Of a stretch of 64,000 bases of DNA, positions 1 through 64,000 are shown in pieces (position 1 is the stretch's first letter; each line of letters begins with the position of its first letter). The DNA is taken from contig OY759262.1 of the NCBI GenBank assembly GCA_963662155.1, positions 16,260,282-16,324,281 of the forward strand, written 5' to 3'. Position numbers and translations under genes: made by a program. This DNA comes from Lamellibrachia columna. Its lineage: Eukaryota; Annelida; Polychaeta; Sabellida; Siboglinidae. The notes below the pieces were generated by a model. The model saw only the letters and a program-made list of their open reading frames with translations. It ran no database searches and was not told where the DNA came from.

Positions 1-3000
1 CTCTACCTCAATCTGCACGGGACGCATTATTCCTACATCCAGGATAGACGCAAGTACTGTCACTCGTACAGATGTCGGAAGTGCGGTGACTCGTTGTGGA
101 AAGACGCATGGCATCTACGCAACCACGAGAGCACGTGTACGGGGGGTGTGCGCCGAGTCTATCCTGGTGGCGTGTACCATTCGACTCCATCGGTGTTCGA
201 ACGTCTGGCAGACGAGAACATCCGAGTGGCCGAAGCGTTGCAGTACTATCCGTACCGAGCCACCTTCGACTTCGAGTGTTGGTTCGACACCGAACACCTT
301 CCGGCGGACAGTGCCCAGGTTCACTGGGTTGCGCGTCACGTCCCGTTGAGCGTCAGCGTGGCATCCAACGTACCCGGACACGAACAGGTGACATGCATCG
401 TCACGGACGGAGACGTCAACAAGTTGGTGAGCACCATGATGACTGTCCTACAAGCGATGAGTGAGGCCGCGTACGACAAGATCAAAGACTCGTACGATCA
501 TGTGCTGGAACAACTCGCAGAAGAGGTGACGAAATGGGACGCACGGGAGGAGGCTGCACGGGACGCAGCTGCACGGGAGGCCGGCGAGAAGAAAGGGCGA
601 GCGGCAACCAATCCGTACAAAACGCTGATGGGACAAATGTATGGATGGATGCGTCAGTTACCCGTCATCGGGTTCAATTCGGGGAAGTATGATCTCAATG
701 CCATCAAACAGTTCCTCATACCGTACTTCCTGACGACTTCAAAGACCGACGTGGAACAGGACGAGGCCGCGGACGAGAGGGAGCAGGAGGGCAACAGGAA
801 AGTCGAGACCGACGGCATCGGGTCAATGTTCGTAATCAAACGCAACAACACTTTCATGTGTCTTTCGACGGATCAGCTGAAATTCGTAGACATGATCAAC
901 TACATAGCCCCCGGGTTCAGCTACGACAAGTATCTGAAAGCGTACGGATGCGAGGTGACGAAAGGTCATTTCCCTTACGAGTACATGGACAGGCTGGAGA
1001 GACTCGACGACACCGCACTTCCACCGAAAGAGGCCTTCTTCAGTCGACTGAAGAACGAAGGGATTTCAGACGAGGATTACGCCAGTTGTCAGGAGGCCTG
1101 GCGCGTCAATGGCATGACGACGTTGCGCGACTTTCTCGTCTGGTACAACAACAGGGACGTGGTTCCCTTTCTACAGGCCATCGACAGACAGTTCGCGTTC
1201 TATCGACAACGGGGAATAGACATGTTCAAGCAAGGTATCAGCGTACCCGGTCTGACCCTGCTATACCTGTTCAACGACCTGCCAGAGAAGACCTACTTTA
1301 CCATCTTCAACGAGAAGAACAAAGACCTGCACGACCTCGTCAAAGCGAACATTGTAGGCGGGCCTTCGATCATCTTTCATCGCTATCACGAGAAAGGGGT
1401 CACCACGCTACGTCGGAACGAGTACGGAGAGGCGGCTCGTTCCTGTCGAGCGATCGTCGGATACGATGCGAACGCACTGTACCTGTGGTCGCTCATGCAG
1501 GACATGCCTATGGGATGGTACACGCGACGACGAGCGGAGAAGGACTTCCGCCCCGAATCGCCGCAGCTGTACGGACAGATGGCCGGAGAATGGTTGACGT
1601 GGGAATCCGAACGCACGGGACGGTCCATACGGCATCAGATCAACGGACGAGAGAAGCGCATAGGCAAACATCGGGTGGACGGATGGTGCAGCGAGACGAA
1701 GACGGCTTATCAGTTCCAAGGTTGCTTTTTTCACGGTTGCTCGTGCAACCGAGAGGAGGTGAACGCCGTCAACGGGAAACCCATGGCGCAACTGCTCGCC
1801 GAGACCCGAAAGACCACCGCCTACCTACGACACTTTGTCACGGTCGTCGAGTTGTGGGAATGCGAGTGGAAGGAGATGAGACGAACACCGGCCGTACGCA
1901 AGTGTGTGGATGCAGCATTTCCCCGACGTCGACACGTGCAATGGACGATGACGTCACAACAGATCCTGCACGGAGTGCGTGCCGGAACCGTGTTCGGCAT
2001 GATCGAGTGCGACGTACGCGTACCGGAAGCGTTGCGCGCGCACTTTGCCGAGATGCAGCCCGTGTTCAAGAACATCGGTATGCAACGGGAGGATCTCGGT
2101 GTGTTCATGCGCCGATACGCCGAAGAGCACGACATAATGAAGACTCCGCGTCGCATGCTCGTGGGTAGTTATTGCGGCGACAAGATACTGCTCGCAACGC
2201 CACTGCTGCGATGGTATCTGGACCACGGTCTCGAGGTGCTGCACGTGTACCAGGTCGTCGAATACGATCCCGTTCCGTGTTTCCGGCGGTTCGGCGATGC
2301 AGTGTCCAAGGCCCGACGCGAGGGCGACGTTCACCGAGACAGGACCATCATCGCGGACACCATGAAGTTGCTGGGGAACTCGGGCTACGGAAAGACCATC
2401 ACCAACGTCGACCGACATCGTGACGTCAGCTACTGCACGGAGAAGGCGGCATCGCTCCTCGTCAACGATAAACGATTCCGTCAACTCGACATGGTCGTCG
2501 ACGACGCGTACGAGATAGAACTGAACAAGAAGACCGTCAAGTACACCCTACCCGTACACGTGGGATTCTTCGTTCTGCAGTACGCCAAGTTGCGCATGTT
2601 GCAGTTCTATTACGATTTCATCGTCAGGTACGTGGAGCGCCCTCTGTTCGAGTACTGCGAGATGGATACGGATAGTGCCTATTTAGCTTTGGCCGCCGAG
2701 TCCGTCGACGACCTCGTGACCCCGACACTGCGAGACCATTATTTCCGCCATCGGTCGGAATGGCTGCCGTCCGAATGTTGCGACGACCATCGGAACGACT
2801 ACGTGCGCTGTCGTCTCGCCAATAGACCGTGGGTCGGCGACGAGGCGTGCTGCAAGGCGCGCAGAGCGTTCGACAAGAGGACGCCGGGTCTGTTCAAGGT
2901 CGAGTGGTCCGGTGCGGGGTTCGTGGGGTTGTGTAGCAAGACGTACTACTGTTTCGGCGCCACCGACAAGTACAGCACCAAAGGGCTGAGCAAACGGCAC

Positions 3001-3192
3001 AACACCATAGACAAGGACGCGTTCCTGGAGGTGCTCACCAACCGTCGGAGCGGAGGCGGTTCGAACCGGGGTTTCCGGGTGCATAACTCCACCGTCATGA
3101 CGTACGTGCAGAATCGGGATGCACTCACCTTCTTTTACGCCAAACGCGTGGTGCACGAGGACGGGGTGACCACGGGTCCGGTGGACGTATAG
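1..3192 (+). CDS. polB: Protein-primed family B DNA polymerase, 5'-truncated by window
   Basis: The frame is open from base 1, giving 1,063 C-terminal residues; unit 2 shows the full protein has 1,501. It begins just before a C2H2/C2HC-like finger (CRKCGDSLWKDAWHLRNH). Exonuclease motifs follow (FDFECWF, GFNSGKYD, YNNRDV), then polymerase motifs A (YDANALYLW), B (KLLGNSGYGK) and C (EMDTDSAYL). All catalytic acidic residues are present and there is no internal stop. It would replicate the element's linear DNA from a protein primer. A start at base 94 is only an internal methionine. Confidence 0.93.
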   Translation, partial: LYLNLHGTHYSYIQDRRKYCHSYRCRKCGDSLWKDAWHLRNHESTCTGGVRRVYPGGVYHSTPSVFERLADENIRVAEALQYYPYRATFDFECWFDTEHLPADSAQVHWVARHVPLSVSVASNVPGHEQVTCIVTDGDVNKLVSTMMTVLQAMSEAAYDKIKDSYDHVLEQLAEEVTKWDAREEAARDAAAREAGEKKGRAATNPYKTLMGQMYGWMRQLPVIGFNSGKYDLNAIKQFLIPYFLTTSKTDVEQDEAADEREQEGNRKVETDGIGSMFVIKRNNTFMCLSTDQLKFVDMINYIAPGFSYDKYLKAYGCEVTKGHFPYEYMDRLERLDDTALPPKEAFFSRLKNEGISDEDYASCQEAWRVNGMTTLRDFLVWYNNRDVVPFLQAIDRQFAFYRQRGIDMFKQGISVPGLTLLYLFNDLPEKTYFTIFNEKNKDLHDLVKANIVGGPSIIFHRYHEKGVTTLRRNEYGEAARSCRAIVGYDANALYLWSLMQDMPMGWYTRRRAEKDFRPESPQLYGQMAGEWLTWESERTGRSIRHQINGREKRIGKHRVDGWCSETKTAYQFQGCFFHGCSCNREEVNAVNGKPMAQLLAETRKTTAYLRHFVTVVELWECEWKEMRRTPAVRKCVDAAFPRRRHVQWTMTSQQILHGVRAGTVFGMIECDVRVPEALRAHFAEMQPVFKNIGMQREDLGVFMRRYAEEHDIMKTPRRMLVGSYCGDKILLATPLLRWYLDHGLEVLHVYQVVEYDPVPCFRRFGDAVSKARREGDVHRDRTIIADTMKLLGNSGYGKTITNVDRHRDVSYCTEKAASLLVNDKRFRQLDMVVDDAYEIELNKKTVKYTLPVHVGFFVLQYAKLRMLQFYYDFIVRYVERPLFEYCEMDTDSAYLALAAESVDDLVTPTLRDHYFRHRSEWLPSECCDDHRNDYVRCRLANRPWVGDEACCKARRAFDKRTPGLFKVEWSGAGFVGLCSKTYYCFGATDKYSTKGLSKRHNTIDKDAFLEVLTNRRSGGGSNRGFRVHNSTVMTYVQNRDALTFFYAKRVVHEDGVTTGPVDV

Positions 3193-3203
3193 TAGAAAAG
3201 GCG

Positions 3204-3860
3204 ATGCACGCTGCACTCGTTTCACACGCAATCATGGATGCGCGATGGAAACACCCCTTCACGTGCATCGTCGCCGGACCGACGGGGTGCGGCAAGAGTA
3301 CTTTCGTGACGCGTATGTTGCGTCACGCCGCTGCGATGATCGATCCACCGCCCCAGCAGATCACGTGGTGTTACGGAGAATGGCAAGAGGCTTACGCAAC
3401 GACGGAATTGGGTCACGTGCGATTCGAGGAAGGGTTACCGACTGCGGCCATGTTCGATCCGACAACGAGGAACCTCATCGTCATAGACGATCTCATGGCA
3501 GAAACGGACGAACGGGTCACGACCTTGTTCACTAAAAAAAGTCACCACAGGAACACGTCCGTGCTGTATCTCGTACAGAACCTGTTCCCTAAAAACAAGG
3601 AGAGTCGCACCATCAGTCTGAATTCGCAGTACATGGTGGTGTTCAAGAATCCACGTGACTCATCGCAGATGGCGACCTTGGCTCGGCAGATGTATCCGGG
3701 ACGCGGCAAGTTCGTGCAAGCGGCGTTTAAAGACGCCACGGCGGTACCGTACGGTTATCTGTTGGTCGATCTCAAACAGGACACGCCCGAGGACATGCGT
3801 CTGCGTACGGCCATCTTTCCAGACGACGGTGTTCAGTACGTGTACTTGCCGAAGGTATAA
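3204..3860 (+). CDS. A32-like/FtsK-HerA type DNA packaging ATPase
   Basis: This 218-residue protein has a Walker A motif GPTGCGKST (residues 25-33) and a Walker B strand NLIVIDD ending in two aspartates (95-96). The small size and motif spacing fit the genome-packaging ATPases of Polintons, adintoviruses and related dsDNA viruses, which pump DNA into the capsid. It starts 12 nt after the PolB stop. A second methionine 10 codons in (MDARWKHPF) is an alternative start. Unit 2 carries an almost identical copy. Confidence 0.88.
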   Translation: MHAALVSHAIMDARWKHPFTCIVAGPTGCGKSTFVTRMLRHAAAMIDPPPQQITWCYGEWQEAYATTELGHVRFEEGLPTAAMFDPTTRNLIVIDDLMAETDERVTTLFTKKSHHRNTSVLYLVQNLFPKNKESRTISLNSQYMVVFKNPRDSSQMATLARQMYPGRGKFVQAAFKDATAVPYGYLLVDLKQDTPEDMRLRTAIFPDDGVQYVYLPKV

Positions 3861-3897
3861 AACGACCGAGTGTGTGGATAGTCTCTTCATTCGCATC

Positions 3898-4269
3898 ATG
3901 TCTGCCCGGGTGAAGAGACACATCGTGTGCATACAGGCCCTGGCCAGAGTCAAGAACAACAAAATTAAAAAAGGCATCATCGCCAACGCCGACGCCGATC
4001 TGCTGTGTGCACTAGCCGAGTGTGCATACAACATACTAACAAAAAACATTCCATTGTCCCCTTTACAGAGGCAACGATTGAATGAATACAGGACGAGGTT
4101 ACGCGCGTTGGCTAATAGACGAACGCCAGCTGCCAGGAGAAGACGTCTACTGCTGCAACCACAGGTTGGTGAGGGACAGAGCGGCGGTTTCCTATCGGCC
4201 TTCCTAGCACCGTTGGCCAGTTCGGTCTTGCTACCCTTGCTCCGAGAGGTGCTGATGAACAAAAGGTAG
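3898..4269 (+). CDS. Small basic protein with hydrophobic C-terminus, probable virion component
   Basis: I place the start at the ATG at 3,898, which gives 123 aa; the frame is open further upstream but that part overlaps the ATPase in another frame. The N-terminal half is Lys/Arg-rich (VKRHIVCIQALARVKNNKIK), the middle has a run of arginines, and the C-terminus is a Gly/Leu/Ala segment (GGFLSAFLAPLASSVLLPLL) able to form a membrane-active helix. Its place between ATPase and structural genes suggests a core or membrane-lytic virion protein. I do not recognise a named family. Confidence 0.75.
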   Translation: MSARVKRHIVCIQALARVKNNKIKKGIIANADADLLCALAECAYNILTKNIPLSPLQRQRLNEYRTRLRALANRRTPAARRRRLLLQPQVGEGQSGGFLSAFLAPLASSVLLPLLREVLMNKR

Positions 4270-4273
4270 ATAC

Positions 4274-5062
4274 ATGGAGCACGCACGCAAGATGGCCTTG
4301 GTGGACCCGCGACTGTTGGACACGCTTCGGTCACCCCCACCCCCACTCGCGACCGACACCTTAGGCAGGAAGGTGCAAGCCCTCGATGACGAGATGAAGA
4401 CCATCCTGGATAGAACGGACCTAGACGACGGGACCAAGGTGACCCTGTATAATCAGGTGTTGCAGCGTTACAACGTCTTGGCCGATAAACGCATCAAGGA
4501 ACCGCTACGCGTGGTCACGGTGAACGAGTCGGAGGTGGCGTCGGAGTCGGGGTCGGCGGGTGCAGTCCGCGCTCCTATTAGCGGACTGGAGGCCACCGTC
4601 TTGGCCACCGTTCCCAAGACCATGCGGGCCAAGGCCAGCCGTTTGATGGAGCATCTCAAGAGAGATGTCGAGTGGACCGCTCGCGGCGAACTGATACACG
4701 AGGGCGCGCCGGTTGTCGGAAGTAACGTGGTGGATCTCGTTAACGATCTGTTGCATAAGAGAAAGACCGCTCCGACGGGTTGGCAGCCTTTCGCACGACA
4801 ACTCCGTGCCATCAACCTACCCATGACGTTGGTCGGCAACGTCTCCAGGAGAGCCTACATACGTCCGGGGCCGTCGATCTCTCCCTCTCGTCGGTCACGT
4901 ACTCCTCTGCGTGCTGCTGCTGCTGCTGCAGGTAGTGCACGAAGATCGCTAAGTTGGACACCCCTCGCCCGTCAGAGCCGTCGAATGGAACATACCATGC
5001 CCACCCCACCCCCCGAATCACGCAAGGCTCTGTCGTCATTGGCTGGTTGGGACAACCTATAG
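4274..5062 (+). CDS. Conserved 262-aa element protein, function unknown
   Basis: It starts 5 nt after the previous stop. The N-terminal half reads as a helical, charged domain (LDDEMKTILDRTDLDDGTK, then YNQVLQRYNVLA); the centre has WQPFARQLRAINLPMTLVG; the C-terminal 60 residues are Pro/Ser/Arg-rich and probably disordered. A GCT/CTG run near 4,910-4,927 gives an alanine stretch that is shorter in unit 2 (259 aa). Conservation of the helical half between units, with a variable tail, suggests a structural or scaffolding role, but this is inference. Its last ~25 codons are repeated in the following small gene. Confidence 0.75.
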   Translation: MEHARKMALVDPRLLDTLRSPPPPLATDTLGRKVQALDDEMKTILDRTDLDDGTKVTLYNQVLQRYNVLADKRIKEPLRVVTVNESEVASESGSAGAVRAPISGLEATVLATVPKTMRAKASRLMEHLKRDVEWTARGELIHEGAPVVGSNVVDLVNDLLHKRKTAPTGWQPFARQLRAINLPMTLVGNVSRRAYIRPGPSISPSRRSRTPLRAAAAAAGSARRSLSWTPLARQSRRMEHTMPTPPPESRKALSSLAGWDNL

Positions 5063-5098
5063 GATGGTACGCTGCGTGTCCGTAGCACAGTGTTCGTC

Positions 5099-5350
5099 AT
5101 GTCGCCCGATCCACAGGACCTCGTGTACCGTTCCATCGTCGGTGCGATATTTATCAGTGGACTTTACATGATGGCTCACGGTATACTCCAAAGTTTTATG
5201 CTACAGGAGTTATCCGAACCTCCATCGCTCGTCGAATGGAACATTCCTTGTCCACCCACCCACCCTCCCCCCCGCATCACGCAAGGCTTCGCCGTCGTCG
5301 TCATTGGTTGGATGGAAGAACGTATAAGGTGGTACGACGCGTCTCCGTAG
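5099..5350 (+). pseudogene. Small membrane protein gene with frameshifted C-terminus
   Basis: The ATG at 5,099 opens an 83-codon frame beginning MSPDPQDLVYRSIVGAIF, with one hydrophobic segment (about residues 13-32). Unit 2 has the same gene with 73 codons. The two agree to the proline run and then diverge, because unit 1 has seven C in the homopolymer near 5,267-5,273 and unit 2 has six. The unit 2 ending (SSLAGWNNV) resembles the ending of the 262-aa protein just upstream, so unit 1 probably carries the broken tail. Confidence 0.55.
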
Positions 5351-5355
5351 CAGTC

Positions 5356-5490
5356 ATGCTCATCGATCCACAGGACACGTACCGATCCATCGTCGCTGCG
5401 CTATTGTTCGAAGGACTTACCGTGCTGGGAGACGTTGCAGCAGACATTCTTATACAACAGCTGTTATTCCGACTATGGTTACTCCGCTAG
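5356..5490 (+). CDS. 44-aa hydrophobic protein, paralogue of the preceding small gene
   Basis: The N-terminus MLIDPQDTYRSIVAALLF matches the PQD-x-YRSIV-A pattern of the gene at 5,099, so the two are tandem duplicates. The remainder is a hydrophobic helix (LTVLGDVAADILIQQLLF). The same frame is kept in unit 2 with one amino-acid change, which argues that it is coding. Its end overlaps the next ORF by 16 nt. Function is unknown; a small membrane or membrane-active virion peptide is possible. Confidence 0.5.
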   Translation: MLIDPQDTYRSIVAALLFEGLTVLGDVAADILIQQLLFRLWLLR

Positions 5491-5636
5491 ATCGTTGTTG
5501 TTCCACCGCTGTCATTGTGGGTGTCATAGTGTGCGTCCTAATACACGTCGGCGTGCTCCTCGTCATTCGTCAGCAGTGGGAATCCGAAGTCAACGTCACC
5601 GCCCCCGTCAACACATCGATCCTCCACCTCTTTTGA
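5475..5636 (+). CDS. 53-aa single-pass membrane protein
   Basis: An ORF that overlaps the previous gene at its 5' end and shares TGATG with the integrase start at its 3' end. It has a short polar N-terminus with paired cysteines, a strong transmembrane segment (VIVGVIVCVLIHVGVLLVI), then a polar tail with N-V-T and N-T-S, both N-glycosylation sequons. The frame and the membrane segment are kept in unit 2. The role is unknown; topology suggests a type III or tail-out membrane peptide. Confidence 0.55.
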   Translation: MVTPLDRCCSTAVIVGVIVCVLIHVGVLLVIRQQWESEVNVTAPVNTSILHLF

Positions 5637-6703
5637 TGGCTCAGAGGGGAGAACGCTCCTTGAGCGAGGTCTACTTCGATCCCACGAAGGTAGGCAGTTA
5701 TGGCGGCGTCGATGGCTTGCGACGCGTCACGCGCCTGCCACAGAAGACCGTCAAGGCATGGTTGTCGGCACAGGACGCCTACACCTTACACAAACCAGCG
5801 AGACGTCATTTCAAGAGACGACAAGTCATCGTGGGTGGTATGCATCAGCAGTGGCAGGCCGATCTCGTGGACATGTCGAAGGTCAAACGCGTCAACGACG
5901 GTATGGCCTTTCTCCTCACGATGATCGACGTCTTCTCGAAAGTGGCCTGGTGTGTTCCCATGAAGAACAAGTCCGCGGCGTCGTTGGTGGCAGCGCTGCA
6001 ATCCACGTTCGTCGACGTTTGCCCCCTGACCTTGCAGACGGATCAAGGCAGAGAATTTCGGAACAAATCCGTTCAGGCGCTATTGAAGCGTTACGACATC
6101 CATTACTTCTACACGCACAACGCGGAGACGAAGGCAGCCGTCGTGGAACGGTTCAACCGAACGTTGAAGACGCGCATGTGGCGCTACTTCACGAAACACC
6201 AGACGTGGCGGTACGTCGACATCCTTCCGGACTTGATGCGATCGTATAACAACGCCCGCCACCGCATGATCGGTATGGCTCCGTCACAGGTGAATGCACA
6301 GAACCAAGAAGAGGTGTGGCAACGTCTGTACGGTCACGACGGTAAGGGCGTGCCCAAGTTGCACGTGTCGGATCGCGTGCGTGTCAGCAAGTACAAACGC
6401 ACGTTCGAAAAGGGCTACGAGACGAACTGGAGCGAAGAGTTGTTCACGGTACACGAGGTTCACCCCTCCGACCCACCCGTGTATCGCTTGCGGGACGATC
6501 TCGGCGAAGTGCTGGAGGGTACCTTCTACGAACTGGAGCTGCAGAAGGTGACGGTACCCTTTGATAAGGTGTACCGTGTTGAAGCGGTACTGAAACGCCG
6601 TACGGTTGGTAAACGTAAGGAAGCTTTGGTGAAATGGTTCGGCTATGGCTCCTACTACAACAGCTGGATCGATGCCAAGGGACTCGTCAACTATAAAGCC
6701 TAG
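5636..6703 (+). CDS. Retroviral-type integrase with C-terminal chromodomain
   Basis: Starting at the ATG that overlaps the preceding stop gives 355 aa. The catalytic core carries the DDE triad at D76 (QADLVDM), D136 (LQTDQGREF) and E171 (VVERFNRTLK). The last ~55 residues (VYRVEAVLKRR ... LVKWFGYGSYYNSW) are a chromodomain-like fold that would bind methylated histone tails and steer insertion. This integrase class is diagnostic for Maverick/Polinton and adintoviruses. It is the most conserved gene between the units, with about ten substitutions seen by eye. Confidence 0.95.
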   Translation: MAQRGERSLSEVYFDPTKVGSYGGVDGLRRVTRLPQKTVKAWLSAQDAYTLHKPARRHFKRRQVIVGGMHQQWQADLVDMSKVKRVNDGMAFLLTMIDVFSKVAWCVPMKNKSAASLVAALQSTFVDVCPLTLQTDQGREFRNKSVQALLKRYDIHYFYTHNAETKAAVVERFNRTLKTRMWRYFTKHQTWRYVDILPDLMRSYNNARHRMIGMAPSQVNAQNQEEVWQRLYGHDGKGVPKLHVSDRVRVSKYKRTFEKGYETNWSEELFTVHEVHPSDPPVYRLRDDLGEVLEGTFYELELQKVTVPFDKVYRVEAVLKRRTVGKRKEALVKWFGYGSYYNSWIDAKGLVNYKA

Positions 6704-6733
6704 CCGCGCACATGACGACACTGCATTCGAGGA

Positions 6734-7054
6734 ATGACACACGACGCGACACCACCACCACCACCGACCTGCCTCACCACCATCGACGAGGAGGAGGATA
6801 AGGAGCAGGGCGCGGATTGTACTGACGCTGTACCGAACGAGCCAGACAGCACTCCCTGGCATATTTTCGGTACCGCGTGTCCCAAAGAGGAGATCGTGTT
6901 TCTGTGTCAGGTCGTCGTCCTGTACACGGTCATTCTGATCAGCATTTACAACCTGACGACAGGTCGCGGCGATTCTAATCTGTGGACGGCTCTGTTGAGT
7001 AGTTCGTTGGGTTACCTACTGCCCAATCCCACGTTGAGACGCCATGGCGACTGA
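6734..7054 (+). CDS. 106-aa membrane protein of the element
   Basis: The N-terminal third is Pro/Thr/acidic and low-complexity. It is followed by WHIFGTACPKEEIVFLCQ, a transmembrane segment (VVVLYTVILISIYNL) and a second hydrophobic stretch ending GYLLPNPTLRR. The C-terminal two thirds are almost unchanged in unit 2 while the N-terminal repeat length varies. It overlaps the following capsid gene by 11 nt. A protein of this shape recurs in such elements, but I know no assigned function. Confidence 0.7.
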   Translation: MTHDATPPPPPTCLTTIDEEEDKEQGADCTDAVPNEPDSTPWHIFGTACPKEEIVFLCQVVVLYTVILISIYNLTTGRGDSNLWTALLSSSLGYLLPNPTLRRHGD

Positions 7055-8150
7055 TTTCTACATGACGCTGCCTAGCAACGCTTCCATGAAGATGCACCCC
7101 GACAACACCTTGACCCATTACGTCACGGCCTTGCCCCAACGCATCGATCTTACCGGCGAGTGGGAGTGTGGGTTGGCCGAGGTCCAGTATCCGCACACCT
7201 GGTACAACGTCACGGATACCGACGTCTGGTTCTTCCTCAACACGATCGATGCTACGGACTCGTCCATACGTTCGAAGTTGCCGTGTGGGTATTACGACGA
7301 TCCGTTTACGTTGCTGTATCACGTCAACAAGGGACTGTCCAATATGCGGACGTATGAGACACAGGCTCAGATCAGTTATAGTACCGTCACTCAGAAAATG
7401 ACGTTACACATGACGGCGAACACCATGTTCACCATACCGTACCACAGCGCGGTGGCGACCTTGTTGGGATTCCGCGGACCCGTAGCCAGCCCGGCGGAGT
7501 CGGGTGTGTCGTCTCCCATCCTCCCCATCGACACCCGCCATCCCGACTCGTCGTACCCCTTCCACATCGAGGCCGACGATGTGGTGAACCTGACGCAGGG
7601 GTTCGACACCCTCTACATCTACACGGACGTCGTGGAGTCGCGTATAGTGGGCGACGCTCTCGCACCTCTGTTGCGCGCCGTTCCGATCAGCGGACGTAAC
7701 GGCGACAGGGTGTCCGCTCGTTTCACCAACGTGCACTACGTACCGCTGTTGCGCTCGAACTTCGACTCGATAGAGGTGGATATAAGGAACGACATGGGTC
7801 GACGCGTGCCATTCGAATCCGGTAGAGTGACGGTGCGCTTCATTTTCGTCGACGCAAGCCCGGACTGTTCTGATGAATTACAACGATTATTACGCGCGCC
7901 AGGCTGGCGGTGCGCTGCCCTACTTCGCCGGTGCGCAATACCAGCGAGGTCACGGACTGGGCAGTCTGTTCGGCAGTCTGTTGCGCAGCGCCATGCCGCT
8001 CATCAAGAGAGGTGCCGTGGCGTTGGGCAGGGGAGCGTTGAAGACCGGCGTTCGCATAGCCGGCGACGTCTTATCGGGTCAGAACATAAAAACGGCTGCC
8101 AAAAGACGCGTCACCGACGCCATCGGCAGTATTCGAGCCCCTCCTGGTAA
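7044..8150 (+). CDS. Penton-like minor capsid protein; open frame overruns next gene
   Basis: The first ~270 codons look like the single-jelly-roll minor capsid (penton) protein of Polintons: MATDFYMTLPSNAS at the start, the block WECGLAEVQYPHTW, and a C-terminal strand region FDSIEVDIRNDMGRR. The frame then stays open for about 90 more codons across the next gene, giving Arg-rich sequence that is probably not natural protein. No stop was found near the start of the next gene in this frame, so the true C-terminus is unclear. Unit 2 is truncated earlier. Confidence 0.75.
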   Translation: MATDFYMTLPSNASMKMHPDNTLTHYVTALPQRIDLTGEWECGLAEVQYPHTWYNVTDTDVWFFLNTIDATDSSIRSKLPCGYYDDPFTLLYHVNKGLSNMRTYETQAQISYSTVTQKMTLHMTANTMFTIPYHSAVATLLGFRGPVASPAESGVSSPILPIDTRHPDSSYPFHIEADDVVNLTQGFDTLYIYTDVVESRIVGDALAPLLRAVPISGRNGDRVSARFTNVHYVPLLRSNFDSIEVDIRNDMGRRVPFESGRVTVRFIFVDASPDCSDELQRLLRAPGWRCAALLRRCAIPARSRTGQSVRQSVAQRHAAHQERCRGVGQGSVEDRRSHSRRRLIGSEHKNGCQKTRHRRHRQYSSPSW

Positions 8151-8274
8151 ACGTATAAAACGAACGGCCGCAAAGGCGACATTCACTGCAGTCAAGCGCC
8201 GCCGCAAGAAAAGGACGTCCCCGAAACGCGCTGCCGACATATTCGACGACGACAAAGATGGCGTTCGTGCATAG
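7873..8274 (+). CDS. Basic, membrane-active core-like protein (pVI/pX-like)
   Basis: 133 aa beginning MNYNDYYARQAGG. It holds an amphipathic Gly/Leu segment (GHGLGSLFGSLLRSAMPL) and a Lys/Arg-rich C-terminal third (KRRRKKRTSPKR), and ends with an acidic tail. Adenovirus pVI and pX combine the same properties: a capsid-internal, DNA-binding, membrane-lytic peptide precursor. A Gly-Gly or Gly-Ala pair near the N-terminus could be processed by the element's adenain-like protease. It overlaps the MCP start by 17 nt. Confidence 0.7.
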   Translation: MNYNDYYARQAGGALPYFAGAQYQRGHGLGSLFGSLLRSAMPLIKRGAVALGRGALKTGVRIAGDVLSGQNIKTAAKRRVTDAIGSIRAPPGKRIKRTAAKATFTAVKRRRKKRTSPKRAADIFDDDKDGVRA

Positions 8275-9574
8275 ACAGTCGTGCGAGGGAGTCAAGTCCG
8301 AGCTGGATCTCTTTACCGTACCCCCCACTCAGAACTGCATCGTCGAGAGTCACGTGGTGGAACATCAACCCACGGCCTCTCTGGACTCTGGAGGACCGAT
8401 AGAATTCTTCATCCCCGGATCGGGAGACGATTACATGGATCTCGCCAACACGATGCTACACTTGCAGGTGAAGGTGACGCGAGCCAACGGTAACCCTATC
8501 GACGCGGGCGAACCCGTGGGACCGGTGAACAACTGGTTGCATGCGCTGTTCAGCAATGTCGACCTCTCCCTGAACAACACGCAAGTGACCTCTTCGTCCT
8601 TCAACGCGTACCCGTATCGAGCCTTCATAGAGACGCTGTTGAGTTACGGATCCGACGCCAAGTCGACGCAGATGACGAATCAGCTGTGGTACAAGGACAA
8701 GGCCAGTCGCATGCACGCCACCGAGCTAGCCGCCGGACCCGATCCTAACCCCGGGTTCGTGACTCGTCGAGAGTACATATCCAACAGTCGCGTGGTCGAC
8801 ATGATAGGTCGTCTCCACGTGGATATGTTTCTGCAGGATAAATTCCTGATCAACGGCGTCGACGTCAAGTTACGCCTGGTGCGCAGTAAGCCCGAGTTTG
8901 CGCTGTTGGCTGCTGGAGCGAACGAGTACTTGATAACCGTCGTCAACGCGTCCTTGTTCGTCAAGAAGGCCACCATCGCTCCGGCCGTGCAGAAGGCTCA
9001 CATCTTGGCTCTCGATCGGACCACGGTCAAGTATTCGTTACGACCCGTCGAAACCAAGGTGTACTCCATTCCCACGGGCGCTCTGTCGCACACGCACGAG
9101 AACCTGTTCCTCGGCGCCCTGCCGAAACGTCTCGTACTGTGCTGCATCGACAACGACGCCTACAACGGCACGTACGCCACAAACCCGTTTCACGCCAAGA
9201 ACAACGCCATCAGCTTCGTCGCCGTGTACGTCGACGGTCGTCAGATACCCGCCAAACCCTTCCAGCCCAACTTCGCAGACAACCTCTTCGCCAGGAGCTA
9301 CGCGAGCATGTTCACCTCGACCGGCAATGTGTGGCAGGACAAAGGGAACTGTCTGACACGCGAAGAGTACCGAGACGGCTACACCTACTTCTGTTTCGAC
9401 CTGACCCCCGACCAGTGCGACGGTCCCTGCTTTAATCTGGTACAAAAGGGCAACCTGCGCTTAGAATTTCATTTCCGTGCAGCGCTTCAGACCACCGTGA
9501 ACGTCGTCGCCTACGCCGAATTCGAGTCCGTGCTGGAAATCGACAAGAACCGCAACGTCATCTACGACTACTGA
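8258..9574 (+). CDS. Major capsid protein, double jelly-roll type
   Basis: 438 aa with the hallmarks of Polinton/adintovirus major capsid proteins: LFTVPPTQNC near residue 20, GGPIEFFIPGSGDDYMDL near residue 50, and a long body of alternating beta-rich segments. It forms the trimeric hexon-like capsomer. Its position directly before the protease is typical. Differences from unit 2 cluster in residues ~65-145 (probably outer loops) while the C-terminal third is nearly identical, so surface change is likely. Confidence 0.9.
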   Translation: MAFVHRQSCEGVKSELDLFTVPPTQNCIVESHVVEHQPTASLDSGGPIEFFIPGSGDDYMDLANTMLHLQVKVTRANGNPIDAGEPVGPVNNWLHALFSNVDLSLNNTQVTSSSFNAYPYRAFIETLLSYGSDAKSTQMTNQLWYKDKASRMHATELAAGPDPNPGFVTRREYISNSRVVDMIGRLHVDMFLQDKFLINGVDVKLRLVRSKPEFALLAAGANEYLITVVNASLFVKKATIAPAVQKAHILALDRTTVKYSLRPVETKVYSIPTGALSHTHENLFLGALPKRLVLCCIDNDAYNGTYATNPFHAKNNAISFVAVYVDGRQIPAKPFQPNFADNLFARSYASMFTSTGNVWQDKGNCLTREEYRDGYTYFCFDLTPDQCDGPCFNLVQKGNLRLEFHFRAALQTTVNVVAYAEFESVLEIDKNRNVIYDY

Positions 9575-9575
9575 G

Positions 9576-10055
9576 ATGGACACCCTGCAGATCGCCCGTC
9601 TACTGGCGATGGATCCGAAGACCGCATCCGTCTTTGGTGGCGTCGTACCCCGAGATGGACTGCCTGCAACAATTGACGCTCTGCCGATCGCCTTCGTGTG
9701 CAACACCGACGACGCCGACGAACCGGGCGAACACTGGATAGCACTGTACCTGTCCTCCGCCGGGCGCGGCGAATACTTCTGTTCGTACGGTCTGCCGCCT
9801 CGTCACGCGGCGTTCCGCACCTTCTTGAACAAACACTGTTCCGAGTGGACTCATAACAGCACGAGACTCCAGAGTCCTCTGTCTAACGTTTGCGGACAAT
9901 ATTGCGTCACTTATATCATGCTTCGTTGTAACGGCGCTCCTATGAGAACTTTCGTCAACGCTTTCCACACCGATCTGGTCGCTAACGATTGTCGCGTGTT
10001 CGATTGGATTAGGCTGCTAAAAAAGGGTATACCGTACTATAACGTGTCATACTGA
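9576..10055 (+). CDS. Adenain-like cysteine protease (C5 type)
   Basis: 159 aa, starting one base after the MCP stop. The catalytic His is H53 (GEHWIALYL) and the nucleophile C106 (SNVCGQYC). Between them, where related proteases carry an acidic residue (a Phe-Asp/Glu-x-Tyr/Phe-Gly arrangement), this protein has cysteine: FCSYGLPP, C69. The same change occurs in unit 2. The enzyme would mature virion proteins. Either it works as a dyad or the family branch is unusual. Confidence 0.88.
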   Translation: MDTLQIARLLAMDPKTASVFGGVVPRDGLPATIDALPIAFVCNTDDADEPGEHWIALYLSSAGRGEYFCSYGLPPRHAAFRTFLNKHCSEWTHNSTRLQSPLSNVCGQYCVTYIMLRCNGAPMRTFVNAFHTDLVANDCRVFDWIRLLKKGIPYYNVSY

Positions 10056-10056
10056 G

Positions 10057-10150
10057 CCTCTGGCGCGGTGGTCGCTCCACCCGTAAGCTCGCCCTCGAAC
10101 CTCTGGCGCGGTGGAGACACCCGTAAGTTCGCGACCTCTGGCGCGATGGT
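10057..10150 (+). repeat. Three imperfect copies of a CTCTGGCGCG motif after the protease
   Basis: The core CCTCTGGCGCGRTGG recurs at 10,057, 10,099 and 10,134, each followed within ~20 nt by CCGTAAG or CGCAAG. The same three-copy arrangement is kept in unit 2 (28,261, 28,303, 28,338). Its conservation in a 3' untranslated position suggests a regulatory or RNA-structural role. Confidence 0.6.
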
Positions 10151-10265
10151 CACCATTCGCAAGTCGCCTCGACTTCATCATCATCATCATCTTCATCATA
10201 CCCGGCTCGTTGTATCCAATCGCATACGATCGCCTCGTTTGTACTGCTGCTGCTTTGTTGTATTT

Positions 10266-10271
10266 AATAAA
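10266..10271 (+). terminator. Poly(A) signal after the structural gene block, unit 1
   Basis: AATAAA in TTTAATAAAATACGTG, about 210 nt after the protease stop. The matching signal in unit 2 is at 28,464-28,469. It is the first canonical signal after a block of genes with little or no spacing. Confidence 0.65.
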
Positions 10272-10309
10272 ATACGTGTGCACCGTACGATTGCGTTCGT
10301 CTCCTTACT

Positions 10310-10555
10310 GGGTCAACGACCCTTCGGCACATACACGTAACTAGGTCACTGTTCGTTCCTCCTCCGGTCGCTAGGGGCGCGGCACGCGCATGCGCGCGAC
10401 GCTGCGCCGCCGCCGCCAGGGGGCGCTCCAAGGTCTAGTGCTGCTTTCTGATTGGCTGCGCGCACTCATTAGCGGTGGGCGATATTAGGGTGGTTTTCCT
10501 TTGATCTTTTGATGCTCTTGATAAGAGGTCCCAAAAACCTCTGCTAACTACTAAC
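10310..10555 (+). promoter_or_regulatory. Conserved right-end region of unit 1 with CTCF-like motif and inverted CCAAT
   Basis: Homologous to the right end of unit 2 but without the tandem duplication seen there. It contains CCGCCAGGGGGCGCT (10,413-10,427), close to the bilaterian CTCF consensus, and GATTGGCTGCG, an inverted CCAAT box. It precedes the accessory region, so it could act as its upstream control region. Confidence 0.5.
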
Positions 10556-10683
10556 GCGTGATGCTTTCACCGGCGCAAACGAGTTCGGACTGGTTCTGGT
10601 GTTTTTTGCTATTGCAAAACAGCGCGTGATGCGGGAATCGGGTTGCAAGTCGCGTGATGTTTTCCCGATGCCTGGTTGCAATC

Positions 10684-10917
10684 TCACATCCGCGTTACAT
10701 CAGACCCATTTTTTACCTGCTGGTGAATTCGAATGAACTTTCTTAGTTGCATAAGTAACTCCCCGAGCGTATTCTGACCCCTTCGATTGTCGTAGGTTAA
10801 AGCACCCCAAAAACCCTCTGTACTTCTCACCCATTCCATCATTTGTCTCTCTCCCGTGTTAAAACACGCATTCACTACATTACATAAACGAGTGCTGTCA
10901 CCTCGATTTTTTGTCCG
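10684..10917 (-). pseudogene. Antisense relic of a NADAR-domain gene (C-terminal half)
   Basis: The minus strand encodes GERQMMEWVRSTEGFWGALT, then GQNTLGELLMQLRKFIR, which matches the C-terminal half of the intact NADAR protein at 13,131 (EWVRSREGYWGALTY, GQNMLGHILMRVREFIR) and the family pattern E..D/E.xWG...G.N.LG..LM.vR. The frame opens without a good methionine (GTG) and the N-terminal FLSNFY half is absent. It is too different from the intact gene to be a recent inversion. Confidence 0.75.
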
Positions 10918-10989
10918 TTCGCCAGACGGTCTTATCTGTCAGGTCTATAGATAGAACTCCCGTCGCATTCTCGTCAACAATATTTCCCC

Positions 10990-10998
10990 TATATATAC
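10990..10998 (+). promoter_or_regulatory. TATA box of the spliced accessory gene
   Basis: TATATATA in CCCCTATATATACCA lies 91-99 nt upstream of the ATG at 11,089. It is flanked by two copies of ACTCCCGTCG. The spacing fits a transcription start near 11,020 and a leader of about 70 nt. Confidence 0.55.
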
Positions 10999-11088
10999 CA
11001 CTCCCGTCGTGTTGTCGTCATCATCGTCAACATACCGTCATCGTCATACATTTTAATTCCGCGAACTGTTGCAGCAATCATCGGTGTT

Positions 11089-11961
11089 ATGGCACTGGTT
11101 TATCAATATATGGATGCGAAGATCTTGTGTCGTATACTGCGAGAAAGAGTCAATATAGAGATCGATCTTCGGTGAGTTTATTTCTAGTCTATAATGATAT
11201 GTTGTTTTCTTATCTTCAATACTTTGTCGTTGCAAAACTTTAAGAGAGGAGGTATTCGTTGCAACGTATCAATACATAAAATGTTACTTTGTGACTGTAA
11301 AGATCGTGCGTCTTGCGACTCGAGAAAAATTCGATACACAGACCGATCTTCGGTGAGTTTATTTCTAGTCTATAATGATATGTTGTTTTCTTGTATTCAA
11401 TACTTTGTCGTTGCAAAACTTTAAGAGAGGAGTTGCAGAGTTCTGTCTTCGGTAAGTTTATTTTTAGTCTATAATGATGTGTTGATTTATTCGACTATAT
11501 CTCATTTTTCTTGCAGTGCTCACTGTCATCGATGGTGTGCTGTGATGGGTGAGTTGAAGAAAGTGAGTCTTCAACGCGCCGTCGAGAAGCAAGTCAAAGA
11601 AATGATGGTAAAATGGGAGCTGAAGCGAACACGGCAGATACGATTACAATCATCCGCGTTGTGTGAAATCACCCAACTCAGGCGCGCTCGATCACTCTGG
11701 CCACCCGTTATGAGAGAGCTCACATTGAAGTTCGCCTACAAAAATGAGGAATGCTGCAAAAAAGTGTTGGTGGAAGAGGATTGGACGAGCGAGTGCGAGT
11801 CGAATGCTCTGGAACAAGAGGGTTGGGTGACCGACGACGACAACGACGACGACGACAGCGCTGCCGCCGCCCCGGCTCCAATTCAGCGACCGCCCTTGCA
11901 AATGCGGCGTCGTCGAGGTCGTCGCGGCGAGCCACTTTGCATTCGCTTTGCACCACGCTGA
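11089..11961 (+). CDS. Accessory protein gene with duplicated exon and mini-introns (predicted)
   Basis: Predicted exons are 11,089-11,171, an optional 11,245-11,352, and 11,517-11,961. Donors are GTGAGT at 11,172 and 11,353 and GTAAGT at 11,452; acceptors are TTTAAG at 11,244 and TTCTTGCAG at 11,516. Exon 1 ends in phase 2, exon 2 is 108 nt with phase 2 on both sides, and exon 3 continues the open frame. Exons 1 and 2 are homologous (both have Y-Q-Y and end in D-L-R). The long exon is basic, then carries an acidic run (DDDNDDDDS) and ends Arg-rich (MRRRRGRRG). I recognise no family. If unspliced, the ATG at 11,545 (MGELKKVS) is the likely start. Confidence 0.55.
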
Positions 11962-12150
11962 ACTTTCAACTTTTTGCTTTAATGTCAATTCGCTTTTAAT
12001 CATGTGTATCTTTCTGCTATTAAATTTTGCTTTGTGTCGTTAATCATGAACTTTCAACTTTTGCTTTAATGTCAATTCGCTTTTTTTTAATCATGTGTAT
12101 CTTTGTGTCATTAATCATGTGTATCTTTCTGTTATTAAATTTTGCTTTGT
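11962..12150 (+). repeat. Direct repeat of ~90 bp after the spliced accessory gene
   Basis: A block starting TGAACTTTCAACTTTT and ending TAAATTTTGCTTTGTG occurs at about 11,959 and again at about 12,048 with small indels. ATTAAA within each copy could serve as a weak poly(A) signal. Confidence 0.65.
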
Positions 12151-13130
12151 GCTATTAATACATGTCTGTTGTTTTTTACGTACGTTCTCAATAATATTAC
12201 ACGATCCTTCCTAATACATCACACTCACAAAACAGTTCATTATATATATATATTTATTACACAATCCTTCCTAATACAACACAAAGTCCAATCACTTGTA
12301 AATTTACCCAACCGACCGTCGACTTCAAATCCACGTTAAATCAGTCACTTCAATCTACAACAGAACGCAGCTGTTTTTGGTTAGGTATCGAGTTACAACA
12401 TGCACGCTGTGAATTAAAAAAAAAATAACATTACCTTCGTGTCGTCAATTTCCACACGTTTAACAATAGCTAAATCCCATATGAATGCAGCTGTTTCGAA
12501 TAGGTATCGAGTTTACAACACACACACGCCGTAATAACGCACTTCAGTCCATGTTGAAATGAGTCTCCATTCAATTTCAACCGCTAAATCCCATATAGGT
12601 CAATGCAACAGACCGCAGTTCGTTTAACAGTCGCTACAACCCATATTTCGGCCTACGCGGCTGCCTGCCGATAAACGGCTCCGTTCATAGTCCGTCGGAT
12701 ATCAAGTTACGTCAACACCGATTATAACACCGACTCGAATATAGGGTAGTGTCGCATTAATTGTTACATAATTATAGGGTAGTGTGGGATACGATGATAC
12801 GCGTGCTGCACGCGTGCATCGGTCACTAGAGGGCTGTACGCGTGCCGCACGCGTGCAGAGCGCACGTCAATCGCTAGGGGGTTGCACGCGTGTGGCGTGC
12901 ATCAATCGCTAGATGGCGCTATGTACATCCGGCTGCGCGCGCAACCGGATGATGAAGTTGTGATAAAAGTGAGGATTGAAAAGCTAATACCTACTACTGC
13001 CGGCAACTGTCAGCCTACCGACACCAGGCATCCATCACGCAAGGAAAAAGTGGGGGGTTATGTACTCGACAGTGCTAGAACGGCGTGTAGTTAAGACAGT
13101 AACTGTACATTTTAACGTCATAAAGTCACC
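12151..13130. other. Non-coding accessory spacer with short imperfect repeats
   Basis: No convincing gene. Paired imperfect repeats include CGATCCTTCCTAATACA-like blocks (~12,200, ~12,261) and GCAGCTGTTT...GGTATCGAGTT blocks (~12,368, ~12,487). From 12,790 to 12,930 there are three loose repeats of a CGCTAG-GGG unit joined to CACGCGTG-rich segments; one, CGCTAGATGGCGCT (12,907-12,920), resembles a CTCF site. This GC-rich part precedes the NADAR gene and may be its control region. Confidence 0.5.
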
Positions 13131-13616
13131 ATGAACCGTCCTATAAAGTTTAGAGGCGGCAGACATTTCCTGTCCAATTTCTACGCGTGCAGGATACACG
13201 TGTGGAATAGACAATTTACCAGTGTCGAAAGTGCCTACCAATGGCGGAAATGCATGCATCATGGCGACATGCAGACTGCAGAAAAAATGCTGTCCACGCG
13301 CACGGGTCTACAGGCGAAACATCTCAGCAAGAGCATACGAGAAAAGGAACAGTTACGCGCTGAATGGAACCAACAACGATATTCACTAATGTATGCGTTA
13401 GTTGCTGTTAAATATCGCGATCCAACCCTACGTAAACGACTGCTAGACACTGGGTATTCCCAGTTGAATGAATGGGTCAGGAGTCGGGAAGGATACTGGG
13501 GCGCACTGACATACAGTGGTCAAGCCGGTCAGAACATGCTAGGGCATATATTAATGCGAGTACGCGAGTTCATTCGATTGCGCAATACTCCCGCCAGACG
13601 ATCACAAGACCGATGA
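13131..13616 (+). CDS. NADAR-domain protein (YbiA-like)
   Basis: 161 aa spanning a full NADAR fold: RGGRHFLSNFYACRIHVW at residues 9-26, FTSVESAYQWRKC at ~29-41 with the conserved glutamate, then WVRSREGYWGALTY and GQNMLGHILMRVREF. Family members act on N-glycosidic bonds of nucleotides: bacterial YbiA-type proteins on riboflavin intermediates, and NADAR partners of DarT-type toxins removing ADP-ribose from guanine. In a DNA virus it could undo ADP-ribosylation of nucleic acid by the host, but this is inference. It is the only unspliced stand-alone gene of the accessory region. Confidence 0.85.
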   Translation: MNRPIKFRGGRHFLSNFYACRIHVWNRQFTSVESAYQWRKCMHHGDMQTAEKMLSTRTGLQAKHLSKSIREKEQLRAEWNQQRYSLMYALVAVKYRDPTLRKRLLDTGYSQLNEWVRSREGYWGALTYSGQAGQNMLGHILMRVREFIRLRNTPARRSQDR

Positions 13617-13711
13617 ACAGAGTACGGCGAGATAGCACACATCCAGCAGCAGCATCACGCGCTCGACCAAGGGTTGGTGATAAGAAAGCGCGCCATAGAC
13701 AGTGGGAGGTG

Positions 13712-13718
13712 TATATAA
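13712..13718 (+). promoter_or_regulatory. TATA box upstream of the RPA-like/SIM gene cluster
   Basis: TATATAA in GGTGTATATAAACCC, 95 nt before the ATG at 13,807. All coding segments to 16,334 run on the plus strand without another convincing TATA box, so one promoter could serve the whole spliced cluster. Confidence 0.65.
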
Positions 13719-13806
13719 ACCCGACGCAGAGTGAACGAGGCACAAAACCGCACTCCGATCCACAGCACACGTCGATACTTACTACCAGCATCAGCAGAGA
13801 ACGAAA

Positions 13807-14274
13807 ATGGCCGCTCAACAAACCGAGATGATGTCAGTCAGCCAACTCGAGAAGGAGGTATGTAACGGTACTTATATATTTAGACGGCCGTTAACCATAG
13901 TACAATGTGCCGTTCAAGATAAATATATAGTATATCCATCATGTCAGCAGTGTAACAAACGTGTGAGTCCCGAAAACAATGGCTTTGTGTGTCCTATCCA
14001 TCGATGGCAGCGTGGTGTAGTGTATCAGTTCGCTATGCGTATCCTCCTACAAGACGCCATCGGTAGTGAAGTGTGGGCAACTTTATTTAATGCCAAGGCT
14101 GTCCAGGTGTTGGGATTCACGGCTAACGAATACATGACCATGAAGACAGATGCCGAGCGGTATGCAGCACTGGACATTTTGCGGGGGGCCCAAGTCATGG
14201 TGACCATTCGGAAACGCGAGGCGGGACAGTATGTAAATTACACGGTGTCAGACTTGGAAGTAGTAACAGTGTGA
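13807..14274 (+). CDS. RPA70-like ssDNA-binding protein with zinc ribbon
   Basis: 155 aa resembling the C-terminal OB domain (DBD-C) of replication protein A large subunit. A zinc ribbon is formed by C46, C49, C62 and H65 (CQQCNKRVSPENNGFVCPIH). The following RWQRGVVYQFAMRILLQDAI and WATLFNAKAVQVLGFTANEY match the OB strands and the LF-x-x-x-A helix. It likely coats single-stranded DNA during replication. Codon 17 ends in a strong donor (GTATGT at 13,858), so the first 17 codons can also be spliced to the exon at 14,291, with the whole OB domain then being intron. Confidence 0.82.
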   Translation: MAAQQTEMMSVSQLEKEVCNGTYIFRRPLTIVQCAVQDKYIVYPSCQQCNKRVSPENNGFVCPIHRWQRGVVYQFAMRILLQDAIGSEVWATLFNAKAVQVLGFTANEYMTMKTDAERYAALDILRGAQVMVTIRKREAGQYVNYTVSDLEVVTV

Positions 14275-14290
14275 ATCGTTCTGTTGACAG

Positions 14291-14842
14291 GCTGTCGCTA
14301 CCGTCGCTGCTGCAGCTACTGCAGTTGCTACCGGAAGTAGTAGTGACGTCATCGACGTTGAGAGCCGCTCTAAGGTAATGGAATGGTTACATGCTAATAG
14401 TTCGGAGATACTATTCTCCTCCTCGGTGGACAGCTGTTCACCGCCACCAGTAATTATAATATCAGATGACGAGGGGGAGGATAGCATTAGCAGTAGCAAT
14501 AGCGATGATATGGAGGCCACGGTGAGTGGTTTAGATAGGATACGGGATCGAGCCGAAGCCATGACGAATGAAAATAATTTCTATAAGGCACTAGAGGTCG
14601 CCAGCGTGCGATATGCCAGTGACGAGGTGGAACGCATAATGAATTTAAATGACGATAAGGATCGTTACGTACCATCGTCCAGCATGGTCATGCACGTCTT
14701 GCGGTGGTTATCTATAGATGTCATTGCAACGTGTGGGAATATGACATGGCGTAACCAAGTGACAGAATTGGTTAGAAAGAGTATGTACGAAAGATACAAC
14801 GATGTACAGGGCGACGCGGATGAATATGCCGAATGTGACTAG
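14291..14842 (+). CDS. SIM-containing accessory protein, alternative exon 2 product
   Basis: A CAG acceptor ends at 14,290, 16 nt after the RPA-like stop, and the open frame from 14,291 is in phase with the 17 shared codons from 13,807. An unspliced start at 14,378 is also possible (154 aa). The first part is Ala-rich, followed by DVIDVE and PVIIISDDEGED, both hydrophobic cores beside acids as in SUMO-interacting motifs. Donors in phase 0 lie at 14,375 (GTAATG) and 14,522 (GTGAGT). Beyond 14,522 the frame encodes a mostly helical domain (MHVLRWLSIDVIATCG). Family not recognised. Confidence 0.6.
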   Translation, partial: AVATVAAAATAVATGSSSDVIDVESRSKVMEWLHANSSEILFSSSVDSCSPPPVIIISDDEGEDSISSSNSDDMEATVSGLDRIRDRAEAMTNENNFYKALEVASVRYASDEVERIMNLNDDKDRYVPSSSMVMHVLRWLSIDVIATCGNMTWRNQVTELVRKSMYERYNDVQGDADEYAECD

Positions 14843-14859
14843 TTCTTTCTGTTCAATAG

Positions 14860-15759
14860 ATGGGGCTGACGCAGCTGCAGAGAGCTTACAAGCGTCAGTT
14901 GACGGAGCTGTACGATGCCGATGACGAGGACGAGGACGAGGTGACGCCATCGCGGAAACGACAGAAGACAGCCCCAGCAGATGGCGACACCAGAGTGGTG
15001 GTGGTGAAGCACCGGTGCACGGGGCAACGCGTCACACTGTCATCATCACCATCGCAGGACTACTACTGCGACTCGCCACCAGCCAACCAAGAGGCGTTGG
15101 CGGAGCTACCGTGGGGACCGGTGGAGTTGTTGTCTGACTCTGACTCTGACTCGGAGACTGTCATCGACTCTGCCATCCTCAACACCCCCCCTCATTTCTA
15201 CAATGACGTCGACGAGGATGCTATCGCCTCATCCCCCGCTCACGAGAAAGAGAACGATGACAATTTTACATTTAGTCCTGCATCGCCACCACCACTGACA
15301 CAAAGCACACCCGAAGCCATGACAATACGGAGACTGTATGTATTCCCGGATGAAACCGTCGTTGTGACAGCAGACGGCGAACAAATCCGGATACCGGATC
15401 AGAACACTAAATCACACCCGATGAAGATCACTCAGTCGACGTCGACCGAGGACCTGCAGTCGTCGACCGTCGAGGACCCGAAGCCGTCGACGACGACGAC
15501 GACGACGACGACCATCGAGGACCCGAAGCCGTCGACGTCGACCACAGAAGAAGAAGAAGAACCGAGAAAGGTGTGTTTTTTAGACATGCAACACAACATT
15601 GCTGGCGTAATAGTGGCGCAGTGGAGGGCATCAGCTCCATCCACAGTAGAAGAAGTAACTGTGGACGTGTGCAGATCACTAGCAGTCACCATGCTGTCGG
15701 CACAATACCAAGAAATAATAATGAAGTATGTGCGTTGCGCTATCCGTCGACAGCCGTGA
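14860..15759 (+). CDS. Acidic SIM-containing accessory protein, exon 3
   Basis: The ATG at 14,860 directly follows a pyrimidine-rich acceptor (TTCTTTCTGTTCAATAG), 17 nt after the previous stop, and is in phase with the donor at 14,522. The 299 codons contain an acidic cluster beside a nuclear-signal-like RKRQK (DEDEDEVTPSRKRQK), a strong SIM (VELLSDSDSDSE), and Ser/Thr repeats around EDPKPST. The EEEEEPRK at residue 237 ends in a donor (GTGTGT, 15,571), again in phase 0. Reading through it gives a helical 62-residue C-terminus. It may be a transcriptional or SUMO-pathway regulator, by inference. Confidence 0.6.
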   Translation: MGLTQLQRAYKRQLTELYDADDEDEDEVTPSRKRQKTAPADGDTRVVVVKHRCTGQRVTLSSSPSQDYYCDSPPANQEALAELPWGPVELLSDSDSDSETVIDSAILNTPPHFYNDVDEDAIASSPAHEKENDDNFTFSPASPPPLTQSTPEAMTIRRLYVFPDETVVVTADGEQIRIPDQNTKSHPMKITQSTSTEDLQSSTVEDPKPSTTTTTTTTIEDPKPSTSTTEEEEEPRKVCFLDMQHNIAGVIVAQWRASAPSTVEEVTVDVCRSLAVTMLSAQYQEIIMKYVRCAIRRQP

Positions 15760-15878
15760 ACAGTAGTATGTTATGAACAGTAGTCGGTAGTATGTAGTAG
15801 GCAGTATGTATGCACTTATAACCACGGTATATGAACATTAGTAGTAGTATTAGTAGTATTGTTGTTGTTGGTATGTAG

Positions 15879-15983
15879 AATGAAGTGTACGACGAGGCAC
15901 CCGTACTCCCAGCCAGCATTCGGAAGCGATCTGGAGTATTGAACGCCACGTATATGACGTCGTCAACACAATATTATTATTAG
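15879..15983 (+). CDS. Alternative terminal exon a (APVL motif), predicted
   Basis: Open frame of 34 codons and stop immediately after a TAG acceptor ending at 15,878, in phase 0 with the donor at 15,571. It begins NEVYDEAPVLPASIRKRSG: acidic, then A-P-V-L, then basic. The preceding tract is T/G-rich, so the acceptor is weaker than those of exons b and c. Confidence 0.4.
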   Translation, partial: NEVYDEAPVLPASIRKRSGVLNATYMTSSTQYYY

Positions 15984-16073
15984 TAAACATAACCGAGTTA
16001 GTAGGTAGTAGTAGGTGTTGTTGTATTACGTAATATGGAGTGGAATATTAGTATCTTTTAATTTGTTCCGTAG

Positions 16074-16181
16074 GATGATGATGACGTACCTGTGCTACCG
16101 ATTGAAGCACGTAGGCGAGCAAGCCGTGAATTAATAGTGCTACTACTAGAATATATCATATCGACACACGATGAACAATAG
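16074..16181 (+). CDS. Alternative terminal exon b (VPVL motif), predicted
   Basis: Thirty-five codons and a stop after the acceptor TTTGTTCCGTAG ending at 16,073, again phase 0. It begins DDDDVPVLPIEARRRASREL and continues with a hydrophobic helix (IVLLLEYII). The order acidic run, PVL, arginines, hydrophobic helix is shared with exon c. Confidence 0.45.
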   Translation, partial: DDDDVPVLPIEARRRASRELIVLLLEYIISTHDEQ

Positions 16182-16199
16182 GTCTATTTCTTTATGTAG

Positions 16200-16334
16200 G
16201 AGGAGGTGAAGGAGGAGGAGGTGAAAGAGGAGGAGGAGGAGGCACCCGTACTAGCAAGAGACGAGAGGACACGCACATTACATAGATTACTACAGATAAT
16301 TGTTGATTTTATGATTGAAACCCCCGCATTTTAA
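16200..16334 (+). CDS. Alternative terminal exon c (APVL motif), predicted
   Basis: Forty-four codons and a stop after the acceptor TATTTCTTTATGTAG ending at 16,199, phase 0. It starts with a long Glu/Lys run, then EAPVLARDERTRTL and a hydrophobic helix (LLQIIVDFMI). The Glu run continues the composition of the exon 3 end (EEEEEPRK). Confidence 0.45.
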   Translation, partial: EEVKEEEVKEEEEEAPVLARDERTRTLHRLLQIIVDFMIETPAF

Positions 16335-16524
16335 GAAGCACCGTTTGCAACGGAATAACAGTAGTTAGTCGCTCTCTCTCTCTTTTATTGTATGATTGTA
16401 GTTGCATGACATAGAGTAATGTCTATATATATATATATATATATACCTACAGACTTATATAGTATTCATCATCATCATTGTACGTAACCTCTGTCGTGGT
16501 GTAAAAGCCCACAAGTTAATAACC

Positions 16525-16617
16525 ATGGAACTAGCCACTGGCGTATCGATAACCGATCGTAAGCTAGAGGTCACTGTCGCGGATGTAACAATCCCACAAA
16601 CCTTAAAGTCGTCATAG
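16525..16617 (+). CDS. Tiny ORF with good initiation context, uncertain
   Basis: Thirty codons from AACCATGG to TAG, beginning MELATGVSITDRKLEVTV. There is no counterpart to compare and no recognised motif. It lies before the cluster's poly(A) signal and may simply be untranslated sequence. Confidence 0.2.
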   Translation: MELATGVSITDRKLEVTVADVTIPQTLKSS

Positions 16618-16687
16618 TAATTATATAAGTCTAACCGTGTATATATGTATATGTATATTATGTATATGTCTATGTCAGTATATACTC

Positions 16688-16693
16688 AATAAA
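16688..16693 (+). terminator. Poly(A) signal of the accessory cluster
   Basis: AATAAA in TACTCAATAAAACGTC, about 350 nt after the last predicted terminal exon and 256 nt before the next polymerase start. It is the only canonical plus-strand signal between the RPA-like gene and PolB. Confidence 0.6.
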
Positions 16694-16839
16694 ACGTCAT
16701 ACAATGAATGAAACGTGTTGTCAGTGGTGTTGCCACGGTCTACATAGTGGAAAGAGAACCCGTAGCCATCGATAGTGGACACACAGTAGCCAATACCACA
16801 GGATCACACCTTAGGTCATACACCCTTCACCAATCACCA

Positions 16840-16948
16840 TGCACCAACCACCACCACAGCCACCACCACCGCCACCACCACCACCACACGTACTATATAG
16901 CTGTACTAAGGACCGCTGTCTCTCTCAGTTGTAGATACGTAGAGCATC
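16840..16948 (+). promoter_or_regulatory. Upstream region of the unit 2 polymerase
   Basis: A CCA/CCACCG-rich run (16,845-16,890) is followed by CTATATAG (16,893-16,900), a TATA-like box 49 nt before the PolB ATG. The short distance implies a leader of only about 20 nt. Confidence 0.45.
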
Positions 16949-19900
16949 ATGAAACGTCACCAATGTCGTCACTGCGGACTGGTGCTCGACACGTATGCAA
17001 CGCTAAAACGCCACCTAGCGAGACATGCAACACCGACAGTGACTGAACACACGTATTCGGTGGCGCAGCCATTAGAGGTGCCAATAGAGGTGCCACCTAG
17101 CGACCAGGCAAAGCGAACGAAATATTCGTGTAAATGCGATGCAACGTTTGAGATATGGGACGATCTGCAACAACATGTGAGGTCCGTATGTCGTCTTAGC
17201 AGTAGCAGCAGCAGCAGTAGCAGTAGAAGTAATAGAAAACAGACCACAGTGTACACATGTGCGAAATGTGGAAAGAAGTTCACTAGACTCGGTGACCTGA
17301 CCAGGCACGCGCGAATAGCGTGTACCGACGACGACGACGACGTCACGAAGCCACCATCGCCGAAGAGATCAATCAGGGAAGACACCACACCCCACCATCC
17401 ACTCGTTACCGATGCAGACCCCATAGACCCACCTGCTCGACTCCCCTTCGCCGACAACCTGTCGACGGAACTGTTAGATGTCGTACGAGCGCACTGGTCG
17501 ACCATACGGACACGTGTAACGAGAGGTCCTCTCCAGTGCAGGTACGATTACAGATTAACGACTCTGGACACGACCGTTCTAGAGACGCCGTTGAAGAACG
17601 TGTTCCAGGAACAGACCAACGCTTTCAAGATTAACCTCAGTTACGGGTTCATTCTGAGGAACAAGAACACGGGTCAATACAAGTACTACCATCCCTCGTG
17701 CAACTGCTGTGGACGCTACCTGGACGAGCCCAGTCTCATCACCAACAGCAAGGACTTTGATAAGTTCCTCGAACGCATCCGAGAAACCGACGTCTTGCAA
17801 TGGGCCATCAATCAAAGACCGGATTCGGCGTGGGTGTGCGAACTCGTGACCAATGTCACATTTTTCGTCAATCGCATCATCGATCACCCGATAGGATGTG
17901 TAGGAATGACCGACCTTCCAATGTACATCAAGAAGAACAAAGCCGTCATCGGATTGGAAAAGGAGCCCATCCATGCCAAGAGGTACAGTGACAACCTGTT
18001 TCTCTTCCGATGTCTGGCCCTGCATCGCGGATGTGAAAGTCGTCGATTGGAACCAGCTGTGAAGACGCTGTACGAGACTTACGCCCAAGACGGCGTACCC
18101 ATGGCAGCATTTGCCGGGGTCACGATGGACGACCTCTATCGTGTAGAGACCACGTTCCAAACGAATGTGTGCGTGTACAGTCTCGTACCACCGGATGGAG
18201 AGGATGGAAAGTCAACTGCAGAACTCGTTCGGCGCTCGGTACGTAAGTACCCTGACACACTCTACCTCAATCTTCACGAGACACATTTTTCCCTCATCCA
18301 GGATAGACGCATGTACTGTCACTCGTACAGATGTCGGAAGTGTGGGGCCTGTTTGTGGAAAGACGCATGCAGTCTACGCAACCACGAGAGCACGTGTACG
18401 GGGGGTGTGCGCCGAGTCTATCCTGGTGGCGTGTACCATTCGACTCCATCGGTGTTCGAACGTCTGGCAGACGAGAACATACGAGTGGCCGAAGCGTTGC
18501 AGTACTATCCGTACCGAGCCACCTTCGACTTCGAGTGTTGGTTCGACACCGAACACCTTCCGTCTGACAGTGCCCAGGTTCACTGGGTTGCGCATCACGT
18601 CCCGCTGAGCGTCAGCGTGGCATCCAACGTACCCGGACACGAACAGGTGACATGCATCGTCACGGATGGAGACACCAACAAGTTGGTGAGCACCATGATG
18701 ACTATCCTGCAATCGATGAGTGAGGCCGCGTACGACAAGATCAAAGACTCATACGATCATGTGTTGGAACAACTCGCAGAAGAGCTGACGAAATGGGACG
18801 CACGGGAGGCAGCTGCACGGGAGGCAGCTGCACGAGAGACCACCGAGAAGAAAGCTCGACCGGCAACCAATCCGTACAAAACGCTGATGGGACAACTGTA
18901 TGGATGGATGCGGCAGTTACCTGTCATCGGGTTCAATTCGGGGAAGTATGATCTCAATGCCATCAAACAGTTCCTCATACCGTACTTCCTGACGACTTCA
19001 AAGACCGTGGAACAAGACGAAGCCGAGGACGAGGACGAGAGGGAGCAAGAGGGCAACAAGACAGAAGAGAACGACGGCGTCGGGGCAATGTTCGTCATCA
19101 AACGCAACAACACTTTCATGTGTCTTTCGACGGATCAGCTGAAATTCTTAGACATGATCAACTACATAGCCCCCGGGTTCAGCTACGACAAGTATCTGAA
19201 AGCGTACGGATGCGAGGTGACGAAAGGTCATTTCCCGTACGAGTACATGGACCGGCTGGAGAGACTCGACGACACCGCACTTCCACCGAAAGAGGCCTTC
19301 TTCAGTCGACTGAAGAACGAAGGTATTTCAGACGAGAATTACGCCAGTTGTCAGGAGGCCTGGCGCGTCAATGGCATGACGACGTTGCGGGACTTTCTCG
19401 TCTGGTACAACAACAGGGACGTGGTTCCCTTTCTACAGGCCATCGACAGACAGTTCGCGTTCTATCGACAACGGGGAATAGACATGTTCAAGCAAGGTAT
19501 CAGCGTACCTGGTCTGACCCTGCTGTACCTGTTCAACGACCTTCCAGAGAAGACCTACTTTACCATCTTCAACGAGAAGAATAAAGACCTGCACGACCTC
19601 GTTAAAGCGAACATTGTAGGCGGGCCTTCGATCATCTTTCATCGCTATCACGAGAAAGGGGTCACCACGCTACGTCAGAACGAGTACGGAGAGGCGGCTC
19701 GTCCTTGTCGAGCGATCGTCGGATACGATGCGAACGCACTGTACCTGTGGTCGCTCATGCAAGACATGCCCATGGGATGGTACACGCGACGACGAGCAGA
19801 GAAGGACTTCCGCCCCGAATCGGCGCAGCTGTACGGACAGATGGCTGGAGAATGGTTGACGTGGGAATCCGAACGCACGGGACGTCCCATACGACATCAG

Positions 19901-21454
19901 ATCAACGGACGAGAGAAGAGAATAGGCAAACATCGGGTGGACGGATGGTGTAGCGAGACGAAGACGGCTTATCAGTTCCAAGGGTGCTTTTTTCACGGTT
20001 GCTCGTGCAACCGTGACGAGGTGAACGCCGTCAACGGGAGACCAATGACGGAACTGCTCGCCGAGACCCGAAAGACCACCGCCTACCTACGACACTTTGT
20101 CACAGTCGTCGAGTTGTGGGAATGCGAGTGGAAAGAGATGAGACGAACCCCGGCCGTACGCAAGTGTGTGGATGCAGCATTTCCCCGACGTCGACACGTG
20201 CGATGGACGATGACGTCACAACAGATCCTGAACGGAGTGCGTGCAGGAACCGTGTTCGGCATGATCGAGTGCGACATACGCGTACCGGAAGAATTGCGCG
20301 CGCACTTTGCCGAGATGCAGCCCGTGTTCAAGAACATCAGTCTGATACGCGAGGATCTCGGTCCGTTCATGCGCCGATACGCCGAAGAACACGACATCAT
20401 GAAGACTCCGCGACGCATGCTCGTGGGTAGTTATTGCGGCGATAAGATACTGCTCGCAACGCCACTGCTGCGATGGTATCTGGACCACGGTCTCGAGGTA
20501 CTGCACGTGTACCAGGTCGTCGAATACGATCCTATTCCGTGTTTCCGGCGGTTCGGCGATGCAGTGTCCAAGGCCCGACGCGAGGGCGACGTTCACCAAG
20601 ACAAGACCATCATCGCGGACACCATGAAGTTGCTGGGGAACTCGGGCTACGGAAAGACCATCACCAACGTCGACCGACATCGTGACGTCAGCTACTGCAC
20701 GGAGAAGGCGGCATCGATCCTGGTCAACAATAAACGGTTCCGACAACTCGATATCGTCGTCGACGATGCGTACGAGATAGAGTTGAACAAGAAAATCGTC
20801 AAGTACACCCTACCCGTACACGTGGGATTCTTCGTTCTGCAGTACGCCAAGATGCGCATGTTGCAGTTCTATTACGACTTCATCATCCGATACGTGGAGC
20901 GCCCTCTGTTCGAGTACTGCGAGATGGATACAGATTCCGCCTATTTGGCCTTGACCGGCGAGTCCGTCGACGACCTCGTGACCCCGGAACTACGAGAACA
21001 TTATTTCCGACATCGTTCCGAATGGCTCCCATCGGAATGTTGCGACGACCATCGGAACGACTACGTGCGCTGTCGTCTCGCCAATCGACCGTGGGTCGGA
21101 GACGAGGCGTGCTGTAAGGCGCGAAGAGCGTTCGACAAGAGGACACCGGGTCTGTTCAAGGTCGAGTGGTCCGGTGCCGGGTTCGTGGGGTTGTGTAGCA
21201 AGACGTACTATTGTTTCGGAGCCACCGACAAGTACAGCACCAAAGGACTGAGCAAACGGCACAACACCATCGACAAGGACGCGTTCCTGGCGGTGCTCAC
21301 CAACCGTCGGAGCGGAGGTGGATCGAACCGTGGTTTCCGGGTGCATAAATCTACCGTGATGACGTACATGCAGACACGGGATGCACTCACCTTCTTTTAC
21401 GCCAAACGCGTGGTGCACGAGGACGGGGTGACCACGGGTCCGGTGGACGTGTAG
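16949..21454 (+). CDS. polB: Protein-primed family B DNA polymerase, full length
   Basis: 1,501 aa. The N-terminus has three Cys/His fingers (starting C6, C61 and C104), a conserved segment with FRCLALHRGC near residue 350, and a fourth finger at 462-483. The exonuclease acids lie in FDFECWF (D527, E529), GFNSGKYD (N663, D668) and YNNRD (Y820, D824). Polymerase motif A is YDANALYLW (D927), motif B KLLGNSGYGK (from K1227) and motif C DTDS (D1327, D1329). Between A and B sits VDGWCSETKT...FHGC (from ~997), a nuclease-like insertion seen in related polymerases. The protein appears intact. Confidence 0.95.
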   Translation: MKRHQCRHCGLVLDTYATLKRHLARHATPTVTEHTYSVAQPLEVPIEVPPSDQAKRTKYSCKCDATFEIWDDLQQHVRSVCRLSSSSSSSSSRSNRKQTTVYTCAKCGKKFTRLGDLTRHARIACTDDDDDVTKPPSPKRSIREDTTPHHPLVTDADPIDPPARLPFADNLSTELLDVVRAHWSTIRTRVTRGPLQCRYDYRLTTLDTTVLETPLKNVFQEQTNAFKINLSYGFILRNKNTGQYKYYHPSCNCCGRYLDEPSLITNSKDFDKFLERIRETDVLQWAINQRPDSAWVCELVTNVTFFVNRIIDHPIGCVGMTDLPMYIKKNKAVIGLEKEPIHAKRYSDNLFLFRCLALHRGCESRRLEPAVKTLYETYAQDGVPMAAFAGVTMDDLYRVETTFQTNVCVYSLVPPDGEDGKSTAELVRRSVRKYPDTLYLNLHETHFSLIQDRRMYCHSYRCRKCGACLWKDACSLRNHESTCTGGVRRVYPGGVYHSTPSVFERLADENIRVAEALQYYPYRATFDFECWFDTEHLPSDSAQVHWVAHHVPLSVSVASNVPGHEQVTCIVTDGDTNKLVSTMMTILQSMSEAAYDKIKDSYDHVLEQLAEELTKWDAREAAAREAAARETTEKKARPATNPYKTLMGQLYGWMRQLPVIGFNSGKYDLNAIKQFLIPYFLTTSKTVEQDEAEDEDEREQEGNKTEENDGVGAMFVIKRNNTFMCLSTDQLKFLDMINYIAPGFSYDKYLKAYGCEVTKGHFPYEYMDRLERLDDTALPPKEAFFSRLKNEGISDENYASCQEAWRVNGMTTLRDFLVWYNNRDVVPFLQAIDRQFAFYRQRGIDMFKQGISVPGLTLLYLFNDLPEKTYFTIFNEKNKDLHDLVKANIVGGPSIIFHRYHEKGVTTLRQNEYGEAARPCRAIVGYDANALYLWSLMQDMPMGWYTRRRAEKDFRPESAQLYGQMAGEWLTWESERTGRPIRHQINGREKRIGKHRVDGWCSETKTAYQFQGCFFHGCSCNRDEVNAVNGRPMTELLAETRKTTAYLRHFVTVVELWECEWKEMRRTPAVRKCVDAAFPRRRHVRWTMTSQQILNGVRAGTVFGMIECDIRVPEELRAHFAEMQPVFKNISLIREDLGPFMRRYAEEHDIMKTPRRMLVGSYCGDKILLATPLLRWYLDHGLEVLHVYQVVEYDPIPCFRRFGDAVSKARREGDVHQDKTIIADTMKLLGNSGYGKTITNVDRHRDVSYCTEKAASILVNNKRFRQLDIVVDDAYEIELNKKIVKYTLPVHVGFFVLQYAKMRMLQFYYDFIIRYVERPLFEYCEMDTDSAYLALTGESVDDLVTPELREHYFRHRSEWLPSECCDDHRNDYVRCRLANRPWVGDEACCKARRAFDKRTPGLFKVEWSGAGFVGLCSKTYYCFGATDKYSTKGLSKRHNTIDKDAFLAVLTNRRSGGGSNRGFRVHKSTVMTYMQTRDALTFFYAKRVVHEDGVTTGPVDV

Positions 21455-21462
21455 AAAAGGCG

Positions 21463-22119
21463 ATGCACGCTGCACTCGTTTCATACGCAATCATGGATGC
21501 ACGATGGAAACACCCCTTCACGTGCATCGTCGCCGGACCGACGGGGTGCGGCAAGAGTACTTTCGTGACGCGTATGTTGCGTCACGCCGCTGCGATGATC
21601 GATCCACCACCCGAACAAATAACGTGGTGTTACGGAGAATGGCAAGAGGCTTACGCAACGACGAACTTGGGTCACGTGCGATTCGAGGAAGGGTTACCGA
21701 CGGCGGCCATGTTCGATCCGACAACGAGGAACCTCATCGTCATAGACGATCTCATGGCAGAAACGGACGAACGGGTCACGACCTTGTTCACTAAAAAAAG
21801 TCACCACAGGAACACGTCCGTGCTGTATCTCGTACAGAACCTGTTCCCTAAAAACAAAGAGAGTGGCACCATCAGTCTGAATTCGCAGTACATGGTGGTG
21901 TTCAAGAATCCACGTGACGCATCGCAGATGTCGACCTTGGCGCGGCAGATGTATCCGGGACGCGGCAAGTTCGTGCAAGAGGCGTTTAAAGACGCCACGG
22001 CGGTACCGTACGGTTATCTATTGGTCGATCTCAAACAGGACACGCCCGAGGACATGCGTCTGCGCACGGCCATCTTTCCAGACGACGGTGTTCAGTACGT
22101 GTACCTGCCGAAGGTATAA
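21463..22119 (+). CDS. A32-like DNA packaging ATPase, unit 2
   Basis: 218 aa with the Walker A GPTGCGKST and Walker B NLIVIDD in the same places as in unit 1. Only a handful of substitutions are seen (for example a Glu to Asn change after YATT, and Ala to Glu before AFKDAT). It begins 8 nt after the PolB stop, three less than in unit 1 because one TAG-adjacent triplet is missing. Confidence 0.88.
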   Translation: MHAALVSYAIMDARWKHPFTCIVAGPTGCGKSTFVTRMLRHAAAMIDPPPEQITWCYGEWQEAYATTNLGHVRFEEGLPTAAMFDPTTRNLIVIDDLMAETDERVTTLFTKKSHHRNTSVLYLVQNLFPKNKESGTISLNSQYMVVFKNPRDASQMSTLARQMYPGRGKFVQEAFKDATAVPYGYLLVDLKQDTPEDMRLRTAIFPDDGVQYVYLPKV

Positions 22120-22156
22120 AACGACCGAGTGTGTGGATAGTCTCTTCATTCGCATC

Positions 22157-22525
22157 ATGTCTACCCTGGTGAAGAGACACATCGTGTGCATACAGGCTCT
22201 GGCCAGAGTCAAGAACAACAAAATTAAAAAGGCCATCATCGCCAACGCCGACGCCGATCTGCTGTGTGCACTAGCCGAGTGTGCCTACAACATACTAACA
22301 AAAAACATTCCATTGACCGCTTTACAGAGGCGACGATTGCATAAATACAAGGCGAAGTTACGCGAGTTGGCTAATAGACGAACGCTCGCTGCCAGAAGAA
22401 GACGCATCTTGCTGCAACCGCAGGTTGGCGCGGGACAGAGCGGCGGTTTCCTATCGGCCCTCTTAGCACCGTTGGCAAGTTCGGTCTTGATACCCTTGCT
22501 CCAACAGGTGCTGACCCAACGGTAG
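22157..22525 (+). CDS. Small basic protein with hydrophobic C-terminus, unit 2
   Basis: 122 aa from the ATG equivalent to 3,898. It keeps the basic N-terminus, the arginine run and the C-terminal GGFLSALLAPLASSVLIPLL segment, while several hydrophilic positions between them differ from unit 1. Conservation of the hydrophobic tail supports a membrane or capsid role. One residue is missing near the C-terminus relative to unit 1. Confidence 0.75.
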   Translation: MSTLVKRHIVCIQALARVKNNKIKKAIIANADADLLCALAECAYNILTKNIPLTALQRRRLHKYKAKLRELANRRTLAARRRRILLQPQVGAGQSGGFLSALLAPLASSVLIPLLQQVLTQR

Positions 22526-22529
22526 ATAC

Positions 22530-23309
22530 ATGGAACACGCACGCAAGATGGCCTTGGTGGACCCGCGCCTGTTGGACACGCTTCGGTCACCCCCACCCCC
22601 ACCCGCGACCGACACCTTAGGCAAGAAGGTGCAAGCCCTCGATGACGAGATGAAGACCATCCTAGATAGAACGGACCTAGACGACGGGACCAAGGTGACC
22701 CTGTATAATCAGGTGTTGCAGCGGTACAACGTCTTGGCCACTAAACGCATCAAGGAACCGCTACGCGTGGTCACGGTGAACGAGTCGGAGGTGGCGTCGG
22801 AGTCGGGGTCGGAGGGTGCAGTCCGCGCTCCTATTAGCGGACTGGAGGCCACCGTCTTGGCCACCGTACCCAGGACCATGCAGGCCAAAGCCAGCCGTTT
22901 GATGGAGCATCTCAAGAGAGACATCACGTGGACCGCTCGCGGTGAACTGATACACGAAGGCGTGCCGGTTGTCGGAAGTAACGTGGTGGATCTCGTTAAT
23001 GATCTGTTGCGTAAGAGCAAGACCGCTCCGACGGGTTGGCAGCCGTTCGCACGACAACTCCGTGCCATCAACCTACCCATGACGTTGGTCGGTAACGTCG
23101 CCAGAAGAGCCTACATACGTCCGGAGCCATCGATCACTCCCTCTCGTCGATCCAGTCCTACTCCGCGTGCTGCATCAGGTAGTGCACGAAGATCGCTAAG
23201 TTGGACACCCCTCGGCCGTAAGAGTCGTCGAATGGAACATACCATGCCCACCCCACCCCCCGAAAGACGCAAGGCTTTGACGTCATTGGCTGGTTGGGAC
23301 AACCTATAG
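22530..23309 (+). CDS. Conserved 259-aa element protein, unit 2
   Basis: Counterpart of the gene at 4,274, three residues shorter because the alanine run is reduced. The N-terminal helical half is nearly identical. Substitutions accumulate in the Pro/Ser/Arg-rich tail, which ends RRKALTSLAGWDNL. Function unknown. Confidence 0.75.
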   Translation: MEHARKMALVDPRLLDTLRSPPPPPATDTLGKKVQALDDEMKTILDRTDLDDGTKVTLYNQVLQRYNVLATKRIKEPLRVVTVNESEVASESGSEGAVRAPISGLEATVLATVPRTMQAKASRLMEHLKRDITWTARGELIHEGVPVVGSNVVDLVNDLLRKSKTAPTGWQPFARQLRAINLPMTLVGNVARRAYIRPEPSITPSRRSSPTPRAASGSARRSLSWTPLGRKSRRMEHTMPTPPPERRKALTSLAGWDNL

Positions 23310-23345
23310 GATGGTACGATGCGTGTCCGTAGCACAGTGTTCGTC

Positions 23346-23567
23346 ATGTCGCCCGATCCACAGGACCTCGTTTACCGTTCCATCGTCGGTGCGATATTTA
23401 TCAGTGGACTTTACATGATTGCTCACGGTCTAGTCCTCAGTTTTCTGCCACAGACGTTATTCGAACCCCCCTTGCTCGACGAATGGACCATTCCTCGTCC
23501 ATCCACACACCCTCCCCCCGCATCGCGCAAGGCTTCGTCGTCATTGGCTGGATGGAACAACGTATAA
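23346..23567 (+). CDS. 73-aa small membrane protein, unit 2
   Basis: Start chosen at the ATG matching unit 1 (MSPDPQDLVYRSIVGAIF); an upstream in-frame ATG at 23,319 is absent from unit 1. One hydrophobic segment is followed by a proline-rich region and the end PPPASRKASSSLAGWNNV. That ending repeats the end of the 259-aa protein upstream, showing a local tandem duplication. The frame is whole here and broken in unit 1. Confidence 0.6.
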   Translation: MSPDPQDLVYRSIVGAIFISGLYMIAHGLVLSFLPQTLFEPPLLDEWTIPRPSTHPPPASRKASSSLAGWNNV

Positions 23568-23595
23568 GGTGGTACGACGCGTATCCGTAGCAGTC

Positions 23596-23730
23596 ATGCT
23601 CATCGATCCACAGGACACGTACCGATCCATCGTCGCTGCGCTATTGTTCGAAGGACTTACCGTGCTGGGAGACGTTGCAGCCGACATTCTTATACAACAG
23701 GTGTTATTCCGACTATGGTTACTCCGCTAG
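23596..23730 (+). CDS. 44-aa hydrophobic protein, unit 2
   Basis: Same length and start (MLIDPQDTYRSIVAALLF) as at 5,356, with Leu to Val near the C-terminus as the only change noted. It overlaps the next ORF by 16 nt. Confidence 0.5.
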   Translation: MLIDPQDTYRSIVAALLFEGLTVLGDVAADILIQQVLFRLWLLR

Positions 23731-23876
23731 ACCGTTGTTGTCCCACCGCTGTCATTGTGGGTGCCATAGTGTGTGTCCTAATACACGTCGGCGTGCTCCT
23801 CGTCATTCGTCAGCAGTGGGACTCCGGAGTCAACGGCACCGCCCCCGTCAACACATCGGTCTTCCGTCTCTTTTGA
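23715..23876 (+). CDS. 53-aa single-pass membrane protein, unit 2
   Basis: Keeps the membrane segment (VIVGAIVCVLIHVGVLLVI) and length of the unit 1 gene; the extracellular-like tail has several changes (DSGVNGTAPVNTS) but retains two N-x-T/S sequons. It ends in TGATG shared with the integrase start. Faster change in the tail than in the membrane helix is consistent with an exposed tail. Confidence 0.55.
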   Translation: MVTPLDRCCPTAVIVGAIVCVLIHVGVLLVIRQQWDSGVNGTAPVNTSVFRLF

Positions 23877-24943
23877 TGGCTCAGAGGGGAGAACGCTCCT
23901 TGAGCGAGGTCTACTTCGATCCCACGAAGGTAGGCAGTTATGGCGGCGTCGCTGGCTTGCGAAGCGTCACGCGCCTGCCACAGAAGACCGTCAAGGCATG
24001 GTTGTCGGCACAGGACGCCTACACCTTACACAAACCAGCGAGACGTCATTTCAAGAGACGACAAGTCATCGTGGGTGGTATGCATCAGCAGTGGCAGGCC
24101 GATCTCGTAGACATGACGAAGGTCAAAGACGTCAACGACGGTATGGCCTTTCTCCTCACGATGATCGACGTCTTCTCGAAAGTGGCCTGGTGTGTTCCCA
24201 TGAAGAACAAGTCCGCGGCGTCGTTGGTAAAAGCGCTGCAATCCAAGTTCGTCGACGTTTGCCCCCTGACCTTGCAGACGGATCAAGGCAGAGAATTTCG
24301 GAACAAATCCGTTCAGGCGCTATTGAAGCGTTACGACATCCATTACTTCTACACGCACAACGCGGAGACGAAGGCAGCCGTCGTGGAACGGTTCAACCGA
24401 ACGTTGAAGACGCGCATGTGGCGCTACTTCACGAAACACCAGTCGTGGCGGTACGTCGACATCCTTCCGGACTTGATGCGATCGTATAACAATGCCCGCC
24501 ACCGCATGATCGGTATGGCGCCGTCACAGGTGAATGCACAGAACCAAGAACAGGTGTGGCAACGTCTGTACGGTCACGATGGTAAGGGCGTGCCCAAGTT
24601 GCGCGTGTCGGATCGCGTGCGTGTCAGCAAGTACAAACGCACGTTCGAAAAGGGCTACGAGACGAACTGGAGCGAAGAGTTGTTCACGGTACACGAGGTT
24701 CACCCCTCCGACCCACCCGTGTATCGCTTGCGGGACGATCTCGGCGAAGTGCTGGAGGGTACCTTCTACGAACTGGAGCTGCAGAAGGTGACGGTACCCT
24801 TTGATAAAGTGTACCGTGTTGAAGCGGTACTGAAACGCCGTACGGTTGGTAAACGTAAGGAAGCTTTGGTGAAATGGTTCGGCTATGGCTCCTACTTCAA
24901 CAGCTGGATCGATGCCAAGGGACTCGTCAACTATAAAGCCTAG
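23876..24943 (+). CDS. Integrase with C-terminal chromodomain, unit 2
   Basis: 355 aa with the DDE triad at the same positions as unit 1 (D76, D136, E171) and an intact chromodomain. About ten substitutions are visible, most of them outside the catalytic blocks. No stop or indel, so this copy could still be functional. Confidence 0.95.
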   Translation: MAQRGERSLSEVYFDPTKVGSYGGVAGLRSVTRLPQKTVKAWLSAQDAYTLHKPARRHFKRRQVIVGGMHQQWQADLVDMTKVKDVNDGMAFLLTMIDVFSKVAWCVPMKNKSAASLVKALQSKFVDVCPLTLQTDQGREFRNKSVQALLKRYDIHYFYTHNAETKAAVVERFNRTLKTRMWRYFTKHQSWRYVDILPDLMRSYNNARHRMIGMAPSQVNAQNQEQVWQRLYGHDGKGVPKLRVSDRVRVSKYKRTFEKGYETNWSEELFTVHEVHPSDPPVYRLRDDLGEVLEGTFYELELQKVTVPFDKVYRVEAVLKRRTVGKRKEALVKWFGYGSYFNSWIDAKGLVNYKA

Positions 24944-24973
24944 CCGCACACATGACGACACTGCATTCGGGAA

Positions 24974-25294
24974 ATGACACACGACGCGACACCACCACCG
25001 ACCTGCCTCACCACCATAGACGAGGAGGAGACGGAGGAGAAGGAGCAGGACGCGGATTGTACTGACGCTGTACCGAACGAGCCAGACGGCACTCCCTGGC
25101 ATATTTTCGGTACCGCGTGTCCCAAAGAGGAGATCGTGTTTCTGTGTCAGGTCGTCGTCCTGTACACGGTCATTCTGATCAGCATTTACAACCTGACGAC
25201 AGGTCGCGGCGATTCTAATCTGTGGACGGCTCTGTTGAGTAGTTCGTTGGGTTACCTACTGCCCAATCCCACGTTGAGACGCAATGGCGACTGA
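24974..25294 (+). CDS. 106-aa membrane protein, unit 2
   Basis: The C-terminal 70 residues, including the membrane segment VVVLYTVILISIYNL, match unit 1 almost exactly. The proline run is shorter and the following acidic region longer (DEEETEEKEQ), so the total length is unchanged. It overlaps the capsid gene by 11 nt. Confidence 0.7.
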   Translation: MTHDATPPPTCLTTIDEEETEEKEQDADCTDAVPNEPDGTPWHIFGTACPKEEIVFLCQVVVLYTVILISIYNLTTGRGDSNLWTALLSSSLGYLLPNPTLRRNGD

Positions 25295-26039
25295 TTTCTA
25301 CATGACGCTGCCCAGCAACGCTTCCATGGAGATGCACCCCGACAACACCTTGACCCATTACGTCACGCACTTACCTCAACGCATAGATCTTACCGGCGAG
25401 TGGGAGTGTGGATTGGCTGAAGTCCAGTATCCGCACACTTGGTACAACGTCACAGAGAACGATGCCTGGTTATTCCTCAACCCGGTCGATGCTCCGCACA
25501 CGTACCGACGTACGAAGTTGTCGTGTGGGTATTACGACGATCCGTTAACATTGATGTATCACGTCAACAAGGGACTGTACACTCTGAGGACGTCGACTAC
25601 GCAGGCGCAAATGAGCTATAGTTCCGTCACTCAGAAAATGACGTTACACATGACAGCGAACACCCTGTTCACCTTACCGCACCCCACGACGGCGTCCATG
25701 TTAGGATTCCGTAAACCCGTAGCCAGCGACGCGGCTACTGCGTCATCCTCCACCACCATGGACTCCCGCCCTTCCGACTCGTCGTATCCCTTCCACTTCG
25801 AGGCCGAAGATGTGGTGAACTTGACACAGGGGTTCGACACCCTATACGTCTACACGAACATCGTTGAGTCTCGCATAGTGGGTGACACTCTCGCACCTCT
25901 GTTGCGACCCATTCCGATTAGCGGACGTAACGGTGACAGGGTGTCCGCTCGTTTCACTAACGTGCACTACGTGCCTCTGTTGTACTCGCACTTCGATTCG
26001 ATCGAGGTGGATATAAGGGACGACATGGGTCGACGGTGA
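25284..26039 (+). pseudogene. Penton-like minor capsid protein, C-terminally truncated
   Basis: 251 codons ending DIRDDMGRR and then TGA. Compared with unit 1, a net 27 nt are missing just after the shared GGTCGACG, and the junction creates the stop; the terminal strand region (starting VPFESGRVTVRF in unit 1) is lost. Residues ~55-180 also differ strongly from unit 1. Loss of the last strand would probably prevent normal capsid assembly. Confidence 0.7.
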
Positions 26040-26076
26040 CGCTTCATTTTCGTCGACGCAGGTCCAGACTGTTCTG

Positions 26077-26478
26077 ATGAATTACAACGATTATTACGCA
26101 CGCCAGGCTGGCGGTTCGCTGCCCTACTTCGCCGGTGCGCAATACCAGCGAGGTCACGGACTGGGCAGTCTGTTCGGCAGTCTGTTGCGCAGCGTCATGC
26201 CGCTCTTCAAGAGAGGTGCCGTGGCGTTGGGCAAGGGAGCGTTGAAGACCGGCGTTCGCATAGCCGACGACGTCTTATCGGGACAGAACATAAAAACGGC
26301 TGCCAAACGACGCGTCACCGATGCCGTGCTCAGCAGTATTCGGAGCCCCCCTGGTAAACGTATAAAACGAGCGGCCGCACGGCCGACCGTCACTGCAGTA
26401 AAGAGACGCCGCAAGAAACGGACGTCCCAGAAACGCGTGGCCGACATATTCGACAACAGAGATGGCGTTCGTGCATAG
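26077..26478 (+). CDS. Basic, membrane-active core-like protein, unit 2
   Basis: 133 aa, equal in length to unit 1. The Gly/Leu segment is retained (GHGLGSLFGSLLRSVMPLF) as is the Lys/Arg-rich region (KRRRKKRTSQKR). Overlaps the MCP start by 17 nt, as in unit 1. Confidence 0.7.
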   Translation: MNYNDYYARQAGGSLPYFAGAQYQRGHGLGSLFGSLLRSVMPLFKRGAVALGKGALKTGVRIADDVLSGQNIKTAAKRRVTDAVLSSIRSPPGKRIKRAAARPTVTAVKRRRKKRTSQKRVADIFDNRDGVRA

Positions 26479-27778
26479 ACAGTCGTGCGAGGGAGTCAAG
26501 ACCGAGCTGGATCTCTTTACCGTACCCCCCACTCAGAACTGCATCGCCGACAGTCATGTGGTGGAACATCAACCCACGGCCTCTCTGGACTCTGGAGGAC
26601 CGATCGAATTCTTCATCCCCGGATCGGGAGACGATTACATAAATCTCGCCAACACGATGCTCCACTTGCAGGTGAAGGTGACGCTCGCCAACGGTAACCC
26701 TCTCGATGCGGGCGACCCCGTGGGACCGGTGAACAACTTCTTGCATTCGCTGTTCAGCCACATCGACCTCTCTCTGAACGACACGCTCGTGACCTCTTCG
26801 GCCTCCAACTCGTACCCGTATCGATCCTACATAGAGACGCTGCTGAGTTACGGATTCGATGCCAAGTCGACGCAGCTGACGAATCAGCTGTGGTACAAGG
26901 ACAAGGCTAGTCGCATGCACGCCTCCGAGCTAGCCGCCGGACCCGATCCTAACCCCGGGTTCGTGACTCGACGAGACTACATAGTCGGCAGTCGCGTGGT
27001 CGACATGATAGGTCGTCTCCACGTGGATATGTTTCTCCAGGATAAATTCCTGATCAACGGTGTCGACGTCAAGTTGCGACTGGTGCGCAGCACGCCCGCG
27101 TTTGCGCTGATAGCCGGTGGAGCGAACGAGTACAAGATAGTCGTCGTCAACGCGTCCTTGTTCGTGAAGAAGGCCACCATCAATGCAACCGTGCAGAAGG
27201 CTCACATCATGGCTATGGAACGGGCCACGGTCAAGTATGCGTTACGACCCGTCGAATGCAAGGTGTACTCCATTCCCACGGGCGCTCTGTCGCACACGCA
27301 CGAGAACCTGTTCCTCGGCTCCCTGCCGAAACGTCTCGTACTGTGCTGCATCGACAACGACGCCTACAACGGCACGTACCAAACAAACCCGTTTCACGCC
27401 AAGAACAACGCCATCAGCTTCGTCTCCGTGTACGTGGACGGTCGTCAGATACCCGCCAAGCCCTTCCAGCCCAACTTCGCTGAAGACCTCTTCGCCAGGA
27501 GCTACGCGAGCATGTTCACCTCGACCAGCAAGATATGGCAGGACGAGGGGAACGGTCTGACTCGCGACGAGTACCGAGACGGCTACACCTTCTTCTGTTT
27601 CGACCTTACCCCCGACCAGTGCGACGGTCCCTGCTTTAATCTGGTACAAAAGGGCAACCTGCGCTTAGAATTTCATTTCCGAGAAGCGCTTCGGACCACC
27701 GTGAACGTCGTCGCCTACGCCGAATTCGAGTCCGTGCTGGAAATCGACAAGAACCGCAACGTCATCCACGACTACTGA
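26462..27778 (+). CDS. Major capsid protein, unit 2
   Basis: 438 aa, no indel relative to unit 1. LFTVPPTQNC and GGPIEFFIPGSGDDYINL are kept. Many substitutions fall between residues 70 and 145 (for example NNFLHSLFSHIDLSLND against NNWLHALFSNVDLSLNN), whereas the C-terminal region differs little. Confidence 0.9.
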   Translation: MAFVHRQSCEGVKTELDLFTVPPTQNCIADSHVVEHQPTASLDSGGPIEFFIPGSGDDYINLANTMLHLQVKVTLANGNPLDAGDPVGPVNNFLHSLFSHIDLSLNDTLVTSSASNSYPYRSYIETLLSYGFDAKSTQLTNQLWYKDKASRMHASELAAGPDPNPGFVTRRDYIVGSRVVDMIGRLHVDMFLQDKFLINGVDVKLRLVRSTPAFALIAGGANEYKIVVVNASLFVKKATINATVQKAHIMAMERATVKYALRPVECKVYSIPTGALSHTHENLFLGSLPKRLVLCCIDNDAYNGTYQTNPFHAKNNAISFVSVYVDGRQIPAKPFQPNFAEDLFARSYASMFTSTSKIWQDEGNGLTRDEYRDGYTFFCFDLTPDQCDGPCFNLVQKGNLRLEFHFREALRTTVNVVAYAEFESVLEIDKNRNVIHDY

Positions 27779-27779
27779 G

Positions 27780-28259
27780 ATGGACACCCTGCAGATCGCC
27801 CGTCTACTGGCGATGGATCCGAACACCGCGTCCGTCTTTGGCGGCGTCGTACCCCGAGATGGACTGCCTGCAACACTTGACGCTTTGCCGATCGCCTTCG
27901 TGTGCAACACCGACGACGGCGACGAACCGGGCGAACATTGGATAGCGCTGTACCTGTCCTCCGACGGGCGCGGCGAATACTTCTGTTCGTACGGTCTGCC
28001 GCCTCGCCACGCGGCGTTCCGCACCTTCTTGAACAAACACTGTTCCGAGTGGACTCATAATAGCAAGAGACTTCAGAGTGGTGTGTCTAACGTTTGCGGA
28101 CAATATGGCGTCACTTATATCATGCTTCGTTGTAACGGCGCTCCTATGAGAACTTTCGTCAACGCTTTCCACACCGATCTGGTCGCTAACGATTGTCGCG
28201 TGTTCGATTGGATTAGGCTGCTAAAAAAGGGTATACCGTACTATCGCGTATCATACTGA
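27780..28259 (+). CDS. Adenain-like cysteine protease, unit 2
   Basis: 159 aa with H53 and C106 retained. C69 again replaces the usual acidic residue (FCSYGLPP). The second cysteine of the nucleophile motif is glycine here (VCGQYG against VCGQYC in unit 1), a position that is not the nucleophile in adenain but is usually conserved. Otherwise intact. Confidence 0.87.
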   Translation: MDTLQIARLLAMDPNTASVFGGVVPRDGLPATLDALPIAFVCNTDDGDEPGEHWIALYLSSDGRGEYFCSYGLPPRHAAFRTFLNKHCSEWTHNSKRLQSGVSNVCGQYGVTYIMLRCNGAPMRTFVNAFHTDLVANDCRVFDWIRLLKKGIPYYRVSY

Positions 28260-28260
28260 G

Positions 28261-28469
28261 CCTCTGGCGCGGTGGTCGCTCCACCCGTAAGCTCGCCCTC
28301 GAACCTCTGGCGCGGTGGAGACACCCGTAAGTTCGCGACCTCTGGCGCGATGGTCACCATCCGCAAGTCGCCTCCACTTCATCTTCATCTTCGTCATACC
28401 CAGCTCGTTGTATCCAATTGCATACGATCGCCTCGTTTGTACTGCTGCCGCTTTGTTGTATTCAATAAA
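28261..28469 (+). promoter_or_regulatory. 3' region of unit 2: CTCTGGCGCG repeats and poly(A) signal
   Basis: The three CCTCTGGCGCG motifs recur at 28,261, 28,303 and 28,338, and AATAAA lies at 28,464-28,469. The segment is nearly identical to 10,057-10,271 although it is non-coding. Confidence 0.6.
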
Positions 28470-28510
28470 ATACGTGTGCACCGTACGATTGTGTTCGTCT
28501 CCTTACTAGG

Positions 28511-28796
28511 TTAACGACCCTTCGGTAAAAACGTAACTAGGTCAATGCTCGTTCCTCCTCCAGTCGCTAGGGGGCGCTTACGTCACGCACGCTCGGCTAC
28601 CACCGCCAGGGGGCGCTCTGCGGCGATCTGATTGGCTGCGCGCACTCACTGGGTTAACGACCCTTCGGTAAAAACGTAACTAGGTCAATGCTCGTTCCTC
28701 CCCCAGTCGCTAGGGGGCGCTTACGTCACGCACGCTCGGCTACCACCGCCAGGGGGCGCTCTGCGGCGATCTGATTGGCTGCGCGCACTCATTAGC
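28511..28796 (+). promoter_or_regulatory. Tandem 143-bp duplication with CTCF-like, CRE-like and CCAAT motifs
   Basis: A 143-bp unit starting TTAACGACCCTTCGG occurs at 28,511 and 28,654. Each copy has two CTCF-like motifs (CGCTAGGGGGCGCT and CCGCCAGGGGGCGCT), a CRE-like TTACGTCA (28,578 and 28,721) and ATTGGCTGCG. Unit 1 has a single diverged copy without the CRE-like site. The form recalls tandem enhancers of DNA viruses. Confidence 0.65.
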
Positions 28797-28878
28797 AGTG
28801 GGCGATATTAGGGTGGTTTGCCTTTGATGTTTGTCACGTGATAAAGTTTGAGGTCTCAGAACCTATTGTCTACTACTA

Positions 28879-29395
28879 AGGCCGCCCTCTCTTTGCGACA
28901 GCTTTTCCCTTTTTTCGAAGATCAAGCTGTCTGCCACTCCAATCTTAAATTGCAGAAGCGACGTCTGTGCAGTGCGGCGAATCCCACTGGCATCGGCGTC
29001 ACTTCGGTACAGCAACCATGTTTGTACAAGCATCAGTTCCAAGAAATGGAAGAGGAGGCGGTGATACCACTTCTTGGAACGGACAGTGATGCGGTACAGC
29101 GCTGGAAGCGAGTCCAACAAATCAACGCCACCCATAAACTGGTTGTAAGTGACTACAATCGATGGGCATTCTACCTGGATGAGCTGAGCCAGCTTCCAGT
29201 CAAACCGCTGCACATTGGTGATGGGTTCGATAGCGGCATATGTGAGGCGGTTTGCGCGCACTGTGCCGACACATGTGATCCCCTGTTTCCATAGGGTTGC
29301 CTGCAAATCCACGCCATTGAACCAATTATCAAAGAAACCTTTATGTCACACGGCTCTTGGAATGTTCACAAGAAGTCGCAACACAATGTTAGCAG
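28879..29395 (-). pseudogene. piggyBac transposase fragment (C-terminal part)
   Basis: The minus frame (best part 28,863-29,312) encodes the piggyBac-type DDE core end: GTVRANRLTYAAIEPI, then VVTYNQFMGGVDLLDSLPAL and KKWYHRLLFHFLELMLVQTW. It is a diverged copy of the fragment at 43,273-43,920. It begins exactly where homology to the viral unit ends, with the shared junction AAGGCCGC, and both ends are truncated. Confidence 0.85.
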
Positions 29396-29403
29396 GGGGG
29401 GGG

Positions 29404-29719
29404 TAACTGTTTGTACAAATCCACAACCTCTGCCAGTGAGGGCTGTCTGTTGTCGTCTTCCGTCAGATAGCGTATGTCCCATCTGTCTTGGCTCATCTTT
29501 GCATCATCAGGAGGAAAATTGGCGAACGCTACCACATGTGGAGTTTTGAACACTTTGCATTCACTCTCTTACTTGGAGCTGAACAATACTCCGTTTTTGA
29601 CACTTTCCATTACTTCGTAATTCACGTGATCACTTTGGCTACGTGAGAGATCAAAAATGCAGATCTTTTCTCCATTAAAAGCATATTTAATGTCTGCACT
29701 CTTTCCATTCTCAAACATG
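29404..29719 (-). pseudogene. Endogenous CRESS-DNA virus Rep, helicase domain fragment A
   Basis: The minus strand reads FENGKSADIKYAFNGEKICI with Walker B FDLSR, then YEVMESVKNGVLFSSK. A TAA stop follows where Rep proteins have tyrosine; the same frame then continues with the motif C strand HVVAFANFPP and the arginine-finger block SQDRWDIRYL. No nuclease domain or Walker A was found. These motifs are those of the superfamily 3 helicase of circular Rep-encoding ssDNA viruses. Confidence 0.8.
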
Positions 29720-29769
29720 TAACAGGCAAATGTCAAATGCATATACAAAGGTAACATACAGAGCAGGAA

Positions 29770-29865
29770 TGACTAACCCTCCAACCAGGCTGGGTATTTA
29801 ATGACTAACCCTCCAACCAGGCTGGGTATTTAATGACTAACCCTCCAACCAGGCTGGGTATTTAA
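29770..29865 (+). repeat. 32-bp tandem repeat, three copies
   Basis: TGACTAACCCTCCAACCAGG plus CTGGGTATTTAA repeats at 29,770, 29,802 and 29,834 without visible differences. A single copy of the first part is found at about 42,471 in a related dispersed repeat. Confidence 0.9.
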
Positions 29866-30559
29866 GCAGTCAGTGGACAACTATGGCGATTGACAATGAA
29901 CATATGGATGAGTTGTTATTTCTCAGACATGTCAACCAAGGAAGTAAAACCCACTAGCGCATTATAAACTTGAATCCATACAAGCATACTTGGAATTGTT
30001 TCCTGACAGACACACATGTTCCACAGGGCCTGGGTATAATACCCGAAGCAAACTGGTCAAATATCAATTCTGACAACGAAATAGCCAAGAAATTAAGACC
30101 CAACAGTGGGTTGTAAACAAGAAGCCATGGAAGCGTACATGGAATTCTTTCGTGGCAGTGACATTACACCAGCTGAGTTTCATTTATAAGAGATGTAAAA
30201 AAAACATTAAAATTCCAACGAGAAACAAACAAGTCCATGCCAACTACGAAGCACCTGTTATGAACCGTAAGATACGTTGAGATGAAACGGGCTTGACACA
30301 TCCATATGTCAGTAGCCGACAGAAAGCGCATAACGGTAATCATATGATATGTATATGGTTGTTTTTGCTGATTAGGCGGTTTCGAAAGAGTTGGTTAGCT
30401 TTTTTATTAGCTGTCACTCGTTGCATTAGTCGAATGTCATTGGTGCCTCCTTTATAGCATCTAGCGCGCTTGGAGTATCAGTATATACACATTCGATCTG
30501 TGGAATAAAGACATGTTGAAGTCACTATCCACCGTGTTCACGACACAACATAGTGTTAT
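29866..30559. repeat. Dispersed repeat, related to 42,430-42,710; no gene
   Basis: Blocks such as GAAGCCATGGAAGCGTACAT and the following TTCTTTCGTGGCAGTGACAT match 42,610-42,690, and the 29,728-29,790 part matches ~42,430-42,495. No open frame of note. It is probably a non-autonomous element. Confidence 0.6.
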
Positions 30560-31640
30560 AGTATGTGTCGTAGTGTCACGCCAATATTGTGTGGACCATC
30601 TGGCATTCATCATGCAAAGTTCATCCCTTATCAAGTGGTACGACTTGAACTACAGATTTGTTTGAAGATTGCGCCATTCCCCGGAGATGTTTGCTTCCAT
30701 GGCGGATTGCAGCTCTTCATCAATGATAGTTTCTCGCTTAATTGCTTTTGGTGCAACGTGATCTCTGATGAAGTTGACGTATTCTTCGACGACCTATGTT
30801 GCTCTATTCTCTTTAACAATAGGCAGTGGATGTCTAGAACAGAAATCAGCAGCGTTTCCAGTACCCGACTGGTACCTCACCATAACGTCGTAAGGCTGTA
30901 GTCGCAGGCACAGTCATTCTATACGAGCATATGGTCTGGATCGAGGATTTGAGAAGATGCTCACCAATGGTCTGGTCGGTGGCAACTGTAAAGTGATCTC
31001 CGTACACGTACAAATGGAATGTCTCGCATCCAAACACCTCAGCCAGTGATTCACGTTCCGTTTGCAAGTACCGCCTTTCCACTGGTGATAGTGACCTGCT
31101 CCCGAAGCTGACGACCTTGACACCTGTCTGGGAATGTTGCAACAAAATTGTGCTCTGACCAATTGGACTGGCATCGACTATGACCTCTGTGTCGAGATTG
31201 GGGTCAAAGTACGATATGACGGTATCTGCTGTGAGAGCATCTTTCAACGGTTCAAATGCTTCCTGCTGTCGAGGGGTCCATATCCATGTGGTTGATTGTC
31301 GCGTTAGTGGGTCTGTGATTGTAGCATAGTCTGGAATGAAGCGCTGGCAGTAGTTTACTAAACCAAGTAGTGACCGCACCTCACTTGTATTTTGAGGTGG
31401 TGACGCTTCTTTGATTGCGGCGACTTTGCTTAGCTCTGTCGAGATTCCATTGTCCGAGAATATGAAGCCGTTAAAACTTCAGACTTTGTTCTCCGAACTG
31501 GCATTTCTTGGCATTGTGTGTTATGCCTTTGTCTTCGAGTCTTTTCATTACAGCACGCAATTTTGCCTCATGAGTTTTGTGATCTGTTCCAATGAGAATG
31601 TCATCACTGATATTCAGAACTAGTCCTGGCAGTGCTTCAC
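30560..31640 (-). pseudogene. Gypsy retrotransposon pol fragment (RT to RNase H)
   Basis: On the minus strand a reverse-transcriptase end is recognisable (GLVLNISDDILIGTDHKTHE, with the DD pair), followed after frame breaks by the RT connection MRSLLGLVNYCQRFIPDYA and an RNase H segment (VIVDASPIGQSTILLQHSQ, then FGSRSLSPVERRY, ATDQTIGEHL). The reading frame is interrupted several times and neither protease nor integrase is attached. Confidence 0.85.
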
Positions 31641-31683
31641 TGACCACATTTGCATTTCCTGTTACTTGTACATACGTTGCATC

Positions 31684-32113
31684 TTACTGCAAATAAATGT
31701 CGCAAACTTCATCAATGTTTAGTGGTTGGTTATCCGTAGGTGTTATGTAACGTACATCCCACCTGTCAGCACTCATTTTGCTTTTGTTTGGATCAAAGTT
31801 AGCCATTATGACCACGTGTGGTGGTGTATGCACCTTCTGCGTAGATACATATTTTGTAGAGAACATGACCCCATTTTTGCTGCTTTCAATCACTTCGTAA
31901 TTGATATGGTCTTCTTCGCTTCTGCTATAGTCAAATATACATACACATTCTCCATTGTACGCTTCGGCCGTTTTCGAATCTTGCACAGTCGCCTTGAGTC
32001 AGAAGGTACTTGGTCAGGTAGGTTTTCCCGCTGTTCCCGCATTCATCTAGGTACCACATCACCTTTCTTTCGTCTGGCTTTCCCTCAGTTTCATCTGCCA
32101 TTTCCGCCATAGC
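31684..32113 (-). pseudogene. Endogenous CRESS-DNA virus Rep, helicase domain fragment B
   Basis: It starts (32,113 downwards) with KVMWYLDECGNSGKTYLTKY, the Rep Walker A. A short deletion/frameshift near 31,986 separates this from the rest of the helicase: Walker B CVCIFDYSRS, then NGVMFSTKY, motif C HVVIMANFDP and the arginine block SADRWDVRYI, ending with TAA at 31,684. It is longer than fragment A and about 2.3 kb away in the same orientation. The N-terminal nuclease domain is not visible. Confidence 0.85.
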
Positions 32114-32204
32114 ACCTCGATGTAAGTTGCTTTGAGTTAATTGAAGTTTCTGTTATTTTTAACCTCATTTGCAATCAATCCAATGTTCTTAGCGTTCTTC
32201 ATGT

Positions 32205-32596
32205 ACACCATCAAATGAGCACCCTTTGATATATCTTCCAATGATACACTGTTTTCCACAAGCAAGTCGGGATCGCCACCTGATGTTCTGGAACTCCAGT
32301 ACAGTTGTTAAAGTTTTGACCGAAGCCACTCCTCCAAACCCTTGCCTTCACTCGTTTTGGATCTGGCCAGCACATCTTTCCTCGCAGTATTCGCATGTAG
32401 AAGACATCAAAGTTGTGTTCCACCCCTTCTCGGCATACTTCTTCATTACGCTTCTGACCGTGACATGCCGATCTGTTGCTACACTTGTAACTGGCACTTT
32501 GGCTTCCATTAGGTAGTCTAGACATCTCTCAAAACCCATGCATTCCATTCTCGTTGAACTACTTATTTCTGTCACTTGTACAAGCTTAAAAGACAA
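32205..32596 (-). pseudogene. DDE-type transposase-like fragment, family uncertain
   Basis: Overlapping minus frames contain MECMGFERCLDYLMEAKVPV, then SVATDRHVTVRSVMKKYAEK and HNFDVFYMRILRGK. The order (gF.r.ld.L, TDRH..vr..M, H.FDv.H..K) occurs in a large family of animal transposon proteins with an RNase-H-like core. A frame change in the middle shows decay. I cannot name the superfamily with certainty. Confidence 0.5.
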
Positions 32597-32717
32597 GCTA
32601 CTTCATCATTGAGTAGACGTTAGTGCATGTACTCCTGACTAAATGACCAAGCCTGTCGAAGGTCTTCAATGCTGTAAACAAAAGTTCGAGAACATTTTAA
32701 AGTGTAAGATAATTTTA

Positions 32718-32718
<1 letters not shown>

Positions 32719-32791
<73 letters not shown>
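32719..32791 (+). repeat. (TA)n microsatellite
   Basis: About 36 uninterrupted TA dinucleotides. Confidence 0.97.
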
Positions 32792-32794
<3 letters not shown>

Positions 32795-32799
32795 GTGGA

Positions 32800-33760
32800 A
32801 TCCCTGCTGAAAATTGACAGAATACATATAGGTATTTAAGACAAATGATTTACATCAACTCATACTCTTTCTCATTGTGGTCATACAAGTCCATGTAGCA
32901 CCGTCGTGCCGTCTGATATTCTTTACCTCTTCTCCGAGCTTCCATTCCAGAGATGTGCTCCCCAGCATATTGCAGGATCAACTCTCCTCTGTGTATTTGC
33001 TGAGTAGCAAAGACACCTCAGTAGTTAAGGAGAGGAAACGACCAAGCCAAAGAGTCGCCCAGCGTGGGAGGGAACTTCCGTTTCCGGTCGCAGAGCCTTC
33101 TGGGTATCATGAGCGCCCCCTGACGGCGACCTATATCCATATGCATACCCCATAGAGCGCCCTCTGGCGACTGGAGTTAACCCTAACCGTCGTAACCCCA
33201 ACTTTTTGACATGATCCCGACCTGACCTCATCAGTGGTGACCCCTGACCCTAACGGAGTGACCGCTACCCTAACGTGACCACTACCCCGACCCCTAAGGA
33301 GCGAGATAATTTTAATTGTACTCCAACGCATTTAACCCCCGGCTCGTTGTCGCCCACGGTACCCTATCCGCATTCTATAGCCTACAACCACCCGGTTCGT
33401 TGTGGTCCGCGTTACCCTATCTGCAATCTGTAGCCTACATGGATGTGTGTATAAATATTCATCCGTTCGTTATTGTATGTGGTAGCAGGGTGAAACGTGG
33501 TCATATTTCTTTTATTAGCGTCGTTAACCAACAAAATCAACACAACACCTCATTGAATGAAGTCACAAAGAAACTTTATTATTTAAAAATAACGATACAT
33601 CAGATCATAGTAATATAATTATTTAAAAATAGCCATATATCACATCATATTAAAGCATAGTCATATAAATATTGTTCATCGTTCTTCGCTTTATTATTTA
33701 AAAATAACGATATATATCACTACTAAAATACTAAAACATAGTGTTCATCGATCTTCGATC
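32800..33760. other. Gene-free stretch with two CTCF-like motifs
   Basis: No gene found. On the minus strand CCGTCAGGGGGCGCT (33,112-33,126) and CGCCAGAGGGCGCT (33,156-33,169) resemble CTCF sites, 44 bp apart. At 33,180-33,300 there are CCCTAAC/GACCCC-type degenerate repeats, and 33,330-33,450 holds two related CGGTTCGTTG/CTCGTTGTCG blocks. From 33,500 the sequence resembles the piggyBac-linked 3' segment at ~44,080. Confidence 0.45.
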
Positions 33761-34114
33761 TCAATCGAAGTTCAGGCGTGGCAGCGACTTCCCGCGTCTG
33801 TCTATGAGTTTGGTAGGCCGTTGTCCACGTCGGGTGTTGTGTGTCTTGACGGCTTCGATCAATTCGCCCATCACGGCCTCTCATATCCATCTGCGATCAG
33901 AGCGCGGCAGGCATGCTAGTGCCTCTTTGTCTAATCGTTGCTCGCCTCGGGCGTTGCATGCATGCAACATCTCTTTTTCCACCCGTGCAAGCGGCCGAAT
34001 CATTCCAAGTTCCGTCATAACGGCAGCCTACATTCGTCTGTGATCCAAGAAGTCTGCATATTTGTTGCATTCATCGTCCCAATTTTCTGGAGGACTCGTA
34101 GCCATCGTCGTCAT
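33761..34114 (-). pseudogene. GC-rich ORF relic with two nonsense codons, unknown family
   Basis: A 118-codon minus frame from ATG (34,114) to TGA (33,761) carries only two internal stops, at 34,028-34,030 (TAG) and 33,891-33,893 (TGA). Its composition is much richer in GC than its surroundings. Short internal similarity is visible: DHRRM-stop-AAVMTELG and SDRRWI-stop-EAVMGELI, so the protein may consist of two related halves. Start reads MTTMATSPPENWDDECNKYA. I recognise no family. Confidence 0.4.
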
Positions 34115-34494
34115 TGTCTATGCGCGGTATACACTCGCGCAACTGCTCCATCACAGCTGCCCACTGTCGTCGATGGAAGCTGAAAACCAAAGCAAAAGAC
34201 GCATGAAAATCGAGCCTTTGTTAAAGGTACAGTCGAGGCTTTGTTAAAAATATGCTATATCGTTTCTTAAATAACACATGCGTGTGTTAATAAGCTATGG
34301 GAAACCCGAGAGCGACGGAAGGCGTACTTTAGACCCGGCCCGCTAGTGAAGTCGGCTTGATGGTTTTTATCGCTAGGCCGATGGCAACCGACTAGCAAGC
34401 GTGTGGAAGTAGGTCACGCACAGACGATATCAGTGACCCGATGACCCAGCCCGGCTCGTGTTATTTATGAGTAGACTTCTAGCAACCGGCTAGC

Positions 34495-34863
34495 AGGCGT
34501 TGTGAAATAGGCCACAGTGCCGCCCAAAACATGGACATAGGGCATAAACGTCAGCATGTACTAAAGTTTCAAGCAATTATGGTGCCATGTGGATTGATTG
34601 CCAACCTGTACGGACCAATGAAAGGGCGTCGTCATGACGCTTACATGCTTCAAGATAGTGGAATTCTCCCGCAGTTGTCAAACAAGGTGGACCGGAATGG
34701 GGAGCCCTATTACTTATATGGTGATCCTGCCTATCCGTTGCTGCCTGTTCTGCTGGCATCATACAGAGGTGCGCGAATCACTCTACAGCAGGCAAACTTG
34801 AACAAATCCATGACACCACTGCGTAAAAAAAAATCTGAAGCTATACCTGTCCCCTGTTGCTAA
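34495..34863 (+). pseudogene. PIF/Harbinger transposase fragment
   Basis: The plus frame encodes GHKRQHVLKFQAIMVPCGL, YGPMKGRRHDAYML and YYLYGDPAYPL, the central DDE block of HARBI1-like nucleases, with the second catalytic Asp in GDPAYP. The N-terminal helix-turn-helix and first Asp are missing, and a stop falls at 34,861. A spliced Myb-like gene on the opposite strand downstream is the usual partner. Confidence 0.85.
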
Positions 34864-34869
34864 GTATTA

Positions 34870-35390
34870 CGTTGTCGCGTGCCTGTTGACAAATTCGTGC
34901 TTTGACGTTGAACACTCTTCCCTAGAAGACTACCTGCTGTAAGCAAACGCTTGCCTGTTGACAAACTGACTTTAAAACATGTCTATTTGACAACACTAGG
35001 AATTCGTAGTTTGACGTCGATTCACCAGTGATTCGATTCATCAACCCCAGACCTCAAACAAACGTGCGGCTCACATTTCACAGTAACGCAATATTATGTG
35101 CAGTTGCGGATCTGTGTATCTAACAGTAATGTTTTTGTAATTGTCTAATTTTACTACGAGTGATTTGTAATTACTTTCTATAACCACGTCGTATTATACT
35201 TCGTATCAGTACATATGCCAATTGTTCATGCATACACTTTACACATATACACAAAGCTACAAGATGAGGGTACAGATATAAGTATGATATCAGTATAACG
35301 CAGTTCCAATTTGACATTTTATTTTACATGATACAGCAATAACATTGCAGGCACGAATCATTAAACATCGAAGCTTAGCAGCAGCAAACA
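34870..35390. other. Gene-free AT-rich stretch
   Basis: No gene or repeat array seen between the Harbinger transposase fragment and the coiled-coil exon. Confidence 0.5.
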
Positions 35391-35552
35391 CTTGAGTATT
35401 TAATTGTTTTTGTTTTGCAACAACTCCAACATCATTTGAAATTGTTTTTGTTGCATTTCCATCTGCTGTTGTCTTTCAGCCCGTTCTAGTTTCAGTCTCT
35501 CCAGTCTCTCCTCTCTATCTAGCTCAAACCTCTCTCTATCCAGCTGTAAGCG
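35391..35552 (-). CDS. Coiled-coil C-terminal exon, probably of the Myb-like gene
   Basis: After a possible acceptor (CGCTTACAG) the minus frame reads LDREERLERLKLERAERQQQ and later FQMMLELLQNKNN followed by a stop, a clear coiled coil. Harbinger-associated Myb/SANT proteins often end this way. I could not find a matching donor at the end of the exon at 36,113-36,434, so the link is uncertain. Confidence 0.45.
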
Positions 35553-36112
35553 CTATGCACTTATACTTAGTTCTTCCTCCATGTTTGTATTCTTTTTTAC
35601 CATATACTCCAGCATTGCAGATGCTGGCATTTCATCCTTGTTTCGGAGTAATCCTTCTACATGCAACACATTCGAACATGTTATTAGCCATGCCTGCCCA
35701 CTTGTATCGACATGTGGGCTATATTCACACGATAAATTGTCCCTTCCTTATCACTGGGAAAAGCAGCCTACCTTTGTCTGGTTGACCATCTTACGCTTAT
35801 TACACTGAATGCATAATTTTTCATATAAATATAATTCTAATGGTTTGTCGTTTTCTCACGAATGACGTCGTCTATACAATTGGTCTTGAACAATAATTAT
35901 CATCAATTTATATCGCCGAAATATTAGAGAAAACAAATTGAAAAATATATGACAGGGTAGGAGACAATTTGCAATTTTTGCAATGGCCATTAATATGGTT
36001 GCCCCGATTCCAATTATGCATAACTAAGTTTCACAAGGCTTTATCACCCAATACATATATAATTAATACAATACTTAATAAGTAGGCGCAATTAAACATA
36101 TTTACGTGTATT

Positions 36113-36543
36113 TTAGTATAATTTATGTTTCGGCCTTTGCTGAATCTCCTCCTCCTTCTCTGGTGTGTCGCCACTATCGGCATCCCTATCCGTCGCATCT
36201 CTTTCCTGTTTCGCTGTCTCCAAAGCTCTGGTGTCAGCTACTTTACCATTTTTCATGGTGGCTAAGCGCGCCATGGCAGCATCGCGAATCGCCATGCCTA
36301 CTATGCGATCTCGTACTGCCTTGTCCGTCTTCCTTTGTTGGACATCGGCGATGTGTTCCTTGCTGTCCTTTATCAATGCACAAATTTTGGAAAACAGCTT
36401 TTCCTTTTCGGTGTAGTCTTCTTCTGTTCCCGATCTACGAGGCAGAGAACAGTGTAATAAATTGTACTGATTGAATAATCAAGAAAATACATATGAACAT
36501 TGACCTTTTAGGTAAATATTTCCCACCACTACATTAATGTGTG

Positions 36544-36590
<47 letters not shown>

Positions 36591-37657
36591 ATGTGTTTGT
36601 TTGTTTTATTATATTCCGAATTGCGGTAGCATACGATGTAATGATTACAACCGATACAAATTTATCTGAGCGCATTTAGATACAGCTTACTTCTTTAAAT
36701 GTGCTCGGTTGTTTGACTTGTAGTGCTTTACAAGCAGCTGTGTGCGTTCGCGAGCTCTCCTTGCGTCGACCAGGAAGTCTCCCCTGGCAAGAGCAGCAGT
36801 GACTGGCCGCAACGTTGGTCCACACTTGTCGACCATTTGTGTACGGGTTCTGTCCCACTACTTCTGTTAGCAACATTAAATCTTCTGTTGCTGTGAATTG
36901 GACGGCCTTTTTCCTTTCTTCTTTGTCTGAAGAAAATAAAAATGTTCTTTTGGGTTAAACCTTTAACTGTATCATGAAAAATGTAGCTTATACAGGACTA
37001 TATAAGATTATATTTATGATGATTCAATATAATTATATATTTACTGTTTCAGCCAGGATTTAATTTGTTGTCTTTTATTTGAGCCCAATTTAAATATAAA
37101 AAAAAGTAAAAAATTATTTTCGTACATATCCCCTCTATCAGGCATACTTATCTCATGCTGCAAATGTTTTTGCAATTTTTTATTTTTAAGTATTGTATAT
37201 TTTCGCTGGTGGCACGAAAACATGATATGCCATAATGACTAAATGTAGTCAAAAACTCGACTGTTTACAAAATAAATAAATTAGTTAAATAGTACGTAAT
37301 ATACATTAGATAAAAGTCTGTTACAGTGGGAACTGTTCGCATATCTATATATAAAATTCAGAACCTACATTGCTAACTATGCAATTAAACAGATCTAAGC
37401 CTAAGCCTACGGAGTCCAAGAAACAAATTTGTATTTCACTGCCACTGCGCCTCACCGCATCGCTGCAGCTGCAAACGAGCAAATCATAGGTCTTTTAAAA
37501 TGCTGTCAAACTGACTTATGTGTATTTCAAACAAAACTTTATATATACGTGTGCGTTCCTAAAAGGTTGAACTATTACACTGTATAGTTACTTTTGAACT
37601 ACTATAACAATTTATGTACGAAATATAGGCATGTTTGTACTTACGCGGGTTTTCCAT
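36113..37657 (-). pseudogene. Harbinger-type Myb/SANT-like protein gene, spliced, one frame break
   Basis: Exon 1 (37,645-37,657) starts ATGGAAAACCCGC and ends in GTAAGT. Exon 2 (36,691-36,926) follows TTTTCTTCAG, joins in phase, and encodes VQFTATEDLMLLTEVVGQNP, a Myb/SANT-like start. A frame shift inside exon 2 precedes ARRARERTQLLVKHYKSNN, which is in another frame. Exon 3 (from 36,434, after CTCGTAG) restores the usual continuation GTEEDYTEKEKLFSKI and ends KHKLY. The protein would bind DNA and assist the Harbinger nuclease. Confidence 0.7.
36540..36592 (+). repeat. (GTGC)n microsatellite
   Basis: GTGTGCGTGCGTGC-type run of about 12 units, inside the Myb-like gene's second intron. Confidence 0.95.
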
Positions 37658-37792
37658 TTTTGCCGTACGAGCGTTCCTCCAACTTTCCCTCCAACTTCCA
37701 GTTTCGCGGTTACTTCTGATTGGGCCGCAAAAAATGTGACGTGTCGCACAACAACTCGGCGTACGCGTATAAGTTCGCGTCGGCGTTCGGCG

Positions 37793-38130
37793 CTTTAATG
37801 TAGTTGCTAATCCTCTCTATTCTGTGAGTTCCTGGGTACATGCGAAGTGCACGAGCTTATCCAGCGTGCAATTTGGTTCGCCGAGGCCCTTCCTAGTGAC
37901 TTTCTCGTAGCGACAACCCGTTATTAGTTGGGATTTAAGCTCACAGTTTTTTTCACTGAAGCTGCATGTGCCTGCCAACTGCTGAAGGGGCGAATAAAAT
38001 TGCTCAGTAGTCTCATGACTTTCCTGTCTGCTCTGACGAAACTTGTAATGCTGGAATTCCAAATTCTGCTTTGGGTTAAAGTGTTCGTTTAGCGCGTCGA
38101 CGGTTCTTGAGAAGATAGTATCTTATGTAT
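37793..38130 (-). pseudogene. Retrotransposon gag fragment
   Basis: The minus frame reads TVDALNEHFNPKQNLEFQHY, then FRQSRQESHETTEQFYSPLQ and TLDKLVHFACTQELTE. This is the conserved helical gag domain of animal Gypsy elements. No zinc knuckle or pol is attached here; matching knuckle pieces occur at 39,662 and 41,075. Confidence 0.75.
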
Positions 38131-39398
38131 TTGGCCTCAGACATTGAGATTCGTCAACATTGTAACCGACGAATACGTTGTCGTTAAGCTGCCGAATCCA
38201 CGTCAGTAGTTAATAAGTCTTTCAATGAGTAACAGTGGTGGTAACTAAAAATAGACACTAGGAGAAACCCACATATCGCTGACGTGGCAGTTATTGAGTA
38301 CGGTATCAATGAATGAGAGAGCTAAACAATCAGGGTTAGTACGTTATCGGTGAATGTTATAAAGAACTGTGATTTGTCAGTTATAGTTTCATTCATAAAA
38401 GTTATGTATATGAGTTTCATTCATAACAATTGTGGATGATTAATGAGGTAAGGAGGCTGAATGGCTCATGTGTCCATCTCGCGTTTCGGTATGCGAATAA
38501 TTACCCTCGGATGTGGACATACTTGCCATCGAAACGCGGGCATCTTAAGAAAGGAACAAACGCAGTCGGTCATGTGCACATACCATCGTCTTTTAATTGC
38601 ATCACAATACAGACACTATCAGCTGGTAATTATTACCACTACATGTAATGTGTTACTACGTATTCAGATAAAACACAATGATGTATACATACGCAACTAT
38701 GTGTAGCCTACCGACGAGACCGTAGTGAGTCATCAACCAACACCGTAGATTACAATACGAATGTATAGGTTACAATATGAATGATCGTTGAAGCAATGGT
38801 CCTTAGTAATAATAGTCCACCGATAGAGTCATATACGGCATTGTCTGCACTAATTCAATGGCTATTTCTCGAAAGCATAGCGTCTCTGTTTCTCCTCCCT
38901 TGCCCTCTCGGTGCATCTTATGTTCTCTTCAATCGCCGGCATCCATTGTTCTGCATCCATTGACACTGCAGAGTAGTCGCACCACGGAACGATGGTCTCT
39001 TGTAGTTCAGCTATCACGTTCAACCATGTATGTTGGAGACGTCTGAAGAAGGAAAATATGGTTAAATATAAATAGACCAACGTGTTGTGCCTAATAAATT
39101 GATCAACATATAAAAAAATACCAGAATATATATTAAATATACCTAGTAGGAGGACGCAGTCATTACTCTTTACACACTATACAAGAAGTAAAACATCCGA
39201 AATGTAAAATTAACACAATTCGGTAGTGCTGGAGACCATATTGAATAAATCAAATCAAATTAAGTAATGTCTTAGTTAACTAATTGATTTGTCTCATACT
39301 CACCCAACTATGCAGTTACAAAGTATATCATAAGCGACTCTAGTATTATGTATTTGCATTAATAAGTATACATAATTTGATTGTCATGAACCGCAACA

Positions 39399-39632
39399 TT
39401 AAGCTGAACTGAATGATGAAAAGTAAATATGTAGACTCGCGTTTTCCCAAAGTACACAATTAATATGTTTGAAAGTTCCGTGAATGCTTGCAACATGTCC
39501 AGAATCATCATACGTTGACACATCGCAGTGCCGAAAACGAATAGTTGTCGGATGTAACAGGCAACTGTCAAATGCATATACAAATGGAATGAAGCGCTGG
39601 CAGTAGTTTGCTAAGGCAAGTAGTGACCGCAT
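39399..39632 (-). pseudogene. Gypsy RT scrap (repeat unit 1)
   Basis: Minus frame MRSLLALANYCQRFIP, the RT connection motif also seen at 31,379, cut immediately afterwards and joined to unrelated sequence. A second copy lies at 40,815-41,045. Confidence 0.7.
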
Positions 39633-39661
39633 TCACTAGTCCTGACGGAGACTGCCTTTGA

Positions 39662-39868
39662 TTACGTGGTGTTGATCACTGAGATTTCAACACTTGCGAA
39701 GTGGTTGTTTTTTCCACATTTGTGACAAACCAAACCGATGGCGGGACATGTTCTCTGACCATCTTCATACGGCCACACTCTTCCGAAGTAGAAACAACTT
39801 GCCAGTATGCGTGTTTGATTTTGCATGTTGTTGTTTGCCCGTTGTTTATACATATGAGTTTCATTCAT
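39662..39868 (-). pseudogene. Gag zinc-knuckle fragment (repeat unit 1)
   Basis: The minus frame holds PAIGLVCHKCGKNNHFAS, a CCHC knuckle whose last Cys has become Val-Glu context. A near-identical copy is at 41,075-41,281. Confidence 0.65.
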
Positions 39869-40814
39869 AAAAATCGTGGATGATTAATGAGGTAAGGAGG
39901 CTGAATGGCTCGTGTGTCCATCTGGAGGGAGTAGGGTATGGGCTCGCGTTTCGATATACGAGTAATTACTCTCGGATGTGGACATACTTGCCATCGAAAC
40001 GCGGGCATCTTAAGAAAGGAACAAACGCAGTCGGTCATGTGCACATACCATCGTCTTTTAATTGCATCACAATACAGACACTATCAGCTGGTAATTATTA
40101 CCACTACATGTAATGTGTTGCTACGTATTCAGATAAAACACAATGATGTGTACATACGCAACTATGTGTAGCCTACCGACGAGACCGTAGTGAGTCATCA
40201 ACCAACACCGTAGATTACAATACGAATGTATAGGTTACAATATGAATGATCGTTGAAGCAATGGTCCTTAGTAATAATAGTCCACCGATAGAGTCATAGT
40301 CTGCGCTAATTCAATGGCTATTTCTCGAAAGCATAGCGTCTCTGTTTCTCCTCCCTTGCCCTCTCGGTGCATCTTATGTTCTCTTCAATCGCCGGCATCC
40401 ATTGTTCTGCATCCATTGACACTGCAGAGTAGTCGCACCACGGAACGATGGTCTCTTGTAGTTCAGCTATCACGTTCAACCATGTATGTTGGAGACGTCT
40501 GAAGAAGGAAAATATGGTTAAATATAAATAGACCAACGTGTTGTGCCTAATAAATTGATCAACATATAAAAAAATACCAGAATATATATTAAACATACCT
40601 AGTAGGAGGACGCAGTCATTACTCTTTACACACTATACAAGAAGTAAAACATCCGAAATGTAAAATTAACACAATTCGGTAGTGCTGGAGACCATATTGA
40701 ATAAATCAAATCAAATTAAGTAATGTCTTAGTTAACTAATTGATTTGTCTCATACTCACCCAACTATGCGGTTACAAAGTATATCATAAGCGACTCTAGT
40801 ATTATGTATTTGCA

Positions 40815-41281
40815 TTAATAAGTATACATAATTTGATTGTCATGAACCGCAACATTAAACTGAACTGAACAATTAATATGTTTGAAAGTTCCGTGAATGC
40901 TTGCAACATGTCCAGAATCATCATACATTGACACATCGCAGTGCAGAAAACGAATAGTTGTCGGATGTAACAGGCAACTGTCAAATGCATATACAAATGG
41001 AATGAAGCGCTGGCAGTAGTTTGCTAAGGCAAGTAGTGACCGCATTCACTAGTCCTGACGGAGACTGCCTTTGATTATGTGGTGTTGATCGCTGAGATTT
41101 CAACACTTGCGAAGTGGTTGTTTTTTCCACATTTATGACAAACCAAACCGATGGCGGGACATGTTCTCTGACCATCTTCATACGGCCACACTCTTCCGAA
41201 GTAGAAACAACTTTCCAGTATGCGTGTTTGATTTTGCATGTTGTTGTTTGCCCGTTGTTTATACATATGAGTTTCATTCAT
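40815..41281 (-). pseudogene. Gypsy RT scrap and gag zinc knuckle (repeat unit 2)
   Basis: Same two remnants as in unit 1, with MRSLLALANYCQRFIP at the low-coordinate end and GLVCHKCGKNNHFAS at the high end. Confidence 0.65.
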
Positions 41282-42450
41282 AAAAATCGTGGATGATTAA
41301 TGAGGTAAGGAGGCTGAATGGCTCGTGTGTCCATCTGGAGGGAGTAGGGTATGGGCTCGCGTTTCGGTATACGAGTAATTACTCTCGGATGTGGACATAC
41401 TTGCCATCGAAACGCGGGCATCTTAAGAAAGGTACAAACGCAGTCGGTCATGTGCACATACCATCGTCTTTTAATTGCATCACAATACAGACACTATCAG
41501 CTGGTAATTATTACCACTACATGTAATGTGTTGCTACGTATTCAGATAAAACACAATGATGTGTACATACACAACTGTGTGTAGCCTACCGACGAGACCG
41601 TAGTGAGTCATCAACCAACACCGTAGATTACAATACGAATGTATAGGTTACAATATGAATGATCGTTGAAGCAATGGTCCTTAGTAATAATAGTCCACCA
41701 ATAGAGTCATATACGGCATTGTCGGCGCTAATTCAATGGCTAATTCTCGAAAGCCTAGCATCTCTGTTTCTCCTCCCTTGCTCTCTCAGTGCATCTTATG
41801 TTCTCTTCAATCGCCGGCATCCAATGTTCTGCATCCATTGAAACTGTAGAGTAGTCGCACCACAGGAACAATCGTCTCTTGCAGTTCAGCCATCACGTTC
41901 AACCATGCATGTCGTTGACGTCTGAAGAAGGAAAATATAGTTAAGTATAAATAGACCAACGTGTTGTGCCTAATAAATTGATCAACATATAAAAAAATAC
42001 CAGAATATATATTAAACATACCTAGTAGGAGGACGCAGTCATTACTCTTTACACACTATACAAGAAGTAAAACATCCCAAATGTAAAATTAGCACAATTA
42101 GGTAGTGCTGGAGAATCAAATCAAATTAAGTAATGTCTGACTTAACTAATTGATTTGTCTCTCATTCACCCAACTACACGGTTACAAAAAATATCAAAAG
42201 CGACTCTAGTATTATGTATTTGCATTAATAAGTATACATAATTTGGTTGTCATGAACCGCAACATTAAGCTGAACTGAATGATGAAGAAAAAAAATGTAT
42301 AGACTCGCATTTTCCCTAAGTACACAATTAATATGTTTGAAAGTTCCGTGAATGCTTGCAACATGTCCAGAATCATCATACGTTGACACATCGCAGCGCA
42401 GAAAACGAATAGTCGTCGGATGTAACAGGCAACTGTCAAATGCATATACA

Positions 42451-42975
42451 AAGGTAACATGGAGAGCAGGAATGACTAACCCTCCAACCAGGCTGGGTCA
42501 TCTATGGTGATCGACAATGAACATATAGATAAGTGGTTATGATACCCCAAGCAAACTGGTCACTTATCAACTCTGACAACGGAACAGCCAAGAAATTAAG
42601 ACCCAACAGCTGGTTATAAACAAGAAGCCATGAAAGCGTACATGGAATTCTTTCGTGGCAGTGACATTGCACCAGCTGAGTGTTCATTTATAAGAGATTT
42701 CAAAAAACCATTAACCCTTTATTGCATGAATTATATTTTTTCTAGGCATGTTTTTGTATGCTGTAAACATATTCAAACAACACTGAAAAACATAATTGAA
42801 GAAAAAAAATAAAAATAAAAAAAAAATAAAAAAAATAGGTTTGTGACTTTAGCGTTACATTGTGCAACCAAGCACAATCCGATCAGTGCAGTAGTGCTAT
42901 AATTAACACATGACAGATTGTTTTTAACTAGACATGACATAGTTATCAATAAATATGTCATGTGACATATTTATT
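42451..42975. repeat. Dispersed repeat related to 29,730-30,200; otherwise gene-free
   Basis: Shares the GACTAACCCTCCAACCAGGC and GTACATGGAATTCTTTCGTG blocks with the earlier copy. An A/T-rich run (42,795-42,838) follows. Confidence 0.55.
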
Positions 42976-42977
42976 GA

Positions 42978-42979
<2 letters not shown>

Positions 42980-43019
<40 letters not shown>
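42980..43019 (+). repeat. (TA)n microsatellite in a palindromic setting
   Basis: About 18 TA units; the flank TATTGATAAATATGTCATGTGACATATTTATTGATA just before it contains an inverted repeat of TATCAATAAATATGTCA. Confidence 0.9.
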
Positions 43020-43021
<2 letters not shown>

Positions 43022-43039
43022 TTCTTGTAAAGTCCAGAG

Positions 43040-44700
43040 CATTGTGGAGTGGCACATTTAGTATTCATTTCATGTGTGAAATGACGCCAGTGTCACTGGT
43101 GAAATTCCACATAACAGTTGCTGTTCGGAGTGAAGCACAGGTGGACATTGCACTTGCTGACTTTTGGCACACTACTGCAACCTGGCTTTCTGCACCTTCC
43201 CCTTTTCTCTGTGAACACTGGCCAGGGGCCAATGCCATGTGACCGGACATATGTTGGTCCACGAGTCTTCTTTCACTCATGTTCAGCCTCGGTGTTGCGT
43301 AAAGGCCGCTCTCTCTTTGCGACAGCTTTTCCCTTTTCTTCGAAGATCAAGCTGTCTGCCACTCCAATCTTAAATTGCAGAAGCGACGTCTGTGCAGTGC
43401 GGCGAATCCCTCTGGCATCGGCGTCACGGCGGTACAGCAACCATGCTTGTACAAGCATCAGCTCCAAGAAATGGAAGATAAGGCGGTGATACCAATTCTT
43501 GGAACGGACAGTGATGCGGTACAGCGCTGGAAGCGAGTCGAACAAATCAACGCCACCCATAAACTGGTTGTAGGTGACTACAATTGATGGGCATTCTACC
43601 TGGATGAGCCGAGCCAACTTCCTGTCAAACCGCTGCACATTGGTGATGGGTTCGATAGCGGCATATGTGAGGCGGTTTGCACGCACTGTGCCGACACATG
43701 CGACCGACCCCCTGTTTCCATAGGTCGCCTGGAAATTCACGCCATTGAACCAATTGTTAATGAAAACTTTATGCCACATGGCTCTTGGAATGTTCACAAG
43801 AAGTCGCAACACAATGTTAGCAGACGCCTTGAGATCAGGCTGTCCAGGACACATGTCAATCTTCCCTGTGTACGCAACAAAGTTGTGGATCAAACCATTG
43901 ATGCCCGGCAGTAGGAACACTTTGGCTACTTGGGGTTGTACTGTCGCAGGCGAGACTTCCCTTTGAAAGGTATTATTTGTTCATCAATGGACACTCTCTC
44001 TCCTGGTACAATGCTGCATACCTTTCGGGTGATGGCGTCAACAAATGGGAAGATCTTGTACAGGCGGTCTGTACTTTCTATTAGCGTAGTTAGAAACCAA
44101 CACAACACCATATGGAATAACAATACAAGCAATCTTTATTATATATTTTAAAATTGTGACAGTATAGCATTGTCATATCATTTGAAATGTCATATCATTT
44201 AAAATGTTAATTTAAAATAGCTGAATATAATAAGAGAATATAAAATGTCATTGTTCATCGGGTGACAGCATCAAACTGTGGTCATTGTTCATCAGCATTA
44301 ATTAAACTGCGGCAGCAGGCACCGTCGACAGTAAGGCATATGCAACAGTAGCGGTAGCAGGCAGCGCCCACAGGAACTGACGTGCAGTGCCAACGGTGGC
44401 AGTGACCTACCGCGTATGTCCAGCAACGCGGTCGGTCATCGGGCGGTGCCTTTGTTCACTTGTATGAGTGGTCAGATGTGGAAATTGTAAGCCAATACTC
44501 CAGTACATACGTGCCCGTGGCATCATCACAATGCTCGTCAGAAATATAATGTGAATAAATGTCTGAAGAGTGGCAGTGTCATGACCAAGAGGCTTGTTCG
44601 GGTTGACTTGCGTTGCATACAAGTTTGACTATTCAACAATGTTCTTCTTCATGTTATTGTCGAACTGATCATTGAAATATTGAATGGGGCGCTTCACATC
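43040..44700 (-). pseudogene. piggyBac transposase, degraded
   Basis: N-terminal part at 44,407-44,650 (LYATQVNPNKPLGHDTATLQ, RARMYWS). A gap follows, then DRLYKIFPFVDAITRKVCSI and VSIDEQIIPFKGKSRLRQYN (43,926-44,060) with the catalytic D-E-Q block, then 43,273-43,920 with NWFNGVNFQATYG, YNQFMGGVDLFDSLPAL and HRLIFHFLELMLVQ. A Cys/His-rich tail lies below 43,270 (RCRKPGCSSVCQKS). Frame breaks and an internal deletion (44,140-44,400) show it is dead. Confidence 0.88.
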
Positions 44701-45180
44701 GTCAATGCTGTCAGAAACAGCTGATGTCGTAGGAACGACTTCCACATCAGACTATCCTTCGTAAGACAGCTTAACCGGCCAGTATCCATCACTCTGTTGA
44801 TAAAATTTAATAATCAAAATATAAACATTGACAATTAGAAAAAGACCTGCATAGATATGTTGGCCTGTGAGTATGTTGCAATCAACAGCAACATCAAGAA
44901 CATGTTGAACATGTACAAATTGGATTGTATTTTTACTTTGAAGCCAGACCCTTGAAATTATTACTTTTTATTTTATTATTTATTTACTATAATTGGGTTC
45001 AAATAATTATAACAAGGACAAATAAAAAAACCTTCCACCATTTTATAAAAAAAAGCAGCTCTTCCTAAAAAAAAACACAGAAGACTTTTGCTCGAAACAC
45101 ACCAAATTTTATAACAGTGCAAAAAAACACAACAAATATGATACACAGCATAACACTCAGTGCTCTGCATCTGTTACTGA
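44701..45180. other. Gene-free AT-rich stretch
   Basis: No supported gene. The motif CACTCAGTGCTCTGCAT occurs twice (45,154 and 45,187). Confidence 0.5.
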
Positions 45181-45189
45181 GTGCAACAC

Positions 45190-48100
45190 TCAGTGCTCTG
45201 CATTATAAATAACAGTAGCGTGTTTTGCACTGGTGATGAGGTCCCTCGTAGGTCTGAGCTGGTGGCACTCGCAATCAAAGTTAATTTTGCAATGGAGCAG
45301 GCTGCAGAGAGTTTCTGCACCAAGCGATGCCCGGAACTTTGTGTCATTTTTTGTACACAAACTGAACAGCCGTTCGACGGGAGCCTGGTCGTAGGGCAGA
45401 ATCATCAGGGTTGTCACGAGCGTGGCCAGGCGTCCAAACCTGAGCTGGCCACCGCAGTCTTTCAGTTGCATGACCTGGCCCCACCACTTGTCCACTTCAA
45501 CAAACTCTGGCAGATCTGGGGCAACCTGGAAATCATGCCACTCTTGGATGATGGTATCCAAGTCTTCGTCGGACGTCCCGGGAACAAACTTCTCAACCAG
45601 AGACAGCACTGCAAACAAAATGTTGACCATATTAAAACAAATCATACAATTTTCTTTAGGAATAGGCCAGAAGAGCACATCAATTATGAATGGCTTATGA
45701 ACGTGAATGACATACCTGGACAGCAAAAAAAACATTAAATGAGGCAGTCTCTTAAAAAAATTAAGGCCACATATTGAACATTTTATTGTGATCTCTTGCA
45801 ATTATGATATCTTGCTGATACCAAATTTATTAGATTATTTATATTATTATTTGAGCATAAAAGACAAACACTACCCTGGCAGTAGTCAGAAAGTATATTA
45901 GAATCCTTTAACAATCTTTACGAACATAATGACAGCTTTTAAAACATTAGGCTGATTATTTACCTTTGGCAGCTCTGAAGTCCAGCCTGTTGGCTGGGTT
46001 GAGCAAGGGTACTGCCTTCAAGATTTCACTGTCAAAGGGGAACCGCTGCAGGAATTTCGAGGTTAGGTCCACATACCCAGAGCGTACTCTCCTGAAACAT
46101 ACATTAACTTGGAGGTCAGGTAATCATACCAGAGCATACTCTCCTGAAATATACATGATTTGTAGGTCAGGTATTCATAGCATGTGTGAAATCAGCATGA
46201 AAATTAAACTTTCAGTAAACTAGCGACTATAAACCAAAATGGAATTTGGCAGCTAAGTATGGTATGGTTAAAACACTGTTACTTACTGGTAAAACCGAGT
46301 GGCTATCATGGGACTGGAATCTTCCGCGAGAGACTCAAGACATCTCATGGCCTGCACGCCAACAGTTAGGTCATCGTTGTCTTTCTGGTTATGAATCTCC
46401 ATGTACTTGACACCAGTCACGTCTGGCAGCAGTTATTACCTCTGCCTTCACGAAGTTGCCCATGTAACTACGGAGCATACCCTCTACATCATACCCTCTA
46501 CGTCATACCCTCTACATCATACCCTCTACGTCGCCAGTTGCAGTATCTTGCAGCCTTCTGCCTGGAAAGAAGATAAACACCACTGTTTAGTACATTATGG
46601 GAATAAATACAATTGATAACTGTTTCATCATGAGCCAGCACCGGAGAGCATGTCTTGTGTACTCTGCATCTGGGGTGGACCGAATGCATCTATTCAACTG
46701 TAAAAAAGGCTTAACATAATACAAAAACCAGTCAGTAAAAATGTGATAACAAGAATACAAACATACCTGAAAGGTAGTGTTGAACTTGTTGAGCCTGGTC
46801 AACGAGAAGTCCAGGAAGAAGAAGAGTAGCTTCATCTCGGGCAGTTGTAATACTTTGCACATCGCTTTACACGACCAGGCTTCTCCACATCTGGGTGACT
46901 GGAGAAGTAGGCCTTGAGGGCAGGCCACTGGTCCAGCGTGCGCCTCACATCTCTTGCATGTCGACCTCCGCAAACATCTGGTACTCCCGGTATTCGTCAC
47001 GACTCTGAACTGAAAGTATATATACAAGAAAAAAACAATTTAACACAGCTGTGAATTAATGTAATTACCAATAATACTTACCTGCCTGTTTTTATACAAA
47101 TAGAAAAGTAGACCCTACATTTTTCTTTATGCATATGTGACGATATATACCTTCCATGGAAGAAGTAGTACGTGTCGATGAGTAAATCCTCAATCGGAAG
47201 GTGGAGAGCCTTGACCATCTGTGATGCCGCCAAGCTTGCGATGTGCGACACACACCCCAAGTCGAACACTCTGTGGTCTGTGGCTGTGCGGATACGGGAG
47301 AGCACAGAGTTGTTGCAGCCAACCATCACTGATGTGTTGTCTGAAGAAAATCCTTTGACGCTCGCCCAGGGAATCTTGCGATCACTGTAACACACAAATA
47401 CACACATCTTATATTTAATAATGCACAGGTGATGCCCGATCAATACAACAGCTTAATATTTGCTGAAGCTATACCTGTCATGTAGCATGGAACTCAGAAT
47501 AACGGAAAGAATAAGTAAGACAACTGAACGAACAAACTTTACAACTGTAGCAACGGCTTAGATGTTAGATCTGTAGGTAGTTAACATGAAGTAAACTCAC
47601 CTCAAGGATTTGTTGATGACGTTGAAGATAGTTTCCCCTGTTGGTATGTTGCACACTGGCATGTCCACAAGCCGGTTCACAACTCTGTTGGTGAGTCGGT
47701 CGAACACCCTGGCCATGATCGCACAACTCTTGTCATCTTTCCGCTTGTTTGATTCGTCAACCATCAGCGTGAAGGGCTGAGTCTGCAGCAGTTTGATGAC
47801 CGGATCGCTAGCGTGGGGAGCAAGTGCTCTGTTGATCACTGCTGCCGTCTTTGTTCTCGAACAGGAAAACCACTGCGCGATCTTGCTGTCAGGGAACATC
47901 TCCTTCACCAGTTTGGTAAAGTGGTCACCGATAGCAAAAGCAAGGTTGTGTTCACACACAAACTGACAGAACAGAAGTTCGGCTTTCGTGACCTAAAACG
48001 AATTACACAATGAAAAATACTGTGTTCCCATACTGTCTATGCTACATATATTTAATATCAACTTGACCAAAATATTGTTTATCAACAAAAACTGGTATTT

Positions 48101-48497
48101 TTCAATCCAGGAAAGATTACTAATACTATACAGTTTTATAAGTTAGAAAAACAGCCTAACTATTCACTTTGCAAATGCCCATTATTTGTAAGTGTACCTG
48201 GTCATCTTGTGATGTGGCTGTCTGGTTGCGAAGAACAGTCAGTCGAGCCTGTATCCCCGCAGATTTGGCGTCCTCCACTTTCTGGATGTGTTTCTTTGTG
48301 AGCTGATGCTTCGTGATGTCACTCTTGCCACCGTGAACAATGCTGAAAGCAGTATTGCAATACTTGCATCGAACACTTCCCTCGACGCTTCTGGTGATCC
48401 ATGGGAACTCAACAGTATATTCGTCTCGGAACTTCGCACCATATTGCTTTTTCTTCGCCGGTGGATTGCCTCTGCTCTCTGCTTTCCTTTTCACCAT
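45190..48497 (-). pseudogene. hAT-type transposase-derived gene with spliceosomal introns
   Basis: Exon A (48,198-48,497) encodes a BED-type finger: RSVEGSVRCKYCNTAFSIVH and KHQLTKKHIQ. Exon B (47,601-47,992) and exon C (47,151-47,384) join in frame through canonical GT-AG sites and encode the RNase-H-like core (LMVDESNKRKDDKSCAIM; GFSSDNTSVMVGCNNSVLS). Exon D (from 47,009, after CTTTCAG) is out of phase and contains stops. Further pieces lie near 46,780 and 46,000. The last exon (45,190-45,610) has the hAT dimerisation motif (MILPYDQAPVERLFSLCTKN). It is a decayed transposon or a pseudogenised domesticated gene. Confidence 0.8.
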
Positions 48498-48539
48498 CTT
48501 ACTTTGTGGTGCAACAACTATTAACAACTAAGACAACTT

Positions 48540-49140
48540 AAAACAACTAACAACAATTCTTCAAATGACGATAAGATAACACAAACTATAGACGACAAAG
48601 TTCACGATGATTCGAATTCGCTGTAATTGGAGACGATAAAAATGGCGGAGTGAAAAATATACGGATAAAATATCTTACTCCAGTCTCATTGGTTGAAAAA
48701 CCCAACACGCCACCAAATGGCGCAGTTTCAAACCATTCTGTGACTTTTTGTATTTTCACGTCGGGTGTCGCTGCGATCATCGGCAAAGTCCTTAAAAAGC
48801 GGAAGATTTTCAAAACAAAGCGGGAAAGCGTAAGATTTTCTATAAAAAAAAAACGGAAAAAGCGGAAGATCTTCCGATAAAGCGGAAGACTTGGAAGGTC
48901 TGCTACTGACAACATAATGTGTAAATGATACCTTAATGCATAATATACTAACTAGAGATAACAAATATAATAAACAAAATCGTTGGTCCTTTGATTGAAA
49001 ATGCAGAACAAATTTAAACACACACAACGTTTAATGCTGCGTGGGTGTGATGCTATAAAACAGTGCATGTAAATAAATGTGCTACTCGTCTGAGTAGTTG
49101 CAGTTTATAGTTATATTTTATTAATTGTTCATTTTCCTTT
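48540..49140. other. Gene-free stretch beyond the hAT-type gene
   Basis: Contains GCGGAAGAT/AGCGGAAGACTT motifs repeated around 48,795-48,890 and A-runs. No gene seen. Confidence 0.4.
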
Positions 49141-49329
49141 TCTGTTGTCAAGGCTCTCTTCAATCGTGATCCCCACATGGCAGGAACCTTGAACAACCTC
49201 AGCGAACTGACAGCTGATGTCAAAGTTGCACGTGTCTGTGAGGAGACTAATGTGGCTCGCTTTATGGAGAACGCCAAGAAACTTGATGAGAAGGTCATGC
49301 ACAAATGTCACTATCCTCATGAAATATGA
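49141..49329 (+). CDS. Unrecognised open frame without ATG, possible exon
   Basis: After TTTTCCTTTTCTGTTGTCAAG the plus frame stays open for about 60 codons (VKALFNRDPHMAGTLNNLSE, then DVKVARVCEETNVARFMENA) to TGA at 49,327. Composition is protein-like with regular amphipathic helices. It may be a terminal exon or a transposon scrap; no family recognised. Confidence 0.3.
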   Translation, partial: SVVKALFNRDPHMAGTLNNLSELTADVKVARVCEETNVARFMENAKKLDEKVMHKCHYPHEI

Positions 49330-49526
49330 TGAACACCCTTTGCACAGCACAAATAGATTAACAACTTTGATTAATACATCACTTCTTTAAGGTAGATTGT
49401 GTTATTTTTTCATTTATGCAAATAGTCCAGTTTTACATGGTATGGAATGGGTCTTAGTGAGTAAAAAATATATTTTGACGTTTTCCAGCCACAGCCTGTT
49501 TCCTTGGTAACAAAAGAAATGGCCGC

Positions 49527-49711
49527 TAGATAAGAACTCTGTCCATTTGTTTTACGCCACTTTACTGAACTTTGTAAACATGACAAATAATAAAGAAACA
49601 TGTTCAAACTACGTTGTTGTGTTCGCCATACAGTCTGTGCGCAAGTGCGAGTCATATAGCTACAGGGAGCATACCGGGACCGTTTAGTATCTCAATGTTC
49701 ATATTGTACTA
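49527..49711 (-). repeat. 3' LTR, 185 bp
   Basis: Matches 54,737-54,928 apart from TTTGCAA missing here and a few substitutions. On the coding strand it starts TAGTAC and ends ATCTA rather than the usual TG...CA. Confidence 0.85.
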
Positions 49712-49772
49712 TCTCCCTCCAAGTCTTCATTACTTATTTTAGACTGTAGTGAGGAAGACTGATGATTGTCTC

Positions 49773-52700
49773 TTAGGTTTCGTAGTCTTCCAGCCAATTC
49801 GGTGGTTTGATGTTGCGGCCATAACGTGAGACGCGTGTTGGCATGGTAGGGGTAGGAATCTTCTCGAGTTCTGGAGCGACATCTGTTGACGCCGTTGGGG
49901 TCATGGTCGGAGCTGGGGTGTCCTGCGGTGTTGGGGTACTTGTGGGCACATTTATAGCACGGTCTTCATCCATAGGTGCAGTAGGTGGTATGTCGGGCAC
50001 AATAGCAGACGATGGTGTGGCGACTGCCGGTGGTACAGTTTTCTTGGGGCTCTCCACATTGTCTTTCCATCTCGCAGGAGTTGCGATGGTGTGTGTGGGT
50101 TCCTTCTGTCGTCGAGGTTGAGGTTGTGAAGTGCGACGTGATGCATGATGCTGAAGGTCGTCATCAATGGTAAGACGTGGTGTAGCAATGCGTACTGGCG
50201 CATATTTCCTCAGGAATTTCCTGTTCCGGATTGTTATTCTCCCAGATCCATCGACTCGGATTACATACTGGTCGAATTGGCGTACCTCAATGACTTGGCC
50301 CGTTTTGTCCCACTTCGTGGGGTGAGGGCCAGTTTGGTTTTGTATTCTCACGAGGTCGCCAATGACGAGGGGTGGTAGTCGTCTCGTGTGTTCTGACCAG
50401 TGTTCAGCCGCTTTCATGTGTCTGTTTCTCAGGGCCTCTTCTCTAGCAACAAGTGTCTCTCGCCAGGTCTCGTGTGGTTTGTACCTACCGGGTAGTATAG
50501 GTATGAAGTCCTTGATCGGTCGTCCAAATACACACATCGCTGGGGATAACTTTGTATCTGGGTCAGGTGTATTCCGATATTGGAGGATCGCGCGTTGGAC
50601 CCCATCTGTATCGAGTTCCCCATTGGTACCAGTGTTGTTGGTTATGAGGCGTTTGACGGTCTTCACACCGATTTCAGCTCTGCAATTGCTATGCGGGAAT
50701 GCAACTGATGAAAGTCGGTGGTGTACGCCCCAGGTTTTGAGGAAGAGGCGGGTAGTTGTTGAAGTAAACTCCGGGCCGCCGTCTGATGCTAGTTCATCTG
50801 GGATTCCGTAAGTCACGAATGAGCGGCGTAGGCTGTCAATTAGACCATCTGCACCGCCTGTGGTCCTTTCAATGATGGGCCAGTTTGAGTACCTGTCAAC
50901 TATGACCAGGTAGCTGTTGCCTTTATAGGTGAAGAAGTCTGAGCACACGCATTGAAACGGGTAGACCGGTAACACGGGGGGTGTTGGTGGAGCGCTGGGC
51001 TGCGATGGCGCCATTCTGTTACAGTCGCTACAGTTTGTGCGGACAGCAGCAATGGCTGGTGTTATCCCGGGCCAGAACACGGATGATTCGGCCCTCGCCG
51101 TCATGGCAGATATTCCTTGGTGCGCAGAGTGGAGTGCCAATAGAACGTCCTCTCGGAGGCTCGGCGGTATGACAATCCGGTCCTTGTAGATGACTACACC
51201 GTCTATTGTGTGAAGGTGCTCACGAAATTGGTGGTAGGCACGGAGTGGTATAGGTAGTTCGTGGCGGAACTTCGGCATACCGTTTTCGATGATGGACATG
51301 AGTAGGTGCATGTTCTCATCACTAGCCGTTTCTTGTCTTGTACGGTCCCATGTGATGGATTGAAGAGACTCGAGTGCGTAGGTCGCCGCATTCCTGACTG
51401 CATCATCTATGTTCCCGTGATCTATAGTGTCCTCGTTCGTGCGAATGCCTTCTAGGAATGCGTGTTGGATCATCATGGTTGAAAGCAAGTTCGATGGATC
51501 ATCATCATTGGGTGTGATGTCATCTTGGAGGTGTAGTTTGTCTGGATGAGGGGTACCCGATGGGTGCCGAGACATGGCATCTGCTGCTTTGTTTTGTACC
51601 CCGGGGATGTGTACGATGCGAAACCTGTATCTGAGTGTTTTTTCTTTGAGATTTCTCAGGCGTGCATTTGCGATTTCGTCCAGTGACCGATCACCGAGTA
51701 TTTTAAAGAGTGGTTTATGATCCACTGCCACGATGAGGTCTGCACATCCGAGGACAAAGAATCTTGCCTTATCGAGGGCGTCGGCCACAGACAGAGCTTC
51801 GCCTTCGATGGGGGCATATCTAGACTCGGCCGGGTGGGTGAAGCGGCTTCCGACAAGAGTGATTCTCCATCCATCCGGGCAGCAGAATGGTATGCTCTTA
51901 GTGCAAGTGCAATGTTTTTGTAATAACCCGAAACCGATACCATCTTTGGACCAATCTGTGGCAAGGCAAGTCGGCTTATCCTTGTCAAAGATTGTGACAC
52001 CTTTCTCTATCTCATCGGTGATAATGTCTTTGGATTCCTTGAAGAGTTTGTCTAGTTCGTCGTCCCACACAAATGGGTTATCGGGTTTCAGCAGGTGTCT
52101 GAAGGGCTGCATCCGGTCAGCCATGCTGAATGTATATGCCACCTGGTTGACGAGCCCGAACCAGGACCGAACGTCTGTAATGTTTCTGGGGGTGGGGAAG
52201 TCGCGAATGGCTTGTAGGTATTTTCCACAAGGGCGCACATTGTCCAGGGTGATCACAAACCCTGCGAATTCTACTTCTGGTCTACAGAACGTGAACTTGT
52301 CTGGGTTCAATGTTATGCCATTTTTGCCACAAACGTCTAGCCAGTGGATGGCCTGGAAGAAGCTTTCCTCCATTGTGTCTGCCCACAGAAGTGTGTCGTC
52401 TATGCATTTTGTCTTCTGGGGGATGTCGGCTACGATTTCATCATATCGTCTTGAATATCCGTCACCAGAAGCAATGTACCCCTGTGGAGTAACGCAGTAT
52501 CTATATCGGCCCCATGGCGTTATGAACGTTGTCAGGTGGCGATCGTCCGGGTGAAGTGGCACGCTGTGGTAACCATTCCAAGCATCAAATACCGTTTTGA
52601 GTTTGCCCTGTGGGACGGCGCGGGCTTGGTGGAATGGTGATTGGGTGTGGTGTGTCTCACGTGTCGCGTGGGTGTTCAGTGGTTGGAAGTCCACTGTGCG

Positions 52701-53414
52701 GCGGGGCTTGCCCGTCTTCTTTGCACACACTACCATTCTGTGACACCATGTGACCGGCGTGCCCACTGGGACTGGCTCGATTACCCCTAACCTCACATCC
52801 TGGTCTAGTCCCGCTTTGACGTCCTTCTGCCAGTGGAGTGGTACGGGTATCGGTTTGTGCGAGGCCACTGGTTCAGCATCTGGGTCCACTATGAGCCTCA
52901 TTGGGGAGCATTTCATCATGGGGAGGGGTTGATAGTCGCATGTATTGAACGTACTCGCCTTATAGTAGTCGACCAAGTACATCTGTAGTTTCTCTCGGTT
53001 GGATTCAGTCGCCGGGAAAGGTAGTTTCGTTGGTGGCGGTGGCGGTGGCGGTAGTTGTCGCTTTGGACAGTCACACGTAGTAGTGATGCCAACAGTATGG
53101 GCATGGTCTCTCTGATGAGTCTCTCCGATTGTTGGGAACGTCTTAGAGAGCATGCCAAGGGCTACGCATGCTTCACGGCTGAGGAACATCTTGTCAGAGC
53201 TGTCAGTCACGTATACGACCTGTCGTGTCTCTAGTCTGTTTTGGTCCTTGTCTCTGCCAGAGAACCGAAGTATGGCTGCTCCGAGGATTCTGATGTCCTT
53301 GTTATTCGCGGCGTGCATCTTCATAGAGACGGGGATGAGATTTTCACGTGCTAGGCCGAAGCGGCTGACTGCCCCGATTCCAATGAGGCAACTCTGGCAG
53401 CCTGTGTCGGCCAT
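49773..53414 (-). CDS. pol: Gypsy pol polyprotein: protease, RT, RNase H, integrase
   Basis: 1,213 codons from MADTGCQSC to the stop. Retropepsin D-T-G is at residues 3-5 (the frame extends further upstream). RT has [13 protein letters not shown] and CIDDTLLW (D339, D340). RNase H has ATDWSKDG (D487). The integrase zinc finger H2C2 spans 762-798 and the core triad is D826 (CSDFFTY), D878 (SDGGPEF) and E914. The C-terminus is Pro/Thr-rich. No internal stop. It is in the -1 frame relative to the upstream CCHC ORF with an overlap of about 20 nt. Confidence 0.95.
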
Positions 53415-53446
53415 GGCAGATAAGGATAGGGGTCGAGTACGGATTT

Positions 53447-53836
53447 TCAGTTCAGATCCTTGTAGTCCTCCTCAACCACACAAATGTCTAATTTGATGAA
53501 TGGTTGAGGTCGTGAGGCTTGTTGCATCCACCTGTCACAGATGTTGTTATAGAGGTGATGGTCAAGTATTATGGAACACCTCCCGCTTTCATGACCAATC
53601 TCTGTAGCAGCACATAATGCATCGAATACTGCGCCTTCACATTCACCTGAATCAGTCCTTTGGGGCTTAGCCTTTGACCTCTCCTTGTTGCGACATACTT
53701 TTTCCAGGTGATGTTGCAATTTGCAGTACTGGCATGTACGATTGTAGGCAGGGCACTCGGTTTTTCTGATGCGGAGCGGAGCACTTCTACCATGGCCCTT
53801 TTCACCACAGTAGCTGCATGGGCTTGAGTCAGTCAT
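53447..53836 (-). CDS. gag: Gypsy gag C-terminal part with zinc knuckles
   Basis: 129 codons with two Cys/His clusters: [12 protein letters not shown] and [14 protein letters not shown]. It is in the same frame as the gag ORF upstream and separated from it by a single TAG (53,852-53,854) followed by five codons. The knuckles bind genomic RNA during packaging. Confidence 0.8.
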
Positions 53837-53851
53837 CCTATCTCGGACATC

Positions 53852-54601
53852 CTATTGATTTCCCCGACGGTATGTGCTACCCACCGATTCTGCACCTTGC
53901 GAGTTCAGCAGTCTGGATGCTGAGCGTTTGCCAGATTCCTTGGCCTCCACGAATTTCAGCACCTCTTCGAGAGTCATATCCTGATTCTGATCCCCGAGTA
54001 CATCGAGCTGTATTTCCTGGTCGGCTATGCCGCGGGAGAGTACGTCTCGAAGTATGGCATCCGTATAGTTGATGTCGGCTGCGCATGAGGGACATTGTGT
54101 GACATAATTGCATATGCCTGCTTGGCCTTTTATTCTGGCTCCAAATGATCGGATAGCCTCGTCACGATCTTGTCGCATATTGTGCAGCGCTGCGCGGGCG
54201 ACCATGGTATTCTCCTTGCGCACGGCCAGCATCTTTATGGCCGTCAAAACATCTTGCTCTGGCTTACCGGATAGGCTGCCCCCAGCTGCACGTATGAGAT
54301 CTTTTCGGAGCTCGTCACTGCAGCATTCCAGTAGTTGAACCACTACATCTCCACCCGTGAGCTTGGTGCCCCTGCGGTACTCGTCCCAGCGGGTCTCGAA
54401 ATATGCCCACTCCTCGCTAGATCCGGCCGATGATATAGTTGGTCGTTTTAGTTTCTCTGCTTGAGTAGCCTGGGCAGTGGCAGCGTGAGTAGAGGCTGCA
54501 TGCGAACTGGCGTGAAGGTTGAGAAGGGCAGCGATGATGGCGCCGTCTTCAGCTTCTGCTGTCTCGAATTCACAACCCACGATAGGACACTTCATCTTCA
54601 T
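53852..54601 (-). CDS. gag: Gypsy gag, capsid part
   Basis: 249 codons beginning MKMKCPIVGCEFETAEAEDG. The helical capsid-like region includes EEWAYFETRWDEYRRGTKL and DAILRDVLSRGIADQEIQL, typical for gag of animal Gypsy elements. The terminating TAG lies in CAATAGGAT; reading through it gives the zinc-knuckle ORF. Confidence 0.85.
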   Translation of the reverse strand: MKMKCPIVGCEFETAEAEDGAIIAALLNLHASSHAASTHAATAQATQAEKLKRPTISSAGSSEEWAYFETRWDEYRRGTKLTGGDVVVQLLECCSDELRKDLIRAAGGSLSGKPEQDVLTAIKMLAVRKENTMVARAALHNMRQDRDEAIRSFGARIKGQAGICNYVTQCPSCAADINYTDAILRDVLSRGIADQEIQLDVLGDQNQDMTLEEVLKFVEAKESGKRSASRLLNSQGAESVGSTYRRGNQ

Positions 54602-54736
54602 TTTGAAAGATTGTATTGTCCAATGTTATTGGCGGTGTGGTAGGCCTACTATCGCGTTTCTGGCTCAAATAGTCCTAGTGCACGCACACGCTTCCAATGT
54701 CAGTGCTGTACGATTAACGTCACGTATGTTTCTTTA

Positions 54737-54928
54737 TAGATAAGAACTCTGTCCATTTGTTTTACGCCACTTTACTGAACTTTGTAAACATGACAAACAA
54801 TAAAGAAACATGTTCAAACTACGTTGTTGTGTTCGCCATTTGCAATACAGTCTGTGCGCAAGTGCGAGTCATATAGCTACAGGGAGCATACAGGGACCGT
54901 TTAGTATCTCAATGTTCATATTGTACTA
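54737..54928 (-). repeat. 5' LTR, 192 bp
   Basis: Same ends as the 3' LTR. Contains AATAAAG on the plus strand of both copies; the promoter position is not evident. Confidence 0.85.
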
Positions 54929-55151
54929 GCCGCCATATTTGAATAAAAAAAATTAAAGTATGGAAAAAAAACTTGGCTTTAGCTACAAATATTGGTTTAT
55001 CTTTAAAAGTATTGATGATTTTTTTTAAAGTCTGATAATTTGCACAGAATATGTATGCTGAATGCAACTTTCCAAACCTTGTTTGGATGGCATTATTATT
55101 CCCAGAGATATCCTATTTGTAAATTGTATTAATTTTGTTCTGCCTTTACAG

Positions 55152-56725
55152 ATTCAAGAAAACATCACCTGTGCCCAGTCCAAACAAAAGCGTGCATACA
55201 GCAAGAAAATGGCAATGGGAGTGCAGGTGTTTAATTTCAAGGAGGGTGATCACGTGCTGCGTCGCAACATGGTGAAGGTGAACACTAAGGGTAATAATTG
55301 TAAAAAGTACTTTTCAATGAGATGGAAACCAGTGGTTCACACACCAGACATAAAATATAATTATTTAGTTATCACAATGCTTGCTCGGAGAGTTAATGGG
55401 AGCAGATACCGTACAGCGGAGTCTATCCCAGAGCGCTGTCACCAGATCTGCTAAAAGCGAGAGGCAAGAATGCGAGGACGAGACATTCTACAATATTGAT
55501 GGTAACTGAGCTAGCTGATGATTATAAAAAGAGGCATTTGATGAGTTGTCAGTCACATCATCCCTCTCGACAAAAATACTTCTCACTTGGCTGCTTATTA
55601 TTATTTTACGTATTACTATTAGCATTAAAATAATAATATGCATATTTTGGTGATGTTAGGATGCATGTCAGTTGTCTCATTTTAATGAACTATATCACAT
55701 TATGCTTGTCTGATGCAGGTGGTAAGCTGGAGGCCAACTGGCTCGGTCCATACACGGTTAAGACCGTCGGACCCAACCATCAGGCGGTCTTAGAGAAGGA
55801 CGGGGTGCTGTTGAAGCGCAAAGCGAACGTCGGCCAGCTCAAACCATATTTAGAACGCATGTTTCATAAAGGTATAGTAAACTTATCTGGTTTTTTAATA
55901 TGTATTTTTAGTAATGTTTTTATTGCTTTCCTCTTGGTTGGGTGCTGCATATTTCTTCCCATTGTATCAAATACCAGGCATGAGGTGAACTTCACCTAAT
56001 CATTAACTTAATAATTAATGAGTACTGCCTGTGCAGCTGCTGCAATCGTGATGACTACCACCCGCCCAGCTGCTGCAATCGTGACGACTACCACCTGCCC
56101 AGCTGCTGCACTAGTTTCCACTACCGCCTGCCCAGCGATGACTGCCTCACTGCTGCGAGTGCCAACCAAGCGGCCACACATCAAAAACGCTAAAGTTGTG
56201 GGTTCGTCAAAACAGCAGCGTGTGGACTTCGTTTTAGATGAGTTCAGTATGCTGACAGATGACCACGTATGGGCAGCACTACAATTGCTGAAGAAGCAAT
56301 TTGCCGAAATGGCCGGCTTGCAAAACCCAGTTCTCGGTGCCGTTCTGCAGTTCGCTGTTGCGAGTGGACCGTTTGTGCAGGTACTGCATGATGGAGAACT
56401 GCACTGGGTGACTGTCGCCACTCCACCACCCCACGTGAATGCAGATGTCATCGTTTAGGACTCGCTCTACAGAAGTGTCAGCATGCACTGCAAAACGCAG
56501 ATTGCATCACTGCTGTCAACAACACACTCAACAGTCAGGTGTGTTGTTGACACCAGTCAGCGACAGAGTGGGGTCATTGACTGTGGGCTCTACGCCATTG
56601 CAGCAGCGACATCTGTGTGTTATGAGGAATTCCCCAGTGGCGAGTATGATCAGGCTGCAATGCGTGGACACTTGCGAACCTGCATTGAATGTGGTGTCAT
56701 GACACACTTCCCAAGCAGCATGAGG
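55152..56725 (+). pseudogene. Gypsy-integrase-derived gene with GPY/F and Ulp1-like protease domains
   Basis: Exons 55,152-55,290, 55,719-55,871 and 56,037 onwards have GT-AG borders and join in phase 1 each time. Exon 1-2 encode the integrase C-terminus (AQSKQKRAY, FKEGDHVLRR, then GGKLEANWLGPYTVKTVG, the GPY/F motif). Exon 3 encodes a C48-type protease: LHWVTVA (His), then DSL (Asp) and DCGLYAIA (Cys), ending HLRTCIECGVMTHFP. One TAG (56,456-56,458) sits where related proteins have a residue before the catalytic Asp. The integrase catalytic core is not present. Confidence 0.75.
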
Positions 56726-56729
56726 TTAG

Positions 56730-57840
56730 ACTTAATGTGTAACTTAATAATTATAGCTATTGCCATGATATTGAAGAGTACGGGTGTTAGTTCACACCAG
56801 GATGCATTTATATAACGCGAGTGGGATCTTTAATTTCCCTTGGCATAAACAGTAGATGTAAAATATATGCATATGATAATTATACATGTTTACTTATATA
56901 TTCAATGTGGTTGAAATATATTGAAAGATACTGGTATAGTTTAAATGTTTTCATGTAGGAAATTGTTGACAATTTATGCTGATTCTTTTGGTTGGATAGG
57001 CTGTAATATTTTCACCAAAATATAATAAAAACCACATTCTCTTATATTATATATACTCAGCAAATTTTTCACTTTGTTTGGATAGGTCTGCAGACACGTG
57101 TGCACATCGGAGTCACGATTGTGAAAAGGATGACTGACTTCTCACAGAAAAAGTGCTATGTTCAGGTAAATGTCTGTTTTGTAGTTTGATGTTTTATTTT
57201 TTTCATAACACAATAGTGAGAAATTATTTTTCTTGTCATTATGACTAAAATGTCTTTGTGCATCATTATGCAGGCAATTTCCAAACAAACAGATCACATG
57301 TGCTTAGGTACGTATCCTAATTAAAGGTGCTTAAAACAAGCCATCACCATGTAGCATCTATAGGACCAATGTCCAAAAAAGTGTAGAAATGGATTTTTGG
57401 AGGTCCGAGAAAAAAAAAATTTATTCTAAAGAATTAAATTATATTTTCTTATTGTATGCATAGGGGGATATTTACCATAAAGTGTTCAAGTTTAATATGC
57501 ATTATTTTTGTTGTAACTGTTACTTAAAATCATGCCTGATTTTCATTGCTCTTAGTGGGAGCAATCCATGGTAAAATTTTCGTTAGCCTGACTATAATTC
57601 ACGGCTTGAGAGGCAAGACACAATTTTTACTAAATGTACACTATAACTCCTATAATTATAAGGAGTGCAGCCAGGAGCCTCAAGATCTTACACAAAAATA
57701 ATGATCATTCGTTAAAACAAAAGTAGTGTTGTCAAACTGTTTTTACGTATACATTGTAGGAATTGCAGTCACATTTATATTTATACATCAAACTAAGTGC
57801 TACGTATCTCTACAAATGATATTTGATCTGTTTTTAGGGC
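56730..57840. other. AT-rich stretch with one possible exon
   Basis: At 57,087-57,164 a short open segment (TRVHIGVTIVKRMTDFSQKK) lies between a CTGCAG acceptor and CAGGTAAAT donor; it may continue the gene above. Nothing else supported. Confidence 0.35.
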
Positions 57841-58089
57841 AGGCCGCGTTCCAGCGAAGTATGCACGACTTTGTGCAGCACTGAGGGGATAACGCCTTAG
57901 ACTATTGATCGACTATGCTGCCCTTGCTCAGGATTTCCTGGGGTAAGATACCAAACAATGCTATTGAGATATGTTATAGTGAAACATTTGCTCTTGAAAT
58001 ATATGGTAGATTTCCACTTGTGCAGGTGGGCCACCTCGCTGTCTTTGGTCACCCACCTCGTCCAGTATTTGCCAAAATTGCCACAAAAG

Positions 58090-58442
58090 TTCCCTGCGAC
58101 GAGAATTTATAACGTAGATGAAACAGGACAACAGTTCAGAAGTGCCAGAAAGTGCTGCTCACAAAGGTAAATCTCCTGTGGGAGCCGACACCATTGGAGA
58201 CAGAGGTGTGAACACCACTGGGGTTTTCTACCCACAAAGGTAAGTCTCAGGTAGGAACCATCACCAGCGGAGACAGAGGTGTGAACACCACTGGGGTTTT
58301 CTGCCCAAAAAGGTAAGTCTCAGGTAGGAGCCATCACCATCGGAGACAGAGGTGTGAGCACCACTGCGATTTTCTGCGTAAGTGCATCGGGGAACCCTCT
58401 ACCGCCAATGCTGATCTTCAGAGACATTCCTCATTTGGCTTA
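58090..58442 (+). pseudogene. pogo/jerky-type DDE transposase fragment with internal triplication
   Basis: The frame reads RIYNVDETGQQF (first catalytic Asp) and, after a triplicated part, GAITIGDRGVSTTAIF and SASGNPLPPMLIF, the order of the DDE_1 domain of pogo/jerky transposases. The segment around GDRGV...TT occurs three times with 73-bp spacing (GGTAA at 58,166, 58,239 and 58,312). Because 73 is not a multiple of three, only the third copy continues in frame. An upstream scrap may lie at 57,840-57,945. Confidence 0.75.
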
Positions 58443-58991
58443 AACACTCAGTTTCTTAGGAAACTGAGAAATGGTTGAGAGCTCGTCCAGGCAGAAGCAT
58501 TACGATTTTCCACATTAGTCAACTTCTCGGAGCTTCGTATATCGAAGCAGCAACAATGTTAAATGCAGTAAATTGCTTGCGGTATTTGGCCTTGCGATAG
58601 GCATTGACCAAGAATTTGAAGCAGACACTGCAACCCTTCCTCAGTCTACAGTTGGCCTTCATATACAAGATGAATCTCATTTACTGGTTGACCCCAGTAT
58701 ACCCGAACCGCACCCTGTAACAAAACTTGATGTCATGCTCGTGTGTGGGTTAGTGAGATATGTGAAGCGTGCTCTCAGATTAAAGCGCCATCTCGGGCAG
58801 GTGTTACTGAGTCACAGATCTTTTCACTTCCAGTTAAAGAGGCAAAGTAGGTGAAAAGGCAGACAAAAACTAGCAGACCACAAAATTGTGACATTGTGTT
58901 CTTGCAAGGCAACTTTGCATTTGGCTAAAGAAAAAGCAACTAAGAAAATCAACCAATCAACATTCAGAATGACAGTAGTGATGCTTGGTAA

Positions 58992-59120
58992 TGTTTCATG
59001 TGCGAGGAAAGTGTAAAAGAAGACATGATTGACTGTCAGGTCTGCCTCAGGTGGGCCCACAGTGAATGTGCAGGATTGGGCAAAGGGGTGGAATATGTAT
59101 GCGAGTTATGTGACAATTAG
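58992..59120 (+). pseudogene. PHD-finger C-terminus, probably of the pogo/jerky-type element
   Basis: The frame CFMCEESVKEDMIDCQVCLR followed by WAHSEC and VCELC gives the C4HC3 order: C-x2-C, x10, C-x2-C, x4, H, x2, C, x10, C-x2-C, then TAG. A stop codon directly precedes it. Pogo/jerky transposases of invertebrates often end in such a finger. The same exon is repeated twice more downstream in decayed form. Confidence 0.7.
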
Positions 59121-59189
59121 GCAACTCAGTGTGTTTCTTTATTGTATGACGAATAGATAGACTTTAATGTTGTGCTGCTAATTTGGTGG

Positions 59190-59791
59190 TATTTTAACTG
59201 TAATGGTGCCTGGTTTCAAGTGCAAGGAAAATGTAACGGAAGACATGATTTAATGTCAGATTTGCCTCAGGTGGGCACACAGTGTATGTCAGGTTACCTC
59301 AGGTGGGCACACAGTGCATGTGCCGGTGTGGGCTACAAGATGGAATACGTATGCGAGTTATGTAAGATTTAGATATTAATCATCGTGTTTCGTTCATCTA
59401 TAACGAATAGGTAGACATTAGTTTTGTGCTGAATAATGTCAGGGTACCGTTAACAGTACTGATGCCTGGTGCTGTTACATGTGCGATGAAATTGTAAAAG
59501 AAGACATGATCTAATGTCAAGTTACCTCAGGTGGGCACACAGCGTATGCCAGGTTACCTCAGGTGGGCACACAGCGTATGCCAGGTTACCTCAGGTGGGC
59601 ACATAGTGTATGTCAGGTTACCTCAGGTGGGCACACAGTGTATGTCAGGTTACCTCAGGTGGGCACACAGTGTATGCCAGGTTACCTCAGGTGGGCACAC
59701 AGTGTATGCCAGGTTACCTCAGGTGGGCACACAGTGTATGTGCAGGCGAGGGCAAGGGGTGGCATATGTATGCGAGGTATGTAAGGATTAG
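59190..59791 (+). repeat. Two decayed copies of the PHD exon; third expanded into a 32-bp minisatellite
   Basis: The second copy (59,190-59,371) keeps RWAHSACAG and EYVCELC; the third (59,461-59,791) keeps YMCDEIVKEDMI. In the third, GTTACCTCAGGTGGGCACAC plus AGYGTATGYCAG repeats seven times from 59,521 to 59,744 in 32-bp steps. The repeat unit is the zinc-binding CxxCLRWAH segment itself. Confidence 0.85.
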
Positions 59792-60780
59792 GTAAATCAT
59801 TGTTTTGCTTTCATTAAATGGCGTTCGACACACTCCACAAGTCGTAGGTGATTTATGATTCGACGGGTGTACCCAGTGTACAACAACAGCAAACTAGGTC
59901 GCTGCGCTCTAGGGCACAGATCACAGTACATTTTCTCATTGGTGGTCATGTTAACGTTTTGTCTGGTTATAAGAAAACTGTACCAACAAATATTCTGAAC
60001 AAATTCAAAGCCACCGCCTCCATGACATCGTTATTCTGAACACCTTTCGTCAAAATCGTACACCTCTAGCTCTTTGTCGCAAACACACCTACCCTCAACA
60101 TTGGCAGTTTTTGCCGAATATTAATACGCCTACCGGTGTTTCAGGAATATCACCACCAAAATACGTCCGCGTGTTCGATTCCACTTTATAGTGCTGGCTT
60201 ACTGGATAAATACAGTTCCTTCTTGGCAAATAAAATCACTGAAATCAACGTCTGACAACCAAAGGTGTAACATTTCGAACGTTCCAAACATGCTTCTTGG
60301 CAAATACAATCACTGAAATCGGATAAATTGCGTATTTTAAGCACTACATTCTGTAACACTTCTGGTAGCCTAACTGTGGCCTGACCTCTATAATAAGTTC
60401 ACCTTTTACCCACCTTCGTTAACCAGTCTCGATCGCAACTCGTGCATATCAGCAAAAAGGTACCTCATTTTATGTAAAAGTAAAATCGTGTTGCATCGTT
60501 CTCAGATGAATATATAAATACACTAGTCTTTTTGTCTTCCATTTCAGCTCACACCTCTGCTACACACATGTATTATGTGACTCCCAACACAACTACCACC
60601 CATTTGTGAATCTCCCCGGATTTGCCAAATCCATGTGCATAGATCACAGTAAAACTGTGAATATCGTAACCCTATGCCCAATCACATCCTTGAATATACA
60701 CAATATATTGTGTTTGCAATATTCGTGTTTTTGGCGGTGTATACACTATGCAATTTTGTTGGTAAATGATCATCTGAACT

Positions 60781-61098
60781 GATGATTCGGGCGAGCCGAT
60801 CAAGTGCTATGAGTGTAAATGTTCATATAAACTGATGATTCGAGCGAGCCGATCAAGTGTTACGAGTGTAAATGTTCATCTAAACTGATGATTCGGGCGA
60901 GCCAATCAAGTGCTATGAGTGTAAATGTTCATCTAAACTGATGATTCGGGCAAGCCGATCAAGTGCTACGAGTGAAAATGTTCATCTAAACTGATGATTC
61001 GGGCGAGCCGATCAAGTGTTACGGGTGTAAATGTTCATCTAAACTGATGATTCGGGCGAGCCGATCAAGTTTTACGAGTGTTCGTATGTGTCTGGTGT
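60781..61098 (+). repeat. 53-bp tandem repeat, six copies
   Basis: GATGATTCGGGCGAGCCGAT starts at 60,781, 60,834, 60,887, 60,940, 60,993 and 61,046, with few substitutions. Confidence 0.93.
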
Positions 61099-61146
61099 GG
61101 TTTTAACCTTACAAAAATACTGCCCGGGTCCGTTCAATAAGAACGG

Positions 61147-61270
61147 GAGTATGACGACGTGTACCCACCGGAGTATGACGACGTGTACCTACCGGAGAAT
61201 GACGACGTGTACCTACCGGAGTATGACGACGTGTACCTACTGGAGTATGACGACGTGTACCTACCGGAGT
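61147..61270 (+). repeat. 24-bp tandem repeat, five copies
   Basis: GAGTATGACGACGTGTACCT plus ACCG repeats five times. The unit is a multiple of three, so one frame reads MTTCTYRS repeated, but there is no other sign of coding. Confidence 0.9.
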
Positions 61271-62699
61271 TACGTACATGATAATGACACGTGTACATTT
61301 AACGTGTTGTGGTGTGCATAACTTGGGGGCCAGAATTGCATTATCTCGTCAACTATTGCCAGTATGGTAGACATATGTCTAAACGTTCTTGGGAGTTTCA
61401 GTTAGATGCATTTTCAATGAAGGTATACTGGCAATACACAAGTGCCCCCCTCCCATCTCGCCGGTCTGTGGTCTTAGTGTTGCGTTCCAGGAGTTAGACC
61501 AGTGTAGAGAATTGCATTGGTGGCCATGTTAACGTCTCATCTCTCATCGCGTTTTTTTCAAAACCACATACCTCCAGCTCTTTTAAAACGCCCCGACGTG
61601 CGATGCCCATCAATTTTGACAAAATAGCCCTGTATTCATGCGCCCACGTAGCCCATAGCAAAACATTCCCATAAATCCATCCGCCTGTTAAACTCAAAAT
61701 ATGCACCATTTCACAGCCAATATGCCTTTTCAATTGCACTTATGTCACATCATATGAATTGTTTAAATTCACATATCGCAATTTAATATGGCCTACATTC
61801 GTGAAACAATAAACAGGAAGGTCAACAGTGGTCTTACCCCTCCAGTGAGCCCGTGGTTATTATGAAAACGAGTTCACGACTTGTAAATGGCATTCGACAC
61901 AACTCACAAGTCATAGGTGATTTTTTATTCGACGGGTGTGCCCAGTGTACAACAACAACAAGCTAGGTCATTGCGCTCTAGGGCACAGACTACAGTACAT
62001 TTCCCATTGGTGGCCATGTTAACGTTTTGTCTGGTTATAAGAAAATTGTACCACCAAACATTCTGAACAAATTCACAGCCACCGCTTCCATGGCATCGAT
62101 ATTCTGAACACTTCGTCAAAATCACACACATCCAGTTTTTTTAATCATGTCGCAAACGCGCCTACCCTCAAAATTGGCAGTTTTTGTCAAATATTAATGC
62201 GCCTGCTGGTGTTTCGGGAATGTCACCACCAAAGTATGTCCACGTCTTCGAATCCATTTTATAGTGCAACATCGCACAACCAAAGGTGCAACATTTCGAA
62301 CGTTCCGACCTTGCTGGCTAAATACAGTTGCTTCTTGGCAAATAAGATCACTGAAATATGACAAATTGCGTATTTTCAGGCACTATACATTCTGTAACAC
62401 TTCTGGTAGCTTAACTGTGGCCTGAACTCTCTAGTGAGTTCAACTTTTACACACCCTCGTTAGCCAGACTCTATCGCAACTCGTACATTACGGCAAAAAG
62501 GTACCTCATTTTATGTAAAAGTAAAATCTTGTTGCATCGTTCTCACATATGAATATATAAATACACTAGTGTCTGCGATATTCGTGTTTTGTGCTATTGT
62601 TTTCGTAAATGTTCGTCTAAATTTCTAAGCTGATGTTTCAGGCGAACCGATCAAGTGCTACGTGTTTTCGTATACATCTGGTGCGGATTCAATCGGACA

Positions 62700-63250
62700 A
62701 AGCGATTGCCAGTATCCTTTCAACAAAAAAGGGATCATGACCACATGTCTTGGAGTTACCTGCATGAAATCCGTCGTCAAGTCAGGCAGTAAGTGGCAAT
62801 AGGGGACACAAATCTCGTCAGTCGCCATGTTGGTTTCATGCAAATTATCCCATAAATGCTCACTTCCGGCCCAGAGAATATGCTGCCCGCTATCGCATTT
62901 CACACAAACAAATTTGGAAATAAAACAGAGAGAACAAACAATAACACATTTATTTTATTACTACTATTATTTATTGAAAAATTAGCACAAAAATGCGATA
63001 ATACTATATGATTATACTAATAGAAATATTTTTTCTCAAGAAAATGAATAATAAAATAATCTTAGACGAAAGCACGCGTGAATTTTGACAAGGCACATTC
63101 TGCATATCGACCAGATGGCAAGCTACATTTGAAATAGTAAATATATGTATTATATACGAACGTACGCACGCACGCACGCATGCACGCACCAGTATGTGAC
63201 CAGTAATCTCGTGTGCCCACACATTTGGCATTTATGCAGGCACCATAATT
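62700..63250. other. Gene-free stretch with a short (ACGC)n run
   Basis: ACGCACGCACGCACGC-like run at 63,161-63,188. No gene seen. Confidence 0.5.
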
Positions 63251-63264
63251 TATGCAGGCACCAT

Positions 63265-64000
63265 AATGAACAATATGATGTATGCTGATGATCTTTGTTT
63301 TTCACCTAGTGTTTCTGGGTTGAGAAAACTAATTGATTAGTGTGCCTAGTATAGCAATATGTTTTAAATAACTTACAATGCCAACAATCTAATGTATGGT
63401 TATTGATCACGAACATCAGGACAAGAAAAATAGTCACCTTGTTGCTACCAATAACCATACACTACCTCACGCTGAGATTTTAATTCCTTGGTCATATTAT
63501 CAACAATAACCTTACTGAGGATGATGATATGCCAGGCAGAAAATATGTATTTACACTCAGGCATGTTTTAGCCAGAAAATTTCACTTACGCAGCAGCACC
63601 ATTAAAGCAACTTTATTTACTTCGTACTGTGGTGCAAGGTACACCTAAAAAAAAACAGTCTGAAAGGTATTACTGTTGACATGACAACAGTTTTAGAATT
63701 ACGCACGACTTGTCACCCCGTTGTAGTGCAAGTTATATGTTCGCTACAAATTATGTAAAATCTTTTAATGCACGCATTCGCTTGTCAATATTTAGCCTTT
63801 TATGCCGTTTAGAAAGGTCCGATAATCTACTGATTATGAATTAATCTCGCATTTTGATTTATTACAGAAGTCCAATGATGAAGTATTGGAATATTCAGTA
63901 TACTTTTAATACATGACGTGTGACTATTTATATATTTTTTCTATTTTAACTTGTTTTACATGTACTTTTACTGCACGACGTGTGAATAGTTATGTATATA
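63265..64000 (+). pseudogene. LINE reverse-transcriptase relic, continues past the window
   Basis: The plus strand reads NNMMYADDLCFSPSVSGLRK, with the YADD catalytic motif and the usual S-x-x-G-L-x-x-L helix. Further on, HIINNNLTEDDDMPGRKYVF and RKFHLRSSTIKATLFTSYCG follow the order of non-LTR RT C-termini. Several stops interrupt it. Confidence 0.7.

Follow-up and report, generated by a model that had tools for sequence, protein, structure and literature searches.

The window analysed here, a 64,000-nucleotide stretch of Lamellibrachia columna contig OY759262.1, carries an element that resembles adintoviruses (Adintoviridae; Polinton/Maverick type) in its chromodomain integrase (PF00665, 48.8 bits, with a C-terminal chromodomain, PF00385, 29.0 bits; both above cut-off), its type B DNA polymerase (PF03175, E=1.1e-5, 25.0 bits, just under the cut-off of 25.8), and its IVa2-like packaging ATPase (Adeno_IVa2, 23.7 bits; cut-off, 21). 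In PMC11071296, an OTU-like domain at the polymerase N terminus belongs to the definition of adintoviruses. A candidate adenain-like protease gave a weak PDB match to the cysteine protease S273R (E=0.041), and the candidate place of the hexon gene (26462 to 27778) matched nothing in Pfam or PHROG and nothing meaningful in the PDB. No terminal inverted repeats were found around the second copy of the element, whose ends may lie elsewhere, and searches of viral contigs with the polymerase and with the ORF3 alignment returned no relative.

The early region holds three forward-strand ORFs (ORF1 to ORF3) and the following features (a slash marks the exon-intron boundary):

13712..13719, + strand: TATA box of the early promoter, TATATAAA
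13807..13857, + strand: exon 1, common N terminus, 17 codons with ATG, length a multiple of 3
13858..13863, + strand: donor 1, GAG/GTATGT (GT[AG]NG[TC] in 81/82 copies)
13858..14274, + strand: exon 1 read-through tail, RPA70 C-terminal-like OB fold (PF08646)
14275..14290, + strand: acceptor 1, TTGACAG (AG in 82/82 copies, exact TTGACAG in 80/82)
14291..14374, + strand: exon 2, Ala-rich (a multiple of 3 in 82/82 copies despite length variation)
14348..14365, + strand: SIM-like motif 1, VIDVES
14375..14380, + strand: donor 2, AAG/GTAATG (GT[AG]A in 82/82 copies)
14375..14521, + strand: exon 2 extension with SIM-like motif
14450..14476, + strand: SIM-like motif 2, VIIISDDEG (pattern at 14450-14467)
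14522..14527, + strand: donor 3 of the window lineage, ACG/GTGAGT
14522..14842, + strand: exon 2 read-through tail, predicted three-helix domain
14771..14776, + strand: equivalent of the donor of other lineages, weak in the window, TTG/GTTAGA (lineage comparison)
14843..14859, + strand: acceptor 2 with pyrimidine tract, TTCTTTCTGTTCAATAG
14860..15570, + strand: exon 3, acidic, Ser/Pro/Thr-rich, length a multiple of 3
15121..15138, + strand: SIM-like motif 3 (pattern), in exon 3
15571..15576, + strand: donor 4, AAG/GTGTGT
15571..15759, + strand: exon 3 read-through tail, conserved, predicted three-helix domain (30-homologue alignment)
15879..15983, + strand: candidate terminal exon 4 (weak)
16074..16181, + strand: terminal exon 5
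16200..16334, + strand: terminal exon 6 (moderate)
16688..16693, + strand: sole AATAAA/ATTAAA on the + strand of 13701-16949 (motif scan)

At least 150 copies of the early region are present in the 880-Mb genome. Conservation was assessed in the window copy and 81 others (82 in total; median identity, 65%), which split at depth into the window lineage and a second group, each with 41 copies; copies within one deep group are not independent of each other. All dN/dS ratios were computed on copies with intact frames. Donor positions (13858, 14375, 14522, and 15571) denote the first intron base, the G of GT, and acceptor positions (14290, 14859, 15878, 16073, and 16199) denote the last intron base, the G of AG.

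These nine splice sites had been proposed, all in phase 0, by a sequence-only reading of the window, and each was confirmed at its base: exons 13807-13857, 14291-14374, 14291-14521, and 14860-15570 are multiples of three, and open frames follow the five acceptors. When sites in the region from 13807 to 16400 were ranked with position matrices, the four donors were the top four of 199 GT dinucleotides, and the acceptors ranked 1, 2, 4, 8, and 27 among 205 AG dinucleotides, the weak one being 15878. Strong donors (>=4.5 bits) are also denser in the early region (3 in 1,920 bases) than in control sequence (2 in 11,142 bases). The same reading had placed each acceptor shortly after the preceding stop; the distances are 16, 17, 119, 90, and 18 bases, so this holds well for three of the five acceptors. 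Its argument that such agreement of phases would be very unlikely by chance was overstated. Eleven control ORFs from elsewhere in the element had nine strong GT sites (>=3 bits), six of them also in phase 0; phase is thus weak evidence and was dropped as the main argument. Length changes in multiples of three were set aside likewise, since noncoding triplet repeats behave alike and trinucleotide slippage could cause them; the noncoding stretch upstream of exon 5 changes length by a multiple of three in 32/33 copies.

The core of the observation is settled by its conservation in the 81 other copies. A TATA[AT]A motif lies 40 to 140 bases upstream of the exon 1 ATG in 77/82 copies, and exon 1 is in phase 0 up to the donor position in 80/82. 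The donor 1 pattern is missing only in copy L072, while the residue encoded there varies (Cys, Ser, or Gly). The acceptor 2 pattern was found in 75/82 copies and by eye in six more, the place having been lost in L082, and an AYKR-like motif is kept in frame 0 of exon 3 in 69/75 copies (frame 0 was tried first). Splice phases along the path from exon 1 through exon 2 to exon 3 are conserved in both deep groups, so that this core chain passes the check on related elements suggested in the sequence-only reading, and splicing along this path is strongly supported. A set of three ordinary neighboring genes, starting from ATGs of their own at 13807, 14378, and 14860 and with splice signals arising by chance, would be consistent with the presence of a head ATG in each ORF of the window and with database proteins that often start there. 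However, the ORF2 ATG is present in 42 copies and missing in 40/82, an ATG opens exon 3 in just 5/75 copies and is lacking in the other 70, and the sequence between the ORFs, although noncoding, has preserved its pyrimidine tracts and AG. The reading as three adjacent genes is therefore largely refuted and, in our judgment, highly improbable; because their head ATGs are so often missing, ORF2 and ORF3 appear to need splicing.

The read-through tails show constraint of their own. The exon 1 tail matches PF08646 well above the cut-off (E=9.9e-13, 48.5 bits against 28.5) and replication factor A protein 1 in the PDB (E=2.1e-4), and it contains, as judged by eye, a zinc-ribbon-like motif with four ligands (C-x2-C...C-x2-H). 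In its profile match and this motif it resembles the C-terminal OB domain of the RPA 70-kDa subunit, whereas the version in the window is a lone OB domain behind a 17-codon exon; a Pfam search of ORF1 matched no second OB domain. Its dN/dS ratio is 0.27 in 41 window-lineage copies and 0.30 in 66 copies with intact frames. The ratio of the exon 2 tail is 0.47 and that of its upstream extension is 0.42 to 0.43; the AlphaFold2 model has a mean pLDDT of 64.5 (helix blocks, 68 to 88), and a fold search with the ORF2 model returned nothing at E<=0.001. The exon 3 tail has a ratio of 0.25 (35 copies) and is modeled with helices at residues 235 to 296 (pLDDT of blocks, 62 to 89). Both the ORF2 and the ORF3 tails are predicted as three helices; profile comparison of the two proteins, and of their tails, detected no homology.

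Because the read-through tails are under purifying selection, a choice between reading on and splicing is credible at each of these steps, as had been proposed for the whole chain; the proposal fares less well at the end of the chain, where such selection is absent from exon 4 and, relative to controls, from the exon 6 core. Conservation would look alike whether the choice is regulated or the DNA is independently used twice, which leaves room for constitutive removal of the introns with a single long product, in which case the ORF1 and ORF2 tails would belong to separate genes on other transcripts. We consider this quite unlikely: the ORF1 frame opens at the exon 1 ATG, and in roughly half of the copies ORF2 depends on a start farther upstream, so that the tails probably share their start with the spliced forms. 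The claim of a single promoter fits the one TATA box and the one poly(A) signal, and a family of proteins with alternative C-terminal ends is probably produced from this promoter.

The three SIM-like motifs named in the sequence-only reading are present at 14348-14365, 14450-14467, and 15121-15138. The first is not broadly kept (loose pattern in 26/82 copies). The second lies within eight codons of its place in 76/82 copies; anywhere in the exon 2 extension, the pattern occurs in 79/82 copies, compared with 6% of shuffled segments. A stricter pattern occurs in 49/82 copies. At 14450 a hydrophobic core is followed by acidic residues and Ser at a conserved position, as expected of a SUMO-interacting motif, and SUMO binding is predicted from this motif.

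The strong donor that leads into exon 3 differs between the deep groups, with phase 0 in both. Donor 14522, which had been placed in the chain, is strong in the window lineage (GTGAGT in 41/41 copies) and nowhere else (0/41 other copies, 22 of which have a weaker GT at the place). Conversely, at the equivalent of 14771, 38/41 copies outside the window lineage have GTGAGA, all 38 in phase 0 and 35 of them as AAG/GTGAGA, whereas all 41 window-lineage copies have GTTAGA. Counting against the chain, strong GT sites in phase 1 also occur, close to 14502 (18 copies) and to 14553 (3 copies).

Downstream of exon 3, AAG/GTGTGT at 15571 matches the donor pattern in 37/41 window-lineage copies and in none of the 41 others. 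Each tandem last exon opens into an acidic run and an [AV]PVL motif with a further end, and the last exon looks triplicated in the window lineage. The three exons differ in their support: (i) exon 5 is supported as a terminal exon, with acceptor pattern and intact frame in 33/33 copies found, no ATG at its head, and purifying selection (dN/dS ratio of 0.44), in a comparison with control frames giving 0.36 against 0.40 in one antisense frame; (ii) exon 6, found in 33 copies and also lacking a head ATG, is moderately supported, its frame being broken in L032 and L034 and its AG lost in L018, with a ratio of 0.50 over the whole exon and of 0.80 in the core, which is not below the control frames (0.58 and 0.46); and (iii) exon 4 is weakly supported, with the acceptor pattern in 35 copies, an intact frame in 34, acceptor rank 27 of 205, and a ratio of 2.2 (core, 1.86), and it shows no protein-level selection.

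Splicing might be real but confined to exons 1, 2, and 3, with 15879-16334 decaying or noncoding and donor 15571 a chance match. The lack of codon-level constraint in exon 4, and of any beyond controls in the exon 6 core, would fit, as would the failure to find donor 15571 and exons 4 to 6 in any of the 41 copies outside the window lineage; for exons 4 to 6, this absence was judged with strict patterns that overlooked the exon of L039. However, AAG/GTGTGT is nearly frozen (36 of the 38 K-V-C places found) while the following codons vary, and no copy with donor 15571 lacks such a terminal exon: 34 of the 37 carry one or more of exons 4 to 6, and the other three carry one related terminal exon. 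Together with the ratio and intact frames of exon 5, this makes the restricted reading unlikely. The conserved stretch at 16480-16600 did not fold notably better than shuffled sequences, and an Rfam search of 13000-17000 gave only a below-threshold match to mir-598 (25.3 bits; gathering score, 69).

Very probably, then, the region is a spliced early unit of an adintovirus/Polinton-type element with a choice of tail at each exon. One pre-mRNA would run from the TATA promoter at 13712 to the poly(A) signal at 16688, and at each exon the intron would either be kept, adding the local tail, or be removed by a phase 0 splice to the next exon. Unspliced exon 1 would give the RPA70-like OB-fold protein, which probably binds single-stranded DNA; the splice from exon 1 to exon 2 would give an acidic, SIM-bearing protein with a predicted three-helix end; and a further splice to exon 3 would give an acidic protein with another conserved, predicted three-helix end. 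In the window lineage, donor 15571 could also join exon 3 to a last exon chosen from two or three tandem duplicates. We infer splicing of the RNA along these lines and regulation of the choice, as well as roles for the products as host-directed adaptors (through SUMO) and as a replication protein. We lean, with some reserve, toward a splice-or-read-through switch that picks between an OB-fold replication-type protein and SIM-bearing adaptors with helical ends, the set having been widened in one lineage by duplication of the last exon and the lineages differing in the in-phase donor that feeds exon 3.

Adenovirus early regions and the polyomavirus T-antigen region use one promoter and alternative splicing to produce proteins with a common N terminus, different tails, and short host-interaction motifs, and in adenoviruses the choice of splice is known to couple replication and host manipulation. 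The unit proposed here would be alike in its predicted one-promoter splicing, common N terminus, differing tails, and short motifs. It differs in its RPA-like OB-fold first tail and its tandemly multiplied last exon, and the searches run against Pfam, the PDB, and known folds related none of its proteins to those of adenoviruses or polyomaviruses. If its splice choice is regulated, replication and host manipulation would be coupled here also. The tandem last exons offer a possible route to diversify a host-directed protein.

The sequence-only reading had known of no description of such a layout in Maverick-type elements. This stands for the splicing, as far as searched: we found no report of a nested-splicing layout, and alternative splicing of adintovirus accessory genes is not mentioned in the literature covered (including the portions used of PMC11071296, PMC10812802, and PMC8363768; the founding Starrett et al. 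2021 lay outside it). It does not stand for the likeness to tumor viruses, since the oncoid accessory genes of adintoviruses have already been likened to small DNA tumor virus proteins (PMC10812802, citing Starrett et al. 2021). The early ORFs of the window differ from those oncoids in having no LxCxE (Rb-binding) motif in ORF1 to ORF3 or exons 4 to 6. For the adintovirus Penton, alternative C-terminal tails by a -1 frameshift have been proposed (PMC11071296); the likeness lies in the C-terminal isoforms, predicted there from a frameshift in a virion gene and here, for an early gene, from splice sites that are conserved.

If the in-phase introns are used, ORF-based annotation would miss early proteins, since exons 3, 5, and 6 have no head ATG (exon 3 in most copies). 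The proposal predicts junctions at the bases given above, which can be checked in tubeworm RNA data. In favor of splicing, a partial database protein from Lamellibrachia satsuma (P0232), used as protein sequence, joins ORF2 to exon-3-like sequence at the 14771 equivalent.

The window holds two copies of an adintovirus/Polinton-type element in the same orientation (positions 1-10428 and 18260-28618 match at 93 to 94%). The second copy encodes an IVa2-like ATPase, a chromodomain-containing integrase, and further ORFs in addition to the polymerase, and its early region lies between two of the ORFs:

13131-13616, NADAR-domain ORF (PF08719, E=1e-19), directly upstream of the early promoter
16949-21454, polymerase of the second element copy

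Early regions were compared in 82 copies, comprising that of the window, that of L001 (a related contig binned with the genome of a symbiont of Lamellibrachia anaximandri), and 80 places in G000, a genome of 880 Mb in 30 contigs. An ORF1 search of G000, in which the best 150 of 1,115 candidates were scored, gave at least 150 matches (all 150), and a search with L001 ORF2, with 150 of 869 candidates scored, gave at least 152. Places spanning the identity range were picked by hand from both match lists (40 and 60), and 80 sequences were used. Of the loci returned by the searches, L002 to L009 and L050 did not enter the comparison. L002 is the window copy itself, L003 overlaps L010, L050 overlaps L051, and the others are closely related (ORF1, 99% to 100%). 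Identity among the 82 copies ranges from 50% to 99.7% (median, 65%); linkage at 98% divides them into 59 groups, at 90% into five (41, 20, 13, and 7 copies, and L072 alone), and at 70% into two of 41 each. We therefore distinguish two deep groups, the window lineage and the rest. L001, although filed in a published symbiont bin, is probably DNA of a tubeworm, and its ORF2 finds a 98% match in G000. L051 probably represents this locus as well, and the two copies are therefore not independent. A Lamellibrachia satsuma database protein is also a relative of ORF2, and the element's host is most likely a siboglinid tubeworm.

The sequence-only reading had placed nine phase 0 splice sites in this region, namely, donors at 13858, 14375, 14522, and 15571 and acceptors ending at 14290, 14859, 15878, 16073, and 16199, and all nine are at those bases and in that phase. 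Scored with position matrices, the four donors are the top four of the 199 GT dinucleotides in 13807-16400, and the acceptors rank 1, 2, 4, 8, and 27 of 205. The same reading had argued that such phase agreement would be very unlikely by chance; this was overstated, as six of nine strong GT sites in a control set of eleven other ORFs of the element are also in phase 0. Strong donors (≥4.5 bits) are nevertheless denser in the early ORFs (3 per 1,920 bases versus 2 per 11,142).

The splice sites for joining exon 1 to exon 2 are conserved across both deep groups. Donor 13858 fits GT[AG]NG[TC] in 81 of 82 copies despite variation of the second codon (Cys, Ser, or Gly), and its position is in phase 0 with an ATG in 80 copies, the exceptions being L063 (out of phase) and L076 (no ATG); L072 keeps the phase with a broken donor. 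The acceptor AG at 14290 is present in all copies, as TTGACAG in 80, and the length of exon 2 varies among copies but is divisible by three in 82/82. Donor 14375 reads GT[AG]A in 82/82. The ATG at position 14378 of the window is missing in 40 of the 82 copies, in which ORF2 thus has no start at its head.

Acceptor 14859 was matched by pattern in 75 of 82 copies, and its AG was found by eye in six more (L052, L055, L059, L068, L070, and L080); in L082 the place itself is gone. The first codon of exon 3 is ATG in only 5 of the 75. An AYKR-like exon 3 motif is in frame 0 in 69/75 (this frame was tried first) and was found by script in no frame in the other six, of which four look tandemly repeated and two diverged. 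In L069, L071, L072, and L074, the stretch around this acceptor is seemingly tandem-repeated, and several acceptor-like copies follow one another. The strong donor feeding exon 3 is group specific: at 14522, GTGAGT is present in 41/41 window-lineage copies and 0/41 others (22 of which have a weaker GT), whereas at the equivalent of 14771 the others have GTGAGA in 38/41, all in phase 0 (AAG/GTGAGA in 35 of these, the slash marking the splice site), and the window lineage has GTTAGA in 41/41. In a partial L. satsuma protein (P0232), read as protein alone, ORF2 passes into exon-3-like sequence exactly at the 14771 equivalent. Further strong GT sites in ORF2 are in phase 0 near 14627 (27 copies) or in phase 1 near 14502 (18 copies) and 14553 (3 copies), besides single cases.

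The terminal exons were found by pattern search in the window lineage only. Donor 15571 is present in 37/41 copies and 0/41 others (its pattern is missing in L013, which has exons, and in L027, L045, and L049), and exons 4, 5, and 6 are present in 35, 33, and 33 of 41 copies, respectively, and each in 0/41 others; 34 of the 37 donor-bearing copies carry at least one of them. K-V-C at this donor is encoded as AAG/GTGTGT in 36 of 38 places, and the codons after it vary. The remaining three donor-bearing copies (L039, L041, and L042) have a single terminal exon, which shares the acidic run of exons 4 to 6 and carries an APMLP motif in phase 0; its likeness to exons 4, 5, and 6 was matched by 0, 0, and 11 of 10,000 shuffles, respectively. 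Among exons 4 to 6 themselves, the corresponding counts per 5,000 were 0 (4 versus 5), 1 (4 versus 6), and 185 (5 versus 6, a weaker likeness). This mutual likeness fits one last exon multiplied in tandem. The frame is intact in 34/35, 33/33, and 31/33 copies of exons 4, 5, and 6, and in L018 the exon 6 acceptor AG itself is gone. Pairwise dN/dS ratios are 2.2, 0.44, and 0.50 for whole exons 4, 5, and 6 and 1.86, 0.36, and 0.80 for their gap-free cores; the exon 6 core exceeds two control frames (0.58 and 0.46), and one antisense frame nearly equals the exon 5 core (0.40). On these frame and substitution results, exon 5 is supported, exon 6 is moderately supported, and exon 4 is an unproven candidate. 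Among the 34 scannable copies of the other deep group, three (L088 to L090) have a strong phase 0 GT elsewhere in ORF3, and in three a strong acceptor follows no more than 700 bases downstream, so that this group may have different last exons of its own.

Reading through the donors would add C-terminal tails that are conserved, judged by dN/dS in intact-frame copies: 0.27 (41 copies) and 0.30 (66 copies) for ORF1, 0.47 (36 copies and 75 copies) for ORF2, and 0.25 (35 copies) for ORF3. The ORF1 tail is a C-terminal OB domain of the RPA70 type (PF08646, E=9.9e-13), with a PDB match (E=2.1e-4) to replication factor A protein 1. Three helices are predicted in the ORF2 tail, for which a fold search gave no match, and in the ORF3 tail (ORF3 residues 235-258, 263-279, and 281-296), which had no Pfam match above the cutoff and no PDB match by sequence. 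The shared three-helix layout is suggestive only, and profile comparison detected no ORF2-ORF3 homology. In 76/82 copies, a pattern like that of a SUMO-interaction motif (SIM) occurs no more than 8 codons away from the motif at 14450, compared with its presence in 6% of shuffled segments, and the early ORFs of the window contain no LxCxE.

Beyond the sites, their phases, and the selection, which the comparison demonstrates, we infer that these sites are spliced in RNA and that the choice among them is regulated. One pre-mRNA would offer splicing or read-through at each exon; the unspliced message would yield an OB-fold replication-type protein, and spliced messages would yield SIM-bearing adaptor proteins with exchangeable ends, which may bind SUMO. 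PMC10812802 describes adintovirus oncoid genes similar to tumor virus proteins, and PMC11071296 defines the oncoid class via short linear motifs and suggests that a frameshift gives the adintovirus Penton alternate C-terminal domains. We found no description of the present splicing layout in the literature searched, which excluded the founding adintovirus paper.

A TATA box is present in 77/82 copies, and the sole AATAAA or ATTAAA on this strand in 13701-16949 is at 16688. Between the last exon and this poly(A) signal is a conserved stretch (16480-16600) with no Rfam match and no unusual fold stability; it occurs twice in L001 (2530-2645 and 2650-2735), a contig whose ends are near-identical. 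At C2:16116468 and 16119503 of G000, the early region seems to form a pair spaced ~3 kb. In L001, too, the C-terminal part of the NADAR ORF (393-512) precedes the early region, and toward the end of the first element copy a NADAR relic is found on the minus strand (10726-10863). Outside the element studied, a long minus-strand ORF (49773-53836) resembles, by eye, a retrotransposon polyprotein with reverse transcriptase and integrase.
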